NCBI RefSeq assembly: GCF_011064595.1
Contig: NZ_JAALJI010000001.1
Coordinates: forward strand, 372,001 to 436,000
Reading direction: 5' to 3'
Length of the DNA stretch: 64,000 nucleotides
Source of the DNA: Paludisphaera soli
GTDB taxonomy: Bacteria; Planctomycetota; Planctomycetia; Isosphaerales; Isosphaeraceae
A model generated the notes under the pieces. The model was not told the origin of the DNA and made no database searches. It saw nothing but the letters and a program-made list of their open reading frames with translations. The position numbers and the translations under genes are program-made. Each line of letters opens with the position of its first letter. Within the stretch, counting starts at the first letter, position 1. This document shows positions 1-64,000 of the stretch, in pieces.

Positions 1-1
1 T

Positions 2-844
2 TCGCATTCCCTAGAAGCATCTCCCGAGACCTCGGCGATCCAGGCCCGAGGGGTTGGGGTCTATAGGGCCGGTCGCTGGATCCTGAAGGACGTGGATTGG
101 ACCGTCCCCGCCGGGGCCTGCGTCGCGGTGCTCGGGCCGAACGGCTGCGGCAAGAGCACGCTGACGCGGGTGGTCTCGGGCTACCTCTGGCCGACCGAGG
201 GGACCGTCTCGGTGCTGGGCGAGGCCTTCGGCGAGGTGGACCTGCACGAGCTTCGCGAGGACCTGCGGCTGGTCCAGCCGACCGGGCTGGCCGAGCCCGA
301 CCCCGAGATGTCGGCGCTCGACATCGCGGCCACCGGCGCCTTCGGGACGGTCGGCCTCTATCGCGAGGCGACGCCCGAGATCCGCCGCGAGGCCGAGCGG
401 CTGCTGGCGACCGTCGGCCTCCGCTCGGTGATGCAGACGCCGTATCAGAACCTGAGCAGCGGCGAACGCATCCGTTGCCTGATGGCCCGCGCGATGGTCC
501 GCAAGCCCCGGCTGCTGCTGCTGGACGAGCCGACCTCGGGCCTGGACCTGCTGGCGCGCGAGCAGGTCCTCGCCACCATCCAGTCGCTCCACGACCAGGA
601 CGACCCGCCGACGGTCGTCCTGATCACCCACCACCTGGAGGAGCTTCCCCCCGCCGTCTCGCGGGTGCTGGTGCTGCAGGACGGCCGGGTCGCCGCCCAG
701 GGGGAGCCGGGGGAGGTCCTGCGGTCGGACCTGCTCTCCGAGGTCTATCAGTGCCCGCTCGAAGTCGTCCGCTCGGAGGGCCGGTACTACTCGCGCGTGA
801 GCCCCGGGGCCTGGGCGTCCTTGCTGGCGAGCGACGAGGGCTGA
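2..844 (+). CDS. ABC transporter ATP-binding protein (5' end outside window)
   Basis: This is the ATPase subunit of an ABC transporter. The reading frame is open from the first bases of the window, and the sequence before the GTG at 92 (a GVGVYRAGRWILKDV stretch) is typical of the beta-sheet that precedes the Walker A motif, so the true start lies upstream. Visible motifs are Walker A (GPNGCGKST), a signature-like LSSGERIRC, Walker B with catalytic glutamate (LLLLDEP), a D-loop (SGLD) and the H-loop histidine (THH). The signature has Glu where Gln or Gly is usual, as in some ModF/PhnC-like or metal-related ATPases. No permease is in view, so the substrate cannot be stated. It ends 114 bases before the next gene. 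Confidence 0.9.
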   Translation, partial: SHSLEASPETSAIQARGVGVYRAGRWILKDVDWTVPAGACVAVLGPNGCGKSTLTRVVSGYLWPTEGTVSVLGEAFGEVDLHELREDLRLVQPTGLAEPDPEMSALDIAATGAFGTVGLYREATPEIRREAERLLATVGLRSVMQTPYQNLSSGERIRCLMARAMVRKPRLLLLDEPTSGLDLLAREQVLATIQSLHDQDDPPTVVLITHHLEELPPAVSRVLVLQDGRVAAQGEPGEVLRSDLLSEVYQCPLEVVRSEGRYYSRVSPGAWASLLASDEG

Positions 845-958
845 CGTCGGGGACCGTCCCACGTCCGGGAAACGATGGGATATACTGGAAGCGACGCGTG
901 TCTCACCGCGTCGAACCCCGACCAGAGTCCACCCCACTGAGCATCCCCGGAGTCGTCC

Positions 959-1408
959 ATGTCTCACCCTCGTCGGACCCTCCGCCTCGCCTGCCTGGCC
1001 GTCGCGGCCCTGACGGCCGCCACGTCGGCCCGGGCGCAGGGCGTCTCGCCCGCGAAGTCCTCGCCCCAGGCCGTCTATGGCGCGCCCCAGGCGTCGGCCG
1101 TCCTCTATCAGGGGCGCCCCTTCACGCCCCAGCCGATCACTGTCACGCCGCTGCCGCCGCCGACCCCGATCGTCCCCGCGCCGGTGGTCGCCTCGCCGCA
1201 GGCTTCGGCCCAGGGGCCGGCCTCGTGCGCCTGCTATTACCCCCAGGGCTACTGCCCGTTCCCGCAGGGCAACTGCGCCTTTCCGCAAGGCTTCTGCCCG
1301 ATGCCCCAGGGGAACTGCGTGGCTCCCGAGCCCTACTACGCCCCGGCCCCCTCGGGCCAGTCGTTGGCGAGCCCCGTCTACGCCGACCCGCAGGCGGGCG
1401 GCTTCTGA
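959..1408 (+). CDS. small secreted Pro/Cys-rich protein with CPQG repeats
   Basis: The 149-residue product starts with a clear signal peptide: basic SHPRRTLR, a hydrophobic stretch, then an AxA-type site near SARAQG. The mature part is rich in Pro, Ala and Gln. It carries four back-to-back seven-residue units of the form xxPQGxC (bases 1235-1318), giving regularly spaced cysteines that could form disulphides or crosslinks after export. No enzyme motif is present. A TATACT hexamer at 881-886 could be a -10 box, but no convincing -35 goes with it. It lies between the ABC ATPase gene and tssA, and a link to the T6SS is not shown. Function unknown. Confidence 0.7.
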   Translation: MSHPRRTLRLACLAVAALTAATSARAQGVSPAKSSPQAVYGAPQASAVLYQGRPFTPQPITVTPLPPPTPIVPAPVVASPQASAQGPASCACYYPQGYCPFPQGNCAFPQGFCPMPQGNCVAPEPYYAPAPSGQSLASPVYADPQAGGF

Positions 1409-1420
1409 AGCCTCGGCCGT

Positions 1421-1448
1421 TTGCGTCCGACCCGGGCCGCGATACACT
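1421..1448 (+). promoter_or_regulatory. possible sigma70-type promoter upstream of tssA
   Basis: TTGCGT (1421-1426) and TACACT (1443-1448) are 16 bases apart and end 57 bases before the tssA start. The -35 match is weak (3 of 6), so this is tentative. Confidence 0.25.
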
Positions 1449-1505
1449 TCGGTGGACGTCGCCCGGGCGCGACGGCGCAGCCGGAATCGTCACCGGGGAT
1501 CGACC

Positions 1506-3416
1506 ATGAGCCTTCCCGCCGTGCTGGACATCGACGAGCTGGTCGCCCCGATCTCGGAGGCCGACCCCGTCGGCGAATACCTCCGCTGGGAGGACGAGTA
1601 CGCGGAGCTGGAGGAGGCCCGACGCGCCGACGAGGACGCCGGCGGCGACGACGTCTGGTCGCGCGACAAGAAGACGTCGGACTGGCCGGCCATCCGCAAG
1701 CTCGGCTCGAAGCTCCTGGCCGAGAAGTCGAAGGACCTCCAGATCGCCGCCTGGGTCGCCGAGGCCCTCGCCCACCAGCACGGCCTGGTCGGCGTGCGCG
1801 ACGGGCTGAAGCTCGTGCTGGCCATCCAGGACGCCTACTGGGACGCCGCCCACCCCGAGCGCGGCGACCTGGAGCTTCGCGAGGCGGTGTATGACTTCAT
1901 CGACCACGACCGCCTGTTCCCGTTCCTGGTGCGGGGCGCGATCGTGACGTACGTCCCGGGCGCCCCGGATTACACGTATACGTTCCTCCGCTACGAGGAG
2001 TCGCGCAAGACCGAGATCCTGGCCAACGCGAAGTATGAGAGCGACGACCTGCGTGAGGCGGCGTTGGAAGGCCGCCTGACCGGCGATCGGTTCGACGAGG
2101 CCGTGCAGGCGACCTCGCGCGACTTCTACGTGCAGCTCCTGGAAACTTGCGAGGAGAGCCTCGCCGTCGTCGAGGCGATCAACCAGGGGATCGCCGACCG
2201 ATGGACGGGCAAGAATCGGCCCCGCCTCAGCAAAGTCGAGGAGGCCCTGCTGGCGCTCCGCAAGTTCGCCCGTCAGGTGCTCGCCAGGAAGCCCGACGAG
2301 AGCCCCGCGGCCGACGCCGAGCCGGCACCCGAGCACGAGGAGTCGGACGGGGACGACGGCTGGGGCGCCTCGTCCGAGGCCGACGATTCGACCGGGTCGA
2401 TCGACGGCTGGTCCACTCCGGCCGTCGAGACTGTCCGGCCCGCCCGCAAGCCGGCGCGGAGGCGGACGTCCGGCGAGCCGGCGACCGTCGAGGAGGCCCA
2501 CGATCAGATCGCCGAGGCCGCCCATTTTCTGCGATCCCAGGACCCCTCCGACCCCACCCCCTACCTGGTGCTCCGCGGTCTGGCGCTCGGCGCCGTCTTC
2601 CGGCCCGAGGGGCTCGACCCGGCGAACCTGCCCGCCCCGTCGAGCGAGGTGCGCGAGAAACTCTTCCTGTCGTCTCGGGCCGAGGACGAGGAAAACTGGA
2701 CGATCCTGCTCGCCGAGTCCGAACAGGCGATGGGCCGCCCCGAAGGCCGGGGCTGGCTCGACCTCCACTGGTACGCGGACCGGGCGCTCGAGGGCCTGGG
2801 ATACGAAGACGCCGCCCGGGCCGGCCGAGCCTTCCTGAGAGCTGGACTGGACGAGCACCGCGACTGGACCGAGGCCCACCTGCGAGACGGCACTCCCTGC
2901 GCCTCCCGAGCCACGCTGGATTGGCTGCATGAGCGCGAGATCCTCGGCGGACCCGCCGAGAAGCCCGTGGACTTCGCCGGCTTCCACCGAACCGCCGAGC
3001 CCCCCCCCAGCGAGGACGAGGCCCCCGGCGAGGAACGGCCGAGCCGTCCTGTCGACGCCTGGGACCGCGCCCAGGAGCTGTTCCGCGAGGGGCGGGCGGC
3101 CGAGGCCCTCTCGGTCATGGCGAAGGCGGCCAGCCAGGCCTCCAGCGGTCGCGAGCGATTCCTGCGCTCGCTCCAGCAGGCGGAGCTGTGCATCGCGCTC
3201 GGGCGGGACGCCCTCGCCCTGCCGCTGCTCGAGAACCTGGCGCGGCGGATCGACGAGCAGAAGCTGGAGCAGTGGGAGGACTCGGGCCTCTGCGCCCGGG
3301 TCTTCTCCTCGCTCTATCGCTGCCTCCGGGGTCGCGACGAGGCCCGGGCCGCCACGGTCTACGATCGGCTCTGCCAGCTCGACCTCGCGATGGCCATCGA
3401 GATCGAAAACTCCTGA
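1506..3416 (+). CDS. tssA: type VI secretion system protein TssA (ImpA family)
   Basis: TssA acts at the T6SS baseplate and distal sheath end and helps coordinate tube and sheath growth. The 636-residue product has an ImpA_N-like N-terminus (PISEADPVGEYLRW, then the segments around SDWPAIRKL and AYWDAAHP, which are characteristic). An acidic, Ser/Pro-rich linker follows at about residues 260-330, then a helical C-terminal half resembling the VasJ-type TssA C-terminus. The open frame extends upstream to 1077, but that part reads as Arg/Pro-rich nonsense overlapping the previous gene, so the ATG at 1506 was chosen. It lies about 27 kb from the main tss cluster, at the head of the lipoprotein, pseudo-caspase, kinase and caspase gene group. 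Confidence 0.88.
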   Translation: MSLPAVLDIDELVAPISEADPVGEYLRWEDEYAELEEARRADEDAGGDDVWSRDKKTSDWPAIRKLGSKLLAEKSKDLQIAAWVAEALAHQHGLVGVRDGLKLVLAIQDAYWDAAHPERGDLELREAVYDFIDHDRLFPFLVRGAIVTYVPGAPDYTYTFLRYEESRKTEILANAKYESDDLREAALEGRLTGDRFDEAVQATSRDFYVQLLETCEESLAVVEAINQGIADRWTGKNRPRLSKVEEALLALRKFARQVLARKPDESPAADAEPAPEHEESDGDDGWGASSEADDSTGSIDGWSTPAVETVRPARKPARRRTSGEPATVEEAHDQIAEAAHFLRSQDPSDPTPYLVLRGLALGAVFRPEGLDPANLPAPSSEVREKLFLSSRAEDEENWTILLAESEQAMGRPEGRGWLDLHWYADRALEGLGYEDAARAGRAFLRAGLDEHRDWTEAHLRDGTPCASRATLDWLHEREILGGPAEKPVDFAGFHRTAEPPPSEDEAPGEERPSRPVDAWDRAQELFREGRAAEALSVMAKAASQASSGRERFLRSLQQAELCIALGRDALALPLLENLARRIDEQKLEQWEDSGLCARVFSSLYRCLRGRDEARAATVYDRLCQLDLAMAIEIENS

Positions 3417-3440
3417 TCCTGCGAATTTGAACGTGCCGCG

Positions 3441-3477
3441 GAAAATCCGGAAGAATTCCGAGGATTCCGAGAATCCG
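3441..3477. repeat. short degenerate repeat array (ATTCCGAG units)
   Basis: Four imperfect copies of an (A/G)ATTCCG-like unit follow each other with a period of 9-10 bases, including two exact ATTCCGAG copies at 3455-3462 and 3464-3471. The array lies in the gap between tssA and the lipoprotein gene, and its AT content stands out from its surroundings. A loosely similar A-rich stretch occurs at about 19485-19535 upstream of another exported protein gene. Function unknown. Confidence 0.4.
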
Positions 3478-3674
3478 CATCTCTTGCCGGGCCGATAATA
3501 CCGGCGTCGACGCGGCGTCCGGGCCTTCCGGCACCGTCGTCCCAATACGAGGCCCCGCGGCAGGGTCCGCCGCGGCCTCCGGACGAAGGAATCGGCCGGA
3601 GGCTCATGCCAAGCACGGGTCGGCGCCCAGGACATGGTGCGTCGGTAGCACGGATGCAAATAAAGGAGCCGGTC

Positions 3675-4649
3675 ATGATGACCCCTCGGAACATTCTCGC
3701 CTGCCTCGTCGTCGGCTTGTCCGCCGGGTGCGCCGGCGTCTCGGTGGTCAAGGATCCCGGGGCGGACGACGGCGGCATCCGCTACTGGCGTCCCAAGCCG
3801 TACCTGCTGGTCACCCCGGCCGACGCCACGGGCCGGATGGTGAAGATCAAGCTGGAGTACCTGCCGGACTTCTCCGAGGAGTACTCGATCACCCCCAAGG
3901 GCAAGAAGCCGCCCCAGATCCAGCTCAAGGACGGCTGGAACCTGGTCGCGGTGGGGGGCCCCGCCCCGCCGCCGGAGCCGGCCGAGGCCGCCCCCGCCCC
4001 GCCCCCGCCCGGGGCCGACCCGATGAAGCTGCCGGAGTATGTGGTCGCCGCGACGAACGTCCCGATCGGCTATTACGAGTCGGTCTTCGACGTGAGGGGG
4101 AGTCGGAAGATCCTCAAGGGCTGGCGTTACATCGGCATGAGCCCGATCGGCGGCGGCGACTCGATCGGCGTCGATCCTCCCGCCCCCAACCAGCCCCCCG
4201 GCTGCCCGCCGCTCCAGCGCGGCTCGTCGATGCCCGGCCCGCTCTACGGCATGGTCTTCTTCAACGGCGTGATGACCTTCCGCACGCTCGACGAGATCGC
4301 CAACAACATGACGTGCCCGCAGTACGTCAAGATCATCCCCGACAAGCCCGAGCCGGTCGTCGTCCCGCCGCCGGAAACCCGGATGAAGCCCGACCAGCCC
4401 ACGGACCCGGACACCCGCATCAAGGTCGACCCCGACCTGCCCGTCGACGAAATGAAGCTGGATGAAGCCACCCCGCCGGCGATCGTCCCGGAAGTGGTTG
4501 TGCCGCCGATCCCCTCCCCGGCCCCGCCCGAGAGCACGTCGCTGAACCTGACCCCCGCCCCCTCGGGCACCGAGGATCGGGCCGTGCAGCGGACCTCGAT
4601 CAGCATCCCGCCCCCCAAGGCCTGGGCTTCGCTGACGGAAACCCGCTGA
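3675..4649 (+). CDS. lipoprotein of unknown function beside tssA
   Basis: The start was set at the ATG at 3675, six bases after AAGGAG (3663-3668). The frame is open further upstream without a better signal. The 324-residue product begins with a lipoprotein signal ending in a lipobox (LSAGC, Cys at about residue 21), so it should be lipidated and anchored in a membrane. Residues 30-220 contain a probable beta-rich domain (around KPYLLVTPAD and YESVFDVRGSRK), interrupted by a Pro/Ala-rich loop. The C-terminal 100 residues are Pro-rich and probably disordered. T6SS membrane complexes usually include the lipoprotein TssJ, and this gene is the only lipoprotein in the T6SS part of the window. It is longer than TssJ and I see no clear TssJ signature, so that role is only a hypothesis. 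A strong terminator follows. Confidence 0.75.
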   Translation: MMTPRNILACLVVGLSAGCAGVSVVKDPGADDGGIRYWRPKPYLLVTPADATGRMVKIKLEYLPDFSEEYSITPKGKKPPQIQLKDGWNLVAVGGPAPPPEPAEAAPAPPPPGADPMKLPEYVVAATNVPIGYYESVFDVRGSRKILKGWRYIGMSPIGGGDSIGVDPPAPNQPPGCPPLQRGSSMPGPLYGMVFFNGVMTFRTLDEIANNMTCPQYVKIIPDKPEPVVVPPPETRMKPDQPTDPDTRIKVDPDLPVDEMKLDEATPPAIVPEVVVPPIPSPAPPESTSLNLTPAPSGTEDRAVQRTSISIPPPKAWASLTETR

Positions 4650-4681
4650 CCACGCCTGTCGACGACATCGCCGCTCCTTGC

Positions 4682-4712
4682 AAGACGCCCCGGGTCCGCC
4701 CGGGGCGTCTTT
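4682..4712 (+). terminator. intrinsic terminator after the lipoprotein gene
   Basis: A perfect 13-bp stem (4682-4694 with 4699-4711) closes on a TCCG tetraloop. The right arm ends in TCTT and runs into TTTC. It separates the tssA-lipoprotein pair from the next gene. Confidence 0.85.
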
Positions 4713-4881
4713 CGCGCGCCGGAGTCGGTCGAGACGCCCGGCCGGGACGTCGATGTCGACGGTGCCGGTCCGGTTTTTCGTTGAGTCCGCCCGCCGCGCG
4801 TCGGTAAGGTGACGGAACGAGTCGCGTCGAAGGCGATTTCAGATCCATTTCGAACACCCAAGGGCCCGGGGTCTGACCGTG

Positions 4882-7800
4882 ATGGCGACCGCGACCTCGC
4901 GCGGCAGGAAGCTCTCGAAGCCTCGTCAATCCCTGGCGATCCTGGAGGCGTCGGCGCTCGTCTCGGCCGTCGTCCTGCTGGCCTGGCTGGCGCTCTGGTT
5001 CATCCACCAGCGGGCGCAGGGCCTGCGGGTGGAGGCCCACCACCTCGGCCATGAGGACCTGGCCGCGGCCGAGGCGCCCTTCCCGGCTGCCGACGTGCGG
5101 ACCCTGCTCGACTCGGCCGACGAGGGCCACCAGGCGGCCTCGGCCGCCGACGGCCTGCTCGACGCCGCGCGGGCCGCCTGCTCGCGCCCCGGCGGCCCGG
5201 TCCTCCTGTACGTCTCGGCCCCCACGCTCGACGCCGGCCCCGAGCCCGAACTCGGCTCGACGACCCTCCGCGCGTTCCTGGAAGAGATCGTGAAAGCGGC
5301 GAAGTGCGACGTCGTCCTGGCCCTCGACCTGGCGCAGGTGGACAGCGACCGCGACCTCGGCGTGTATGCGAACGCCCCGTATCGCGGCCTGGTCGACGTC
5401 GTGGAATCGATCGAGCCGGGCGAGCACGCCGTCTACGTCCTGACCTCCGCGGCCCCGGGGCAGAAGAGCTGGGGGTCGGAGGCCCTGGGACGGTCGGCCT
5501 TCGCGCACTTCCTCCGCGAGGGGCTGGCGGGCGAGGCGAGGGGATGGGACGCGACCGAGATCCTCGGCCGCGTCACCGTCGAGGGGCTGCATCGCTATGT
5601 CCACCAGCACGTCTCGCGATGGGCCCGCGACCATCGCCGGGCCGTCCAGACCCCCTTGATCGCGAGGATCGGCGAGGCGCGACGGCCCATCGCGCTGGCC
5701 TTCGTCCCCCGCCCCGCCGCCCCCGAGAAGGTCGAGGAGCCGGCCCCGCCGCCCAGGCCGCCGGCCGAGGCTCCGAAGGAGGCTGCCAAGGGCGAGCCCG
5801 CCGCGAAGCCCGAGCCCCCGCCCGTCGAGCCCCGGGTCGCCTTGCTGAACGACTTGCTGGAGGAATGGAAGCGTCACGACGCCCTGCTCGACCGTTCTCC
5901 GCCACCGTATCGTTCGCAACCGGCCGGGTTCCGGTCGTACCAGGCGAGCCTGGTCCGCGCCGAGCGTCGGCTCCGCGCCGCGTGGTCCGACCCCGCCTCG
6001 ATCGAGGTCGTCCGCGAGGACGTTCGCACGGCGAGCCGGGGCCGCGAGGAGGTCGAGTCCGCGCTCAAAGAGGCCGAGGAACGAGCCCGGAGCTTCCCGT
6101 TCCGCCCCGCCGGGGGGGACGAGGAGGGGCGTCGCGCCGTCACCGACGCCCTGCTCTTCCTGACCGACACCGCGCCGGCCGATCGGGCCCTCTACGCCCC
6201 GCCGCCCCCCGCTGAGGCCCCGAAAGCCGACGCCGGCGCGAAGCCCGACGCGGGGCCGAAGCCCCCCTCGCCGGCCCGCCCCGATCCCCCGCGCGCCCTG
6301 GCCGACGCCGTGCCGCACGGCTTCCCGGAACGCTATCTGGAGCTGCAACTGCCGGCGTGGTCCCTGCGATTCGCGCGCGATTTCGAGGTGCCGGACCACT
6401 TCCGGGACGAGCGTCGCTCGGCCATCCTGCATCGCCTGGTGGAAGTCCGCGCCCGCGCCGAGGAGGCCCTGGCGGCCGACCGTCGAGGGCTGGACTGGAT
6501 CCGGCCGGCGATCGCGAAGGGGGACGACGAGCGGCGACGACTCCAGGACCGGGTCTTCGCGCCCGACCAGGCGACGGACGAGGCCGGCAAGGAACTGCTG
6601 GAATCCATCCCGATCCTCGGCCGTTCCCACTACGAGCCGGCCTCCCGCGCCATCCAGGCCTACAAGGAAGGGCGGGCGACCTGGGAGCGGGTCGCGGCCG
6701 AGCTGCCGGACCTCGCGGAGTGGGCCGTGCGAGCCAGGGCGCGCAGGCCGGAAGACCGCTCATTGGAGGACAGCCCGCTCCCCGCCGACGTCTCGCAGGC
6801 GCTCGACGACGCCGAGGCCCTCGCCCAGGCCCTCGATCGGCCGATTCCCACGGGCGGCGACTTCGCGCAGGCGGTGCAGGGCCGGTTGGAAGTCCTGTCG
6901 GAGGCCTCGCGCAAGGCACGCACGTCGCTGGCCGCTCTGGAGAAGGGGCTGCACGACTCCGCCCGTTCCGAGGGCCGCGACTGGACGGCGATCGACGCCG
7001 CGCTGGGGACGCCCTGGCTCCCGGCCGAGTCCCGACGGTCGCTGCTGCAAGCCCTCGTCCGCCGCGCCGAGAGGGTCCGGGTCGAGCCGGAACGCAGCAC
7101 GATCGACGCCGACGAGGTCCGGCCGGCCGACCCGGGCTTCTGGAGCGTCGCCGGGGGCCTCGCGGCGCTCGACGAGCGGCTCCGCGAGATCGCCGGGGGG
7201 GCGTCGCCCGCCGACGCGGGGGCGGCGCTCGTGACCCAGGCCTGGGAGGCCGCCAAGGGGGCGCCCGGCTCGCCCGACTCGGTCGACGCCGCCGTCCCGG
7301 CGTTTTGGAAGTACGCCGAGCACGCGGCGAGGCTCCGCGAACGCGCCCGCGTGGATCGCTCCCGACGGCTCGGCGGCGAGCCGAAGAAGCCGGAGGATCT
7401 CCACGCTTCGCTCCAGGCCGACGACCGGGCGATCCGGCTCATGGGCCGCGGCGAGCTTCGCAGCGACGCCCGCGCCGCGGACGGCCTCGTCGACGCCTGG
7501 GACCGGCTGGCGAGGCTCCGCACGCTCGTCTTCCACGCCGAGCGGCTTCAGCAGGACTTCGTCGCCAGCGCCCCCTCGGCGGTCCAGGAGGCCGTCGCGC
7601 TGGCGCGGGGCCTCGGCGTCCAGGAGCCTCGCGACCCGTTCGTGGGCGGCGGCTCGCTGGCCCTGCGGACCGATCCCGCCGCCGGCTCCCCGCTCAAGAT
7701 CGGCGACGACGGCCTGGCCGAGCTGAGGCTCGGCGTCGCCCCCCCCGACGAGGGCCGCGAGGGGCGGGTCCCGGCCGGCCGCGCGTTCGTCGGCCTGGCC

Positions 7801-8754
7801 TCGCCCCCCGAGGGCCTCCGCGTCCAGGACGCCCGCCGGACGCCGGCGGCCTCGCCCCCGGGGGCGCTGCGGGAGGTCGGGCCGGGGGCCGACTCGTCGC
7901 TGGGGGACCTGGTCGTGCGGCAGGTGGACCCGGCGATCAACGCCGACACGTACGAACTGCGGGCGATGGCCTTCTATCGGGGCCGCGTCGACCAGAGGGC
8001 CGCCGTCCCGCTCACCGTCGTCCCCAGGGCCTACGCCGAGCTGGTCAAGCTCCAGATCTCCCACGACCTCGACGAACTCCGGTCGCGGTTCGGCGACAAG
8101 ACCGCCGCGCTCATCGAGGACCAATTCAAGTTCCACCCCGGCGAGGGCGCCATGCACCGCGGCAAATCGGCGTCCTACCGGCTGAATTTCACGAACGTCA
8201 CGTTCCGCGACCTCACATTGTTCTACAGGCGGACGCTCGCCGACCCGGGCGGCGCTGAGCCCGAGATCCCGGTCGACGAGGAGGAGAAGTCGCTCGTCCT
8301 CCCGGCCGGCAAGACCCTATCGCTCCCCGGCGTGGTGACGTCCGCCCAGGCCGCGATCGACAAGCCGCGCGACCTGCGGGTCGCCTGGCGTCTCCTGGAG
8401 AAGAAGGAGCCGATGAAGCCGCTGTCGGTCCGCTTCCGCCAGGTGGACGTCGAACGCTACATGGAGTTCCGGCCGTCGATCGGCGTGGCCGAGCACGACG
8501 GGGTCCCGCAGGAGTGCTTCGTCGTCCAGTTCGTCCGCAAGTCGAACGACCCGGTGCGCGAGCCCATCCTGGGCCGCGAGATTTCCGGGATGATCAACGG
8601 CATCAAGACGTCGTTCGCCCCCTCGCAGCTCATCATGCCCGGCAAGTCGTTCACGATGACCCAGCCCCGGACGCCGCCGGGCGCGATCAAGTTCACCTGG
8701 TCGGCCGAGATCGAGAACGACCGGCTCCAGCCCAGAGAGTTCAACGGGCCGTGA
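4882..8754 (+). CDS. large membrane-anchored protein with degenerate caspase-like domain
   Basis: The product has 1290 residues; a GTG one codon upstream is an equally possible start. A short basic N-terminus precedes one transmembrane helix (about residues 22-42, LVSAVVLLAWLALWF), suggesting that the bulk lies outside the cytoplasm. Residues 75-285 look like a caspase/C14 fold with strands LLYVSAP and VVLALDLAQV, a SAAPGQKSWGSEALGRSAF segment and a final QTPLIARI. Where active members have GH and DAC, this protein has Ala-Pro (Pro114) and Asp-Leu-Ala (Ala151), so it should be inactive. Next come Pro/Ala linkers, a long helical, charged region (about 310-900), and a C-terminal part likely to be beta-rich (about 930-1290). 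It sits between tssA/lipoprotein and the kinase gene. A scaffold role in the T6SS envelope complex is conceivable but unproven. Confidence 0.8.
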   Translation: MATATSRGRKLSKPRQSLAILEASALVSAVVLLAWLALWFIHQRAQGLRVEAHHLGHEDLAAAEAPFPAADVRTLLDSADEGHQAASAADGLLDAARAACSRPGGPVLLYVSAPTLDAGPEPELGSTTLRAFLEEIVKAAKCDVVLALDLAQVDSDRDLGVYANAPYRGLVDVVESIEPGEHAVYVLTSAAPGQKSWGSEALGRSAFAHFLREGLAGEARGWDATEILGRVTVEGLHRYVHQHVSRWARDHRRAVQTPLIARIGEARRPIALAFVPRPAAPEKVEEPAPPPRPPAEAPKEAAKGEPAAKPEPPPVEPRVALLNDLLEEWKRHDALLDRSPPPYRSQPAGFRSYQASLVRAERRLRAAWSDPASIEVVREDVRTASRGREEVESALKEAEERARSFPFRPAGGDEEGRRAVTDALLFLTDTAPADRALYAPPPPAEAPKADAGAKPDAGPKPPSPARPDPPRALADAVPHGFPERYLELQLPAWSLRFARDFEVPDHFRDERRSAILHRLVEVRARAEEALAADRRGLDWIRPAIAKGDDERRRLQDRVFAPDQATDEAGKELLESIPILGRSHYEPASRAIQAYKEGRATWERVAAELPDLAEWAVRARARRPEDRSLEDSPLPADVSQALDDAEALAQALDRPIPTGGDFAQAVQGRLEVLSEASRKARTSLAALEKGLHDSARSEGRDWTAIDAALGTPWLPAESRRSLLQALVRRAERVRVEPERSTIDADEVRPADPGFWSVAGGLAALDERLREIAGGASPADAGAALVTQAWEAAKGAPGSPDSVDAAVPAFWKYAEHAARLRERARVDRSRRLGGEPKKPEDLHASLQADDRAIRLMGRGELRSDARAADGLVDAWDRLARLRTLVFHAERLQQDFVASAPSAVQEAVALARGLGVQEPRDPFVGGGSLALRTDPAAGSPLKIGDDGLAELRLGVAPPDEGREGRVPAGRAFVGLASPPEGLRVQDARRTPAASPPGALREVGPGADSSLGDLVVRQVDPAINADTYELRAMAFYRGRVDQRAAVPLTVVPRAYAELVKLQISHDLDELRSRFGDKTAALIEDQFKFHPGEGAMHRGKSASYRLNFTNVTFRDLTLFYRRTLADPGGAEPEIPVDEEEKSLVLPAGKTLSLPGVVTSAQAAIDKPRDLRVAWRLLEKKEPMKPLSVRFRQVDVERYMEFRPSIGVAEHDGVPQECFVVQFVRKSNDPVREPILGREISGMINGIKTSFAPSQLIMPGKSFTMTQPRTPPGAIKFTWSAEIENDRLQPREFNGP

Positions 8755-8863
8755 CCGGAGGGACCTCCGGCCGAGGCCCGCAGCCGCGAGCCCTCGCCGC
8801 GCCCGACGTCCTGGAACCGAAGGACGGGGCCGTCGCGGAAGACTTCGCCGGAAGGACCGAGCC

Positions 8864-11281
8864 ATGAACCGACGGGACGAGGACGAGCCGGTGCGGGACG
8901 AGCCCGCGAACCGGACCGTGGCCTTCTTCAACACGCCCCAGCCCCCGCCCGCCTCGGGTGAGGCCCCCCCCTCCCCCGGGCCGCAGGACCCGGCGGCCGC
9001 CCGCACCGCCCCGCACAAATCCCCGCAGGCCGGGGGCGGGGCGGACCCGGAGGGGGTGCGGATCCCCTCGGTCTTCGGGCCGGACGCGATCCTGCTGAAC
9101 AAGTATCGGGTCGTCCGCATGCTGGGCGAAGGGGGCATGGGGAGCGTCTGGCTGGTCCACCACCTGGGCCTGGACGAGCCCCGCGCGCTCAAGGTCATCA
9201 GCGAGGGGATCGCCGGCGACCCGCGCGTGCGAGCCCGGTTCGAGCTGGAGGCGCGGATCCTCGCCAAGCTCAAGCATCCCTGCGCCGTGGCCGTCCACGA
9301 CACGGGCATCGTCGGCGACACGGCCTACATCGAGATGGAGTACGTCCAGGGCGACAGCCTCCGGCGGATGATCCATCGCGGCGAGCCCGGCCGGCTCCCG
9401 TTCATCCTCTGGATCATGCGGGGGATCTGCGACGTCCTCAGCCTGGCGCACAATCGGGGGATCGTCCACCGCGACCTGAAGCCCGAGAACATCATGGTCG
9501 TGACCGACCCCGAGACCGGAGCCCAGGGGGTCAAGGTCCTCGACTTCGGCATCGCCAAGATCATCCAGGGGGTTGGCGACGCCGCGACCTCGGTGACGAT
9601 GAACACCCAGGGGGTGTTAGGGACTCCCGCTTATTCGAGCCCCGAGCAGAACTCGTTCGACGTGGCCGAGCAGGTGCGGACCCCGATCGACCACCGCAGC
9701 GACCTGTACTCCCTCGGCGTGATCCTCTACGAGATGCTGACGGGCGAGCTGCCGTTCAAGGGGAACTGGACCCAGGTCCTCTACCAGCACGCCAAGGTCC
9801 CCCCCCGCCCGCTTCGCGAGGCGGCCCCCGACGCCGACATCCCGCCGGCCGTCGAGGAGCTGGTCCTGCGATGCCTGGCGAAGTCTCCGGGCGAGCGGCC
9901 CGCGTCCGCCGCCGAGCTGTACAACGCGCTCCGCGCCGCGGCCGGCGAGCTGGACCTCTCGGTCGAGTCGACCGAGCCGGGAGGCACGGGCGTGACCCCG
10001 AGACGCGCCCCCCTGCCGGTCCTGACCCCGCACCCCCACGGGAGCCTCCCCCTCACGCAGGTCCACCCGACCCCCGGCCGCTTCCGCCTCACCCGCCTAG
10101 CGGCGATCCCGCTCGTCCTCGCCGCCCTGATCCCGCTGGTCATGCTGGCGACGAGCCTCTCGGGCGGCGGCAAGGGGGGGGCGTCGAACGGCGCGCAGCC
10201 TCCGCCCCCGCCGCCGGTCCCGACCGGGGTCTCGCCCGAGGTCGCCCGGTTCCTCCTCGAACGCTATGCGGGGCGGCCCTACGAGCCCGAACCCGACGCC
10301 GCGATCGTCGAACTCGACGGCATGCGATGGCCGTCGGCGGTGACGACCGGACTCGGCGACGACCGGCGTCGGCTGGCGTTGCACGGGCGGATCTACCTGC
10401 CGGAGGGGGCCGAGCCCGACTCGTCGGAGGGGGACGAGGGAGCCCTGAGGCTTCCCCGCGCCGTCGTCGTCCGGAACGGAGCCAGCCCGATCGCGTTCCG
10501 CCTGATCGAGGCGGGCCAGTTCCTGATGGGGGAGGAAGACGAGGGGCGTCGCAACGAAGAAAACGGGCCGCATCACAAAGTCGCACTGTCCACGTACTAC
10601 ATCCAGGATAGGGAGACGACGATCGCGCAGTTCGAGGACTACCGGCGGCGGACCGGCCTGGCGCGGGGCGGCGACCTCGACGAGTACGACGCCGCGGCGC
10701 TCGACGTCGGGTTCCCCGAGGATCCCGGGGCCGCCGCGTACCCGGCCTCGGCCCTGCCCCGATCGACCTGCTCCGAGTTCGCCCGCTCGCTCGGGGCCTG
10801 GCTGCCGACCGAGGCGCAGTGGGAGTTCGCGGCGCGGTCGCGAGGCCGGCGCGGGCCCTACGTCTGGGCGGACTCGTCCGATCCCCACGAGAACGCCAAC
10901 ATCGGCCTGTTCCCGCAGCGGCCGGCCCCCGTGGGGTCGTTCCCGCGAGACCGGACCCTCGAAGGGGTGTACGACATGACGGGCAACGTCCGCGAATGGT
11001 GCCGCGACGTCTGGAGGCCGTATCCGAACCGGCCGGTGCTGGTCGACCCGGTCGAACGCCCGGCGAGCGACCTGGAGGACGCCCGCTACGCCATCCGGGG
11101 GGGCTCCTACGCCTCGCTCCCCACGACCGCCCGGGTGAGCTACCGGGCCGACTCCGCCGGGCTGGAATATCGGGCGCCGAACCGGGCCAAGATCGAGGAC
11201 GTCGGCTTCCGCATGGTGCTCGAGGTGGCGGTCGCCGAGGACCTGAAGCCGGCGTCCGTCGAGAAGGGAGCCGCGCGATGA
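8864..11281 (+). CDS. PpkA-like Ser/Thr protein kinase with C-terminal FGE/sulfatase-modifying domain
   Basis: This 805-residue protein has a Pro-rich N-terminal tail and then a complete Hanks-type kinase domain (about 82-360). The kinase domain shows a glycine loop (LGEGGMGSVW), Lys110 in RALK, the HRDLKPEN loop with catalytic Asp204, DFG (Asp227) and GTPAYSSPEQ. A transmembrane helix (about 413-435) puts the C-terminal part outside the cytoplasm. Residues 545-795 form an FGE/SUMF-type domain (FRLIEAGQFLMG, LPTEAQWEFAAR, YDMTGNVREWC, RGGSY). The cysteine pair used by true formylglycine-generating enzymes is absent: the end reads VGFRMV instead of GFRC. It is therefore probably a sensing or binding module, as in T6SS PpkA kinases. 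It shares an ATGA overlap with the following caspase gene, implying translational coupling, and two FHA proteins in the window are possible readers of its phosphorylation. Confidence 0.92.
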   Translation: MNRRDEDEPVRDEPANRTVAFFNTPQPPPASGEAPPSPGPQDPAAARTAPHKSPQAGGGADPEGVRIPSVFGPDAILLNKYRVVRMLGEGGMGSVWLVHHLGLDEPRALKVISEGIAGDPRVRARFELEARILAKLKHPCAVAVHDTGIVGDTAYIEMEYVQGDSLRRMIHRGEPGRLPFILWIMRGICDVLSLAHNRGIVHRDLKPENIMVVTDPETGAQGVKVLDFGIAKIIQGVGDAATSVTMNTQGVLGTPAYSSPEQNSFDVAEQVRTPIDHRSDLYSLGVILYEMLTGELPFKGNWTQVLYQHAKVPPRPLREAAPDADIPPAVEELVLRCLAKSPGERPASAAELYNALRAAAGELDLSVESTEPGGTGVTPRRAPLPVLTPHPHGSLPLTQVHPTPGRFRLTRLAAIPLVLAALIPLVMLATSLSGGGKGGASNGAQPPPPPPVPTGVSPEVARFLLERYAGRPYEPEPDAAIVELDGMRWPSAVTTGLGDDRRRLALHGRIYLPEGAEPDSSEGDEGALRLPRAVVVRNGASPIAFRLIEAGQFLMGEEDEGRRNEENGPHHKVALSTYYIQDRETTIAQFEDYRRRTGLARGGDLDEYDAAALDVGFPEDPGAAAYPASALPRSTCSEFARSLGAWLPTEAQWEFAARSRGRRGPYVWADSSDPHENANIGLFPQRPAPVGSFPRDRTLEGVYDMTGNVREWCRDVWRPYPNRPVLVDPVERPASDLEDARYAIRGGSYASLPTTARVSYRADSAGLEYRAPNRAKIEDVGFRMVLEVAVAEDLKPASVEKGAAR

Positions 11282-14200
11282 GGTCGGTTCGGGAAGGACC
11301 CGCGACGCGGACGGCCGGACGCGGCGTCGCCCCCCTGCTCGCCTGGCTCGCCCTGGCGGCGACGGCCTCGGCCCAGGCCCCGCCGGGCGGCCCCGCGCCG
11401 GCGTCGAAGCCCCAGCTCTGGGCGATGCTCGTGGGGATCGAGCGCTACCAGGACTCGACGGAATTCCCGCGATGCCGGGGGGCGGCGGCCGACGCCGCGG
11501 CCCTGGGCCGATGGCTGATCGACGCCGCCGGCTGGCCCGCCGACCACGTCCTGCTCCTGAGCGATCGCGAGGCCGAGGACCTCGGCTTCGCCGACCCGGC
11601 GCGTCGGCCCGAGCGGAGGCCCGCCACGAAGGCCGAGCTGGACCGGGGCGTGCGCGAATGGCTCGCCGGCAAGGTGAAGCCCGGCGACTCGATCCTGATC
11701 TTCTTCGCCGGCCAGGCCGTCGGCCTGCCGAGCCCCGAGGGCGACCATCCGACCCGCTCGGCGCGGGATGTCCTGCTGCCGATGGACGCCCGAGGCGCCG
11801 ACGTCGAGGCGACCGGGTGGCGTCCGGGCGACGCGATCGAGGATCTCGCGGCGACGGGCGACTACTCCATCGTCTGCCTGCTCGACACGTCCCCCGCCGG
11901 TCGCGTTCAGTCGCCAAGGGTGCTCGGCGACCCCGCCCGGTTCGAGGGGGGGGAGCGGATGCTCCGGGGGATCGTGCGGTGGCCGGGCGTGACCGCCTGG
12001 CTGGCGGCCGGCGACAGGCCCTCGGGACAGTCCCCGCGCGACGGCGGCGGCTTCCTGGCGCAAGGGCTCCTGGAATCGCTCGGCACCCGGCGCGAGCCGG
12101 CGAACCTGGCCGCCTGCCTCGAACGCCTCCGGCGCAAGCCCGAGCTGGCCTCTCAGCGGTTCCGGGCCTCGGGCGGCTTCCGCGCCGACCTCAGCCTCTG
12201 GCCTTCGGACGTACGCCCCCCGCGAGCCAAGGCCGAGCCGATCCTCCAGCGCGGGCACGCCGACCGCGTGACGGCCCTGGCGTTCAGCGGCGACGGGGCC
12301 CGTCTGTTCACCGCGAGTCAGGACTCGACGGTGCGGCTCTGGGACGCCGCCGACGCCAACCTCGCTCGGGTCCTTTCGCCGGCGCTCAACGGCGTCTGGA
12401 GCCTGGCGCGGAGCGGAGACGGCCGGCTGATCGCGGCCGGCGGCGGCAAGGGGGAGGTCTTCGTCTACGACCTCGTCGCCGACGCGCCGATCGACTTCAT
12501 CGGCGCGCCCGTCCATCGCGGCCCGGTCGAGCAGGTCGCTTTCCTGCCGACGGCCGGCGACGACGCGGGAGCCGAGCCTTCGGCACGTCGCCTTGTCACG
12601 CTCGACGATCAGGGACGCTGCATCCTCTGGACCGTGGCCGGGAAGCGGATGCGCATGGCCGCCGCCGTCGCCGAGTCGAAAGCCCGTCTCGCCGCCGTCG
12701 CCGCAGTCGCGGGGCCGGTCGCGTTCGCCGTCGTGGCGCCGGATCGCGGCGGGGCCGAAAGAATCCACGCCTACGACCCGTCCGGGAAGCTGCTCACCGC
12801 GTTGCCGACGGGCGACTCGCGTCCGACCGCCCTGGCGCTCTCCGACGACGGCTCCACCGCCTACCTCGGCCTCCAGGACGGGACCCTGAACGAGATCACC
12901 CTGCCCGGCGGCGAGGTCCGGCCCCGGGCCAAACTGGAAGCCGCCGTCACCTCGATCCAGCCCGCCCCGCTCTGGCTGGCGGCGGCCTCGGGACGCAAGA
13001 TCTCGATCCTGGCGCCCGGCCGCGAGCCGACCGAGCTGACGATGGAACGGACGATCGGCCGCGCGGCGACCTCGGCCGACGGCCGGCTCGTGGCGACCTG
13101 CGACGCGTTCCGGGGCGACGTTCGGGTCTGGGAGCTGTCCGCCGACGGATCCGAGGCGAATCCGATCCCGATAGACGTCGGCGGCCCCGGCGCGGCGATG
13201 TCGCTCGCGTTCGCGCCGGGGGGCGACGCCCTGGCCGCCGGCGACGGCGCGGGGGGCGTCCGTCTCTGGGAGATCCCGACCGGACGCTCCCGGCCCGGCG
13301 TCGCGCCCAGTCGCGGGCGGGCGCGGCACGTCGCCGTCTCGGCCGACGAGCGCGCGATGCTCCAGGTGGGCGACGGCGGCGCGGCCTTGCTCTGGGAGTT
13401 CGGCGAGGGCCGCGGCGCGCGACGGATCGCCGGGGCGTCCGGCTTCCGGCCCACCGGAGAGTTCCTGCCCAACGGCGACCTGGCGCTCATCGACGGCGAC
13501 GGGCTGATCGTGGTGCACGACCGGGCGTCGCTCGAACGCAAGCCGATCGTCTTCGAGCGTCCGCTCACCGAGGACGGTGCGGGGCCGTCCAGCTGGGGCT
13601 TCCACCGCCTGGCCGTCTCCCCCGACGGCCGCATCGCCGCCGGCAGCCGGGACGGCCCGCTCGCCTGCGTCTGGAAATCCGAGGACGGGTCGCTCGTCTC
13701 GGCACCGATCCGCGGCCACGACGACGCGATCGGCCTCGTCGCCTTCGCGAACGCCGGCGCGGAGATGCTCACCGGCTCGGACGACGGCCTCGTGAAGGCC
13801 TGGGACCTGTCCGGTCGCGAGCCGAGGCTGGTGCGGACGCTGGGCCCGTCGGTCGCGGCGGATCGGCCGCCGGTGACGGCCCTCGCGGCGTCTCCCAAGG
13901 TGGCCGGCGAGGTCGTCGTCGGCCTCCAGGACGGCCGGCTCCAGCTCTGGCGTCCCGGCGCCGAGAAGCCGGTGGACGCCCTCGCCCCGCTCCAGGGAAT
14001 GGTCCGCGCCGCCTCGTTCTCGCCGGATGGCCGGCTCGTGGCGGCGGCCGGCGACGACCGGCGCATCGCGCTCTTCGACCCCGCGCGGCCCGGCTCGCCG
14101 ATCCCCCTCGGCTCGGGACCGAGCCATTTCGAGATGGTCAACGCCCTGGCCTTCTGGCCCGGCGGCAAGGTCCTGGCGAGCGCCAGCGACGACACCACGG

Positions 14201-15705
14201 TCCGGCTCTGGCGGCTGGCCGACCGCACCCTGATCGGCACTTTGGCCTCGACCGCCGAGACGCTCGACTGGGTGGTGTTCACGCCCGAAGGGCTCTACGA
14301 CGCCTCCCCCTCGGGCGAGCGGCGCGTGACCTGGAGGCTCGACCCGAAGGATGCGCCCGCCGCGGCCGACGGCGTGACCGCTCGGCTGGACCAGCTCCGC
14401 CGCCAGCGTCACGTCTTCGACCTCGCCGAGCGGCTCGCCCGCGCCGAGGAGGTGCCGCCGCCCGTCGACCTGCCGGCCGGCGCACCGCCGCGCGTCGAAC
14501 TTGAGCCGGTCGCGGCCGTCGGCGGGAAGCAGCGTCGGGTCGAGGTGGCGATCCGACTGAGCGACCCGGACGTCGAGGACCTGCGCCTTTACCACAACGG
14601 CGTGCCGATCCCGGGCGAGATGCGCCGGCAGGGCCGCGAGGTGCGGACGATGGTCACGCTCGTCGGCGGCGAGAACACGTTCTACGCACTGGCCGGCAAG
14701 CCCGGCGGCGTGGACGCCCGCTCCAACCGGCTCGACTTGCGGTACGACGGCCCGACGCTCGGCAAGACCCACGTACTGGCCCTGGGGATCAGCAAGTACG
14801 GCCGCCAGGCCCTTCGTTACGCGGACGTCGACGCCAGGTCGATCGCCGAATTCCTCCGCCGCAACGGCCGGGCCGACCCGGAGACCGAGGTGGTCGAGCC
14901 GATCGTGCTGCTGAACGAGGACGTCACCCGCCAGTCGCTCGACGCGGCCTTCGAGACGCTCCGCCGACGCGTTCTGGGCAGGCCCGAGGACCGGATCGTC
15001 GTCTTCCTCGCGGGGCATACCGACGTTCGCCAGGGGTTCTTCTGCCTGCTGCTCCCCTCGGCCGAGATGCCGGCGGGGCCGGAACTGGTGGCCCTTCGCG
15101 GCCCGGACCCGAAGGCCGCTGCTCCCCCCAGTGCCGGTGCCGCCGCGCCGATCCTCGACCGGACGCTGCTCCCCTACGGCCTGATCCACCAGAACCTGGC
15201 GGCGGCCCAGGCGCTCCAGCGACTCGTGATCGTCGACGCCTGTCAGGCCGAGGCCCTGTTCGACGACCCGGTGGTCCGCTCCAAGCAGCGGAGGGCCGTA
15301 CGGGTCCTGGCCGAGGAAGACGCGTACAGGTCGCGCACGTCGTACATCCTGGCCTCGCGTCGGGGCGAGCGCGCCGGCGAGGCCGAGCGGCTCAAGCACG
15401 GCCTGCTGACGTACACGCTGCTGCGGGGCCTCGGCGAGCGCGGGATGGGCCCGACGCCCGACCTGCCGATCTTCGAGCGGCGGCCCACGGCCGACCTGAA
15501 CCAGGACGGCTGGGTGGAGACCGACGAACTCCGCCAGTATGCCGACGCCGCCCTGCCGAGCCTCGCCAAGGCGTTCCCGGAACTCGTACTGCGCGGCGTG
15601 CCCGGGGCCGAGGAAGTTCGCCCCGCGGCCGCCGTCTCCCGCGACTCGGAGCAGCAAGGATCATTCCCGTTGATCGAGGTCGTCGGGCCGACCGGGACGC
15701 CCTGA
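11278..15705 (+). CDS. WD40 protein with an inactive N-terminal and an intact C-terminal caspase-like domain
   Basis: The ATG overlaps the kinase stop (ATGA). The open frame continues upstream inside the kinase gene, but the product starting here has a signal peptide (GVAPLLAWLALAATASAQA), which supports this start. Its 1475 residues contain a caspase-like domain at about 44-310 that lacks both catalytic residues: FFAGQ (Gln146) replaces FFAGH, and LDTSPAG (Ser205) replaces DACHSG. WD40 repeats follow (about 322-990, with repeated GDGARLFTASQDSTVRLWD-like units) and then a TPEGLYDASPSGER motif shared with the opposite-strand protein. Last comes a second caspase-like domain (about 1163-1440) with His1247 in FLAGHTD and Cys1322 in VDACQAE, the expected dyad. 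Predicted to be exported. Substrate unknown; WD40 domains may gate or recruit. Confidence 0.88.
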   Translation: MRSVREGPATRTAGRGVAPLLAWLALAATASAQAPPGGPAPASKPQLWAMLVGIERYQDSTEFPRCRGAAADAAALGRWLIDAAGWPADHVLLLSDREAEDLGFADPARRPERRPATKAELDRGVREWLAGKVKPGDSILIFFAGQAVGLPSPEGDHPTRSARDVLLPMDARGADVEATGWRPGDAIEDLAATGDYSIVCLLDTSPAGRVQSPRVLGDPARFEGGERMLRGIVRWPGVTAWLAAGDRPSGQSPRDGGGFLAQGLLESLGTRREPANLAACLERLRRKPELASQRFRASGGFRADLSLWPSDVRPPRAKAEPILQRGHADRVTALAFSGDGARLFTASQDSTVRLWDAADANLARVLSPALNGVWSLARSGDGRLIAAGGGKGEVFVYDLVADAPIDFIGAPVHRGPVEQVAFLPTAGDDAGAEPSARRLVTLDDQGRCILWTVAGKRMRMAAAVAESKARLAAVAAVAGPVAFAVVAPDRGGAERIHAYDPSGKLLTALPTGDSRPTALALSDDGSTAYLGLQDGTLNEITLPGGEVRPRAKLEAAVTSIQPAPLWLAAASGRKISILAPGREPTELTMERTIGRAATSADGRLVATCDAFRGDVRVWELSADGSEANPIPIDVGGPGAAMSLAFAPGGDALAAGDGAGGVRLWEIPTGRSRPGVAPSRGRARHVAVSADERAMLQVGDGGAALLWEFGEGRGARRIAGASGFRPTGEFLPNGDLALIDGDGLIVVHDRASLERKPIVFERPLTEDGAGPSSWGFHRLAVSPDGRIAAGSRDGPLACVWKSEDGSLVSAPIRGHDDAIGLVAFANAGAEMLTGSDDGLVKAWDLSGREPRLVRTLGPSVAADRPPVTALAASPKVAGEVVVGLQDGRLQLWRPGAEKPVDALAPLQGMVRAASFSPDGRLVAAAGDDRRIALFDPARPGSPIPLGSGPSHFEMVNALAFWPGGKVLASASDDTTVRLWRLADRTLIGTLASTAETLDWVVFTPEGLYDASPSGERRVTWRLDPKDAPAAADGVTARLDQLRRQRHVFDLAERLARAEEVPPPVDLPAGAPPRVELEPVAAVGGKQRRVEVAIRLSDPDVEDLRLYHNGVPIPGEMRRQGREVRTMVTLVGGENTFYALAGKPGGVDARSNRLDLRYDGPTLGKTHVLALGISKYGRQALRYADVDARSIAEFLRRNGRADPETEVVEPIVLLNEDVTRQSLDAAFETLRRRVLGRPEDRIVVFLAGHTDVRQGFFCLLLPSAEMPAGPELVALRGPDPKAAAPPSAGAAAPILDRTLLPYGLIHQNLAAAQALQRLVIVDACQAEALFDDPVVRSKQRRAVRVLAEEDAYRSRTSYILASRRGERAGEAERLKHGLLTYTLLRGLGERGMGPTPDLPIFERRPTADLNQDGWVETDELRQYADAALPSLAKAFPELVLRGVPGAEEVRPAAAVSRDSEQQGSFPLIEVVGPTGTP

Positions 15706-15808
15706 GATCCGCTCCGGGCCCTTCGCTCGGCCTCGGGGTTCGGTCATCCGGGCCCCGGGTCGACTCGTCCTGCGAGGGGAGCAGCCGACTGGACGACTTC
15801 GGGAGTCC

Positions 15809-18800
15809 TCAGCGACGGACCAGGTCGTCGCCCGGGGCGGGCTGGGGGTCGAAGATGCGGATCTTCTGCCAGCCGGAGAGGGTTTCGGGGGGATAGAAGC
15901 CGGCGAACTGGCGGCGGGCGGTGTATTCCGAGACGAGCCGGAGCACGCTCGCCTGGAAGTCGTGGAGGGACGTCGGCGAGTCGACGCCGCCTCGTTGGGT
16001 GGAGGAGCCGCCGGCCACGGTGGACGCGGCCAGCACCGCGCGGGCGAACGCGCCCAGTTCGTCGAGCCGCTCGGATGGGTCGTGCTTGGAGGCCGCCATC
16101 ACGATCACGCCCCGGCGGCCGGAGAGGTCGCGCGCCCATTCCTTGAACGCGGCCCTGGCCGACGCGGAGGCCCCGGAGTGCAGGGCGTCGACCAGGACCA
16201 CGACCAGGCAGCCCTGCGAGGCGACCTCTTCCAGACGCTCCGCGATGGCCGCCGCCGAGGCCGCCTTCGGGGGCGCATCCTCCGCCCGTGAGTCGGATGC
16301 GAGCACCAGGGCGCCCCCCTCTCCGGCCTTGAACAGGTGCGATTCGAGCACCACGAAGACCGAGTCGCCGGGCTTCAGCTCGCCCGACCGCACGCCGTTC
16401 GCCAGGTCGTCGAACAGGCCGACGATCGCGTCGGCGTCGGGATCGGTCAGGACCTTGGAATCGATCGCCGATTCGGCGAAGTGGGCCCGGCCGTCGGGCT
16501 CGCGGAAGAACGCGGCCAGCTCCTCGACGTCGCGCCGGGCGTTGCGGATCGCGGAGACGTCGCGACGGGGGAACTCCTCGACGCCGATCGCGCGGACGAC
16601 CAGCCGGGGATCGCGACGGACGACCGGCGGCGGGGCGGGCGCGGCGGGCTCGGCCAGGACGATCGCGAACTCCTGGATGGCCCGGACGCCCAGGTCGTCG
16701 ACGGCCTCGACCGTGATCGCGTTCCGACCCGGCGTCAGCCGGACGGGCTCCACGGCCCGGAAGCTCGCGAGGCCGGGACCGGCGGTGCGGGTGGGCAGCC
16801 GGCGGCCCCCCTGATGGATCGTGATCGAGGCCACGCGGCGATCCGCGGCCGCCTCGGCCTCGACCTGGAGGTTCAACTCGGGGCCGGCCGCGACGATCGG
16901 GGCGGCCTCGCCGGCCGGGGCGGGGTCGATCAGCCGGATCGCCGGCGGAGTCCTGACAACCGGCGCACCCTGAACAGTGGCGAGAGCCGCGACCGGGTCG
17001 CCCGTCCGCAGCAGGGCGTCGATCACGGCGGGCCTTCGCAATTGGGCCTCGTACCGCGACATCGGGTGGAAGTCGGAGGGGAGCGAGCGGAAGTCGGCGG
17101 GGTTCCTCACGTCGACGTGGTTGAGATGCCAGCCCAGGAGTCGGCGGTCGCCGGCGATCGAGGTCTCGTAGAATCCCTCGGGCATCCAGACGACCCACTC
17201 GCGGTCGGCGGCCGGAAAGACGCTGAGCGCGGGGACGTCGGCCCGCGAGGTCATCAGGACGAACGGCGCGGCGGCGCCCGGGCGGGCGATCACCAGGGCG
17301 ACCTGGTCCTCCAGGTCGGGGGGGACGGCGGCGAGGGCCGCGTCGAGCCGCGCGACGTCGATCGGCTCGCGGCGCTTCTCGCGACGGGCCGCCGTGATCG
17401 CGTCGCCGGCCTGGAGGCCCATCAGGACGGCCGCCGATCGCGGGCGGACGGCCGAGACGACGACCCGACCCTGGGCGTCGCGGCCCAGGTCGGCTCCCAG
17501 GGGACTGGTCGCGTCGCAACCGGCGAGGCTCCAGAGCGACAGGGTCATGTCGGCCGAGCAGGCGACCATCCAGCGGCCGTCGGCCGAGGGCGCCATCGCG
17601 TGCACGGCCCCGCCGTGGCCCTGGAACAGCCGGGTCCGGGAGCGATCTCGAAGGTTGTGGACGAGGATGCCGCCGTCCTCGGTGCCGATCGCCGCGCACG
17701 GGGCCGGATGGCCCGCCCGATCGTTCGCCGGGATGAACGTATAGCTCGACCATCGGCCGTCGAGCTGATTGAGCGCGATCTCCAACGTCTCGCCTCGGTC
17801 GGGGACGAAGGCCGGGCGATCGAACGCGCGGGGCCGGAAGCTCCAGCCTTCGAGCGTCTTGACGGGGCCTTGCAGCGCGGCGTCGGGCGGGACGTCGACG
17901 AATCGGAGCTCGGCGAGGTCGAAGCCCTCCCGGGGGGGCGGTCCCTCGCCCTCCCCCCGCGATCGGCGGAATGCGACGGTCGGCTTCGCGTCCGCAAACG
18001 CGACGTCCCAGAGCATCGTCCCCGGGCCGTCGGCCTCCAGGCCGGGGTCGACGCGGCCGGGGGCGGGCAGGTCGCGGACGACGATCTCCTGATTCGCGCC
18101 CCCGGCCATCGCCAGGAATCGATTGTCGGGGCTGAACGCCAGGGCCGCGACCAGGCCCTTCGCGGTGCGGACGGTCTCGATCCGGCGGCCCGTGGGCATC
18201 TCGCGCAGCTCGACGTCGCAATCCTTCGAAGGGTATTCCTCGACGCTCGCCGACTTGTGGAGGATGCTGGCCGCGACCGATCGGCCGTCGGGGCTGAAGG
18301 CCAAGGCCTCGACCGGGCGAAGCTCTCGCACGGCCTCGGGATTGAGGACGACCCCGTTGCCGAGGTCGGCGCCGTCGTAACGTTCGAGCCTCCCATCCTC
18401 GCGGCCGACCACGATGGACCTGCCGTCGGCGCTGGCGGCCATCGCGGTGATCGTCACGGCCTGGCCGTCGTCCCTGGCGAGGTCCTCGGGCGAGGGGGAG
18501 GCGACCGCAAGCTGTCGACCGGACTTCCAGTCCCAGAGCCGGATCGAGCCGTCACGCGGGCCGCCGACGCTGACGATCCGCGTGCCGTCGAGGAACGCCG
18601 CGCCTTTCACGATCCCCGGGTGGCCTTGCAGGACCGCGAGGCATCGGGGGGTCTCGCCTTCCAGGTCCCAGACGCGGACGGTCCCGTCCTCGCTGCACGA
18701 GGCCAGCCGGTTCGCGTCCCGCGAGAAGGCCATGGCGAAGACCGCCCCGGCGTGGCCCCGTCGTTTCGCGGCCGGCTCCTCGGCGCGGCCGGCGGGAAGC

Positions 18801-19303
18801 TCGACGACCAGTTCGCCCGAGCCCCCCGGCCCCGTGCCGGGGAATCGGTAGATCAGGATGCCGCCGCGAGCCCCGATCGCTCCCAGCCCGGCCACCGCCA
18901 GCAGGCGCTGGTCGTTCGGGCCGGGCTTCGGGGCGATCGCCAGCGCATACACGCGGCCCCCCCGGCGTCGCATGGGCGGGCGGATCGATCGCTCCAGCCG
19001 CGGCCGACCTTCGTCCAGCTCCCAGACGTGGACGACCTTGTCCCGCCCGCCCGAGATCAGCCGTTTGCCGTCCGGGCTGAAGACCAGGGCCTGGATCAGG
19101 TCGGTGTGGCCCTGGACGTTCATGGTCAGGATCGGGCTGGCGAAGTCGCGAGGGACCGCTTGCGCCCGGCAAGTCGTGCCGACGAGGATCGTCGCCGCGA
19201 TGAAGGCGAGGACCCAGGCCAGGCCCGCCCCCGACCCGCCACGACGTTCGTGGCGGGCGGCCGGGCGGTCGATGCGTGCTGCGGCTGCGACGGGGTGGGT
19301 CAT
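15809..19303 (-). CDS. exported WD40 protein with PDZ-like segment and Cys-less caspase-like domain
   Basis: The 1164-residue product has a long basic N-terminus and a hydrophobic segment (about 28-44), so it is probably secreted or anchored. WD40 repeats span about 55-600 (HTDLIQALVFSPDGKRLISGGRDKVVHVW is the first). A PDZ-like stretch at about 600-678 (VVVSAVRPRSAAVLMGLQAGDAI) is followed by VWMPEGFYETSIAGDRRLLGW, the same linker motif as in the plus-strand WD40 protein. An Ig-like region at about 790-880 leads into a C-terminal caspase-like domain (about 895-1150). There the expected His is present (His989 in VLESHLF), but the catalytic Cys position of DACHSG is Leu1041 (DALHSG), so proteolysis is unlikely. 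It is convergent with the caspase gene, with about 100 bases between the stops. Confidence 0.87.
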   Translation of the reverse strand: MTHPVAAAARIDRPAARHERRGGSGAGLAWVLAFIAATILVGTTCRAQAVPRDFASPILTMNVQGHTDLIQALVFSPDGKRLISGGRDKVVHVWELDEGRPRLERSIRPPMRRRGGRVYALAIAPKPGPNDQRLLAVAGLGAIGARGGILIYRFPGTGPGGSGELVVELPAGRAEEPAAKRRGHAGAVFAMAFSRDANRLASCSEDGTVRVWDLEGETPRCLAVLQGHPGIVKGAAFLDGTRIVSVGGPRDGSIRLWDWKSGRQLAVASPSPEDLARDDGQAVTITAMAASADGRSIVVGREDGRLERYDGADLGNGVVLNPEAVRELRPVEALAFSPDGRSVAASILHKSASVEEYPSKDCDVELREMPTGRRIETVRTAKGLVAALAFSPDNRFLAMAGGANQEIVVRDLPAPGRVDPGLEADGPGTMLWDVAFADAKPTVAFRRSRGEGEGPPPREGFDLAELRFVDVPPDAALQGPVKTLEGWSFRPRAFDRPAFVPDRGETLEIALNQLDGRWSSYTFIPANDRAGHPAPCAAIGTEDGGILVHNLRDRSRTRLFQGHGGAVHAMAPSADGRWMVACSADMTLSLWSLAGCDATSPLGADLGRDAQGRVVVSAVRPRSAAVLMGLQAGDAITAARREKRREPIDVARLDAALAAVPPDLEDQVALVIARPGAAAPFVLMTSRADVPALSVFPAADREWVVWMPEGFYETSIAGDRRLLGWHLNHVDVRNPADFRSLPSDFHPMSRYEAQLRRPAVIDALLRTGDPVAALATVQGAPVVRTPPAIRLIDPAPAGEAAPIVAAGPELNLQVEAEAAADRRVASITIHQGGRRLPTRTAGPGLASFRAVEPVRLTPGRNAITVEAVDDLGVRAIQEFAIVLAEPAAPAPPPVVRRDPRLVVRAIGVEEFPRRDVSAIRNARRDVEELAAFFREPDGRAHFAESAIDSKVLTDPDADAIVGLFDDLANGVRSGELKPGDSVFVVLESHLFKAGEGGALVLASDSRAEDAPPKAASAAAIAERLEEVASQGCLVVVLVDALHSGASASARAAFKEWARDLSGRRGVIVMAASKHDPSERLDELGAFARAVLAASTVAGGSSTQRGGVDSPTSLHDFQASVLRLVSEYTARRQFAGFYPPETLSGWQKIRIFDPQPAPGDDLVRR

Positions 19304-19676
19304 GGCCTTCGCTCGCTTCGGACGGTGAGGACGATTCGCGGGAAATGACGGGGCCCGCCGGGGTCGACTGCTCGGCGCGTCGAAGCCCCCTCGTGACGGA
19401 ACTTTACGTCAGGGCCGGCGCTCCCGTGACGGCTGTCGCCGGCGTGGTGGACGACCGGGCCATGACATCATTCCAGATTGTTGTCGGAAAAACCCGCAAA
19501 CATCCGAAAAATCGGGCGATCCGGAACATCGCGACAGCCGATACAGCCTGTGGAGTCGGTGCGGCCCCTTGGCCGGGCACGACGTCGGGTGTTCGGGATC
19601 GCCTCGATCCCGGACCGCGAGGGAGGAGTTCAGCCGAGTCTTGGGACGGCTGTCGTCGAAAGCGGAGAAACATTCG
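19304..19676. other. non-coding divergent region
   Basis: This is the spacer between the minus-strand WD40 protein gene and the plus-strand barrel protein gene. It includes a relatively A-rich stretch (about 19485-19535: GTCGGAAAAACCCGC, then several ATCCGAAAA-like pieces). No convincing promoter pair, RNA gene or small ORF with a ribosome site was found. Confidence 0.5.
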
Positions 19677-21302
19677 ATGAATCGAGCGTATCGTCCCTGG
19701 CTCGCCGCCGGGCTCATCCTCACGCCGCTCGCGGCGACGCCGGCCGCTCTCGCCCAGGCGAGCGGCCAAAGCCCGACAGGATCCGTCTACATCTCGCCGA
19801 TCGCCGGCGTGGGCGGGGTCGGGGCCCCCCTGGCCTATCCGCGGGGTTACGAGTCTCCGAACGCCGCCCGGCCGAGCGGCTCGCCCCAGGCGTCGGTCGT
19901 CCCGGGCTACGGGTCGGGGCCGGCGGCGCAGGGCCGGGCGTCGTCCCAATCCGCCGTCTCCACGCCTTACGGCGTGATCCCCGCGCCGGGCGCTTCGGGA
20001 CAGATCGTCGGAGGATATGGCGCGGGGGCCCCGGCCGCCGGGGCGGCCGGCGGCATGGGGGGGGTGGAGCCTTACCCCGGACCTACCTATGGTGCCGATG
20101 CGGGCTCGCCGCTCGGTGGCGCCGGGATGGGAGGAGCGGAGGTCGGCGCGGACATGGGGGCCGGTGCGGGGGCCGGAGACGGCGGGGGACTTTCGTCGGC
20201 GGCAGCGGCCGCCGCCGCTGCCGCGGCCGCTGGCGCGGGCCCAGGCGCGGCGGGTGCCGACGCGTTCGAACCGGCCCTGGCGGGCTTCTCGGGGCCCGGG
20301 GGGGCGGGGGCGTCCGAGTCCAACTTCCCGCCGAACATGATCGGCGACATGTCGCCTGTCAACCTGCGGTTCGCCCGGCCGCTGCAGGGGCCGCCGTCGG
20401 TCGGCCCGCCGCCGCTTCCCGGGGCGCGGGCCGCGGCGCTCTTCGCGCCCAACATCCGGACGCTGAAGATGTCCGAGAACCAGTCGCCACGGCCGCAGGA
20501 CCGCTTCTTCTACACGTTCAACTACTACAGCGAGGTCGGCGAAGCCCAGAACATCTACGACCGCTCGCCGGTCCGCAACATGGAGATCTTCCGGCACGTG
20601 ATGGGCTTCGAGAAGACCTTCGACGAGGGCCGCGGCTCGTTCGGCATGCGGCTCCCGATCGAGACCCTGAGCGCGGATTCCACGGTCCGGGGGATCCAGA
20701 CGCCGACCAGCACGGCGACCGGAAACCTCAGCCTGTTCGCCAAGTACATCCTCAAGCAGAACGTGCAGACGGGGAGCCTGGCGAGCGTCGGGCTCGCCCT
20801 GGCCCCGCCGACCGCCCCCGGTCGGTTCGCCGGCGCCCCCTACGTGTTCGGGATGAACAACATGTCGTTCCAGCCGTTCCTCGGCTACATCTGGAACTTC
20901 GGCGACTTCTACCTCCAGGGCTTCAGCGCCTTCCAGTTCACGTCGAGCTCGCGCGACGTGACGATGATGTTCAATGACATCGGCATCGGATACTTTCTCT
21001 ATCGTTCGGAGGATCCGAACGCGTTCCTGACCGCGTTCGTGCCCAACTTCGAGGTCCACGTCAACTCGCCGTTCACGCACCGCGACTGGAAGAACCGCCT
21101 CGACCCGGCGGGCAACGCCGACGTGGTGAACCTGACCTACGGCCTGAACTTCCAGTTCCGGCGGTCGGCCCTGCTCAGCACGGCCCTGGTGACCCCGGTG
21201 ACCGGCCCCCGGCCCTTCGACGCCGAGCTTTGCGTCTACCTCAACATCTTCTACGGCCGCAGTCGCGCCGGGCAGATCCCGATCCAGCCGCCGGTCTTCT
21301 GA
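19677..21302 (+). CDS. putative outer-membrane beta-barrel protein with Gly/Ala-rich N-terminal region
   Basis: The 541-residue product begins with a signal peptide (LAAGLILTPLAATPAALAQA); the frame is open further upstream, but the signal peptide and the change in composition decide this start. Residues 30-230 are low in complexity, rich in Gly, Ala, Pro and Tyr, with a run of about 12 alanines near residues 178-190. From about 255 on, the sequence alternates aromatic and polar residues in strand-like segments (DRFFYTFNYYSEV, FQPFLGYIWNFGDFYLQGF, DAELCVYLNIFYGR), as expected for an outer-membrane barrel. The protein ends shortly after the last strand. I do not recognise a named family. It is probably surface or envelope associated. 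It is convergent with the giant beta-helix gene, and the two share a strong hairpin between their stops. Confidence 0.7.
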   Translation: MNRAYRPWLAAGLILTPLAATPAALAQASGQSPTGSVYISPIAGVGGVGAPLAYPRGYESPNAARPSGSPQASVVPGYGSGPAAQGRASSQSAVSTPYGVIPAPGASGQIVGGYGAGAPAAGAAGGMGGVEPYPGPTYGADAGSPLGGAGMGGAEVGADMGAGAGAGDGGGLSSAAAAAAAAAAAGAGPGAAGADAFEPALAGFSGPGGAGASESNFPPNMIGDMSPVNLRFARPLQGPPSVGPPPLPGARAAALFAPNIRTLKMSENQSPRPQDRFFYTFNYYSEVGEAQNIYDRSPVRNMEIFRHVMGFEKTFDEGRGSFGMRLPIETLSADSTVRGIQTPTSTATGNLSLFAKYILKQNVQTGSLASVGLALAPPTAPGRFAGAPYVFGMNNMSFQPFLGYIWNFGDFYLQGFSAFQFTSSSRDVTMMFNDIGIGYFLYRSEDPNAFLTAFVPNFEVHVNSPFTHRDWKNRLDPAGNADVVNLTYGLNFQFRRSALLSTALVTPVTGPRPFDAELCVYLNIFYGRSRAGQIPIQPPVF

Positions 21303-21319
21303 GCCGGCCCTTTTCGACC

Positions 21320-21378
21320 CGAAACGCAGCCGAAGCCGGGGCCGCATGGAGCGGGCCCGGCTTCGGCTTCGCGTTTCG
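21320..21378. terminator. bidirectional terminator hairpin
   Basis: Arms 21320-21340 and 21356-21378 pair almost completely (CGAAACGC and AGCCGAAGCCGGG blocks), with a two-base bulge and a 15-base loop. It lies between the convergent stops of the barrel protein and the beta-helix protein and could serve both. The flanking T-runs are short. Confidence 0.6.
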
Positions 21379-21405
21379 AATGGAGCCGGCCCTCGCGGGC
21401 CGCGC

Positions 21406-24400
21406 TCACCGCGGCCGTATCGCCTGGGCGAGTTGCGAGAGGGCGGGCCTGGCCAGCGCGGGCCGTGAGGCCGCGAGAGTCGAGCCGGGCGTCGCCGTGT
21501 TGAGGCCGCGCGGCCTCCTCGGCGTGCGGCGAGGGCCGCGGGGCGCGCCGCCGGCCGGCCCCAGGAGGATCGACTGGGCGCGGGTCTGCGGCGTGGAGAC
21601 GTCGATCCCGGTCACGAAGTCGCCGATGGGGATCGGCGTGCCGGTGAAGGTGTTCGCGTTCGACGCCGGGGACTCGGCCACGGGGTTGCCGTTGGGCGCG
21701 TCGTAGCGGAAGACGCCGTAAATGCCGTTGACGTTGAGGTTGTTGGATTGCACCGCGTTGTCGACGGGCAGGGCGAACAAGTTCAACTGGTCGTCGCGGC
21801 GGCTGATGTAAACCCCGGTCAGGATGTTCCCCGAGATCACGTTGCCTTCGCCCGGCAGGCCGACGCGGTTGCCCGACGAGCCGATGACGACCACGCCGTG
21901 GGACTGTAAGCCGTAATTCACGACGTTGCCGTCCGGCAGCGTGATCTCGGGATGCTGGGCGATCGAGCCGATGATCTGCGAACCGTCGCTCACGGCGAAG
22001 GCCACCCGGCCGGAGGCGTCGACCCCGATCTGGTTCGCGGTGATGGTGTTGCCGAGCGCGATCGCGGTCCCGGAGCCGCCGAGCTGGCTCCGGCCGCCGA
22101 AGATCTCGATGCCCGCCAGGCCGTTCGCCGAGATCAGGTTGGAGTTGATCAGGTTGTCGGAGGCGGCGGTGATGAACACGCCGAACTGGAAATTCGGCAG
22201 GGCCCGCAGCCCGGTGACGTCGGTCCCGATCGTGTTCCCCTGGACGACGTTCCGACTCGACGCCGGGGCGTTGGCGTCGAGCGAGGCGATGTTCACGCCG
22301 TAGCGGTTGCCCGAGATCAGGTTCCCGGCGCCCACCGCCCCCACGGTGTTGCCCGAGCTCTGCACGATCAGGACCCCGCTCTCCTGGGAGGGGTTGTACC
22401 GCGGGTTCGACGTGGGGAGGATCCTGGGGGCCGGCCGATCGAGGCCCGAGACGCCGGTCCCGATGAAGTTGTTGACCAGAACGTTCCGCGTCGCCAGCGA
22501 CCCGATCATCTCCACGCCGGCCAGCGCGTTGCCTGTGATCACGTTGCCCAGCGGCGAGTTCGGCCCGATCCCCGCCTGCCTGGGGAGATAGCCGCCGACC
22601 CTAACGTCCTGCGCGTTGGCCAGCAGCACGCCGATCGAGTTCGATCCGCTCCGCCCCTGCGCGTCCAGGCCGATCAGGTTGGACTGGATGCGGTTGCCGA
22701 GCGCCTCGGGCGAGTTCACCTGGACGCCCAGAAGGTTCGGCACGTCTCCGGCGGCGCTCTGGGTGAGGATGTTGCCGGTGCCTTCGAGCACGCCTCCCTC
22801 GCCGTCGACCAGGCCGCCGATCCAGTTGTTCGACGCCCGCGACTCGATCAGCACGCCGACCCGGCTGTACAGGTCCAGCCCGGCGCCGACGTCGTTGAAC
22901 GCCCGGCCCTGCGCATCGACGCCGAGGAACGATCCGCGAACCCGGGTCCCGGTGGTGGAGCCCGTCAGCACGACGCCCGCCGCGCCGTTGCCGGAGATGA
23001 CGTTGCTCGCCTGGCCGGGCGCCGGGACGAGCGTTCCCGGGATCGTCGCCAACCCGGGCGAACCCGTCGCGTAGCCGACGACGGTGTCCACCGCGTTGTT
23101 CAGCAGGACGCCGAACAGGCCGTTGGCCACGCGCCGCGAGCCGCTCCGGTCGAGGCCGATGTAGTTGCCGTCGACGACGTTGCCGGCGCCCTCGAAGCCC
23201 CGGTTGGCCTGGAATTCGACGACGACGCCGTGGGCCCCGTTGCCCGAGACGACGTTCCGCGTCGCGCCGCCGATCACGTTGCCGTGGCCGTTGATCACGT
23301 CGACGCCCACGCCGCGGTTCCCCAGGGCTCCGGTCCCGGCCGCGTTGGTGCCGATGAAGTTGCCGACGATCCGGTTGCGATCGGCCGGCGCCACGGCGAC
23401 CGGGCTGAAGATCTGGACCCCGTCGACCGCGTTCGCCGAGATCACGTTGTAGCCGACCTCGACGCCCGAGGCCGCGACGATCTGCACGCCCGACCCGCCG
23501 TTGCCGATCGCCCGGTCGCCGGCCCGGTTCAGGCCGATCGTGTTCCCGTAGATCGTCGGCGGGGCGCCCTGGATCGGAGCCCCGGACACCAGGACGCCCG
23601 ACTGGCCGTTGCCGGAGATCCAGTTCCGCTGGCCTGCACCGGTCCCGCCGACCTGCACCCCCGCCGCGCCCGAGACGACCACCCCGGCACCGCCGTTGCC
23701 CACGGGGGTCTCGCCGGACGCGTCGAGCCCGATGAGGTTGCCCAGCACCTGCGAGTCCGAACTCAGGCCTACCGTGCTGGCGATCACCACCCCGGATTGG
23801 GCGTTGCCCGAGATCACGTTGCCGCCGAGAGGCCCGCCCACGCCGATCCGGTTCGGCCCGGCGTTCTCCACGATCACCCCGTTGCCCTGGTTGCCGATCC
23901 GGGTCGTGCCGTCCGCTCCCACCCCGATGAAGTTGCCGACGAGCACGTTGCCGACCGCCCCTGCACCGAAGATCCGGATCCCCTGGGCGCGGTTCCCCGA
24001 GATGACGTTGCGGCTCGCCTCGGAAGCGCCGCCGATCGTGGTGTTCGAGGCGTCGAGCAGGAAGAGGCCGTCCGCGAAGTTGGCGACGGCCGCGCCCCCC
24101 CGGAGGTCGGTCCCGATCCGGTTGCCGGCCACCGTGTTCAAATCGGAACCGGTCCTCCCCCCGGCGATCAGCACGCCGTAGAGCCGATTGCCCGAGATCA
24201 CGTTGCCGACGCCTCGTCCCGAAGGATCGACGCCGATCACGTTGCCGTTCGAGGCGCTGACGATGATCCCGGAGTTCAGGTTGCCGACGCTCGACGCGCC
24301 GTCGGCGCCGACCCCGATGAGGTTGCCGAGGACGACGTGGGCGCCGCCACCACTCAGGATCACCCCGGTGGCCTGGTTGCCCGAGACGATGTTGCCGTCA

Positions 24401-27400
24401 CCGGCCGCCGCGCCGCCGATCGTCACCCGCGAGCCCCGGTTGAGGAAGACGCCGTTGCCGAGGTTGCCGTGATCCTGGGCCGCGTTCCCGGCGATGCCGC
24501 CTATCGAGCCGATCAGGTTGCCCTTGATGCCGACGTCGACCGAGTCCTGCACGGTGATCCCGTTGCCGCGGTTGGCGCCGATCGCATTCCGGCGGATCAG
24601 CGCGACCTCGCCCCCGGTCGAGCCTTCCCCGCGAAGGAGCCGGTCGAGGAACACGCCGTCGCCCGAGTTGTTGTAGTCCTCGCCCTCGCGATCGGTGCCG
24701 ATCTCGTTGGACTCGATCAAGAGGGAGCCGCCGAACCCCCCCAGGCCGAGCGAGTCCGTCGCGTGCACGCCCGAGCCGCGATTGCCGACGATCCGGTTGG
24801 ACAGGATGCTCGCGCGGGCGTCGCCGAAGACGAAGACGCCGTCCGCAAGGTTGCCGGTCCCGGTCTCCGCGTCCTGGGGCGCCCGGCCCATGAGGTCGCC
24901 GCCGATGACGTTCTTGACGATCCAGACGCCGAACGTCGCCGTGGCCGGCGCCGTCCCCTCGGGCCAGAAGACCTCGACGCCTCGGCCCAGGTTGCCCGAG
25001 ATGACGTTCGACCAGGGGCGATCGCCCGTGGCGTAGCTGCCGACCTGCACCCCCCCCACGTTGATGATCCGAACGCCGTCGAGACCGTTGCCGAGCGGCA
25101 CGCCGCGGGCGTCCACGGCCTGCCCGGCCAGGTTCAGCCCGATGACGTTCTCGGCGACGAGCACCCGCGCGTATCGCGTCGGGTCCGAGCCGTTGAAGGT
25201 CGAGACCTCGCCGACCAGCAGGCTGTCGACGCCGACGCCGTTCAGGCCGTTGCTGGAGATCAGGTTCGCCCGCACGTCGACGGACCAGGCGGCGCCCGTC
25301 GGGACGGAGCCGGTCGGATTCAGCAGCACGCCGCTGAGGCCGTTGCCGGTCGGGGCACCGTCGGAGGTCCGGTTGGACGCCCCGTCGAACGTCGTCCCGA
25401 TGTAGTTGCCCAGGATCGAGGCGAGCTGCACCCCGCCCCCCATGTCGCCGACCGCGCGGACGCCGTTCAGCCGGTTCGCATAGATCCAGTTCCCCGCGAT
25501 GAGCGCGTCCGAGGTAGACTCGCCCACGTGGACGCCGTTCAGGTTCCCGGTGATGACATTCGCCACGCCCGGCGTCAGGGCCGCGGGGGGCGCCTGGCCG
25601 GCGAGGCCGCCGCCGATCCAGTTGCTCGCGCCCGCTTCCATCCGGATCCCGTCGCCCTGATTGCCCGGGAACGCCAGATAGGCCCCGACGACGTTTCCTC
25701 GCAGCTGGTTGTCCCGGCTCCCAGCCTGGAAAACGACCCCGACGACGTTCCCGGAGATGAAATTCGCCCCCGCGAGGAGGGCCCGGTTCGTCGGGTCCCA
25801 CGGGCTGGGCCCGGCGCCGGCGAGCGGGCCGAGGATGTTGCGGCTGGCGTCCCCCAGGACGATCCCCCGGCCGTTGGGGAGCGGGGCGCCTTGCAGGCTG
25901 GAGCCGATCACATTGTTGCCGATCAGGTTGTCGGACGCTCCGGAGTCCAGGCGGATGCCCGCGCCGGCGTTCCAGCCGATCACGTTGACGAGCGTGGCGG
26001 CGGGCTGGCCGACGAAATTGGACCGGGCCCCCCGCAGCCAGATCCCATCCTGCGTGTTCCCCAGGGCCCTGCCGGACGGGTCCGTGCCGACGAAGTTGCC
26101 GGCCAGCACGTTCCCGGTCGCGGTCGACGTCAGGATCACGCCGACGATGTTCCGGCCGATGACGTTCTGGGTGCCCGCGATCCCCTGTTCGCCGTTGCGG
26201 AGCGATCCGATGGTGTTCCCGGATGCGTCGACGTAGATCCCCACGTCATTGCCCGCCGACGCTTCGAGATCGCGGAACGGCAGCACGCCGATCGAGTTGC
26301 CGGCGACACGGTTGCCGACCGAGCCAAGTCCCGTGATCCGCACGCCCGCGCCGTAGTCCTCGACGGCGGCCGAGCCGGAGGTGCTGTTGCCGATCAGGTT
26401 GTCCCGGATCAGGTTGTTCGGCGAGTCGACGATCGAGACGCCGTCGATGTTCCGGTAGCTCGTGAACCCATTGGTGCCGATCTGGTTGCTCAGGATGTAG
26501 TTAGAACCCGGGCCGGCGATCCGGATCGCCGTCTCGAAACGGCCGACGACGTTCATCAGCCCGGGCGCCGAGCCGCCGATCAGATTCCCCGTCCCGCCGG
26601 TGATCGAAACGCCGAACCCCTGCGGCGTCCCGTCCGGGAGGAAGGACCCGAAGATCAGGTTGCCCACGACCTGGACGTTGCTCGTCTGGATCTCCACCGC
26701 CGCCGTGACGAACTCGCGGAATCCCAGGCCGCGAACCAGGCTCCCGTCCGAGCCCGCCTGGAAGACCAGGCCCCGAGCCGCCTGGGTGTTGTCCGGGTTG
26801 TTCTCCGGATCATTGAGCGGCCGGGGAGCCAGCCAGACCGAGGGGCTGATGAACTGGCCCGGCAAGGGCTCGGACGACGGCTGCGTGTTCCAGCCGTCGA
26901 TGTAGACCTGCGAGGGGATCAGGATGTCGGTGGCCAGATAGATGACCCAGTTGCCCGCGGGGTCCCTGAGCTCGTCGGGGATCCGGAAGATGATGCTCCG
27001 GTCGGCGTCCGCCGGCAAGGTCGACACATAGTTCACGGCTCCCCGCAACGAACCGTCGCCCGAGTCGTTCGTGTTCACGACCACGTTCGGGGTGACGACG
27101 AGGACCTGATTCGAGAAGGCCGACGTCGAGTCCCCGGGGTCGTTGATCGAACCCTCCAGCACGTCGCCGGTGATCGTGACCGCCAGCCGGTCGCCCGGCA
27201 GGACCCCGGCGATGGGCAAGGTCGCGACGCCCGAACCGGACGCGAAGCCCGCCGACCCCCGGCCCAGGAACTCGGCCGTCGTCGCGGTGATCCGGTAGAC
27301 CTCGATCTCCGGGTTGGAAGCGAACGTCGTGTCGAGTTGCAACAGCAGGCTCAGCGCCGCGAGCCCCTGGGAGGCGCTGAGGAGGTGGGCCGGCAGGATG

Positions 27401-30000
27401 CCCTGGTTGGAGCCCGGCGCCACGAAGAGGCTGTTGGCGAGCCCGTAGACGCCGCCGACCTCCGGGCCGTTCGCCCGGTACGCGTTCTCCTGGATCACGT
27501 TGCGATCGCCGGCCAGCAGCGAGACGCCCTGCTGGGCGTTGTCGGCGATCACGTTGCTCCGCCCCGGCTGGCCGATCGTGTTGCCGCTCGCGCCCAGGAT
27601 CACGACCCCGACCGCGTTCTGCAGGCCGGGGGTCGACGCGGCGTCGGTGCCGATGAAGCTGTCTCGCACGATGTTCCCGGTCGCGCCCAGCCCGCTGATC
27701 TGCACGCCCGCGATCGACGACCGCACGAAGGTGGCGTCCTCGACCGTGTTGCCCGCCCCTTCGAGCAGCAGGCCCACGCCGCCGCCGTCGAACCGGCCGC
27801 GGCGGATCGTGACGCCGTCGGACTGCACGCGAAGGCCCGCGCCGCCGAAGCCGACGAAGTCGAGGTCCTGGACGACGCTCCCGTCGGAGCCCGGGGCCAG
27901 GACGAGGCCGTCGAAGATCGTGGCCGGGCCGGTCGCCTGGATCGTGATCCGCACGCCGGCGGGCACCGTCATCGTCGCCGGGCTCGTCAACGCCGGCAGC
28001 GGGGAGCCGGCGGCGACCAGGATCGTCCGCTCGCCCGGGTCGAGTTGGAACCGGATCTCGCCGCCGAGGCCGGCGTTGAGGTTGGCGATGACCCAGGGCA
28101 GCGACCCGGCCTCGACGCCGACGTTCGTCGTGACGGTCAGCAGGTCGCCCACCGAAGCGGTGTTCGAGAACGCCGAGGTGCCGAAGGTCGGGCGCGACGC
28201 CGTCACGAGGAGCACGGCGGCGTCGGTGAGCGAACCGCTCGGTACCAGCAGCTCGTTCGGCGTCCCGGCCTGGATCTGGCCGGCGGCGAAGAACGTCCGA
28301 CGGCCCGGCGCGGTCGCGTCGAGCGTGTAGACCTCGACGGTCGTCCCGGCCGCGAGGTCCGCCGTGAACCGGATCCTCAGGTTCGCCCCCTCGAGCGAGG
28401 CCGTGGCGATGACCGGAGGCAGGATGCCCCCGTTGGCCGCCGCGCCCACGTTGATGTCCCCTGCGGGGTTCGGCTGGGGCAGACTGCCGTTCGAACCGAC
28501 GTACAGATTCCTCAGGACGAAGTTCCGGGTCCCGGCGAGGACGCCGACGCCGGCAAGCGCGTTGAATCCGACCGTGTTCGCCTGGCCCGCGAGCGAGCCG
28601 CCCACGGTGTTGTCGTCCGAATTAAAGATCTGGACGCCGAAAGGGTTGCCGAGCCCGGCGGCGAGGGTGGCGTCGGTGCCGATGAAGTTGCCGATCACCG
28701 CGTTGCCCGCCGGCGTCGGGCCCACGATCTGCACGCCGGCCGTGCTCGCCAGCACGACGACGTTGGCCGAGCCCGCCGCCGTCCCGCCGATCGTGTTGCC
28801 GCCGGCCCCGCTGATCTGGACGCCGATCCCGTTCTGGAGCGGGCCGGTCGTCCCCTTCCGGCCGATCGCGTTGCCGACGACCGTGTTGCCGGTGGAGTCC
28901 GGCCCGAAGATCTGGACGCCGACCGCCGTGCTGGCGTCGATCGCGTTGCCCAGGCCCGTCGTCCCGCCGATCGAGTTGTTCGGCGCGTTGTTGATCTGGA
29001 CGCCGTAAGCGTTGGGCGCGGCCGCGTTCGCGACCGTCGTCCCGAACGTGTTGGCGGCGACGACGTTTCCCGTCGAGTCCGACCCGGCGATGAGCACGCC
29101 CGCCACCGCGCTGTTGCCGATCAGGTTGCCCGCGGCCGCCCCGCCGATCGTGTTCCCCGGGGCGTCGAAGATCTGGACGCCGTGCGCGTTGCCGATCGAC
29201 TCTCCGCCCGAACCGACGCCGATGAGATTACCCTGCACGAGGTTTCCGGTCGCGCCCGAGCCGAGGAGGCGGACGCCGGCGACCGAGCTGGAGCCGATCA
29301 CGTTCGCCGCCCCGGCGGCCGTCCCGCCGATCGTGTTCCCCGGGGCCCCGTCGACGAGCACGCCGATGGGGGCGCCCTGGCCGGCCCCGATGAGGTTCGA
29401 CCGGATGAGGTTCCCGGTCGCCGTCGAGCCGGAGACGGCGACGCCCGCGATGGTCGCGAAGCCGATCGTGTTGCCCGACCCCGAGGTGCCGACGGTGTTG
29501 TCGGACCCGCCCTCGACGAGGACGCCGTGGCCGACGGTCGCGGAGGCCCCGCCCAGCGTGTTGCCGAGGATCTGGTTGTCGTCCGACAGGATCCGGATCG
29601 CGGCCCCCGCGAAGTTGCGGATCGTCAGGTCCTGGATCGTGCTCCCGTCGGAGCCGGCGGCGAGCGTGAACCCGTCGAGCGTGCCGCCGCCGTCGATCGT
29701 GACGTCGGTCCGGCCGGTGACGTTGACGACGACCGGCCCCGTGATCGAGGCGAGCGGCGTCGACAGCACGATGGCCGAGGCGCCGGATCGGAACTCGATC
29801 GTGTCCACCGGGTCGGTCGAGTCGCCGTTGGCGTCGAGGATCGCCTGCCGAAGGCTGCCCGCGCCGGAGTCGGCGTTGTTGTCCACGAAGAAGGCCGTCA
29901 GAAGCGTGCGATCCTCGAAGATCTCCACCGTCGGAAGGCCCCGACGCCGTTTCGATGCACGATCCGCCCGCCGACCGGTCGTTCTATCCAGCCATCTCAT
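21406..30000 (-). CDS. giant right-handed beta-helix surface protein with LEPR-XLL-like N-terminus
   Basis: This 2864-residue protein starts with an Arg-rich segment and then VEIFEDRTLLT (residues 25-35), matching the planctomycete LEPR-XLL type of N-terminal sorting motif. It is followed by FFVDNNADSGAGSLRQAI, a domain often placed before parallel beta-helices. Related GSLP/GSLR segments recur at about residues 620 and 970. Most of the rest is a long run of 20-30-residue rungs built on GNxIGG, GVxIxGS, NVISGN and GNxIGxD, the signature of a right-handed parallel beta-helix (NosD/pectate-lyase-like fold). No catalytic site, sugar-lyase motif or autotransporter barrel was seen. The C-terminus is a Pro/Arg-rich tail. 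Most likely an extracellular adhesin or cell-wall structural protein. Confidence 0.9.
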   Translation of the reverse strand: MRWLDRTTGRRADRASKRRRGLPTVEIFEDRTLLTAFFVDNNADSGAGSLRQAILDANGDSTDPVDTIEFRSGASAIVLSTPLASITGPVVVNVTGRTDVTIDGGGTLDGFTLAAGSDGSTIQDLTIRNFAGAAIRILSDDNQILGNTLGGASATVGHGVLVEGGSDNTVGTSGSGNTIGFATIAGVAVSGSTATGNLIRSNLIGAGQGAPIGVLVDGAPGNTIGGTAAGAANVIGSSSVAGVRLLGSGATGNLVQGNLIGVGSGGESIGNAHGVQIFDAPGNTIGGAAAGNLIGNSAVAGVLIAGSDSTGNVVAANTFGTTVANAAAPNAYGVQINNAPNNSIGGTTGLGNAIDASTAVGVQIFGPDSTGNTVVGNAIGRKGTTGPLQNGIGVQISGAGGNTIGGTAAGSANVVVLASTAGVQIVGPTPAGNAVIGNFIGTDATLAAGLGNPFGVQIFNSDDNTVGGSLAGQANTVGFNALAGVGVLAGTRNFVLRNLYVGSNGSLPQPNPAGDINVGAAANGGILPPVIATASLEGANLRIRFTADLAAGTTVEVYTLDATAPGRRTFFAAGQIQAGTPNELLVPSGSLTDAAVLLVTASRPTFGTSAFSNTASVGDLLTVTTNVGVEAGSLPWVIANLNAGLGGEIRFQLDPGERTILVAAGSPLPALTSPATMTVPAGVRITIQATGPATIFDGLVLAPGSDGSVVQDLDFVGFGGAGLRVQSDGVTIRRGRFDGGGVGLLLEGAGNTVEDATFVRSSIAGVQISGLGATGNIVRDSFIGTDAASTPGLQNAVGVVILGASGNTIGQPGRSNVIADNAQQGVSLLAGDRNVIQENAYRANGPEVGGVYGLANSLFVAPGSNQGILPAHLLSASQGLAALSLLLQLDTTFASNPEIEVYRITATTAEFLGRGSAGFASGSGVATLPIAGVLPGDRLAVTITGDVLEGSINDPGDSTSAFSNQVLVVTPNVVVNTNDSGDGSLRGAVNYVSTLPADADRSIIFRIPDELRDPAGNWVIYLATDILIPSQVYIDGWNTQPSSEPLPGQFISPSVWLAPRPLNDPENNPDNTQAARGLVFQAGSDGSLVRGLGFREFVTAAVEIQTSNVQVVGNLIFGSFLPDGTPQGFGVSITGGTGNLIGGSAPGLMNVVGRFETAIRIAGPGSNYILSNQIGTNGFTSYRNIDGVSIVDSPNNLIRDNLIGNSTSGSAAVEDYGAGVRITGLGSVGNRVAGNSIGVLPFRDLEASAGNDVGIYVDASGNTIGSLRNGEQGIAGTQNVIGRNIVGVILTSTATGNVLAGNFVGTDPSGRALGNTQDGIWLRGARSNFVGQPAATLVNVIGWNAGAGIRLDSGASDNLIGNNVIGSSLQGAPLPNGRGIVLGDASRNILGPLAGAGPSPWDPTNRALLAGANFISGNVVGVVFQAGSRDNQLRGNVVGAYLAFPGNQGDGIRMEAGASNWIGGGLAGQAPPAALTPGVANVITGNLNGVHVGESTSDALIAGNWIYANRLNGVRAVGDMGGGVQLASILGNYIGTTFDGASNRTSDGAPTGNGLSGVLLNPTGSVPTGAAWSVDVRANLISSNGLNGVGVDSLLVGEVSTFNGSDPTRYARVLVAENVIGLNLAGQAVDARGVPLGNGLDGVRIINVGGVQVGSYATGDRPWSNVISGNLGRGVEVFWPEGTAPATATFGVWIVKNVIGGDLMGRAPQDAETGTGNLADGVFVFGDARASILSNRIVGNRGSGVHATDSLGLGGFGGSLLIESNEIGTDREGEDYNNSGDGVFLDRLLRGEGSTGGEVALIRRNAIGANRGNGITVQDSVDVGIKGNLIGSIGGIAGNAAQDHGNLGNGVFLNRGSRVTIGGAAAGDGNIVSGNQATGVILSGGGAHVVLGNLIGVGADGASSVGNLNSGIIVSASNGNVIGVDPSGRGVGNVISGNRLYGVLIAGGRTGSDLNTVAGNRIGTDLRGGAAVANFADGLFLLDASNTTIGGASEASRNVISGNRAQGIRIFGAGAVGNVLVGNFIGVGADGTTRIGNQGNGVIVENAGPNRIGVGGPLGGNVISGNAQSGVVIASTVGLSSDSQVLGNLIGLDASGETPVGNGGAGVVVSGAAGVQVGGTGAGQRNWISGNGQSGVLVSGAPIQGAPPTIYGNTIGLNRAGDRAIGNGGSGVQIVAASGVEVGYNVISANAVDGVQIFSPVAVAPADRNRIVGNFIGTNAAGTGALGNRGVGVDVINGHGNVIGGATRNVVSGNGAHGVVVEFQANRGFEGAGNVVDGNYIGLDRSGSRRVANGLFGVLLNNAVDTVVGYATGSPGLATIPGTLVPAPGQASNVISGNGAAGVVLTGSTTGTRVRGSFLGVDAQGRAFNDVGAGLDLYSRVGVLIESRASNNWIGGLVDGEGGVLEGTGNILTQSAAGDVPNLLGVQVNSPEALGNRIQSNLIGLDAQGRSGSNSIGVLLANAQDVRVGGYLPRQAGIGPNSPLGNVITGNALAGVEMIGSLATRNVLVNNFIGTGVSGLDRPAPRILPTSNPRYNPSQESGVLIVQSSGNTVGAVGAGNLISGNRYGVNIASLDANAPASSRNVVQGNTIGTDVTGLRALPNFQFGVFITAASDNLINSNLISANGLAGIEIFGGRSQLGGSGTAIALGNTITANQIGVDASGRVAFAVSDGSQIIGSIAQHPEITLPDGNVVNYGLQSHGVVVIGSSGNRVGLPGEGNVISGNILTGVYISRRDDQLNLFALPVDNAVQSNNLNVNGIYGVFRYDAPNGNPVAESPASNANTFTGTPIPIGDFVTGIDVSTPQTRAQSILLGPAGGAPRGPRRTPRRPRGLNTATPGSTLAASRPALARPALSQLAQAIRPR

Positions 30001-30889
30001 GGGAATCGTACCTCAGCAGTTTGGCTCGACGGTCCTCGCCTCATGGGGGAGGGCTTTGGGGATTCGGGCTCGGCGACCGGGCCGTCGCGAGGCGGCCGAA
30101 CCGATGGGTCTCGACGCCCCACGCACGAGGGACTCACGGCGGAAACCGCCATGTTTGATTGCATTGATTGGATCGCCGGCGGTCCGGATTTGCAAGCGCC
30201 TTTTCCGGGTTTCGCGAAATCCGCCTCGGGGGGCGCTCCGGTTCGAGATGTTTGAAAAAACACGGACCGGGCCGACTCGGTTACGGGGGCTCTCGCGTTG
30301 GTCGAACTAGGATAGCCGACGTAATCCTCCAAAACAAATTTATTTCGCCCCGTCCCCCGGCGTTTCCCATATTCCCGCCCTCAAGGAGGTCCGGCGTCGG
30401 GCGCGATCCTCGCCCCGCGATCGGTTTCGAGGTCGAAAATTGATATTATTATATCAAACTATGCTTGTTCAAATTTGGTTTAGTCCGGCTTTCGAAGCGT
30501 GGCGGGGCGTCCGCGGCGCGGTTCTGATATCATGCGGGCATGTCCCGAAAAATGGCGTTGAGTACGGTCTTGAAGCGTCACAGCAGGCCGGATTCTCCGC
30601 ATTCTCCTGCGAGGGGCGGAGAGGGTCGCCGGGGAAGCCCGGGGGGGCGGGCGGGCGATCGGACGAGGCCGATTTTTCGTTTGCATTCCCGCGTCGTCCG
30701 GCCGCAGAATACTCGGCGCGACGGGCCGCGACGAGGTGCGGCGGCCCGACGCACTCGCCGGGAGGCGGCCCTCGGGGGACCGCCGCCGCACGGCGGCGGG
30801 TCGCCATAAAAAAGACGTCAGCCGGTTCGCCGAAGAATTGGTCCCGTGCCCAGGATCCGAACGATCCCAAACAGACGAGGGCGCACGAC
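30001..30889. other. long non-coding stretch between the beta-helix gene and the T6SS core
   Basis: These 889 bases separate the divergent beta-helix and tssB genes. A distinctly AT-rich island covers about 30425-30485 and contains an 18-base palindrome. TGATATCA occurs again at 30525-30532. A GC hairpin (CGCCGCCGCACGGCGGCG) lies near 30781-30798, before an A-rich CATAAAAAAG. Open frames exist, but none has a ribosome site or protein-like composition. Confidence 0.55.
30440..30457. promoter_or_regulatory. AT-rich palindrome with a minus-strand -10 box
   Basis: TTGATAT-TATT-ATATCAA is a perfect inverted repeat of two 7-base arms around a 4-base centre. On the minus strand it contains an exact TATAAT (30453-30448), facing the beta-helix gene whose start is about 450 bases away. 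The -35 region is weak: TTTGAA with a 15-base spacer. A palindrome over a -10 box looks like an operator. The assignment is inference. Confidence 0.4.
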
Positions 30890-31444
30890 ATGCCGCGCGA
30901 TGAGAGTCTCCAGCACAAGCTCGACCGGGTCCGCCCGCCCCGGGTCCAGATCACCTACGACGTCGAGATCGGCGGGGCCCAGGTCAAGAAGGAGCTGCCG
31001 TTCGTCCTCGGGGTCCTGGCCGACCTGGCCGGGCACCCCGACCCCGACGCCCCGCCGCAGCCGGAGCTGAAGGACGAGAAGCGCAAGTTCGTGGAGATCA
31101 ACCGCGACAGCTTCGACCGCGTGCTCAAGGGCATCAAGCCCCGGCTCGCCCTCCGCGTCCCCAACAAGCTCGAAGACGACGGCTCCAAGCTGGGCGTCGA
31201 GCTGAAGTTCGACTCGATCGAGGATTTCGAGCCCGCCCGGGTGGTCGAGCAGATCGAGCCGCTCCGCAAGCTCCTGGAGGCCCGGCGGAAGCTCGCCGAG
31301 CTGAAGTCGAAGGTGGTCACGAACGACCGTCTCGAGTCGCTGCTCCAGCGCATCATCCACGACTCCGACCAGCTCTCCCGGCTCGGCCGCGAGACCGGCC
31401 ACGGCGACCAGGCGACGACCAGCCCCGAGGAGCCCCAGGCATGA
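30890..31444 (+). CDS. tssB: type VI secretion sheath small subunit TssB (VipA)
   Basis: TssB pairs with TssC to build the contractile sheath in the cytoplasm. The 184-residue product shows the family pattern: an N-terminal VRPPRVQITYDVEIGG strand, KKELPFVLGVLADL, a segment ending in KFVEINRDSFD, VELKFDSIEDFEPARVV, and a C-terminal helix for sheath contacts. Its length is usual for the family. The start at 30890 gives this N-terminus directly; upstream codons in the frame do not look like protein. A GAGGG precedes it at a long spacing. Its stop overlaps the tssC start (ATGA), which suggests coupled translation of the two sheath subunits in equal amounts. Confidence 0.95.
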   Translation: MPRDESLQHKLDRVRPPRVQITYDVEIGGAQVKKELPFVLGVLADLAGHPDPDAPPQPELKDEKRKFVEINRDSFDRVLKGIKPRLALRVPNKLEDDGSKLGVELKFDSIEDFEPARVVEQIEPLRKLLEARRKLAELKSKVVTNDRLESLLQRIIHDSDQLSRLGRETGHGDQATTSPEEPQA

Positions 31445-32952
31445 GCACCGCCGACGAACCCAAGGCCCGGCCGTCCGCCCCCGAGGCCGTCGCCTCCGAG
31501 GCGACCCCAGAGGCCAACCTGCTCGACGAGATCCTCAAGGCCAACCGCGTCGGCGAGGGGGAGGCCGAGCTCCGCAAGTACCACTCGGACCTCGTCGGCC
31601 AGCTCGTCGAGGACATCATGGCCGGCGAGATGAAGGTCTCCGCCGACACCGAGCGGATGATCAACGACCGGATCGCCGAGATCGACGCGCTCCTGAGCGT
31701 CCAGCTCAACGAGATCATGCACGACCCCGAGTTCCAGAAGCTCGAAGGCTCGTGGCGCGGGCTGCACTACCTGGTGCACGAGTCCGAGACCAGCCCGATG
31801 CTCCAGATCCGGGTGCTCAACACCTCGAAGAAGGAGCTGCTCCGCGACCTCGAGCGGGCGAAGGAGTTCGACCAGAGCGCCCTGTTCAAGAAGATCTATT
31901 CGTCCGAATACGACGTCTACGGCGGCACCCCTTACGGGGCCCTGATCGGCGACTTCGAGTTCGGCAAGCATCCCCAGGATCTGGCGCTCCTGAAGCGGAT
32001 CTCCCAGGTCGCCGCGGCGTCGCACGCCCCGTTCCTGGCCGCCGCCGCCCCCCAGATGTTCGGCTGGGAGAGCTTCGAGGAGCTCCCCCAGACCCGCGAC
32101 CTCGCGGAGATCTTCCGCTCCCGCGAGTACGACAAGTGGAAGTCGTTCCGCGAGAGCGAGGACTCCCGCTACGTCGGCCTCTGCCTCCCCAGGACCCTGA
32201 TCCGCGCCCCGTACGGCCGGGCCACGGTCCCGATCGAGGAGTTCAACTACGAGGAGGACGTCGACGGCCGCGCCCACGACAAGTACCTCTGGTCGAACGC
32301 GGCCTACGCGATGGGCGCCCGGATGACCGACGCCTTCGCCAAGTACGGCTGGTGCGCCTGGATCCGGGGCGTGGAAAACGGGGGCCTGGTCCAGGGCCTG
32401 CCGCTCCACAGCTTCACCACCGACGACGGCGAGATCGCCAACAAGTGCCCGACCGAGACCCTGGTCGGCGACCGCCGCGAGAAGGAGCTGGCCGACCTGG
32501 GCTTCATCGCCCTGGCCCATTGCAAGAACACCGACTACGCGGCGTTCTTCTCCGCCCAGTCGTGCCAGAAGCCGTTCGAGTACGACACCGACGCCGCCAC
32601 GGCCAACGCCCGGCTGTCGACCCAGCTGCCTTACATCCTCATGACCTCCCGGTTCGCCCACTACCTGAAGGCGATCGCCCGCGACAAGATCGGGTCGTTC
32701 ATGAGTCGCAAGGACTGCGAGGTCTGGCTGAACAACTGGATCACCAACTACGTCACGCCCGACGAGCGGGCCTCCGAGAACTCCAAACGCGAGCGGCCGC
32801 TCTTCGACGCCCGGATCAGCGTCGAGGACGACCCCCGCCGGCCCGGCTGCTATCGGGCCATCGCCCTGCTCCGGCCCCACTACCAACTCGACGAGCTGAC
32901 CGTCTCCATGCGGCTGGTCTCCGAGCTGCCCGCGGGGGCCTCCTCGAAGTGA
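31441..32952 (+). CDS. tssC: type VI secretion sheath large subunit TssC (VipB)
   Basis: TssC is the large sheath subunit that wraps the Hcp tube with TssB. The 503-residue product is of normal length and carries typical TssC stretches: EGSWRGLHYLV, IYSSEYDVYGGTPYGALIGDFEF, the LPRTLIRAPYG motif, EFNYEE, FLSAQS-like FFSAQSCQKP, and the RFAHYLKAIARDKIGSFM segment near the C-terminus, which ends in strands for the sheath handshake. It overlaps tssB by four bases. The gap of about 130 bases to hcp has no visible terminator. Confidence 0.96.
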   Translation: MSTADEPKARPSAPEAVASEATPEANLLDEILKANRVGEGEAELRKYHSDLVGQLVEDIMAGEMKVSADTERMINDRIAEIDALLSVQLNEIMHDPEFQKLEGSWRGLHYLVHESETSPMLQIRVLNTSKKELLRDLERAKEFDQSALFKKIYSSEYDVYGGTPYGALIGDFEFGKHPQDLALLKRISQVAAASHAPFLAAAAPQMFGWESFEELPQTRDLAEIFRSREYDKWKSFRESEDSRYVGLCLPRTLIRAPYGRATVPIEEFNYEEDVDGRAHDKYLWSNAAYAMGARMTDAFAKYGWCAWIRGVENGGLVQGLPLHSFTTDDGEIANKCPTETLVGDRREKELADLGFIALAHCKNTDYAAFFSAQSCQKPFEYDTDAATANARLSTQLPYILMTSRFAHYLKAIARDKIGSFMSRKDCEVWLNNWITNYVTPDERASENSKRERPLFDARISVEDDPRRPGCYRAIALLRPHYQLDELTVSMRLVSELPAGASSK

Positions 32953-33080
32953 TCCCTCGATCGATCGGGAGCGATCCCGGCCCTGAAGGACCAGGGCGAC
33001 GTCTCCGACTTCGTGACTTGTCTTCAGGCGCACGGTGACAAACGGCCCCCCCGGGGGCGAATCAGCCAGAGGAGCGACCC

Positions 33081-33563
33081 ATGGCAGTCGACTATTTCTT
33101 GAAGCTCGACGGGATCGACGGCGAATCGACCGACTCCAAGCACAAGGGGGAGATCGACGTCGAATCCTGGAGCTGGGGCCAGACCAATACCGGCGATGCG
33201 GCCCACCGCGGCGGCATGGGGTCCGGCAAGGTCGCCATGCAGGATTTCCACTTCGTCATGCGGATGAACAAGGCCACCCCCAAGCTGATGGAGGTGTGCG
33301 CCACCGGCGAGCACATCAAGAAGGCCGTCCTCACCTGCCGCAAGGCCGGCAAGGAGCAGCAGGAATACCTGAAGGTGACGATGAGCGACCTGATCGTCTC
33401 CAGCTACCAGACCGGCGGGTCCAACGGCGACGTGGTGCCGACCGACCAGATCAGCCTGAACTTCTCGAAGATCGAGTACGAGTACAAGGAGCAGAAGGCC
33501 GACGGCACCCTCGGCGGGGCGGTCAAGGCCGGCTACGACGTCAAGGCCAACAAGAAGGTCTGA
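33081..33563 (+). CDS. hcp: type VI secretion tube protein Hcp
   Basis: Hcp hexamers stack into the inner tube that is pushed out with the tip. The 160-residue product opens with MAVDYFLKLDGIDGESTD, followed by GEIDVESWSWG, the classic Hcp start, and continues with strands such as MQDFHFVMRMNKATPKLM and an LTCRKAGKEQQEYLKV segment. The C-terminus shows the QISLNFSKIEYEY pattern. Length is normal and no extra domain is fused. GAGG-like bases before the ATG serve as the ribosome site. A strong terminator lies immediately downstream, so hcp could be the last gene of a sheath-tube transcript and accumulate to a higher level than the baseplate genes. Confidence 0.96.
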   Translation: MAVDYFLKLDGIDGESTDSKHKGEIDVESWSWGQTNTGDAAHRGGMGSGKVAMQDFHFVMRMNKATPKLMEVCATGEHIKKAVLTCRKAGKEQQEYLKVTMSDLIVSSYQTGGSNGDVVPTDQISLNFSKIEYEYKEQKADGTLGGAVKAGYDVKANKKV

Positions 33564-33596
33564 CCGCAGTCGGCGGCCCCCGGGGCCTCGAAACCG

Positions 33597-33632
33597 CGCG
33601 GCCGCCCCGAGCATCCGGGGCGGCCGCGTTTT
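33597..33632 (+). terminator. intrinsic terminator after hcp
   Basis: A perfect 13-bp GC stem (33597-33609 with 33616-33628) with a 6-base loop is followed by TTTT. It sits between hcp and tssE, inside the T6SS cluster. Confidence 0.85.
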
Positions 33633-33674
33633 CGCGTCCCCGAGCCGCGCGGCCGGCGGCCCCGGAGTCTCGCC

Positions 33675-34169
33675 ATGGCGAAGTCCACGAACGGCGCCCG
33701 CTTCCCGCACTCGCTCTGGGAGCGGCTCACGGAGCCGTCGCTGCTCTCCGGCGACGCCCTGGCGACCTCCTCGGCCTCCAGGCTCGACCGGCTCCGAAAG
33801 GAAGTCCTGTCGCACCTGGAGTGGCTCCTGAATTCGCGCTGTTGCGTGGGCGAGGCCATCGAGGGCTCCGAGGTCCTCCGGGCCTCGATCGTCGGCTACG
33901 GGCTCCCCGACCTCTCGGCGCTCTGGACCGGCGATCCTCGCGATCGCGAACGGCTCGAACGGACGCTGGAGGACGTGATCCGGCGGTTCGAGCCGAGGCT
34001 CAAGGACGTCCGCGTCGAGTTCAACCCCGCCGGCAAGGACCAGTCCCGATCGATGCTCCACTACCGGGTCTCGGCCGTCATCAAGGTCAAGCCGATCGCC
34101 CAGCCGATCGAGTTCGACACCGTGCTGGAGCTGGGCAGCAAGGCGTTCCTGGTCCGCGGGGCCGAGTGA
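33675..34169 (+). CDS. tssE: type VI baseplate protein TssE (gp25-like)
   Basis: TssE is the gp25-like baseplate protein that starts sheath assembly. The 164-residue product has the expected layout: SLWERL near the N-terminus, an LRKEVLSHLEWLLNSR helix, a YGLPDLS motif that is hallmark for the family, and a helix ending IRRFEPRLKDVRVEF, where the EPR triad contributes to sheath initiation. A beta-hairpin of HYRVSAVIKV type closes the domain. It starts about 40 bases after the hcp terminator and must therefore rely on read-through or a promoter I cannot pinpoint. tssF follows after 43 bases. Confidence 0.93.
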   Translation: MAKSTNGARFPHSLWERLTEPSLLSGDALATSSASRLDRLRKEVLSHLEWLLNSRCCVGEAIEGSEVLRASIVGYGLPDLSALWTGDPRDRERLERTLEDVIRRFEPRLKDVRVEFNPAGKDQSRSMLHYRVSAVIKVKPIAQPIEFDTVLELGSKAFLVRGAE

Positions 34170-34212
34170 ATCGGGAGCCCGCCGCCCCCCGCGGCGGCGA
34201 TCGGAGGCGGCG

Positions 34213-36150
34213 TTGAAGGTCACCGACGAACTGCTCGACTATTACAGCCGCGAGCTGGTCTACCTGCGCGACATGGGGGACCAGTTCGCCCGCGCGCAGC
34301 CGGCCGTCGCGGGGTTGCTGGCGCTCTCGGCCGGGCGATGCGAGGACCCCCACGTCGAACGCCTGATGCAGGCCTTCGCGTTGCTCGCGGCGCGGGTGCG
34401 GAAGAAGCTCGACGACCGCTTCCCGGAGATCTCGAACGCGCTGCTGGAGGTGGTCCACCCCCACTACCTCCGCCCGCTGCCGTCGGCCGCGGTCGTCCAG
34501 TTCGAGGGGGCGGGCGACCCGTCCCAGGCCTCGGAAGGACGGACGGTCCCGGCGGGGACGACGCTGACCGCCGCCGTCGAGGTCGAGGGCGTGCGTTGCC
34601 GGTTCCGGACGGCCTATCCCGTGGACCTCTGGCCGGTGACGGTCGAGGGCGCCGTCCTGGCGCCCGACCGCGTGGTCCAGGCGGACAAGCCCCCGGGCGC
34701 GGTCGGCCTGCTCAAGCTCACGCTCCGATGCCGGGCCCCCGGCGGCTGGGAGTCGCTCGCCGGGCTGGACTCGCTCCGCTTCTTCCTGGACGGGGGCGAG
34801 CCGGTCGCCTCGGTCCTCCACGAATGCTTCCTGAATCGGGTCTCCGAGGTCTGGGTCGTCGGCGAGGCCGACGGCCGCCCTTCGCGGCGGATCCTGCCCA
34901 AGACGGCCGTCAGGGCCGTGGGGTTCGGCCCCGACGAGGCGCTGTACCCCTACCCGGACCGCTCGTTCCCGGGCTACCGTCTGCTCCAGGAGTTCTTCGC
35001 CTTCCCCCAGAAGTTCCAGTTCGTGGACGTGTTCCTGAACGAGTCGCACGAGGGCTCGCACCCGCCGCTGGGGACCCGCACAAAGCTCGGCCCGACCATC
35101 GGGCTCCTTTTCTGGCTGGACGGCTCGCCGCGGTCGGACGTCACGGTGCGGCCGACGAACTTCCGGCTGGGCTGCACGCCGGCCGTGAACCTCTTCCGCT
35201 GGGTCCCCGAGCCGATCCCCCTCACCCGGCTCCGGACCGAGTACCGGGTCACGCCGAGCGTCGAGCACCCGACCGGCTACGAGGTCTTCTCGGTCGATCG
35301 GGTCGTCAGCTCGGGCTCGTACCTGGAAGATGCGTACGAATTTCAGCCCTTTTATGCGATGCGGCACGGGGCGAGGGAGACCGATCGCGAGGCCTTCTGG
35401 TTCTCCAGCCGGCAGGCCTCGGCGCTCGACTCCGGCACCGAGGTCGACCTGGCCTTCGCCGACGACCGTTTCGACCCGACGACGCCGGCGGTCGAGAAGA
35501 TCACGGCCCACCTGACCTGCACCAATCGAGGCCTGCCGTGCCACCTGCCGTTCGGCGGCGACCAGGGCTTCCTGGAGGCCGAGGCCGAATCGGCGGCGGG
35601 CCGCGCCCGGCTCCTGATGCAGCCGACCCGGCCGATGCGGCCCCCCGCCGGCCGCGCGGTGCAGTGGCGCCTGATCTCGCAGCTGGGGCTGAACCACCTG
35701 TCGCTCGCACCTTCGGGTCCGGACGACGACCCCGCCGACGGGGCCCGCGCGCTCCGCGAGCTGCTGGCCCTCTACAACTTCCCGAGCGGCGACGACCGGA
35801 TCGACGACGCGAATGCCAAGATGGTCCAGGGCGTCTTGGAGGTCTCCCATGAACGGATCGCCGCCCGGGTGGCCTATCCCGACCCGGAAGCGGACGACGA
35901 CCCGTCGCGCGCCGCCGCGCGGCGGCGCCGGCTGATGGGGAAGCCGCTCTCGCTGGGCCTGGAGATCCGTCTGGTCCTCGACGACGACGCGTTTCCCGGG
36001 GCTCGGGCGTTCCTCCTGGCTTCGGTCCTCGATCGGTTCTTCGGCGGCTACGTCGACCTGAACGGCTTCACGCGACTCGTGGCGACCACCAAACAACGGC
36101 GAGGGACCTGGCGATGGCCGGCTCGGAGCGGAGATCGGACGCTGATCTGA
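34213..36150 (+). CDS. tssF: type VI baseplate protein TssF
   Basis: TssF forms the baseplate wedge with TssE, TssG and TssK. The 645-residue product starts LKVTDELLDYYSRELVYLRDMG, the typical TssF opening, and continues with AFALLAARVRKKLDDRFPEISNALLEVVHPHYLRPLPS, also characteristic. Later segments (LRCRAPGGW, LPYLFLN-like strands, RTEYRVTPS) fit the family, whose members are about 600 residues. The start is a TTG at 34213 with GGAGG five bases before it; no ATG is better placed. The 3' end overlaps tssG by 37 bases, consistent with one transcript. Confidence 0.93.
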   Translation: MKVTDELLDYYSRELVYLRDMGDQFARAQPAVAGLLALSAGRCEDPHVERLMQAFALLAARVRKKLDDRFPEISNALLEVVHPHYLRPLPSAAVVQFEGAGDPSQASEGRTVPAGTTLTAAVEVEGVRCRFRTAYPVDLWPVTVEGAVLAPDRVVQADKPPGAVGLLKLTLRCRAPGGWESLAGLDSLRFFLDGGEPVASVLHECFLNRVSEVWVVGEADGRPSRRILPKTAVRAVGFGPDEALYPYPDRSFPGYRLLQEFFAFPQKFQFVDVFLNESHEGSHPPLGTRTKLGPTIGLLFWLDGSPRSDVTVRPTNFRLGCTPAVNLFRWVPEPIPLTRLRTEYRVTPSVEHPTGYEVFSVDRVVSSGSYLEDAYEFQPFYAMRHGARETDREAFWFSSRQASALDSGTEVDLAFADDRFDPTTPAVEKITAHLTCTNRGLPCHLPFGGDQGFLEAEAESAAGRARLLMQPTRPMRPPAGRAVQWRLISQLGLNHLSLAPSGPDDDPADGARALRELLALYNFPSGDDRIDDANAKMVQGVLEVSHERIAARVAYPDPEADDDPSRAAARRRRLMGKPLSLGLEIRLVLDDDAFPGARAFLLASVLDRFFGGYVDLNGFTRLVATTKQRRGTWRWPARSGDRTLI

Positions 36151-37205
36151 TCGATCGTCTCCGCGAGGAGCCGTATCGGTTCGATTTCTTCCAGGCGGTG
36201 CGCATCCTCACGCGAGTCGCCGGCGATCGCGCGCCGGTCGGGCTCGACGGCCCGTTCGGCCGCGAGGCCGTCCGGTTTGCGCAGTACGTCTCCCTGAGCT
36301 TCCCCGCGAGCGCCATCGACCGGATCGAGCACCTGGACCGGCCGACCGCGCCGAAGTCCGAGGGCGGGGAGTCGGCCGATCCCGGACCGCCGCCGACGTT
36401 GACCACGACGTTCATCGGCCTGCTCGGGCCGAGCGGCGTCCTGCCGACGGTCTACACCGAGGAGCTGCTCGGCCCGCAGGCGAAGCGTCGGGGGGCGGCC
36501 GTCGAATTCTTCGACCTGTTCCACCACCGCATCGTCTCGCTCTTCTTCCGGGCCTGGGAGAAGTACGACCTGCCGACCCAGTGGGAGAAGGGCCGCGCCC
36601 CGTCGGGCGACGACTCCCCGGACGGCGACGCCTTCGCCGCGACGCTGTTCCACCTGCTGGGGCTCGGCCCCGAATCGCTGCGCGGCCGGCTCGCCGTGCC
36701 GGACGATTCCCTGCTCTTCTACGCGGGCCTGTTCGCGCAGCAGCGGCGTTCCGCGATGATGCTCGAACGCCTGATCGTCGACTACTTCGGACGCCCCGCG
36801 CGGGTGGTCTCCTTCGTCGGCCGCTGGCTGCGGCTCCGGCCCGAGGAGCGGAGCCGGCTGGGTCGTCGCGGGTCGTTCAACCGCCTGGGCTGCGACGCGG
36901 TCGTCGGCGGCAAGGTCTGGGACGTCCAGAGCAAGTTCCGGGTCCGCATGGGCCCGCTCACGCTGGAAGAGTTCCAGGGATTCCTCCCCGGCGGCGCCGC
37001 TTCGGATCGGCTGCTGGACCTGATCCGCTTCTACGACCGAGGGGAGCTGGATTTCGACGTGCAGCTCGTCCTGAAGAAGGAGGAAGTCCCGGCCTGTCGG
37101 GTGGCGAAGGGGCCCGGCGCGGCCCGCCTGGGCCGGACGTCGTGGCTCAAGGGCCGGGACTTCGAACGCGACGCCGACGACGCGTTCCTGCGGCCCCGAT
37201 CGTGA
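36114..37205 (+). CDS. tssG: type VI baseplate protein TssG
   Basis: TssG is the smaller wedge partner of TssF. The 363-residue product shows the family's start, with LREEPYRFDFFQAVRIL, and the segments FIGLLGPSGVLPTVYTEEL and FFDLFHHRIVSLFFRAWEKY, which are among the best conserved of TssG. Further on, LRLRPEERSRLG and a RMGPLTLEEFQGFLP segment agree with the C-terminal half. Length is normal. Its start lies within the end of tssF. A gap of about 120 bases separates it from tssK. Confidence 0.94.
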   Translation: MAGSERRSDADLIDRLREEPYRFDFFQAVRILTRVAGDRAPVGLDGPFGREAVRFAQYVSLSFPASAIDRIEHLDRPTAPKSEGGESADPGPPPTLTTTFIGLLGPSGVLPTVYTEELLGPQAKRRGAAVEFFDLFHHRIVSLFFRAWEKYDLPTQWEKGRAPSGDDSPDGDAFAATLFHLLGLGPESLRGRLAVPDDSLLFYAGLFAQQRRSAMMLERLIVDYFGRPARVVSFVGRWLRLRPEERSRLGRRGSFNRLGCDAVVGGKVWDVQSKFRVRMGPLTLEEFQGFLPGGAASDRLLDLIRFYDRGELDFDVQLVLKKEEVPACRVAKGPGAARLGRTSWLKGRDFERDADDAFLRPRS

Positions 37206-37327
37206 TCGAGGCGGGCGGGGCCGAATCCGAGGCGCGACCACTCGTGGAGCCCGGAGACGCATGCTAAATTGAATCCGCCTCGACTTGGTCGGGACGGGTA
37301 AACGGGGATCCGGACGGGGAGCGAGGC

Positions 37328-38728
37328 ATGCCGAAACGGCCCGTGCATTGGTTCGAGGGGATGTTTCTCAAGCCCCATCACTTCCAGTCGGCCGAGCGCT
37401 GGACCCGAGAGCGGATCCGCGAGTCCGAGGACTGGCTGCACCCGCACGACTGGGGCCTCCGCTCGATCGAGTTCGACGCCGACGCGATCGCCAACCGCAC
37501 CCTCCGGGTCACCTCGTGCCAGGCCCGGTTCAAGGACGGGACGACTCTGGTGGTGCCCGACGAGGCCGCGCTCGACCCGGTCGAGCTGGGGCCGGCGCTG
37601 GCGCGGCGAGAGCGGACGACGGCCTACCTGGCCGTGCCCGCCTGGCAGCCGGGCCGTCCCAACGCCCTCCGGGACGCGACCGAGCAGACGCCACGCTTCG
37701 TCGTCGGATCGCTGGAGTGCCCGGACGAGAACACCGGCGGCGACGAGGAGGAGGTCGAGTTCCGGAACCTCCAGGCCCGCATCCTCCTGGAGGATCAGCT
37801 CGCCCCGGGGTTCGAGGTCCTCCCCATCGCCCGCATCGAGCGATCGGCGAGCGACCAGGCCCCGCCCCGGATCGACCGCGGCTACGTCCCCCCCGTCCTG
37901 GGACTCGACTCCTGGCGGCCGCTCCACGACGACGTCCAGTCGCTGTTCCGCCAGGTGGAGGCGTGGATCGACCAGGAGGCGGCCCAGGCCCTCGGCCGCA
38001 AGGTCGCGTTCGACAGCCAGGTGCTGGGCGACGCCGAGCGGATCCTCCGCCTCTCGGCGCTGAACACGGCCTCGGCCGCCTGGCAGGCGATCCTCTTCAC
38101 GCGCGGCCTGCACCCGCTGGCGATGTACACGGAGCTTTGCCGCCTGCTGGGCCAGTTCGCGATCTTCGGCGAGGCGCGACGGCCGATCAAGATCCCGAGC
38201 TACGACCACGACGACATCGGTCCGATCTTCGCCGTGGTCCTGGCCGAGATCCGCCGGCTGCTCGGCGAGCTGGCCCGGGTCCCTTTCGAAAAGCGGTACT
38301 TCAAGCTGGAAGGCCCGCGCTTCCAGGTGCCGCTCGACCCCGACTGGACGCTGGACGGCACGAGGCTCTATGTCGGCGTCGAGACGACGGAGCTGACCGA
38401 CGCGGAATGCGACGCCCTGATGAAGTCGACCGACTGGAAGCTGGGGAGCGGCGATCAGGTGGAGTCGATCTTCAAGAGCGGCAACGCCGGCCTGGCGATG
38501 AAGCCCCTGGATCGCATCCCCCCCGCCCTGCCCCGCGGCGTCGTCTACTTCGAGATCGTCCGCCACGCCGAGTTCTGGAAGGACGTGGTGCGGACCCGGA
38601 CGCTGGGCCTGCGCTTCAAGCTGGAACGCGGCAAGTTCCTGAGCGCCCAGATGCTGGCCCTCACCAACCCGGCGACGCAGCGCACGGTGAACCTGCAGTT
38701 CGCCGTGTTCGTCGTCAAGGCTCAATGA
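37328..38728 (+). CDS. tssK: type VI baseplate protein TssK
   Basis: TssK joins the baseplate to the inner-membrane complex. The 466-residue product begins MPKRPVHWFEGMFLKPHHFQ, the family signature, where a shell domain related to phage receptor-binding proteins starts. It continues with FRQVEAWIDQEAA, a helical middle with AIFGEARRPIKIPSYDHDDIG, and the C-terminal domain (FYFEIVR-like YFEIVRHAEFW) that contacts TssL and TssM. Length is usual. tssL starts 13 bases after its stop, which favours co-translation of the baseplate-membrane adaptor with its partner. Confidence 0.95.
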   Translation: MPKRPVHWFEGMFLKPHHFQSAERWTRERIRESEDWLHPHDWGLRSIEFDADAIANRTLRVTSCQARFKDGTTLVVPDEAALDPVELGPALARRERTTAYLAVPAWQPGRPNALRDATEQTPRFVVGSLECPDENTGGDEEEVEFRNLQARILLEDQLAPGFEVLPIARIERSASDQAPPRIDRGYVPPVLGLDSWRPLHDDVQSLFRQVEAWIDQEAAQALGRKVAFDSQVLGDAERILRLSALNTASAAWQAILFTRGLHPLAMYTELCRLLGQFAIFGEARRPIKIPSYDHDDIGPIFAVVLAEIRRLLGELARVPFEKRYFKLEGPRFQVPLDPDWTLDGTRLYVGVETTELTDAECDALMKSTDWKLGSGDQVESIFKSGNAGLAMKPLDRIPPALPRGVVYFEIVRHAEFWKDVVRTRTLGLRFKLERGKFLSAQMLALTNPATQRTVNLQFAVFVVKAQ

Positions 38729-38741
38729 TCGGGGGCCGGAG

Positions 38742-39386
38742 ATGACCGACGGGTTCGCCGACCTGGTGATGCCGCTGTTCCGACGGGTGATCGAACTCCA
38801 GCGCCGCCTGGCGCGGGGCGAGGCCCGGACGCTGGACGAGGTGATGCGGCAGGTCCAGTCCTGGCTGGACGAGACCGGACGTCGGGCCGTCACCGACCCG
38901 ACGCTCGCGCGCTCGTTCGACCGGGCGCGGTTCGGGCTGGTGGCCTGGATCGACGAGGTCCTGACCGATTCCGAGTGGGGGCGTTCCGTCGGCTGGGGGT
39001 CGGAGGAACACGTCCTGGAGTGGCTGACGTTCGGCAGCCGGGACCGCGCCTGGCGGTTCTTCGAGCACGCCGACGAGCTGGAAGCCCAGGGCGACCTGGA
39101 CCCGCTGGAGGCCTATCTCCAATGCGTCACCCTGGGATTCCGGGGCGAGCTGTCCTACGACCCCGACCGCATGACCGACTGGGTCGAGCGGGTCTACGGC
39201 CGGATCGGCGAGGCGGGGGCCGTGGAGGCCCGCCCGTTCGCGGAGGAAGAGGGGGGCGTCGGCCTTCGGCCGCTCGGGGGGCCCTCCCTGCTGGTGAGGG
39301 TCAGTGCGCTGGCGGGGGTCACGATGTTGCTCACGCTCGCGGCCTATCTGTTCTCGGTCCATCACGAGTACTATTCCGCCGGCTGA
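38742..39386 (+). CDS. tssL: type VI inner-membrane protein TssL (DotU/IcmH family)
   Basis: TssL is the tail-anchored inner-membrane subunit that binds TssK and TssM. The 214-residue product has the DotU pattern: an N-terminal helix (FADLVMPLFRRVIELQRRL), WIDEVLTDSEWG, the LEWLTFGSRDRAWRFFEHADEL segment, and LEAYLQCVTLGFRGEL. One transmembrane helix follows at about residues 182-204 (VRVSALAGVTMLLTLAAYLF), close to the C-terminus. No peptidoglycan-binding OmpA domain is attached, unlike extended TssL proteins, so another protein would have to anchor the complex to the wall. Confidence 0.93.
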   Translation: MTDGFADLVMPLFRRVIELQRRLARGEARTLDEVMRQVQSWLDETGRRAVTDPTLARSFDRARFGLVAWIDEVLTDSEWGRSVGWGSEEHVLEWLTFGSRDRAWRFFEHADELEAQGDLDPLEAYLQCVTLGFRGELSYDPDRMTDWVERVYGRIGEAGAVEARPFAEEEGGVGLRPLGGPSLLVRVSALAGVTMLLTLAAYLFSVHHEYYSAG

Positions 39387-39428
39387 CCGACCCCGACGGG
39401 CGGCGTCCGGACGAGGCGGGGTGAACCG

Positions 39429-40892
39429 TTGCTCAAGTCGCTCCTCGACACTCACGTCCTGTTGGTGGTCTACGGCGTCCTGGCCGCGGTCGGTTCGGGC
39501 CTGGCCCTGCTATGGACCAGGCATCCGGTGCGCTGGATCCTGGTCTTGCTGGCGATCGGCTGGGTCTTTCTGGTGGTGACGTACGACCTCGGGACGTTGG
39601 ACCTCGACCCGAGGCTGCCGACCGTGTTCGCCCACTGGCTGCGTCCGTGGATCCTCTTCCTGGGCCTCGCGGTACTCGGGCTGGGACCGCACCTGACCGC
39701 GATGCTGCTGGGCCGCGGCGGGCGGGATGAGGGCGAGGAGGCCGACCCGACCTTCGCCGACCTGGACTCGGCCCTCGACGAGATCGCCGTCCGCCTGAGC
39801 CAGGCCAGCTACGACGCCGGCGCGCAGGACGTATTCCTGCTCCTCGCTCGCGACGAAACCCTGGCGGCCGACCTGGTCGGGGCTTCGGGGATGAGCCTCT
39901 TCGCCCAGGCCCCGGCCTCGCCCGAGGCCCCGGTACACGCTTTCGCCTCGTCCGAGGGCCTTTTCCTGAGCTGCTCCGGGGCCGCTTCGTGGGCCGGCGG
40001 CGAGGGCGACGGGGCCGCCCGGCTGGGCCGGCTCTGCCGATGGATCGCGGCGCTCAATCCCGAGACGCCCCCGCTCCGGGGGATCGCCGTGCTGATCCCG
40101 CTGGAAGACGCGACCGGTCCCGAGGCCCTCAAGACGATCGGCCCCCTGCGGAACGACCTGCAGGCGATCCAGTCGGGCCTCAAGGTCCGTTGCCCGGTGA
40201 TCGCCGTCTTCTGCCTTCGCGACGGCCGGTCGGGATTCGGCGAGTTCGCGGCCCGGATGCCGGCCTCGCTCCGCAACAGTCGCTGCGGGTTCTCCACGCC
40301 GGGCTCGCGGCCGTTCGATCACGCCGTCGCCGAGAAGGGCCTGCGCTGGTTCGTCAAGTGGCTGCAGAGCTGGTCGCTCAGCCTGATGGCCGAGGGCTAC
40401 CTGGAAAAGGACGGAAACGGCCGACTCGTCGAGCTGAACGCCGAGATGCGTCGCGACCTGCCCGCGCTGCGCACGCTCGTCGAGACCGCCTTCTCGACCC
40501 ACGCCCGCGCCGAGTCCCTGATGGTGCGCGGCTGCTACTTCGCGCTCTGTGGGGCCGAGCCGGCGGACCAGGCTTTCGTCTCGGGGCTCGTCCGGGGCCC
40601 GAAGAGCAAGCTGGTCGCCGACGCCCGCCTGACGACGTGGGCCCGCGAGGCGGGGCGCGTCGACCGGGGCTATGCGAAGGCCGCGATGGGCCTCGGGCTC
40701 GCGGCCGTCGCGCTGGCGACGCCGATCTGGCTACTGGCGATCGCGCCCAGGCTCGACGCTGTCAGCCCCGGCGCGTCGAGCGGCCTGGGGTGGCTCGCCT
40801 GGGTCGGGCTCGGCGTGCTGGCCGCGACCTGGATCGTCGTGCTGCTCGCCCCTGGCCTGCGCCGCCGGGGGCGTCCGACCGCGTCGGCCTGA
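39429..40892 (+). CDS. reduced TssM/IcmF-like protein
   Basis: Position right after tssL and the sequence point to the TssM family. The 487-residue product has membrane helices at the N-terminus (about 8-28, 33-52, 72-94), then a domain (about 110-410) that follows the IcmF G-domain layout: a strand QDVFLLL, a strand FLSC, the phrase PPLRGIAVLIPL, and CPVIAVFC. The P-loop (GxxGxGKT) is replaced by LARDETLAADL, the DTAG motif by SCSGA and the TKCD motif by CLRDG, so nucleotide binding is unlikely. Two more helices end the protein (about 417-440, 452-476). TssM is normally about 1100 residues or more, with a large periplasmic half; that half is missing here. The start is the TTG at 39429; no good alternative is visible. 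Confidence 0.75.
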   Translation: MLKSLLDTHVLLVVYGVLAAVGSGLALLWTRHPVRWILVLLAIGWVFLVVTYDLGTLDLDPRLPTVFAHWLRPWILFLGLAVLGLGPHLTAMLLGRGGRDEGEEADPTFADLDSALDEIAVRLSQASYDAGAQDVFLLLARDETLAADLVGASGMSLFAQAPASPEAPVHAFASSEGLFLSCSGAASWAGGEGDGAARLGRLCRWIAALNPETPPLRGIAVLIPLEDATGPEALKTIGPLRNDLQAIQSGLKVRCPVIAVFCLRDGRSGFGEFAARMPASLRNSRCGFSTPGSRPFDHAVAEKGLRWFVKWLQSWSLSLMAEGYLEKDGNGRLVELNAEMRRDLPALRTLVETAFSTHARAESLMVRGCYFALCGAEPADQAFVSGLVRGPKSKLVADARLTTWAREAGRVDRGYAKAAMGLGLAAVALATPIWLLAIAPRLDAVSPGASSGLGWLAWVGLGVLAATWIVVLLAPGLRRRGRPTASA

Positions 40893-40927
40893 ACGGAGCG
40901 TCGTCCACGTCCCTCGGGAGGCCGCCC

Positions 40928-42502
40928 ATGTCCGATCCCGCTGCCAGCAGCTATGACGAGCTGCCCTACACCGACAATTGCTTCCCGTACACCCATCCGG
41001 AGCACATGGCCACGGTCGCGCGGCTCCACGGGCTGGAGCCGACTCCCGTCGAGCGCTGTCGCGTGCTCGAACTGGGCTGCGCGATGGGGGGGAACCTGAT
41101 CCCCATGGCCCTGAAGCTGCCCGAGGCGCGGTTCGTCGGGATCGACCTCTCGGCCCGCCAGGTCGCCGAAGGGAAGGCGACGATCGCGGCCCTGGGGCTG
41201 GAGAATGTCGACCTCCGCGCCGCCAGCATCCTCGACGTCGGGGCCGACCTGGGCCGATTCGACTTCATCGTCTGCCACGGCGTGTACTCCTGGGTCCCCG
41301 CCCCGGTCCGCGAGAAGATCCTGGCGATCCTCGCGGAAAACCTCGCCCCCGGGGGGCTGGCCTACGTCAGCTACAACACCTTCCCCGGCTGGCACGCGCG
41401 GGGCCTGGCGCGGGACCTCATGGCGTTCCACGTCCGCGATTCCGTCGCCATGCGTGACTCGGCGCGGTCGGCGCGGGCCTTCCTGAAGGATCTGGTCGAC
41501 GTCCTGCCCGACCCGAACACCGCCTACGCCGCGATCCTCCGCGCGGAGGGGGAGTTCCTGGAAGGCGTGGACGATGCGTACCTCTATCACGAGCACCTGG
41601 AGGAGACCAACAATCCGGTCTACTTCCACCAGTTCATGGCCGACGCCGGGGCCGCCGGGCTCGCCTACGTCGCCGAGGCCAAGTCCGACGGCCTGATCGC
41701 CCATCTGCCCGCCAGCGCCCGCGAGCGGATCGCGGAGTGGACGCACGACGAGATCGCCCGCGAGCAGTACGTGGATTTCGTGACCAATCGCACCTTCCGC
41801 CGGACTTTCCTTCGACGGGCGTCGGACAAGCCGGACGACCCCCGGCCCGCCGTCCTCACCTCGATGTCAATGGGCGCCGTGGTCATGCCGGATTCGCCCG
41901 AGGTGGATTTCTCCTCGGACCAGCCCGTCTCGTTCCATGTCCCGGACCGAGGGGCGACCCTCACGACCAACCACCCGCTCCTGAAAGCCGCGATGCTGGA
42001 GCTGGCCGAGGCTCGCCCTCGGATGCTCCCCTTCGAGGAATTGCTGTCGCGCGTCCAGGGACGATTGCGGTCGCGACGGGCGGAGCCGTTTTCCGACGAC
42101 GAGGCCCGCGCGTACCTGTCTGACGCCCTCCTGCGGACCTTCTCGGTCGATCTGGTCGCTCTCAGCGTTCGGCCGCCGCGCTTCGCCGCCGAGCCGGGCG
42201 AGAGGCCGACCGCCAGCCCGCTGGCCAGGCACCAGGCCGGTCAAGGGCGGCGGATTACGAACATCCCGGGCCGCGGCGTCGAGCCCGACGCCCTGGGTCG
42301 CCTGCTGCTCGGGATGCTCGACGGCAGCCGCGACAGGGCCGAGCTCGCCGAAGGCCTCAAGGAGCGGATCATCTCCGGCGAGTTCGTCGTCACTTTCGAC
42401 GGCCGCCCGCTCGTCGACCCATCGGCGGTGGACGCGGCCGTCCCGGATCTGGTCGAGGAGAGCCTCGGCCGGCTGGCGTCGATGTCCTTGCTGATCGCTT
42501 GA
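40928..42502 (+). CDS. class I SAM methyltransferase with methyltransferase regulatory domain
   Basis: The 524-residue product carries a class I methyltransferase domain (about 40-190). It shows motif I (VLELGCAMGGN, residues 47-57), motif II (FVGIDLSARQ), a DLRAASILDV segment and a motif-IV-like FDFIVCHGVYSWVP. Next comes the domain found in regulatory-type methyltransferases (around YLYHEHLEETNNPVYFHQFM), and a C-terminal winged-helix-like part that includes GRLLLGMLDGSRDR. The substrate is unknown and no DNA-methyltransferase NPPY/DPPY motif is present. It starts 36 bases after the tssM-like gene and probably belongs to the same transcript. An HNH gene follows after 13 bases. It could modify a T6SS component or cargo, but nothing in the sequence proves that. 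Confidence 0.88.
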   Translation: MSDPAASSYDELPYTDNCFPYTHPEHMATVARLHGLEPTPVERCRVLELGCAMGGNLIPMALKLPEARFVGIDLSARQVAEGKATIAALGLENVDLRAASILDVGADLGRFDFIVCHGVYSWVPAPVREKILAILAENLAPGGLAYVSYNTFPGWHARGLARDLMAFHVRDSVAMRDSARSARAFLKDLVDVLPDPNTAYAAILRAEGEFLEGVDDAYLYHEHLEETNNPVYFHQFMADAGAAGLAYVAEAKSDGLIAHLPASARERIAEWTHDEIAREQYVDFVTNRTFRRTFLRRASDKPDDPRPAVLTSMSMGAVVMPDSPEVDFSSDQPVSFHVPDRGATLTTNHPLLKAAMLELAEARPRMLPFEELLSRVQGRLRSRRAEPFSDDEARAYLSDALLRTFSVDLVALSVRPPRFAAEPGERPTASPLARHQAGQGRRITNIPGRGVEPDALGRLLLGMLDGSRDRAELAEGLKERIISGEFVVTFDGRPLVDPSAVDAAVPDLVEESLGRLASMSLLIA

Positions 42503-42515
42503 AGGAGTTCCGAGG

Positions 42516-42869
42516 ATGAGCCGAGCGTTCGGATTTTCGACCGCCGTCCGGGGCGAGGCGCTCGTCCGTCAGGGCGGTCGATGCGCCTGCTGCGGCGACC
42601 CGCTTGAAGACCAGATGGATCACGCCCACCACGTGATCCCCAACCAGTCCGGGCGGGCGGGGGAGGCCGGGCACGCCTGGCTGGCCTCGGCCGACAACTG
42701 CGTGGTGCTCTGCGAACTCTGCCATTACCGGGTGCATGAGGACGGCCGCTACCGCGCCGGGGCCGTGGCCCCCCCCGAGTATTTCCTGCACTCGCACGGG
42801 GACGCGGCGCGGAGGCATCAGGAGTGGGTCGTCGGCCTCCGGCGCGCCAGCGGATCGGTCTGGGGGTGA
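42516..42869 (+). CDS. small HNH-type nuclease domain protein
   Basis: This 117-residue protein is little more than an HNH fold. It has CACC (zinc ligands), a DHAHHVIP core with the catalytic His, an Asn in SADNCVVLC, a second CELC pair, and CHYRVHE with the third-position His. GAAGGAG (42501-42507) lies eight bases before the ATG. It follows the methyltransferase by 13 bases and converges with the FHA-DUF4123 gene, with four bases between the stops. HNH domains occur in repair and restriction enzymes and in T6SS nuclease toxins. Its place beside vgrG, PAAR and a DUF4123 chaperone makes a toxin possible, but no immunity gene or sorting domain is visible. Nuclease call firm, role open. Confidence 0.85.
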   Translation: MSRAFGFSTAVRGEALVRQGGRCACCGDPLEDQMDHAHHVIPNQSGRAGEAGHAWLASADNCVVLCELCHYRVHEDGRYRAGAVAPPEYFLHSHGDAARRHQEWVVGLRRASGSVWG

Positions 42870-42873
42870 CGCC

Positions 42874-43797
42874 TCAACCGCCGTCGTCGAGCGGGATCGT
42901 CTCGATCGCGACGCCGTTCCGGTCGGCCCGATACCGATCCAGCCCGCCGTCCTCGCGCTCGCAGAGGTACGAGCCGACGTCCCGGAAGTACGCGACTTCG
43001 GCGGGCTTGCCCGCCGGTAGGTGGGTCCGGAGGACTCGCGGGTCGTAGAAGCGGAATACCCCCTCCCCGCCAGAAGCCGTCCTCCTCGTCGCCAGGCGGA
43101 ACAGCCCGGCCCGCAGTTCGTCGAACGGCCGGACCGACGTCAGGAAGACCCCCCAGGCCTTGCCCCAACCGTCGCGGACCAGGGCGTCGAGGAAGGTGGA
43201 GTGCCTCGGCAGCTCGATCAGGTAGGGCGCGACGACCGCCAACTCGGACGCTCTCGGCTCGTCGAACATCGACTGATGGCGCTCCGGGCACTCCAGCACC
43301 CGCCGGTAGACGTCCGGGCCGCGGGCGGCGTCCAGGATCGAGTAGAGGGGGTCGCGGAGCCCTCGGAGAATGGCGATCGCTCGGTCCTGCGGCGAACCGG
43401 ACGCGTGGGGGAGAGTCGTTTCGGCGGAGCCGAGCGATGGGCCGAGGGGTTCCGCGGGCGTCGCGGCGACGAGGACCGCTCCTGAAGGGGCCCCGGCTTC
43501 CAGGCGGACGCGGAACAGGGTCTCCCCCGCGCCGATGAGGTCGCCTGGGCCGACGAGCCCGGCTTCGACCTCGGAGCCGTTCACGGTCGTCCCGTGGGAG
43601 CTGCCCAGGTCGCGGACGCGTCCCTCGCGGCCGTCGAACTCGACCGAGAAATGGCGACGCGACATCGTTCGGTCGCCGACCAGCACCATGGCCGAGGGCT
43701 CCGCCCGTCCCACGACCGCCTCGGCGCCGGCCTCGAGCGCGAACGACCGGCCCGCGTTGGGACCCGACCGGACTTCGAGGACGAGGACTCGACTCAT
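42874..43797 (-). CDS. FHA-DUF4123 fusion, probable T6SS effector chaperone
   Basis: The 307-residue product joins two modules. Residues 1-98 are an FHA domain (VVGRAEPS, MSRRHFSVEF, LGSSHGTTVNG), which binds phosphothreonine. From about 135 on it matches the DUF4123/Tap-type chaperone pattern: LRDPLYSILDAAR, the SMFDE and VAPYLIEL segments, WGKAWGVFLTS, and FRFYDPRVLRTHLP. DUF4123 chaperones load effectors onto VgrG or PAAR tips and are usually encoded beside their cargo. It is the third gene of the minus-strand vgrG-PAAR-chaperone run, 46 bases after the PAAR gene. The FHA part may make loading depend on a kinase such as the PpkA-like one in this window. Which effector it serves is not evident. 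Confidence 0.88.
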   Translation of the reverse strand: MSRVLVLEVRSGPNAGRSFALEAGAEAVVGRAEPSAMVLVGDRTMSRRHFSVEFDGREGRVRDLGSSHGTTVNGSEVEAGLVGPGDLIGAGETLFRVRLEAGAPSGAVLVAATPAEPLGPSLGSAETTLPHASGSPQDRAIAILRGLRDPLYSILDAARGPDVYRRVLECPERHQSMFDEPRASELAVVAPYLIELPRHSTFLDALVRDGWGKAWGVFLTSVRPFDELRAGLFRLATRRTASGGEGVFRFYDPRVLRTHLPAGKPAEVAYFRDVGSYLCEREDGGLDRYRADRNGVAIETIPLDDGG

Positions 43798-43843
43798 CGT
43801 GGGCTCCCACCTGGGGCGTCGACGGCCCGGGACGCGCCTGGCT

Positions 43844-44425
43844 TCAAAGCTCGACGAAGGGTTCGCCGGTCTCGGCGGCGGAGGCCATCGCGCCGACCCC
43901 GCCGACGTACATGGCGTCGCCGATGATCACCGTCGGCATCCCCATCGCGATGCTGTTGGGCGGGCCCAGGCACTCGATGATCGTGTCGCCGGCACGGCTG
44001 GCGGGGAGGTTGTTGATCAGAACTGACAGGCTGCCGGTGACCACCATGCCGGTCGAGTGCGGCGGGGGGGAGGCCGGCGGGGCGAGAGGGGTCGAGCACA
44101 TGTGCTGGTCGGCGCCCATGCCGGCGCTGGTCATCGCGGCCGTCATCGATGCGGTGGCCGCCTGCTGGGCGGCGACCTCGGCGGCTTTCGCGGCGGGGAA
44201 GGCGGGCGTCCCGGCGGCGGCGGTCGAGGCGACCATCGCGGTCGTGATCGCCGCGTCGCTGGCGGCCTTGGCGGCCGTGATCCCGGGGGCGGCGGCCAGC
44301 GGCATAGCTCTCCAGGCGGGCTTGCCGCCGATCAGCACGTTGAGGCTCCCCGGCCCCGGGCCGAGGATCGGCGGCAGCGGGTGGGCGACGGGGTCTCCGA
44401 CGCGTGCGGCGGGCCCTTGCGGCAT
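43844..44425 (-). CDS. PAAR-like T6SS spike-tip protein
   Basis: The 193-residue protein caps the VgrG spike. It opens with PAARVGDPVAHPLPPILGPGPGSLNVLIGGKPAWR, the PAAR-type start, and its second half has GSLSVLINNLPASRAGDTIIE and PNSIAMGMPTVIIGD, the repeated strand motif of the folded cone. Between them lies an Ala-rich insert of about 75 residues (AAKAASDAAITTAMVAST), longer than in plain PAAR proteins. No C-terminal toxin extension is present. It is 30 bases from vgrG and followed by the FHA-DUF4123 chaperone gene. Confidence 0.85.
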   Translation of the reverse strand: MPQGPAARVGDPVAHPLPPILGPGPGSLNVLIGGKPAWRAMPLAAAPGITAAKAASDAAITTAMVASTAAAGTPAFPAAKAAEVAAQQAATASMTAAMTSAGMGADQHMCSTPLAPPASPPPHSTGMVVTGSLSVLINNLPASRAGDTIIECLGPPNSIAMGMPTVIIGDAMYVGGVGAMASAAETGEPFVEL

Positions 44426-44455
44426 GGTCGGATTCCCCTTTCGCTCGGGATCTCG

Positions 44456-46645
44456 TCACGAGCAGGACTTGTCCCCGGTCTTGGCGTCGTCGGCTTCCTT
44501 CGGCTTCCGGGGAGCGGCCTTCTTCGGCTTCTTCGGACTGGCCGACTTCGCGGAGCCGGTCCCGCCGCCGCAGTTGATCTTCACCATCGTCCCCTCGATC
44601 GTCACGCCCGTGGCGTCGATCTTCACGAAGCCGCCTGCGGCCTTGATGACCAGCTCCATCCCGGCCTCGATCACGACCTTCATGCCCCCCTTGAGGTGCA
44701 GCTCCTGGCCCGCCTCGGTGACGTGGGTCGTCCCGATCTTCTCCTGACGCTCCCCGCCGACCGTGAGGTGCTGATCGCGGACGACGCTCTCGGTCCGCGA
44801 GCCCTCGATCTGGACGTCGTGGTTCCCGCCGCCGGGGCCGCCGCCGATGAAAAGCTCGACGTTCCCCTCGACGTGCTCGACGCGGTTGCGATGCACCAGG
44901 GCGTTGTGGTCGCGCCAGATCTCCTCGCTGTGGTCGCCGGCCTCGTTCTTCTCGTCCTCCTTGCCGACGATCGAGTGGCGGTCGTGTTGGACCCATTCGA
45001 TGCAGTCGTTCTTCACGCGGGCGTCGTAGTCGCGTTCGGCGTGGAGGAAGATCTGCTGCTTGTCCTTGGCGTCGAAGAAGCGGAACTCGTTGTAGCCCTG
45101 CCCCCCCTTGCTGGTGTTGGACTTGAACCCGCTCACCAGGTTGTCGTCGTTGTGCTTGGAGTCCGGCCCCTTGCCCAGGTAGGGGGGCATCTGTTCGGCG
45201 TTGTACACCGTGCCGATGATGATCGGCTGGTCGACGTCCCCTTCCAGGTGGTCGACGACGACCTCCTGGCCGATTCGGGGCCAGAACGACCCGCCCCACC
45301 GCTTGCCGGCGATGGGCTGGGCGACGCGGATCCAGCACGAGCTGTTCTGGTCGTTCTTCCCCTCGCGGTCCCAATGGAACTGGACCTTCACCCGGCCGTA
45401 TTTGTCGGTGTACAGCTCCTCACCCTTGGGCCCGACGACGACGGCCGTCTGGGTGCCGTGCACGACCGGTTTCGGCGTCACGCGACGGGGGCGGAACGGC
45501 ACCGCGCAGGGGATGCAGGTGAACGAATTCTCGTAGACGGTCTCGTCGAAGTCGCCGGAGCGGTAATTGCCGGTCATTCTCGCGGAGTGGCTGACCGAGG
45601 TCAGGACGTACGCGCCGTTGGCGTTGAAGTGCTCCTTGAGGTTGAAGACGTGGCCGGCGGTGAACTGACGGAATCGGCTCGCGCCCGCGAGCTGCACGGC
45701 GTCGGCGGCCTCCTCCTGGATCCGGATCTGGGCTGTCCGCTGGTTGTCCTGGAAGATCTTCTGGACGTCGCTCGGCCGATCCCCGCGGCCGGGGTCGACG
45801 CCGTCGAACCGCTGGGCGTAGCCGCCGGGCCAGTCGTAAAGCTCCAGCTGGGAGGGGTTGCCGATCTTGAGCTTGTGCGAGACGTCGCCGACCTGCACGG
45901 AGTCCTGGATCAGCTTCTCGACTTCCAGGTGCTTGTGGGGCAGTTCGAAGCAGTGGTCCCAGAGGACGACCTTCATCGGCCGCAGGTCCTGGCTCTTCTC
46001 CAGCAGGGTCATCCGGTCTTCCTTGAGCGCCGTCCCTTCGATGGCCTCGTACGTCACGGAAGTGTCGAAGGGGACGTCCTGGTGCGCCGCCGGCTGATCG
46101 GCCACGATCATCGTGTGGCCGCCTTCGGCATGCGTGAAGAAGTAGAAGATCCCCTCCTCCTCCATGAGCCGTGAGGCGAAGTCGAAGTCGGACTCGCGGT
46201 ACTGCACGCAGTAGTCGCGCGGCTCATACTTCCCCTTGAGCTGATACTGCACGGGGAGCCCGGAGAACACCTTTTTCAGGATCTCGGGGACGCCCACCTG
46301 CTGGAAGATCCGGCTCTGGGTGCGGCGCGTCAGGAACCACGCCTCGGGCACGACGTCCATGTGGTAGGTCGTGAACGTCGCGTCCCGCCCCCCCTGCACG
46401 ATCCGGTTGCAGACGCCGCTGAAATGGCGGACGCCGCCGCCGGGCGCGTTGACGTGGCCGGTGACCTTCTTGCCCAGGAGCTGATCGAAGGGCACGTCGG
46501 TCTCGTGCTCGGCGATCAGATCGAACTGGAAGCGGAAGAGCTGCGAGAGCGCCTCGGAGCCGCGGAGCCCGACGAGGAACAGGCGATCGGGCCCCAGGGG
46601 CGTCGTGATCGTCAACGGTCGGTTAGCTTGGACGTAGCCGGCCAT
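44456..46645 (-). CDS. vgrG: type VI secretion spike protein VgrG
   Basis: The start is the ATG at 46645 (MAGYVQANRPLTITTPLG). The frame runs on upstream, but there it is not protein-like. The 729-residue product has the gp27-like part (LFLVGLRGSEALSQLFRFQFDL, YCVQYRESDFDFASRLMEEEGIFYFF), the gp5-like OB domain (VVGPKGEELYTDKYGRVKVQFHWDREGK with SCWIRVAQPIAGK), and a beta-helix of short repeats (around residues 560-680). It ends in a Lys-rich tail (about 35 residues, KKPKKAAPRKPKEADD) with no toxin domain. It is the first gene of the minus-strand vgrG-PAAR-chaperone run. Confidence 0.96.
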   Translation of the reverse strand: MAGYVQANRPLTITTPLGPDRLFLVGLRGSEALSQLFRFQFDLIAEHETDVPFDQLLGKKVTGHVNAPGGGVRHFSGVCNRIVQGGRDATFTTYHMDVVPEAWFLTRRTQSRIFQQVGVPEILKKVFSGLPVQYQLKGKYEPRDYCVQYRESDFDFASRLMEEEGIFYFFTHAEGGHTMIVADQPAAHQDVPFDTSVTYEAIEGTALKEDRMTLLEKSQDLRPMKVVLWDHCFELPHKHLEVEKLIQDSVQVGDVSHKLKIGNPSQLELYDWPGGYAQRFDGVDPGRGDRPSDVQKIFQDNQRTAQIRIQEEAADAVQLAGASRFRQFTAGHVFNLKEHFNANGAYVLTSVSHSARMTGNYRSGDFDETVYENSFTCIPCAVPFRPRRVTPKPVVHGTQTAVVVGPKGEELYTDKYGRVKVQFHWDREGKNDQNSSCWIRVAQPIAGKRWGGSFWPRIGQEVVVDHLEGDVDQPIIIGTVYNAEQMPPYLGKGPDSKHNDDNLVSGFKSNTSKGGQGYNEFRFFDAKDKQQIFLHAERDYDARVKNDCIEWVQHDRHSIVGKEDEKNEAGDHSEEIWRDHNALVHRNRVEHVEGNVELFIGGGPGGGNHDVQIEGSRTESVVRDQHLTVGGERQEKIGTTHVTEAGQELHLKGGMKVVIEAGMELVIKAAGGFVKIDATGVTIEGTMVKINCGGGTGSAKSASPKKPKKAAPRKPKEADDAKTGDKSCS

Positions 46646-46808
46646 GATCCGAAGGCTCCCCAGGAAGCGCCGCGCCGGAATGGCTCTCGCGTCGGGCGGG
46701 GGGAGGCTCCCCCGCGCGGCGGCCCGCCCTCGGCGGCGATGGCGGACCGACCGAGCCCCATGATAGCGGGGCGTTCCCCGGCCGCAAGCGAGCGGATCGA
46801 CGAGGTGC

Positions 46809-46837
46809 TCGTCATTCCCGTAAGACATTACTAAGAT
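46809..46837 (+). promoter_or_regulatory. possible promoter for the tandem-FHA gene
   Basis: TCGTCA (46809-46814) and TAAGAT (46832-46837) have a 17-base spacer. They lie in an AT-richer patch (GACATTACTAAGATTGAAG) in the divergent region between vgrG and the FHA gene, about 90 bases before the start. Matches to sigma70 boxes are partial. Confidence 0.35.
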
Positions 46838-46926
46838 TGAAGTCGGTGTGACGCGGTTCGACAACGCCCGTCAGGCCCCGCGGACGCCCGGCCGCGGCGA
46901 ACCGACGCACGCTTCGGGGGCCGACC

Positions 46927-48372
46927 ATGACGACGCCTGACGACGACAACCGCACACTTGGGCTGCCCCCCGGAGCCCGTCGCAAGCTGGCTCGCGAACT
47001 CGATCGCGAGCGCGGGGACGAGCCCGGCCGGCCGTCGGGCGACACGCCCCCCGCCGGCTCGTCGCCCACGCTCCCGCCCTCCCGTCCGGGCGCGGTCCCG
47101 CCGAGGCCCCCGGCCCCCTCCCGCCCCGAGCCCGACGCCGAGAGTTACGCGACGATCCCGCCCGTCCCCGGCTTCGGCGGGCGTCGCGACCGGGGGCCGG
47201 CCTCGCCCCCGCCCGCCTCGCCATCTCCCCCGAGGGCCTATCAACCCTGGGGGGCCGACGAGCCGCCAGCCGCTCCCGCCTCGCGCGTCGACGAGCCGCT
47301 GCACCCGGGCTGGACCATGCTCGAGCCCTTGGCGCCCGTGGGCAACCCCTGGGAGCAGGTCGAGCCTCCGCCCAGCCCGCAGGCCCGGCCGCCCCTCGTC
47401 GAGCCGCCGATGGACTCCTCGGTCCCGACCCGCGTCGCGCCGGCGGACGAGCCGGGCCGTTCGCCGCTCCCGCCGCCCGCGCCGGCCTGGCGGCCCGCCC
47501 CCGCGCCGCCCACTCCTCCTGCCCCGCCGGCGAGCTTCGAGCCCCCGGCGCCGCCGAGAGACGTCCCGGGCCGGTGGACGGCGGCCCCGGGATTCGCGCC
47601 CCCGCGACCCGCGGCCGACGACAACTCGAATCGCACCATGGCGATCGACCGGGTCTTCCCCTCGCAGAAGAACCCGCTGCTGACCCTGCAGTTCTACAAC
47701 ACGACGTTGCGGCGATGGTCGGACCTCGGGGCGGTCCGTGGGTCCTATCTGGACCTGGGGAGGTCGACCTTCCAGGACTGGAATCCGAACCCCGAGGATC
47801 TCGCGGAGCACCACGTCCGCCTGATGATCGACGAGGGCAAGCTCTATGTGGAGCCGCTCCCCAGCCTCAACGGCGTGTACCTCAAGCTCAGGCCGAACCG
47901 GTCTGCGCCTCTCTCCCCGGGGGCGCGGTTTCGGATCGGCCGTCACGTCCTGGCGTTCCGACCGGGGGACGACGTCGCGGCCCTGGTCGAGCCCCTGCGC
48001 TCGCCCGAGGGGGAAGTCTTCCAGTCTCGGGTCCTCGTCCCGCTCGGCTTCCTCGACCTGATCGGGCCCGACGGCCGGGCCTACCTCAGCCACCCCGTCA
48101 CCAAGACCGAGGAGCCCGGCACGCGGATCGGGCGAGGCGGGGCCCGTTGCGACCTGGCCCTCACCGGCGACGATTGGGTCAGCTCCGAGCATGCCCGCGT
48201 GACGTTCTCCGACGGGGCGTGCTTCCTGGAAGACCTCAAGAGCACCAACGGGACGTTCCTGCAACTGCTCGCGATGCAGGAGATCCAGTGCGGGGCGGCG
48301 GCCCGGCCCGACGCCGGCGACATCTTCGCGATCGGCGGCTACATGATCCGCGTCGTCGAGGAGCGCCCCTGA
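46927..48372 (+). CDS. tandem FHA-domain protein with Pro-rich N-terminal region
   Basis: This 481-residue protein has a disordered Pro/Ala/Arg-rich N-terminal half (about 1-240) and two FHA-like domains. The first (about 255-350) is weak, with DLGRST and LNGVYLK in place of the GR...SR.H...NGT motif. The second (about 390-475) is complete: TRIGRGG, WVSSEHARVTF, LKSTNGTF. FHA domains bind phosphothreonine, and Fha proteins switch on T6SSs after phosphorylation by PpkA kinases, so this is a plausible output of the kinase encoded at 8864. No PppA-type phosphatase gene is visible in the window. It lies between divergent vgrG and convergent clpV, with 22 bases to the clpV stop. Confidence 0.85.
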   Translation: MTTPDDDNRTLGLPPGARRKLARELDRERGDEPGRPSGDTPPAGSSPTLPPSRPGAVPPRPPAPSRPEPDAESYATIPPVPGFGGRRDRGPASPPPASPSPPRAYQPWGADEPPAAPASRVDEPLHPGWTMLEPLAPVGNPWEQVEPPPSPQARPPLVEPPMDSSVPTRVAPADEPGRSPLPPPAPAWRPAPAPPTPPAPPASFEPPAPPRDVPGRWTAAPGFAPPRPAADDNSNRTMAIDRVFPSQKNPLLTLQFYNTTLRRWSDLGAVRGSYLDLGRSTFQDWNPNPEDLAEHHVRLMIDEGKLYVEPLPSLNGVYLKLRPNRSAPLSPGARFRIGRHVLAFRPGDDVAALVEPLRSPEGEVFQSRVLVPLGFLDLIGPDGRAYLSHPVTKTEEPGTRIGRGGARCDLALTGDDWVSSEHARVTFSDGACFLEDLKSTNGTFLQLLAMQEIQCGAAARPDAGDIFAIGGYMIRVVEERP

Positions 48373-48385
48373 GCGGGCGCTCCTC
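48358..48385. terminator. hairpin shared by convergent FHA and clpV genes
   Basis: A perfect 11-bp stem (48358-48368 with 48375-48385) has a 6-base loop. It overlaps the last codons of the FHA gene and lies 10 bases from the clpV stop. No T-run follows, so terminator activity is uncertain. Confidence 0.45.
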
Positions 48386-48394
48386 CAGTCGTGC

Positions 48395-51118
48395 TCACTC
48401 GATCGTGTAGGCGAAGCCGCCGTCGTCCCCGACCGAGACGTGGACGCGGGAGACCCCGCGGGCCTCGGCCATTCGCGAGAGGACTTCCTGCGAGATCTCC
48501 GGCAGCACCGATCGGGTGAGGATGTGGTCGACGTTGCGCGCCCCGGTCTGGACCTCCTTGCAGCGGCCGCCGATGCACTCGACCACGCCCTCGTCGTAGG
48601 TGAACGCGGCGTCGTGGTTCTCCTTCATCCGCTGGGCCACCCGACCGAGCTGGAGTGTGATGATCCGCCGCATCACCTCGTCGGAGATCGGGTAGTACGG
48701 CACCACGATCAGGCGGCCTAGGAACGCCTGCTTGAAGATCTGCACCCCGCGCTCGGTGGTCGCGGCCAGCAGGTCGGGCCAGACGGCCTCGCTCAGCTGC
48801 TCCGGCGAGGGCGTCGCCTCGGCGTCGCGGCAGAGTTCCAGGATCGTGTCGGTGCCGACGTTCGAGGTCAGCAGGATGATCGTGTTCTTGAAGTCGATCT
48901 CCCGCCCCTCGCCGTCCTCGAGGGTCCCCTTGTCGAAGACCTGGAAGAACAGCTCCAGGACGTCGGGGTGGGCCTTCTCCACCTCGTCCAGCAGCACGAC
49001 GCTGTACGGCCTGCGGCGCACGGCCTCGGTTAGGACGCCCCCCTCGCCGTAGCCGACGTAGCCCGGTGGAGAGCCCTTCAGGCCCGAGACCGTATGGGCC
49101 TCCTGGTACTCGGACATGTTGATCGTGATGAGGTTGCGCTCGCCGCCGTAGAGGGCCTCCGCCAGCGCGAGGGCGGTCTCGGTCTTGCCGACGCCGCTGG
49201 AGCCGACCAGGAGGAAGACGCCGATGGGCCGCCTGGGGTCGGTCAGGTTGGCCCTGGCCGTGCGGATGCGCTGGCTGATCGCTTCGAGGGCGTGGGACTG
49301 GCCGATGACCCGTTGCTCCAGCCGGGCGCGGAGGTTCAGCACGGTCTGGATCTCGTTGGCGAGCATCTTGCCGACGGGGATGCCGGTCCAGCCTGAGACG
49401 ACCTCGCCGATCGTCTGCTCGTCGACGAATACCTGCATCAGAGGCTCCTCCCCCTGCACCGATCGCAGTTCGACGGACTTCGCGTTGAGGTCCGCCTGCT
49501 GGGCGGCGAGGTCCTCGGACGGACGGAACGGCTCGCCGTTGGTCGCGGACGCGGCGTGTCCGGCCTGCTCCTCGCGATAGAGGGCCTCGACCTTCTGGGC
49601 GAGTTCGCGGATCTCGGCGACGCGCGTCTTCTCGTCTTCCCAGCGGGCCTCCAGGGCGGACAGCCGGGCCTTCGCGGTCTCCAGCTCGGCCCGGCGGGCG
49701 TCGATGTCGGCGTCGTTGGGCGAGCCGGTGGCCCGCTCGCGGTCGAGGATCTGGATCTCCAGCTCCAGGTGCTCGATGTCGCGTCGGCAGTCCTCGACCG
49801 CCGGGGGGACGGCGTTCTGGCCGATCGCCACGCGGGCGCAGGCGGTGTCGAGCAGGCTGACGGCCTTGTCCGGGAGCTGCCGCGCGGGGATGTAGCGGTG
49901 CGAGAGCTTGACGGCGGCCTCGACGGCCTCCTCCAGGATGCGCACGCCGTGATGCTTCTCCAGGATCGCGGTCAGCCCCCGCATCATCCGGACGGCGACG
50001 TTCTCGCTGGGCTCCTCGACCTTGACGACCTGGAAGCGACGTGCGAGCGCCGCGTCCTTCTCGAAGTACTTCTTGTACTCGGCCCAGGTGGTGGCGGCGA
50101 TGGTGCGAAGCTCGCCACGGGCGAGGGCCGGCTTGAGCAGGTTGGCGGCGTCGCCCTGGCCGGCGGAGCCGCCGGCGCCGATGAGCGTGTGGGCCTCGTC
50201 GATGAAGACGATGACGGGGGTCGGCGAGGCCTTGACCTCGGCGATCACCTGCTTGAGCCGATTCTCGAACTCCCCTTTCACGCCGGCCCCCGCCTGCAAG
50301 AGCCCGAGGTCGAGCGTGCGCAGGACCACGTTCTTAAGGGCCGGGGGGACGTCGCCCTCGGCGATCCGCCGGGCGAGTCCCTCGACGACGGCGGTCTTGC
50401 CGACGCCCGCCTCGCCGGTGAGGATCGGGTTGTTCTGGCGGCGTCGGATCAGGATGTCGACCATCTGACGGACCTCGGCCTCGCGGCCGACGACCGGATC
50501 GATCTCGCCGCGACGGGCCCGCTCGGTCAGGTTGATCGTGTACTGGTCGAGCGAGGGGGTCTTGCTGACGGCGGCCGTCCCGGCCGAGGCGGAACCGGAG
50601 CCGTCGGCGGCGGGGGCGGCCGAGGCGGCCGAAGCCCCGTCGTCCTCGTCCGACCCCGCCGCGATCTTCATCAGGCTCGGCTGGAGCTGATCGGTCTTGA
50701 TCTTCCCCAACTCGCGCGAGGCGGTCCGCGCCATCCGGCCCAGCTCCTCGTGATCGAGGAGGGCCAGCAGGAGCACGCCCGAGCGGACTTCGGGGGCGTG
50801 GTACTGAAGCGACGCCAGGACCCAGGAATTCTGGATCAGCCGGACGATCGAGAGCGAGATCTCCGGGTTGCGCTGGACGCCGCGTCGGAAGCCGTCGAGC
50901 GTCTTCGTCAGCTCGCGGAGCACGACGGCCGGGTCGATCTCGAACTGGCGGAAGATCCGGGAGCAATCCGTGTTCGGCTGCTCGACCAGCTTGACCAGCC
51001 AGTGCTCGACCTCGATGCTGGGGTTCGTGCGGGTGAGGGCGAGGCCGGCGGCGCCTTGCAGGGCGTTCAGGCAGGTCTTGTTCAGGACCTTGATCAGCGC
51101 TGCGGATTCCACGGCCAT
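48395..51118 (-). CDS. clpV: T6SS sheath-recycling AAA+ ATPase ClpV (TssH)
   Basis: ClpV unfolds contracted TssB/C sheath for reuse. The start is the ATG at 51118 (MAVESAALIKVLNK); the longer frame upstream is not protein-like. The 907-residue product has the N-domain (residues 1-150), a variable linker, a first AAA+ domain with Walker A GEAGVGKT and Walker B VIFIDEAH, a coiled-coil middle domain (about 410-530) and a second AAA+ domain with GSSGVGKT and VVLLDEVEKAH. The conserved SPPGYVGYGEGG pore loop and a C-terminal D2-small domain follow. Its length and the extended N-domain suit TssH over the general chaperone ClpB. It is read toward the FHA gene from its own promoter (51181-51208). Confidence 0.94.
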   Translation of the reverse strand: MAVESAALIKVLNKTCLNALQGAAGLALTRTNPSIEVEHWLVKLVEQPNTDCSRIFRQFEIDPAVVLRELTKTLDGFRRGVQRNPEISLSIVRLIQNSWVLASLQYHAPEVRSGVLLLALLDHEELGRMARTASRELGKIKTDQLQPSLMKIAAGSDEDDGASAASAAPAADGSGSASAGTAAVSKTPSLDQYTINLTERARRGEIDPVVGREAEVRQMVDILIRRRQNNPILTGEAGVGKTAVVEGLARRIAEGDVPPALKNVVLRTLDLGLLQAGAGVKGEFENRLKQVIAEVKASPTPVIVFIDEAHTLIGAGGSAGQGDAANLLKPALARGELRTIAATTWAEYKKYFEKDAALARRFQVVKVEEPSENVAVRMMRGLTAILEKHHGVRILEEAVEAAVKLSHRYIPARQLPDKAVSLLDTACARVAIGQNAVPPAVEDCRRDIEHLELEIQILDRERATGSPNDADIDARRAELETAKARLSALEARWEDEKTRVAEIRELAQKVEALYREEQAGHAASATNGEPFRPSEDLAAQQADLNAKSVELRSVQGEEPLMQVFVDEQTIGEVVSGWTGIPVGKMLANEIQTVLNLRARLEQRVIGQSHALEAISQRIRTARANLTDPRRPIGVFLLVGSSGVGKTETALALAEALYGGERNLITINMSEYQEAHTVSGLKGSPPGYVGYGEGGVLTEAVRRRPYSVVLLDEVEKAHPDVLELFFQVFDKGTLEDGEGREIDFKNTIILLTSNVGTDTILELCRDAEATPSPEQLSEAVWPDLLAATTERGVQIFKQAFLGRLIVVPYYPISDEVMRRIITLQLGRVAQRMKENHDAAFTYDEGVVECIGGRCKEVQTGARNVDHILTRSVLPEISQEVLSRMAEARGVSRVHVSVGDDGGFAYTIE

Positions 51119-51180
51119 CTCGACGACTCCTCGGGACGATTCCGGACGTTTCGCGGTGGGCGGTTGGAAAGCGACTGGAT

Positions 51181-51208
51181 CGTATAGCGGCCCGAATCCC
51201 GGTGCCAA
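51181..51208 (-). promoter_or_regulatory. sigma70-type promoter for clpV
   Basis: On the minus strand, TTGGCA (51208-51203) and TATACG (51186-51181) are separated by 16 bases. This gives five of six and four of six consensus matches and an untranslated leader of about 55 bases before the clpV ATG at 51118. Confidence 0.5.
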
Positions 51209-51321
51209 CAATGAAACGCCGCGACACGCCGGATTTGCTGCCACGGGGCCCATCATCGGGCGACGTCGCCCGGTCCCGACCGGACCACCGTCCGTCGACA
51301 TACGTTAGGAGAACCTCGAAC

Positions 51322-52287
51322 ATGACGCGAGGCGCAAAGATTCTCTCGGCCGCCCTGGCCGCCGCGCTCCTCTCCCTCGCTCCTTCGTTCGGCGACGAGC
51401 CGACCTACGACCGCAAGGAGGACGTCGTCTACGGCCGGAAGTACGGCACGGCGCTGACGATGGACGTGTTCAAGCCGAAGGCCGGCGCCAAGGGCGTCGG
51501 CGTGATCTTCATGGCGAGCGGCGGCTTCTTCTCGTCGCACGAGATGATCCAGCCGGTCTTCCTCAAGCCGTTCCTTGACCGCGGCTACACGGTCTTCGCC
51601 GTGGTCCACGGCAGCCAGCCTCGGTTCCAGGTCGACGAGATCGTCGCCGACGTGAATCGGGCCGTGCGGTACATCCGCGCGCACGCATCCGAATTCGGCG
51701 TCGATCCCGAACGGCTCGGCGTCTTCGGGGCCTCGGCGGGCGGGCACCTGTCGCTGATGCTCGGCCTCGCGGGTTCGCCCGGGGATCCCGATGCGGCCGA
51801 TCCGATCGATCGCGAGTCGAGCCGAGTCGCGGCCGTGGCCTGCTTCTTCCCGCCGACCGACTTCCTGAACTTTGGCGCGGCGGGCAAGTCGATGATCCGG
51901 CCGATGGATCATCAGGCGCCCTTCCGCGCCTCGTTCGATTATCGCGAGCGAGACGAGGCGTCGAACCTCTGGGTGCCGATCACCGACGAGGCGAAGCTGC
52001 GCGAGAAGGCGCGGGCGATCTCGCCGATCACCCACGTCAGCCCCGACGACCCGCCCGTCCTCATGATCCACGGCGACGCCGACGACCTCGTCCCGCTCCA
52101 GCAGTCCGAATCCATCGCCGCGAAGCTCAAGGAGGCCGGCGTCGCCAACGAGTTGATCGTCCGCCCAGGCGCCGGCCACGGCTGGCCGACGCTGTTCGAG
52201 GACCTGCCGCTGTTCGCCGACTGGTTCGACGAGCACCTGAAGGCCGGTGCGGCGTCCGATCCGGCGAGTCCGGCCCGATCCGAGTAG
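51322..52287 (+). CDS. exported alpha/beta hydrolase (esterase-like)
   Basis: The start is the ATG at 51322, ten bases after AGGAG (51307-51311). The 321-residue product has a signal peptide (LSAALAAALLSLAPSFG) and an alpha/beta-hydrolase fold of the BD-FAE/esterase kind. The nucleophile is Ser138 in GASAG, the probable acid Asp254 lies in HGDADD and the base His286 in GAGHGW. An oxyanion-type region is seen in FMASGGFFSSH. It is likely to hydrolyse esters outside the cytoplasm, for example acetylated sugars. It is divergent from clpV and convergent with the metallophosphoesterase; no T6SS role is implied. Confidence 0.88.
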   Translation: MTRGAKILSAALAAALLSLAPSFGDEPTYDRKEDVVYGRKYGTALTMDVFKPKAGAKGVGVIFMASGGFFSSHEMIQPVFLKPFLDRGYTVFAVVHGSQPRFQVDEIVADVNRAVRYIRAHASEFGVDPERLGVFGASAGGHLSLMLGLAGSPGDPDAADPIDRESSRVAAVACFFPPTDFLNFGAAGKSMIRPMDHQAPFRASFDYRERDEASNLWVPITDEAKLREKARAISPITHVSPDDPPVLMIHGDADDLVPLQQSESIAAKLKEAGVANELIVRPGAGHGWPTLFEDLPLFADWFDEHLKAGAASDPASPARSE

Positions 52288-52308
52288 CGCTCGTACGACG
52301 CGCCTCCG

Positions 52309-53505
52309 TCAGGCGCCGACCGATTCGCGGGCCGGGGCGGCCTGGTCGCGAGGCGTCTGGGAGGCCGCGCGGACGAGGGTGAAGCGGCTGATTTCCGGCG
52401 TGCAGCCATAGCGGATCGGATGCTTGGCGCCGACGCCCTGGCTGACGTACATCAGCGAGGGCGGCACCCGGAAGAAGCCGTGCTCGAACCGTCGGCTGTA
52501 GAGGCTGGGCATCAGGATGGGGCCGACGACGGGGAGTCGGATCTGGCCGCCGTGGTTGTGGCCGGAGAGGATGAAATCCCAGCCCTGGCGCGCCGACTTG
52601 TACACCCGGTCGGGGGTGTGGCTGAGGAGCATCGAGAAGTCGGCCTGGGGGACCGCCTCGTCGGGGATGTCCGGGCCCCAGGGGGCGCACGTCCCGCCGA
52701 CGGCCAGCTTGCGGCCGTTGACGTCGATCGTCGCGACCTCGCCGTCGAGGACCGTGAACCCTGATGCGGCCACCGCGGCGGCGATCCGCTCCATGTCGTT
52801 GTGATGGTCGTGGTTGCCCAGGATCGCGAACCGGCCCAGCGGGCCCGGCAGGCGTTCGAGCAAGGGCGCGATCCATTCGATGCACGCGTCGTCGTCGATC
52901 AGGTCGCCGGTCACGAAGACCAGGTCCGACGGCATGTCGGCCGCGACGTCGCAAACCGCCTCGAAATAGCGGCGGTCGTAGGCGCGGGAGAAATGCAGGT
53001 CGGTGAGGTGCAGGATGGATATCTCGTCCATCTCGGCCGGTAGCTGCGGGAAGGTCACCGACCAGTCGTGGGTCTCCAGGCTCAGCGACCTGTTGCCCGG
53101 CAGCTTCAACATCCAGGAATACGAGCCGTCGCCTATGAACTCCCCGCGCGGGGCGTCTTGCAGGGCGTCGCGACGCTCACGCGGGATCTCCCGCCAGGAC
53201 CGGGCCCGCCGCGACCGGGCGAAGGTGGCCGCGGGAAGCCCGACCATCGCGGCGAGGCAGCAGGCGGCGGCGAAGGCGATCAGCAGCGGGGGCCATTCCG
53301 AGACCGGGACCATCCAGTAGCGGCGAGTCAGCTCGAAGGAGACGAGCCCGCACGCGGCGAGGACGACCAGCGTCGCCTTCTCGATCCAGCGGACGCGCCA
53401 GGGGTAGCCGTGCGTGACGTTGATCGCGACCGCCAGGCAGACCGCCTCGCCGATCGCGAACGCCGCGTAGAAGATGAGGGTGGGTAACAAGGCGGTCGAC
53501 TCCAT
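52309..53505 (-). CDS. membrane-bound metallophosphoesterase (YkuE/LpxH-like fold)
   Basis: The product (about 398 residues from the ATG at 53505; a TTG at 53532 abutting the previous stop is possible) has two or three membrane helices in the first 110 residues. A calcineurin-like phosphoesterase domain follows, with the metal motifs DLHF, GDLIDDD, GNHDHH and SGHNHGGQ in order. The GHNHGG motif matches the YkuE-type subfamily, which often acts on lipid or nucleotide phosphates. It is the last gene of a minus-strand group with two glycosyltransferases and a DUF362 gene, so work on a lipid-linked intermediate is possible. Confidence 0.88.
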   Translation of the reverse strand: MESTALLPTLIFYAAFAIGEAVCLAVAINVTHGYPWRVRWIEKATLVVLAACGLVSFELTRRYWMVPVSEWPPLLIAFAAACCLAAMVGLPAATFARSRRARSWREIPRERRDALQDAPRGEFIGDGSYSWMLKLPGNRSLSLETHDWSVTFPQLPAEMDEISILHLTDLHFSRAYDRRYFEAVCDVAADMPSDLVFVTGDLIDDDACIEWIAPLLERLPGPLGRFAILGNHDHHNDMERIAAAVAASGFTVLDGEVATIDVNGRKLAVGGTCAPWGPDIPDEAVPQADFSMLLSHTPDRVYKSARQGWDFILSGHNHGGQIRLPVVGPILMPSLYSRRFEHGFFRVPPSLMYVSQGVGAKHPIRYGCTPEISRFTLVRAASQTPRDQAAPARESVGA

Positions 53506-53532
53506 GAGGTTCGTTTCAATCCTAGTTCGCAA

Positions 53533-54849
53533 TCAACCAGATCGTCGCGACTCTCCCCCCCGGACTGGCGAACGGATTAGTTGCGCATCCCGAGGGATTT
53601 CATTCAACCCCAGTTCCCCGCCCGCCCCCCTGGAGGTCCGGCGCGGGCCCCGGGAACGGCCGGCCCCCGACTCGGGACGTCCGCCCGGCACCAACTCGTC
53701 GAAGTAGGCCAGGAGAGAGGTCGCCGAGCGGCCCCAGTCGAAGCTCGCGGACCGTCGCAGGGCGGCGGCGGCGAGCGATCCGCGCAGGCCCGGATCGCCC
53801 AGGATCGCGCCGAGCGCGCGGGTCATGTCGGTGACGTCGAGCGGGTCGAAGAACAGCCCGGCGTCGCCGACGACCTCGGGGAGCGAGCCCGCCCGGCTGG
53901 CGACCACCGGCGTCCCGCAGGCCATCGCCTCGACCGCCGGGAGGCCGAAGCCCTCCAGCAGTGATGGAAAGACCAGGGCGTAGGCCCGACCGTAGAGGGC
54001 CGCCAGGTCCTCGTCGGGCACGAAACCGGGGAGGATCACGCGACCGTCGAGCCGGTGCCGCGTGATCGCGGCGCGGATCTCCGGGACGTGGGTGTGGAAA
54101 ACGTCGTGGAAGTCCCCCGTCAGGACGAGGGTCACGTCGTCCGGGGCCGACGCCGCGAACGCCTCGACCAGCCTCGGCAGGTTCTTGTGCGGGCTCAGGC
54201 CGCCGACGTAGAGCAAGAACCGGGAACCGGCCCCGACGCCGTGCCGGGCCAGCGCCGCGTCCGCGGCCTCCTGGTCGCGGATCGGCCGGAACACCGGATC
54301 GGCCGCCTCGCCGACGACGCGGATGCGGTCGGCGTCGAGCCGCAGCCGCTCCATCAGGAATCGCTTCGAGGTCTCCGAGACGGTCACGATCCGGTCCGAC
54401 GACCGTCGCGCGACCCACTCCTTGAGCCACCAGGCGGCCCGGCCGCGACGGGTCGGGAAGACCAGTTCGGGGTGCTCCATCGTCAGCGTGTCGTGCATCG
54501 TGACGACGACGCGGGGGACGCCCCAAACCGGATAGAAGCTGTAGGTCGCGGGAAAGTACATCAGGTCGAGCTTCGCCCGCGAGGCCGCCCTCCCCATCGC
54601 GAGCATGTCGGACAGCCCGCGACGGCCCCGGGCCGAGGCCGCCTCGCCGGGGGCCTCGCGCACGCCGACGATCCGCGGGACGACCGATTCGGGCAGGTCG
54701 ACGGTCCCGGCCGACTGGGCGTCGAGGATCACGACGACCTCGTGCCCCTGCTCGGCCGCCTTCGGTGCGAGGGCCGCGAGCAGGCGTCGGGCGAACCGGC
54801 CGAATCCCCGGCGGTTGGCCAGACAGCTTCCGTCGAATCCAAGGCGCAT
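53533..54849 (-). CDS. GT4-type glycosyltransferase (glycosyltransferase family 1 domain)
   Basis: The 438-residue product shows a GT-B glycosyltransferase: an N-terminal GSCLANRRGFGRFARRLL with the acceptor domain, then the donor domain with FLLYVGGLSPHKNLPRLVEAF, VILPGFVPDEDLAALY, and the E-x7-E segment FPSLLEGFGLPAVEAMACGTPVV. The last 45 residues are Gly/Arg-rich and look disordered. It transfers a sugar from a nucleotide donor; donor and acceptor are unknown. It starts about 50 bases after the DUF362 gene and abuts the metallophosphoesterase frame. Confidence 0.9.
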   Translation of the reverse strand: MRLGFDGSCLANRRGFGRFARRLLAALAPKAAEQGHEVVVILDAQSAGTVDLPESVVPRIVGVREAPGEAASARGRRGLSDMLAMGRAASRAKLDLMYFPATYSFYPVWGVPRVVVTMHDTLTMEHPELVFPTRRGRAAWWLKEWVARRSSDRIVTVSETSKRFLMERLRLDADRIRVVGEAADPVFRPIRDQEAADAALARHGVGAGSRFLLYVGGLSPHKNLPRLVEAFAASAPDDVTLVLTGDFHDVFHTHVPEIRAAITRHRLDGRVILPGFVPDEDLAALYGRAYALVFPSLLEGFGLPAVEAMACGTPVVASRAGSLPEVVGDAGLFFDPLDVTDMTRALGAILGDPGLRGSLAAAALRRSASFDWGRSATSLLAYFDELVPGGRPESGAGRSRGPRRTSRGAGGELGLNEIPRDAQLIRSPVRGGESRRSG

Positions 54850-54901
54850 CTTCGGAAGGCTCCAGGGTTCGGCGCTTCGTGTCCGGCCGGTTTCGGCTCG
54901 G

Positions 54902-56029
54902 TCAGGCGCGGGAGGACCGACGCAACCTCGCCTTGCGGCGACGGGAACGGAAATGAGGTCCGGGGCTGGCCGTCGCCTCGGCGACGGACGCGCCCTGGAC
55001 GAGTCGCAGCAGCCGATCCGACGCGTGGCGGCGGCAATTCCGGCGGACCTGCGACCAGGGCTCGCCCACGATCGTGATGGCGGCGAGGTCGGCCACGCCG
55101 AGCCCGGCCGCCTGGGCCCGACGGAGGTAGGCGACGTCGAGCGGGTCGAACCCCATGATGGCCGCGGCCACCGCGTCGACCGCCACGGGGTCGGTGCCGG
55201 CGATCACCGTCCCCAGCCGCAGGCTCGTCCCGAGCCGGGGCGCCTGGCCGTGCATGCCCGAGAAGCCGTCGATCAGGCTGATGCGAGGGGGTGCGATCGC
55301 CGCCACGGCCGACAGCCGCTCGGTCGCGCGCTCGATCCGGTCGAGACTCCTCCGCTCGGCCCCGGTCAGCCGCATCCCGCCGTCGACCGAGCGGACGGCG
55401 AGCCAGGCGCGGGCCAGCCGGCCCCGCCAGGTCTCCAGGACGCTGCAAGCCGGGACCAGCCGGGACGGGACCCGACGCGCCAACATCCCGGCCTCGAAGC
55501 CCTTGCGGTCGTCGCGCTGCAGGACGGCCGCCATCGCGGGAAGGCCCAGCCCGAGCCGAAACGTCCCGTCCGTCCGCGCCACGGCCAGCGACACGCGGCA
55601 GCCCGCGGCGACGGCCCGCGACGAGAGGCGGAGGGTCTCCGCCCGACCGCCGACGACGGCCTGACGCGGCGTCCAGGCGTCGGGCTCGGAATCGAGGTCG
55701 TGATACGCGACCGGCCTGCCCGAGGTCTCGGCGAGGTAGCCCAGCCGTTCGTAGCACGTCGAGGCCGACGGACGGGCGTCGAACTTGCCGGCGACGACGT
55801 CGAGCGATCGCGCCCCCGAGGCGATGAGCGCGTCGACGGTCGCCGAGAGGGTGTCGTGGTCGGTGGAGGCCCAACCGCGACCCAGCTCGTCGAGCGTGGG
55901 GACGATCGTCGCGGAGCCGTAAGGCTGCACGGCGGCCCGCACGTCGTCGGCGATCAGGGCGAGCGCCTGCGCCACGGCCCCGCGTCGGCGGTCCCCCTGG
56001 ACCACGGCTACCTTGATCGCGTCGTCCAT
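54902..56029 (-). CDS. DUF362 family protein
   Basis: The start is the ATG at 56029 (MDDAIKVAVVQGD); the open frame upstream belongs to the overlapping glycosyltransferase. The 375-residue product has the DUF362 layout: a GDRRRGAVAQALALI start, SGRPVAYHDLD, RVSLAVARTDG, ISLIDGFSGMHGQAP and GTDPVAVDAVAAAIMGFDPLDVAYL, which is the most conserved part of the family. The iron-sulphur cysteine clusters found in some members are absent. The function of the family is poorly defined. It overlaps the upstream GT2 gene by 22 bases, indicating one transcript. The C-terminus is Arg-rich. Confidence 0.82.
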   Translation of the reverse strand: MDDAIKVAVVQGDRRRGAVAQALALIADDVRAAVQPYGSATIVPTLDELGRGWASTDHDTLSATVDALIASGARSLDVVAGKFDARPSASTCYERLGYLAETSGRPVAYHDLDSEPDAWTPRQAVVGGRAETLRLSSRAVAAGCRVSLAVARTDGTFRLGLGLPAMAAVLQRDDRKGFEAGMLARRVPSRLVPACSVLETWRGRLARAWLAVRSVDGGMRLTGAERRSLDRIERATERLSAVAAIAPPRISLIDGFSGMHGQAPRLGTSLRLGTVIAGTDPVAVDAVAAAIMGFDPLDVAYLRRAQAAGLGVADLAAITIVGEPWSQVRRNCRRHASDRLLRLVQGASVAEATASPGPHFRSRRRKARLRRSSRA

Positions 56030-57156
56030 CGCTGGAGCCTCCGTGCCAGCCGAACCAAGGTCGGCGGGGGAATGGGCCGTCCGCCGCGGTCGACGCGGCC
56101 CTCGGCGACCGGGCGGGCCGCCCGGTCGATCGCGTACCATCGCGTCAGGGCGATCACGACCGAGACGCCGCAGCAGACGAAATAAAGCAGGTGCAGCGGG
56201 AACGAGACCGCCGCGAACCCCACCCCGCGACGGCGGCCGAGGAACCGGTACAGGCCCCGGTTCAGGCCCAGCACCACGCCGCCGCAGGCGAGCGCGGCGA
56301 GGGCCGACCAGGGGGCGAGCGGGATCGCCGCGGTCGCCAGCAAGAGCCCGCCGGTGGCGGCGACCGAGAGCTTCTGGCCGACCTGGACGTTCAGGTCGGT
56401 CTCGACGGTCCCGCTCCGCTTGATCAGGAGCATCCAGGGCACGCCGCGCCGGAAGACGTCCGTGCGGACGACCTCGAACAGGGTCCAGCGCTTCATGTGG
56501 GTCGCCTGGACGTCGCGGGCCAGCAGGATCTTCCGGCCGGCGCGGGTCAGGCGGTAGCCCAGCTCGATGTCCTCGATCGACGGCCGGGCGTAGAGCCGGG
56601 GGTCGAAGCCGCCGAATTCCAGGAACGCCGCGCGTCGGATCATGCCGCAGCCGGTCCAGAACGTGTGGGCCGGTCGGGCGTCGCGGACGAACTCGCCCTG
56701 CTGGTGGACGTAATGGTGCAGCAGGTTGCGAAACCGGCTGAGCAGCCCCGGCGCGAGCGGCCGGTCGTCGTACGAGCCGAAGAGGGCGGTGAGGTCGGGG
56801 TCTTCCTGGAACCTCGCCAGGCCGCGGTCGATCGTGTCCGGGTGGACGGCGACGTCGGCGTCGAGGAAGAAGATCAGGTCGCCCGTCGCCTTCTCCGCCC
56901 CGTAATTCCGCGCGGCGGCGGGTCCGAGCGGCCGGGCGTGGCGCAGCACGGACGCCCCGTGACGCTCGGCCAGGGGTCCCGATCCGTCGTTCGAGCCGTC
57001 GTCGACGACGAGCAGCTCATAGTCGGCCCAGGTCGATTCACGAAGCCGGCGGAGGCATCGCTCGAAGTCGACGCCCCCGTTGTGGACGGGAACGACGACG
57101 GAAAGCGACGGCCTCCCCGGCCCCGCGCTCGCCGGACCGGCGGGGACATCGTCCAT
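56008..57156 (-). CDS. membrane glycosyltransferase, family 2
   Basis: The 382-residue product has a GT-A domain at about residues 18-250: SLSVVVPVHNGG, LLVVDDGSNDGS, the DXD motif in FFLDADVA, then a WTGCGMIRRAAF and IEDIELGYRLTRAGR segment typical of inverting GT2 enzymes. Two or three membrane helices follow (about 263-350), then a basic tail. The protein probably builds or decorates a surface polysaccharide at the inner membrane. It is the first gene of the minus-strand run with DUF362, the GT4-type enzyme and the metallophosphoesterase, and it overlaps DUF362 by 22 bases. GAGGGTG lies before the ATG. Confidence 0.9.
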   Translation of the reverse strand: MDDVPAGPASAGPGRPSLSVVVPVHNGGVDFERCLRRLRESTWADYELLVVDDGSNDGSGPLAERHGASVLRHARPLGPAAARNYGAEKATGDLIFFLDADVAVHPDTIDRGLARFQEDPDLTALFGSYDDRPLAPGLLSRFRNLLHHYVHQQGEFVRDARPAHTFWTGCGMIRRAAFLEFGGFDPRLYARPSIEDIELGYRLTRAGRKILLARDVQATHMKRWTLFEVVRTDVFRRGVPWMLLIKRSGTVETDLNVQVGQKLSVAATGGLLLATAAIPLAPWSALAALACGGVVLGLNRGLYRFLGRRRGVGFAAVSFPLHLLYFVCCGVSVVIALTRWYAIDRAARPVAEGRVDRGGRPIPPPTLVRLARRLQRWTTRSR

Positions 57157-57491
57157 GATTCACCCTCGCCCGTCAAAATGTGACACGTGCCGGAATGCGT
57201 TCACCGTCCTTGGGATCGCCCGAACACGCGCCTGGACCGCAGTCGTCGAACGGGGCGAATGACTCGCCGATGCCTTCTCAAGTTGTCTCGTCCACCCGTC
57301 GTCGCCCTGCGGACGCGACGTGCGGCGGGACTGTAGCGGGAACCCCGAAACCTGTCAATCGAGCCTGCGGCCGCCCACGGTCTGGGCCGTCGGCCGGTGG
57401 CACGGCATGGCCGAGCGAGCTAACATCGCAACGTCCGGCCCCTCGGCCGCTTTCTCGCCGATGAACCGATCCGTGGAGTCGAAAGCCACCG
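57157..57491. other. non-coding divergent region
   Basis: This is the spacer between the GT2 gene (-) and the SGNH esterase gene (+). TAACAT at 57421-57426 might be a -10 box for the esterase gene, but the -35 match (TGGCAC) is poor. No RNA gene or plausible small ORF was seen. Confidence 0.45.
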
Positions 57492-58610
57492 ATGGCACTT
57501 CCTCGATTGAAGCCGCTGGTCCTCCTGTGCATCCCCCTGCTCCTCGCGGCCCGGGTCGCCGCCGAGGAGCCTATCGCCTGGCGCGACGTCCGCACGTTGA
57601 CGATCGAGGGTCAGGTCTGGAAGGAGTCCGACCTCAAGTCCCCGTTCGACCGCCTGCCGGCGAAGGCCGAAGGGGTGGTCCGACCCCCGGTCTGGAATCT
57701 GTCGAGGGATTCGGCGGGGATCGCGGTCCGCTTCGTCACCGACGCGACCGAGATCCAGGCGCGCTGGACGCTGAACAAGGACCGGCTGGCGATGGCCCAC
57801 ATGCCCGCCACGGGCGTCAGCGGGGTCGACCTGTACGCCCGCGACGGCGACGGCAAGTGGCGCTGGGTCGCCGTGGGGCAGCCGACCGAGAAGTCGAACA
57901 CGAAGTCGCTCGCGAAGGGGCTCGATCCGGGGAGTCGCGAGTATCTGCTGTACTTGCCGCTGTACAACGGCGTCTCGTCGGTCGAGGTGGGCGTCCCCAC
58001 CGGCGCCGAGCTCCGCCCGGCCGACCCGCGCAAGCCGGAATCGGCCCGGCCGATCGTCTTCTACGGCACGTCGATCACCCACGGCGGCTGTGCGTCGAGG
58101 CCGGGCATGGTGCACCCGGCGATCATCGGCCGTCGGCTCGATCGCCCGGTGGTGAACCTGGGCTTCAGCGGCAACGGCACCATGGACCGATCCATCGCCG
58201 ACCTGCTCGTCGAGATCGACGCGGCCGTCTTCGTGATCGACTGCCTGCCGAACATGACCGCCGAGATGGTCGCCGAGCGCACCGGGCCGCTCGTGAAGAC
58301 CATCCGCAAGGCCCGCACCGACGTCCCGATCCTGCTCGTGGAGGATCGTTCCTACACGGACTCGACCTTCCTGAAGGCTCATCGCAAACGCAATGAGACG
58401 AGCCGAGCGGCGTTCAAGGTGGCCTATCAGAAGCTGCTGGACGAGGGGGTCGCTGGCCTCGGCTACCTGGACGGTAGCCCGCAACTCGGCGACGACGGCG
58501 AGGCGACCGTGGACGGCTCGCACCCGACCGACCTGGGCTTCATGCGGATGGCCGACCTGTTCGCGCCGGCGATCGAGAAGGCGATCGCAGGATCCGAGCG
58601 GGCCCGCTGA
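57492..58610 (+). CDS. exported SGNH/GDSL-type hydrolase
   Basis: The 372-residue product has a signal peptide (LKPLVLLCIPLLLAARVAA), then a jelly-roll-like N-terminal domain (about 30-175) and an SGNH hydrolase domain. Ser194 in FYGTSITHGG is the nucleophile, Asn228 in GFSGNG supports the oxyanion hole, and DGSH (Asp341, His344) gives the remaining dyad. This two-domain layout is that of acylhydrolases acting on acetylated polysaccharides. It is convergent with the ECF sigma gene (stops 3 bases apart) and not in an operon with the glycosyltransferases. Confidence 0.9.
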   Translation: MALPRLKPLVLLCIPLLLAARVAAEEPIAWRDVRTLTIEGQVWKESDLKSPFDRLPAKAEGVVRPPVWNLSRDSAGIAVRFVTDATEIQARWTLNKDRLAMAHMPATGVSGVDLYARDGDGKWRWVAVGQPTEKSNTKSLAKGLDPGSREYLLYLPLYNGVSSVEVGVPTGAELRPADPRKPESARPIVFYGTSITHGGCASRPGMVHPAIIGRRLDRPVVNLGFSGNGTMDRSIADLLVEIDAAVFVIDCLPNMTAEMVAERTGPLVKTIRKARTDVPILLVEDRSYTDSTFLKAHRKRNETSRAAFKVAYQKLLDEGVAGLGYLDGSPQLGDDGEATVDGSHPTDLGFMRMADLFAPAIEKAIAGSERAR

Positions 58611-58613
58611 GCG

Positions 58614-59360
58614 TCAGTCGAATCTCATCCGGTCGAGCGAGGGCTTGCAGAACTCCAGCAGCCGAAGGTCCCCGAGTTCCTCCTCGACCTCGTCGCGGGT
58701 GGGGCTCTTGAGCGAGATGCGGACCTCCTCGACGAGGAACTCCGTGAATTTGTCGCGGGCGCGGTGGAGGATCTGGCGGAGGTTCCCCGCCGACATCGGC
58801 CGGCCGATCCGCTGCGCCAGCTCCGACGCCAGCTCCGGCGAGCGCATGTCGGGGTTGGCCAGGCGGAGCCGCATGACCTCCCAGAAGGGCTGCCCGGTGC
58901 TGGACTCGTGCTCCCGGAGCGAGTTCGAGGCTCGCTCCATGAGGTCCTTGCGCCAGCTCTGGAGGAACTGCTCGTCGAAGTCCGCCAGGTCGTCGTGGCC
59001 GACGATTGCCTCTCCGGACGCCGTGTCGAGCTGATCGACGACGTTCCGCTTCCGGTAGTAGTCGACCATCAGGTTGTGGAGCGACCGCTTCAGGTAGTCG
59101 CGGAAACGGCCCCGGCTGCGGTCGAACTGGCGGAACCGGCCCTCCAGGAACTTGAGGGAGAATTCCTGGTTCAGGTCCTTAGCGGCCTCGGCGTCGCCGA
59201 GCGCCTTGATCAGATACCGATGGACGGCCCCGGAGTAGCGAAGCATCAGGAGCTGTTTCGCCAGGTCGGCCTCTTCGGGGGTCCCGTGCTGGGCCTCGTA
59301 CAGGAGGGTCGTCTGGGTCAGCAATTCGGAGAGTTTGACGTTCGGATCGCCGGGGTCCAA
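58614..59360 (-). CDS. ECF-type RNA polymerase sigma factor
   Basis: The start was set at the TTG at 59360, seven bases after an AAGGAG (59373-59368 on the minus strand); longer frames upstream are not protein-like. The 248-residue product has a sigma region 2 (DLNQEFSLKFLEGRFRQFDRSRGRFRDYLKRSLHNLMVDYYRKR) and a C-terminal helix-turn-helix segment like region 4 (MSAGNLRQILHRARDKFTEFLVEEV). It has a longer linker between the two than classical ECF factors, as in planctomycete-type ones. No anti-sigma factor gene is adjacent, although a kinase-controlled mode is known for some planctomycete ECF factors. Confidence 0.85.
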   Translation of the reverse strand: MDPGDPNVKLSELLTQTTLLYEAQHGTPEEADLAKQLLMLRYSGAVHRYLIKALGDAEAAKDLNQEFSLKFLEGRFRQFDRSRGRFRDYLKRSLHNLMVDYYRKRNVVDQLDTASGEAIVGHDDLADFDEQFLQSWRKDLMERASNSLREHESSTGQPFWEVMRLRLANPDMRSPELASELAQRIGRPMSAGNLRQILHRARDKFTEFLVEEVRISLKSPTRDEVEEELGDLRLLEFCKPSLDRMRFD

Positions 59361-59552
59361 GGTCCGACTCCTTGACGTAAGTCGTTTCAGGACGGCCGAT
59401 TTCCGAGCATTCGGGGCTTCCCGGCGGCACGTCGAGGCGAAAAAACGGCGCGTCGACTGTGACGATCGGCGACTTCGCTCGTAATTGAGTCGAGGGGAGA
59501 AGGGTCGGTCGACTCTTTTCACCCTCTCTATCATACGGACGGAGGTCGAGCC

Positions 59553-59846
59553 ATGGAAAACCCGAGTCGGACCGCTGATCGCCGAAGCCGGCCCCGGGGT
59601 TTCTTCGGATCCGCTTCGTCCCGCCCTCATCCACTCTGCCGCCGGGTCGTCCTGGCGGGGGTCTCCGGGTTCCAGGAGGCGGGCCGGTCGATCGGCCGCC
59701 TGGTCGCCGGGCTCTCGTATCGGATCGACGCGGCCTCGGTCGCCCTCTTCTTCCTCCTCCCGAAGCGTCGGCCGGTCCTCGCGCCGATCGCGATCGATGC
59801 CGCATTCGCGAAACTTCGGCGTTCGCGGATGATCCACCAAAGATGA
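59553..59846 (+). CDS. possible small protein (97 residues)
   Basis: An ATG at 59553 follows GGAGGT (59541-59546) with an ideal six-base spacer, and a TATCAT hexamer (59529-59534) lies just upstream, which together support translation. The product is basic, with a hydrophobic stretch near residues 56-70 (IDAASVALFFLLP) that could be a weak membrane helix. I recognise no family, and the composition is not clearly that of a gene. It lies between the two sigma factor genes. Confidence 0.4.
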   Translation: MENPSRTADRRSRPRGFFGSASSRPHPLCRRVVLAGVSGFQEAGRSIGRLVAGLSYRIDAASVALFFLLPKRRPVLAPIAIDAAFAKLRRSRMIHQR

Positions 59847-60082
59847 GTCGGCCGCCCGCCTCGGCTCCCCTCATCGATACATCGTCCTTCTTCTAACGAG
59901 CGCTTTCCGATGCGTCCGGCGTCGCCGGGCCCCCTCGCGTCCCTAGCCGACGCGACGGCCCCGTCCGCGCACGCGGCCCGCCCCGATCGGGGGGCGCCCG
60001 CGGCTCGGTCGGGCCGAGGGCCCGGGCGCGTCGAGGCGGCACGACGCGACCCGCCGATCGGGTCGGGAAAGGAACGTGGGAT

Positions 60083-61063
60083 ATGATCTCCGCCGAACGG
60101 TCTCGCAACGACGATCTCTCCAACCCAGCCCTGCTCGGTCGCGCGGACGTCCGCGTTTTGACGCCGGAAGAGGAGCGTGGGCTGCTCCTGGAACTTCACG
60201 AGCAGCGACTGCTCCTCGCGGCCGAAGCCTCGGCCCGCCGGATCGGGCCCGCCCTCGACGCTGAGGCGGGCGAGCGTTTCGACGTCCAGGAGTTCGTGCG
60301 GGCGGTGCTGGCCCCTGGCTCGCCCGTCGGCGACGAGGAGGCCGTGCTGCTGGCGGTGGCCCGGAACTACAACGCGACGCGAACCCGGTTGGCGATGGCC
60401 AACCTGCGGCTGGTGGCCCATGTCGCCCGACGCTACCGCGACCGGGGCCTCTCGGCGTCCGACCTCCTGCAGGAGGGCTTCTGCGGCCTGTTGACGGCCA
60501 TCGATCGGTACGAGGTCTCGAACACCACGCGACTGGCGTCGTACGCGGTCTGGTGGATCCGCCAAGCCTTGCAGCGGGCCGTGGCGGCCGGGGTCTACCC
60601 CGTCCGGCTGAACCCGAGGCACCTGCAGAAGCTCGCCGAGAGCTCGAATGAGGCCGAAGCCGAGGCCGTCGCCCTCAAGCCCCGCAAGATCCGCTCCCAG
60701 GCCGCCGAGGCGACCCTGAAGCAGATCCACGCCGCCACCCGGCCCGCCGTCTCGCTGGACGCCCCGCTGGGCGATCAGGGCCGGGGGAGCCTCATCGACA
60801 CCCTGAGCAGCCCGCCCCCCGACGAGGTCGACGACCGCGACCGCGACGAGCGGCTGGCGTCGCTCATCGACCAACTCAAGCCCCGCGAACGCCTGGTCGT
60901 CCAGCTCCGGTTCGGCCTCGACGGGCGGGAATGCCACTCGCTGAGCCAGGTCAGCCAGATCCTCGACGTCTCCAAGGAGCGCATCCGCCAGATCCAGGAC
61001 GCCTCCCTCGCCAAGCTCCGGGAGCTGGCCCGGCGCGACCGGGCCTGCTGCGAGGTCGGTTGA
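60083..61063 (+). CDS. RpoD-like sigma70 factor (group 2/3)
   Basis: The 326-residue product contains region 1.2 (about 25-45), region 2 (LRLVAHVARRYRDRGLSASDLLQEGFCGLLTAIDRYEVSNTTRLASYAVWWIRQALQRAV) with the DLLQEG core-binding and WWIRQ -10 recognition motifs, and a region 3/4 end (RERLVVQLRFGLDG, ILDVSKERIRQIQDASLAKLREL) for -35 recognition. It lacks region 1.1 and the large region-1 insert, so it is more likely an alternative than the housekeeping factor. AAAGGA lies ahead of the ATG. A strong hairpin follows the gene. Confidence 0.9.
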   Translation: MISAERSRNDDLSNPALLGRADVRVLTPEEERGLLLELHEQRLLLAAEASARRIGPALDAEAGERFDVQEFVRAVLAPGSPVGDEEAVLLAVARNYNATRTRLAMANLRLVAHVARRYRDRGLSASDLLQEGFCGLLTAIDRYEVSNTTRLASYAVWWIRQALQRAVAAGVYPVRLNPRHLQKLAESSNEAEAEAVALKPRKIRSQAAEATLKQIHAATRPAVSLDAPLGDQGRGSLIDTLSSPPPDEVDDRDRDERLASLIDQLKPRERLVVQLRFGLDGRECHSLSQVSQILDVSKERIRQIQDASLAKLRELARRDRACCEVG

Positions 61064-61109
61064 TCCAATCCAGGGGCCCCGGAGCGGGCCCCGCCTCGCC
61101 CCGACCGCG

Positions 61110-61142
61110 CCCCCGATCGGCAGCCTTGTCGCCGATCGGGGG
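61110..61142 (+). terminator. hairpin after the RpoD-like sigma factor gene
   Basis: A perfect 12-bp stem (61110-61121 with 61131-61142) has a 9-base loop. A T-run is missing. It overlaps the -35 box of the next promoter. Confidence 0.5.
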
Positions 61143-61167
61143 AGTTCCTATAGTGCTAGTGGGCACT
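61126..61167 (+). promoter_or_regulatory. sigma70-type promoter for dxr-rseP with palindrome at the start site
   Basis: TTGTCG (61126-61131) and TATAGT (61149-61154) are 17 bases apart. Directly at the -10 and probable start site lies AGTGC-N6-GCACT (61152-61167), a 5-base inverted repeat that could bind a regulator. The leader to the dxr ATG would be about 95 bases. Confidence 0.55.
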
Positions 61168-61255
61168 GCGGGGGTTTGGCCCAAGGATCGGGCGCGGCGC
61201 GACTTGAGTCGCGAGGACGGCGTCCCGACGCGGGCGTCCGCGACGGCGGGAAAGA

Positions 61256-62424
61256 ATGGGAGAGGAGATGGAGCGAGGGGATTCCACCACGCGAGTCGTG
61301 GTCCTGGGCTCGACGGGCTCGATCGGCCGCAGCGCCCTGGACGTGATCGGCTCGGAAGGCCCCGCGCGGCTGCGGGCCCACGGCCTCAGCGCCCACTCCA
61401 ACTGGCGAAGGCTCGCGGAGCAGGCCCGGGCGGCCTCGCCCCGATTCGTCGTCATGACGGACGACCAGCCCGTCGCCGAGGTCCGAGACGCCCTCCGCGG
61501 CACCGACGTCGAGATCCTCACCGGCCGCGACGGCGTCCTCCGCATGGTCCAGGACGAGTCGACCGACCGCGTGCTCGACGCGATCGTGGGCGCCGCCGGC
61601 CTGGAAGGTGCCTGGGCGGCCCTCGAGGCCGGCAAGACGGTGGCGCTGGCCAACAAAGAGACCCTCGTCGTCGCCGGCCCGCTGATCATGGACCTCGCCC
61701 GTCGCCGCGACGCGCGGCTCCTCCCAGTCGACAGCGAGCACTCGGCCATCTTCCAGGCCCTCCAGGCCGGCGACCGCCGCGAGGTCAAGCGGGTCATCCT
61801 GACCTCTTCTGGCGGTCCCTTCCGGGGCAAGACGCGCCGGGAGCTGCAGGACGTTTCGCCCGAGATGGCCCTCAAGCATCCCACCTGGAGCATGGGCCCC
61901 AAGATCTCGATCGACTCCGCCACGCTCATGAACAAGGCCCTGGAAGTGATCGAGGCCCGCTGGCTCTTCGACCTGGAGCCCGACCAGATCGAAGTCGTCG
62001 TGCATCCGGAGAGCGTCGTCCACTCGATGGTCGAGTTCGTCGACGGCAGCGTGGTCGCCCAGCTCTCGCCTCCGGACATGCGGCTTCCCATCCAGTACGC
62101 CCTGACCTACCCCGACCGCCACCCGTGCCCGGGGCCGAGGCTCGACCTGACCCGGCCGTCCGCCCTCCACTTCGAGCCGCCCGACCGCGAGACCTTCCCG
62201 GCGCTCGACCTGGCCTTCGAGGTCATGAAGCAGGGGGGCACGGCCGGCGCGGCCCTGAACGCCGCCAACGAGGCGGCCGTGGGCCGGTTCCTCGGCGGCG
62301 AGATCGGCTTCCTGGACATCGCCCGGGCCTGCCGGGCCGCGCTCGACCATCACGAATACGATCCCCGCCCGACGCTCGACCGCCTGTGGAAGGTCGACGC
62401 GAAGGCTCGCCTGGAGGTGCAACG

Positions 62425-62437
<13 letters not shown>
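61256..62437 (+). CDS. dxr: 1-deoxy-D-xylulose 5-phosphate reductoisomerase
   Basis: Dxr makes 2-C-methyl-D-erythritol 4-phosphate, the first committed step of the MEP isoprenoid pathway, using NADPH and a divalent metal. The 393-residue product has the nucleotide-binding VVLGSTGSIG (about residues 14-23), ALANKETLV, the metal and substrate motif VDSEHSAIFQ, ILTSSGGPFRG, and PKISIDSATLMNKALEVIEA with further active-site residues. Length and order match the family. An ATG four codons downstream is an alternative start. rseP begins inside its last codons (13-base overlap), a common order in bacteria. Confidence 0.97.

Positions 62438-64000
<1,563 letters not shown>

Follow-up and report, generated by a model that had tools for sequence, protein, structure and literature searches.

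Caspase homologues of bacteria have been described in several settings that resemble parts of the locus reported here. In the orthocaspases and related C14 proteins, WD40 repeats are joined to a p20-like domain with a His-Cys dyad. No other companion domain is as common as WD40, and Planctomycetes are rich in forms with a substituted dyad (PMC3501461, PMC7475262). It has also been published that caspase domains are fused to WD40 and to FGE domains, and that intact dyads are infrequent in Planctomycetes (PMC3501461). In pseudo-orthocaspases, the caspase fold is kept and the dyad lost, with Ser in place of Cys (PMC6426788), and in animals a dead caspase homologue, cFLIP-L, works with a live one, caspase-8 (cited in PMC6426788). 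Inactive caspase domains also accompany the caspase domains of partner proteins in conflict systems, of which the EACC1-caspase and VMAP/vWA systems have linked genes for active and for inactive caspase domains, as well as FGE-type domains (PMC7159879). The other relevant system is the threonine phosphorylation pathway of the type VI secretion system (T6SS). There, a protein of the periplasm, TagR or RtkS, switches on the kinase PpkA through its periplasmic portion, and PpkA phosphorylates Fha (PMC6082577, PMC10482370). The Pseudomonas version of the pathway reports outer-membrane damage (PMC11881912).

The two caspase-like domains of CWC

The window analysed is the whole 64,000-nucleotide stretch of the Paludisphaera soli genome. 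A sequence-only reading of it had picked out one exported polypeptide, here called CWC, with a dead and a live caspase-like domain around a WD40 propeller. The features of this protein are as follows.

11278..15705, plus strand: CWC protein, pseudocaspase, WD40, Ig-like and caspase segments in that order, 1475 aa (Pfam, profile alignment, AlphaFold2/Foldseek)
11278..11376, plus strand: signal-peptide-like leader (sequence and orthologs)
11407..12213, plus strand: N-terminal dead caspase-like domain, residues 44-312 (profiles, AlphaFold2, Foldseek, ortholog dyads)
11713..11715, plus strand: Gln146, replacing the catalytic His of the N-terminal domain
11890..11892, plus strand: Ser205, replacing the catalytic Cys of the N-terminal domain
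12223..14322, plus strand: WD40 repeat region, residues about 316-1015 (Pfam WD40, 6e-40)
14530..14757, plus strand: Ig-like beta segment, residues about 1085-1160 (AlphaFold2 strands, Ig/FN3 Foldseek matches)
14755..15597, plus strand: C-terminal intact caspase-like domain, residues 1160-1440 (Pfam C14, 2e-7 alone; Foldseek MALT1, 8e-5)
15016..15018, plus strand: catalytic His1247, invariant in orthologs
15241..15243, plus strand: catalytic Cys1322, invariant in orthologs

All four dyad residues lie exactly where the sequence-only reading had placed them. A Pfam scan of the whole protein reports WD40 repeats and Peptidase_C14. The single propeller that had been described is not upheld, since a region of about 700 residues is, judging by its length, too long for one. 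In nearly all orthologs, inspection of the sequences finds a hydrophobic leader before the N-terminal domain, usually closing with an AxA-type motif, which supports the earlier prediction that CWC is exported, probably to the periplasm.

As a single sequence, the N-terminal domain has no Pfam match, and profiles of its orthologs were therefore built. The profile of 21 orthologs aligns to that of the C-terminal domain with an E value of 5e-9 (probability 96%), bringing LLDTS opposite IVDAC and S205 opposite C1322. It also matches yeast metacaspase structures (metacaspase-1, 4f6o, E 7e-7), with the catalytic GH opposite GQ, that is, His opposite Q146, and it aligns column by column with live planctomycete caspases (FAGHGF / LDCCHSG). 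An AlphaFold2 model made from a 19-row alignment has a pLDDT of 89 and a pTM of 0.90, and its top PDB matches in Foldseek are metacaspases, MALT1 and Geobacter GSU0716 (E 3e-9 to 2e-7, best probability 1.00). Structure comparison (E 3e-9) and profile comparison (E 5e-9) both assign the domain to the caspase-hemoglobinase fold. The dyad positions hold Q146 and S205, and no ortholog has His and Cys together there. The profiles and the predicted structure confirm the domain as a caspase fold with a dead dyad. An NCBIfam caspase_w_EACC1 match also begins in this domain; at 42.9 bits it lies below the cut-off of 140, and membership of the EACC1 or VMAP conflict systems was not adopted.

The isolated C-terminal domain matches Pfam PF00656 (Peptidase_C14) with 31.5 bits, over the cut-off of 21.4, so the C14 fold that had been proposed for it is present by Pfam. 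Its AlphaFold2 model is of moderate confidence (pLDDT 74), with MALT1 as the best Foldseek match; a search of PDB sequences with its profile (hmmsearch) found no match, though Pfam and Foldseek give matches. Taken together, AlphaFold2, Foldseek and the profiles give a caspase fold for both domains. H1247 and C1322 are present in the C-terminal domain of every ortholog, and we infer that this domain is a live cysteine protease.

The ortholog search covered 37 genomes of the same family, the window's own counted, and 22 other relatives. Full-length orthologs were found in 21 of the 37 and, at the same threshold, in none of the 22. About 22 orthologs are known to us from this work, all from Isosphaeraceae; the assignment of CWC to this family comes from named records, including Singulisphaera acidiphila, Singulisphaera sp. 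GP187, Aquisphaera insulae and others. When the N-terminal profile was run against 398 genomes of the class, strong matches appeared almost only in Isosphaeraceae. At the two dyad positions of the N-terminal domain, the orthologs mostly carry Q and S and sometimes H with S or T (Singulisphaera and genome G010), and variants with H, K, R or A are also seen in the family. The union of pseudo-enzyme and intact caspase domain within a single exported chain, to which the sequence-only reading had drawn attention, is kept across the Isosphaeraceae orthologs. One sequence (L079 / L024, genome G018) has Cys at the N-terminal Cys position together with Lys at the His position, seen once, and has ACH instead of AGH as the motif of its C-terminal domain. 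Elsewhere, in another planctomycete protein, residues 74-562 of a long minus-strand frame (L116, genome G243) form tandem caspase domains, each with His and Cys, possibly a live-live counterpart of CWC.

The dN/dS of the dead domain is 0.09-0.37 over ten pairs, at or below that of the WD40 region in most pairs and near that of the live domain. From these low values it follows that the domain is maintained and not decaying; it is as constrained as the live domain and is under purifying selection. Its invariant positions (among them W48, G85-W86, D137, W235-P236 and W241) differ from the catalytic ones.

Partner proteins and the adjoining kinase

CWC belongs to a module with the following further members.

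3606..4649, plus strand: predicted lipoprotein, lipobox LSAGC, 347 aa, TM-type segment (syntenic orthologs)
4879..8754, plus strand: bitopic membrane protein, 1291 aa, one N-terminal TM helix and a large extracytoplasmic part (syntenic orthologs)
5011..5763, plus strand: probable fourth, degenerate caspase-like domain, residues about 45-295 of the membrane protein (profile comparison)
8864..11281, plus strand: transmembrane Ser/Thr kinase with FGE-sulfatase domain (Pfam Pkinase, 4e-40; FGE-sulfatase, 1e-31)
15809..19303, minus strand, convergent to CWC: WDC2, WD40 protein with C-terminal pseudocaspase, 1164 aa
16004..16606, minus strand: third caspase-like domain, in WDC2, with His kept and Cys replaced by Leu

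WDC2 had been overlooked in the sequence-only reading. Its C-terminal part aligns with the Ig-like segment and caspase domain of CWC in hhalign with an E value of 6e-20; BLAST among the N- and C-terminal domains of CWC and the domain of WDC2 finds nothing significant. The Cys is lost in 18 of 18 relatives of WDC2, most of which retain the His. In the family genomes with a completeness of 90% or more, WDC2 occurs in all 16 with CWC and in 0 of the 12 others (16/0/0/12, p 3e-8), an obligate association at that completeness. The two are also absent together within genera, and some genomes carry both on different contigs. Gating of the live C-terminal domain by the dead N-terminal one, as originally suggested, is a plausible hypothesis. 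WDC2 is an equal candidate for regulator and may be the more obvious gating partner.

A fourth caspase-like domain, degenerate in form, is probably present in the membrane protein at residues about 45-295. This region matches profiles of live planctomycete caspases with a probability of 90% (E 2e-6), and windows of the protein outside it score below 1% against them. In hhalign the domain is near background against both CWC caspase profiles, and it matches WDC2 weakly (28%); the assignment is graded as probable because the clear match is only to the live planctomycete caspases. The lipoprotein has no Pfam or NCBIfam family match. On the other side of the module there is an exported protein of about 550 aa (19569-21302, plus strand), which is kept beside the module, looks like an outer-membrane protein by eye and has no family match. 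It is followed by a 2864-aa right-handed beta-helix protein (21406-30000, minus strand), a possible adhesin, which is syntenic with the module in several genera.

The kinase gene ends where CWC begins. The start ATG of CWC overlaps its stop as ATGA, an exact overlap, as had been noted, and in nearly all loci long enough to show it the kinase gene lies directly upstream of CWC on the same strand; the exceptions are two loci, L082 and L084. The coupling stands as described, and the label of a T6SS-style kinase is amended, following Pfam, to that of a PknB-like kinase which also carries an FGE-sulfatase domain. Among the known inputs of PpkA, TagR is similar to FGE proteins. The kinase is of the PpkA type in that it is a transmembrane Ser/Thr kinase in a T6SS cluster with an FHA protein. 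A single TM helix is predicted at residues 412-430, between the kinase and FGE-sulfatase domains. From this position and the leaders of CWC, it follows that CWC, WDC2 and the FGE domain would share the periplasm, while the kinase domain, predicted to be cytoplasmic, would share the cytoplasm with the FHA proteins. We considered direct phosphorylation of CWC by the kinase and judged it unlikely, since the two would lie on opposite sides of the membrane. On the predicted topology, it is more likely that a signal flows from the periplasm to the kinase.

The enclosing type VI secretion cluster

The module is bordered by T6SS genes on both sides.

1077..3416, plus strand: tssA, upstream border of the cluster (NCBIfam TIGR03363 above cut-off; Pfam ImpA_N, T6SS_VasJ)
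30440..42502, plus strand: tssB, tssC, hcp, tssE, tssF, tssG, tssK, tssL, an IcmF/TssM-N-like gene and a methyltransferase frame (Pfam)
42874..51301: FHA-DUF4123 (minus), PAAR (minus), VgrG (minus), FHA/TagH-like (plus, 46927-48372) and ClpV-like (minus) genes (Pfam/NCBIfam)

The core genes found around the module are thus TssA, B, C, E, F, G, K, L, IcmF-N, Hcp, VgrG, PAAR and a ClpV-like gene. Since tssA lies upstream, the module sits inside the cluster, and the T6SS linkage is stronger than had been claimed. Within the cluster, a PKMT-like methyltransferase frame (39989-42502, plus strand) follows immediately 3' of the IcmF-N gene, and an FHA domain fused to DUF4123 (42874-43797, minus strand), an unusual form of T6SS adaptor, is encoded next to PAAR and vgrG. 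Models for TagQRST found no match (NCBIfam/Pfam); a lipoprotein and an ABC ATPase are nearby. No STAND/NACHT, EACC1 or vWA-MoxR genes were recognised among the scanned neighbours (Pfam/NCBIfam).

The module is nested in tss clusters of five genera (G000/G001/G003/G004, G021, G030/G013, G028 and G009) in differing arrangements. It lies between tssG and tssK in G021, between clpV and tssG in G028, beyond vgrG/PAAR in G030 and G013 and beside tssK in G009. The linkage of kinase, caspase and T6SS genes is therefore present in relatives, where such pairs are found in several genera, frequently and not universally. Counted over the family genomes of at least 90% completeness, CWC and VipB occur together with p 0.0015 (14/2/3/9); counted by genus, the value is only p 0.058. 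VipB was not detected in the near-complete genomes G018 and G023, both of which carry CWC and WDC2, nor in some less complete CWC genomes. In Singulisphaera (G014, G031), both the module and a T6SS are present, far apart.

Proposed role and comparison with known systems

The locus suggests a regulatory role for caspase-fold proteins in a bacterial weapon or an envelope alarm. Our leading reading, tentative and somewhat short of an even chance, is a periplasmic module for sensing and proteolysis that feeds the PpkA-like kinase toward FHA and T6SS assembly. Exported CWC would bring a live cysteine-protease domain, with its dead domain as scaffold or allosteric partner and its WD40 propellers providing protein contacts, and would act together with WDC2. 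In T6SS-bearing lineages, the CWC/WDC2 complex would feed the extracytoplasmic FGE domain of the kinase, which would phosphorylate cytoplasmic targets, such as an FHA protein, and so trigger T6SS assembly. We count in favour of this reading the dyad pattern, the dN/dS of the dead domain, the kinase adjacency, the co-occurrence with WDC2, the tss nesting, the co-occurrence with VipB across genomes, the leaders and topology, the TagH-like FHA protein, and the precedent of T6SS regulation defined by the periplasmic input that PpkA receives (PMC6082577, PMC10482370). We count against it G018 and G023 without detectable VipB, the separation in Singulisphaera, the genus-level p value, the two loci without the kinase and the pLDDT of the C-terminal domain model.

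The CWC genomes without detectable VipB and the separation in Singulisphaera would rather suit a general protease module responding to envelope stress or damage, independently of the T6SS. The kinase would then read the periplasmic state of CWC and WDC2 and alter gene expression or cell-envelope physiology, and the T6SS location would reflect gain and loss as one island. The association of CWC, WDC2 and the kinase is indeed tighter than that with the T6SS. However, the module is nested within tss operons in varied arrangements in several genera, not merely adjacent to them, and we regard T6SS independence as rather unlikely. The neighbouring vgrG, PAAR and DUF4123 genes might also suggest that CWC and WDC2 are themselves effectors, of the T6SS or otherwise secreted, acting on other cells. 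Against this stand the Sec-type leaders, a single architecture that is conserved and has no polymorphic toxin ends, strong purifying selection, the lack of an obvious immunity gene and retention without a detectable T6SS, and such a role appears very improbable. Scarcely better is a suicide or abortive defence effector, in which the live caspase would kill the cell on a WD40 and kinase signal and the dead domain would autoinhibit it. Caspase effectors are common in bacterial conflict systems, some beside inactive caspase domains in partners (PMC7159879), but CWC is exported away from phage and cytoplasmic triggers, and no core component of such systems was recognised among the scanned genes. 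A separate question is whether the N-terminal domain is a regulator at all. It could instead bind a substrate or ligand as a sensor built on the caspase fold, given invariant residues that are family-specific and unrelated to catalysis, such as the RWPG.TAW motif, and given that some family members have lost the acidic residue that lies two places ahead of the Cys site. Nothing counts directly against this, and sensor and allosteric regulator look alike in sequence; we give it an appreciable chance, though the smaller one.

Carried further, the T6SS-input reading would make a periplasmic caspase complex the sensing input of T6SS retaliation in Isosphaeraceae, with proteolysis or its block switching the kinase-FGE-FHA pathway and one live domain acting amid three pseudocaspase domains (CWC N-terminus, WDC2 and membrane protein). 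We offer this as speculation, more probably wrong than right by a wide measure; if true, it would mean that bacteria have their own version of the caspase-8/cFLIP arrangement, connected to a secretion weapon. Should the T6SS link prove functional, bacterial caspase-like proteases would have an envelope-signalling job outside cell suicide, and the upstream T6SS input in Isosphaeraceae would be identified. In any case, CWC and WDC2 offer a clean natural system for how a pseudo-caspase controls a live one. In the open-access papers searched, we found none on a single chain with both a dead and a live caspase domain, on caspases within T6SS clusters or on an upstream T6SS input in Isosphaeraceae; absence there is no proof.

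Compared with the PpkA-Fha pathway and its TagQRST or RtkS input, the locus has the transmembrane kinase, putative periplasmic inputs, a predicted lipoprotein, a candidate FHA output and the T6SS cluster in common. It differs in that the inputs in Isosphaeraceae would be caspase/WD40 proteins and the kinase bears its own FGE-type extracytoplasmic domain. Unlike the EACC1-caspase and VMAP systems, it lacks recognised EACC1, MoxR, vWA and STAND genes, and its proteins are predicted to be exported. cFLIP-L and caspase-8 are separate animal chains with death domains, and at the sequence level their link to CWC is the fold only. The pseudo-orthocaspases are separate proteins of Cyanobacteria and Alphaproteobacteria, commonly with Tyr-Ser, whereas CWC has Gln-Ser in a domain fused to a live one. 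In contrast to the orthocaspase-WD40 proteins, CWC has dead and live domains at opposite ends of an exported chain, family-wide, and has in addition a partner pseudocaspase and a T6SS context. Dead and live caspase domains were known before as separate proteins; what sets CWC apart is their pairing, fixed within one exported chain, and the second pseudocaspase that occurs with it.
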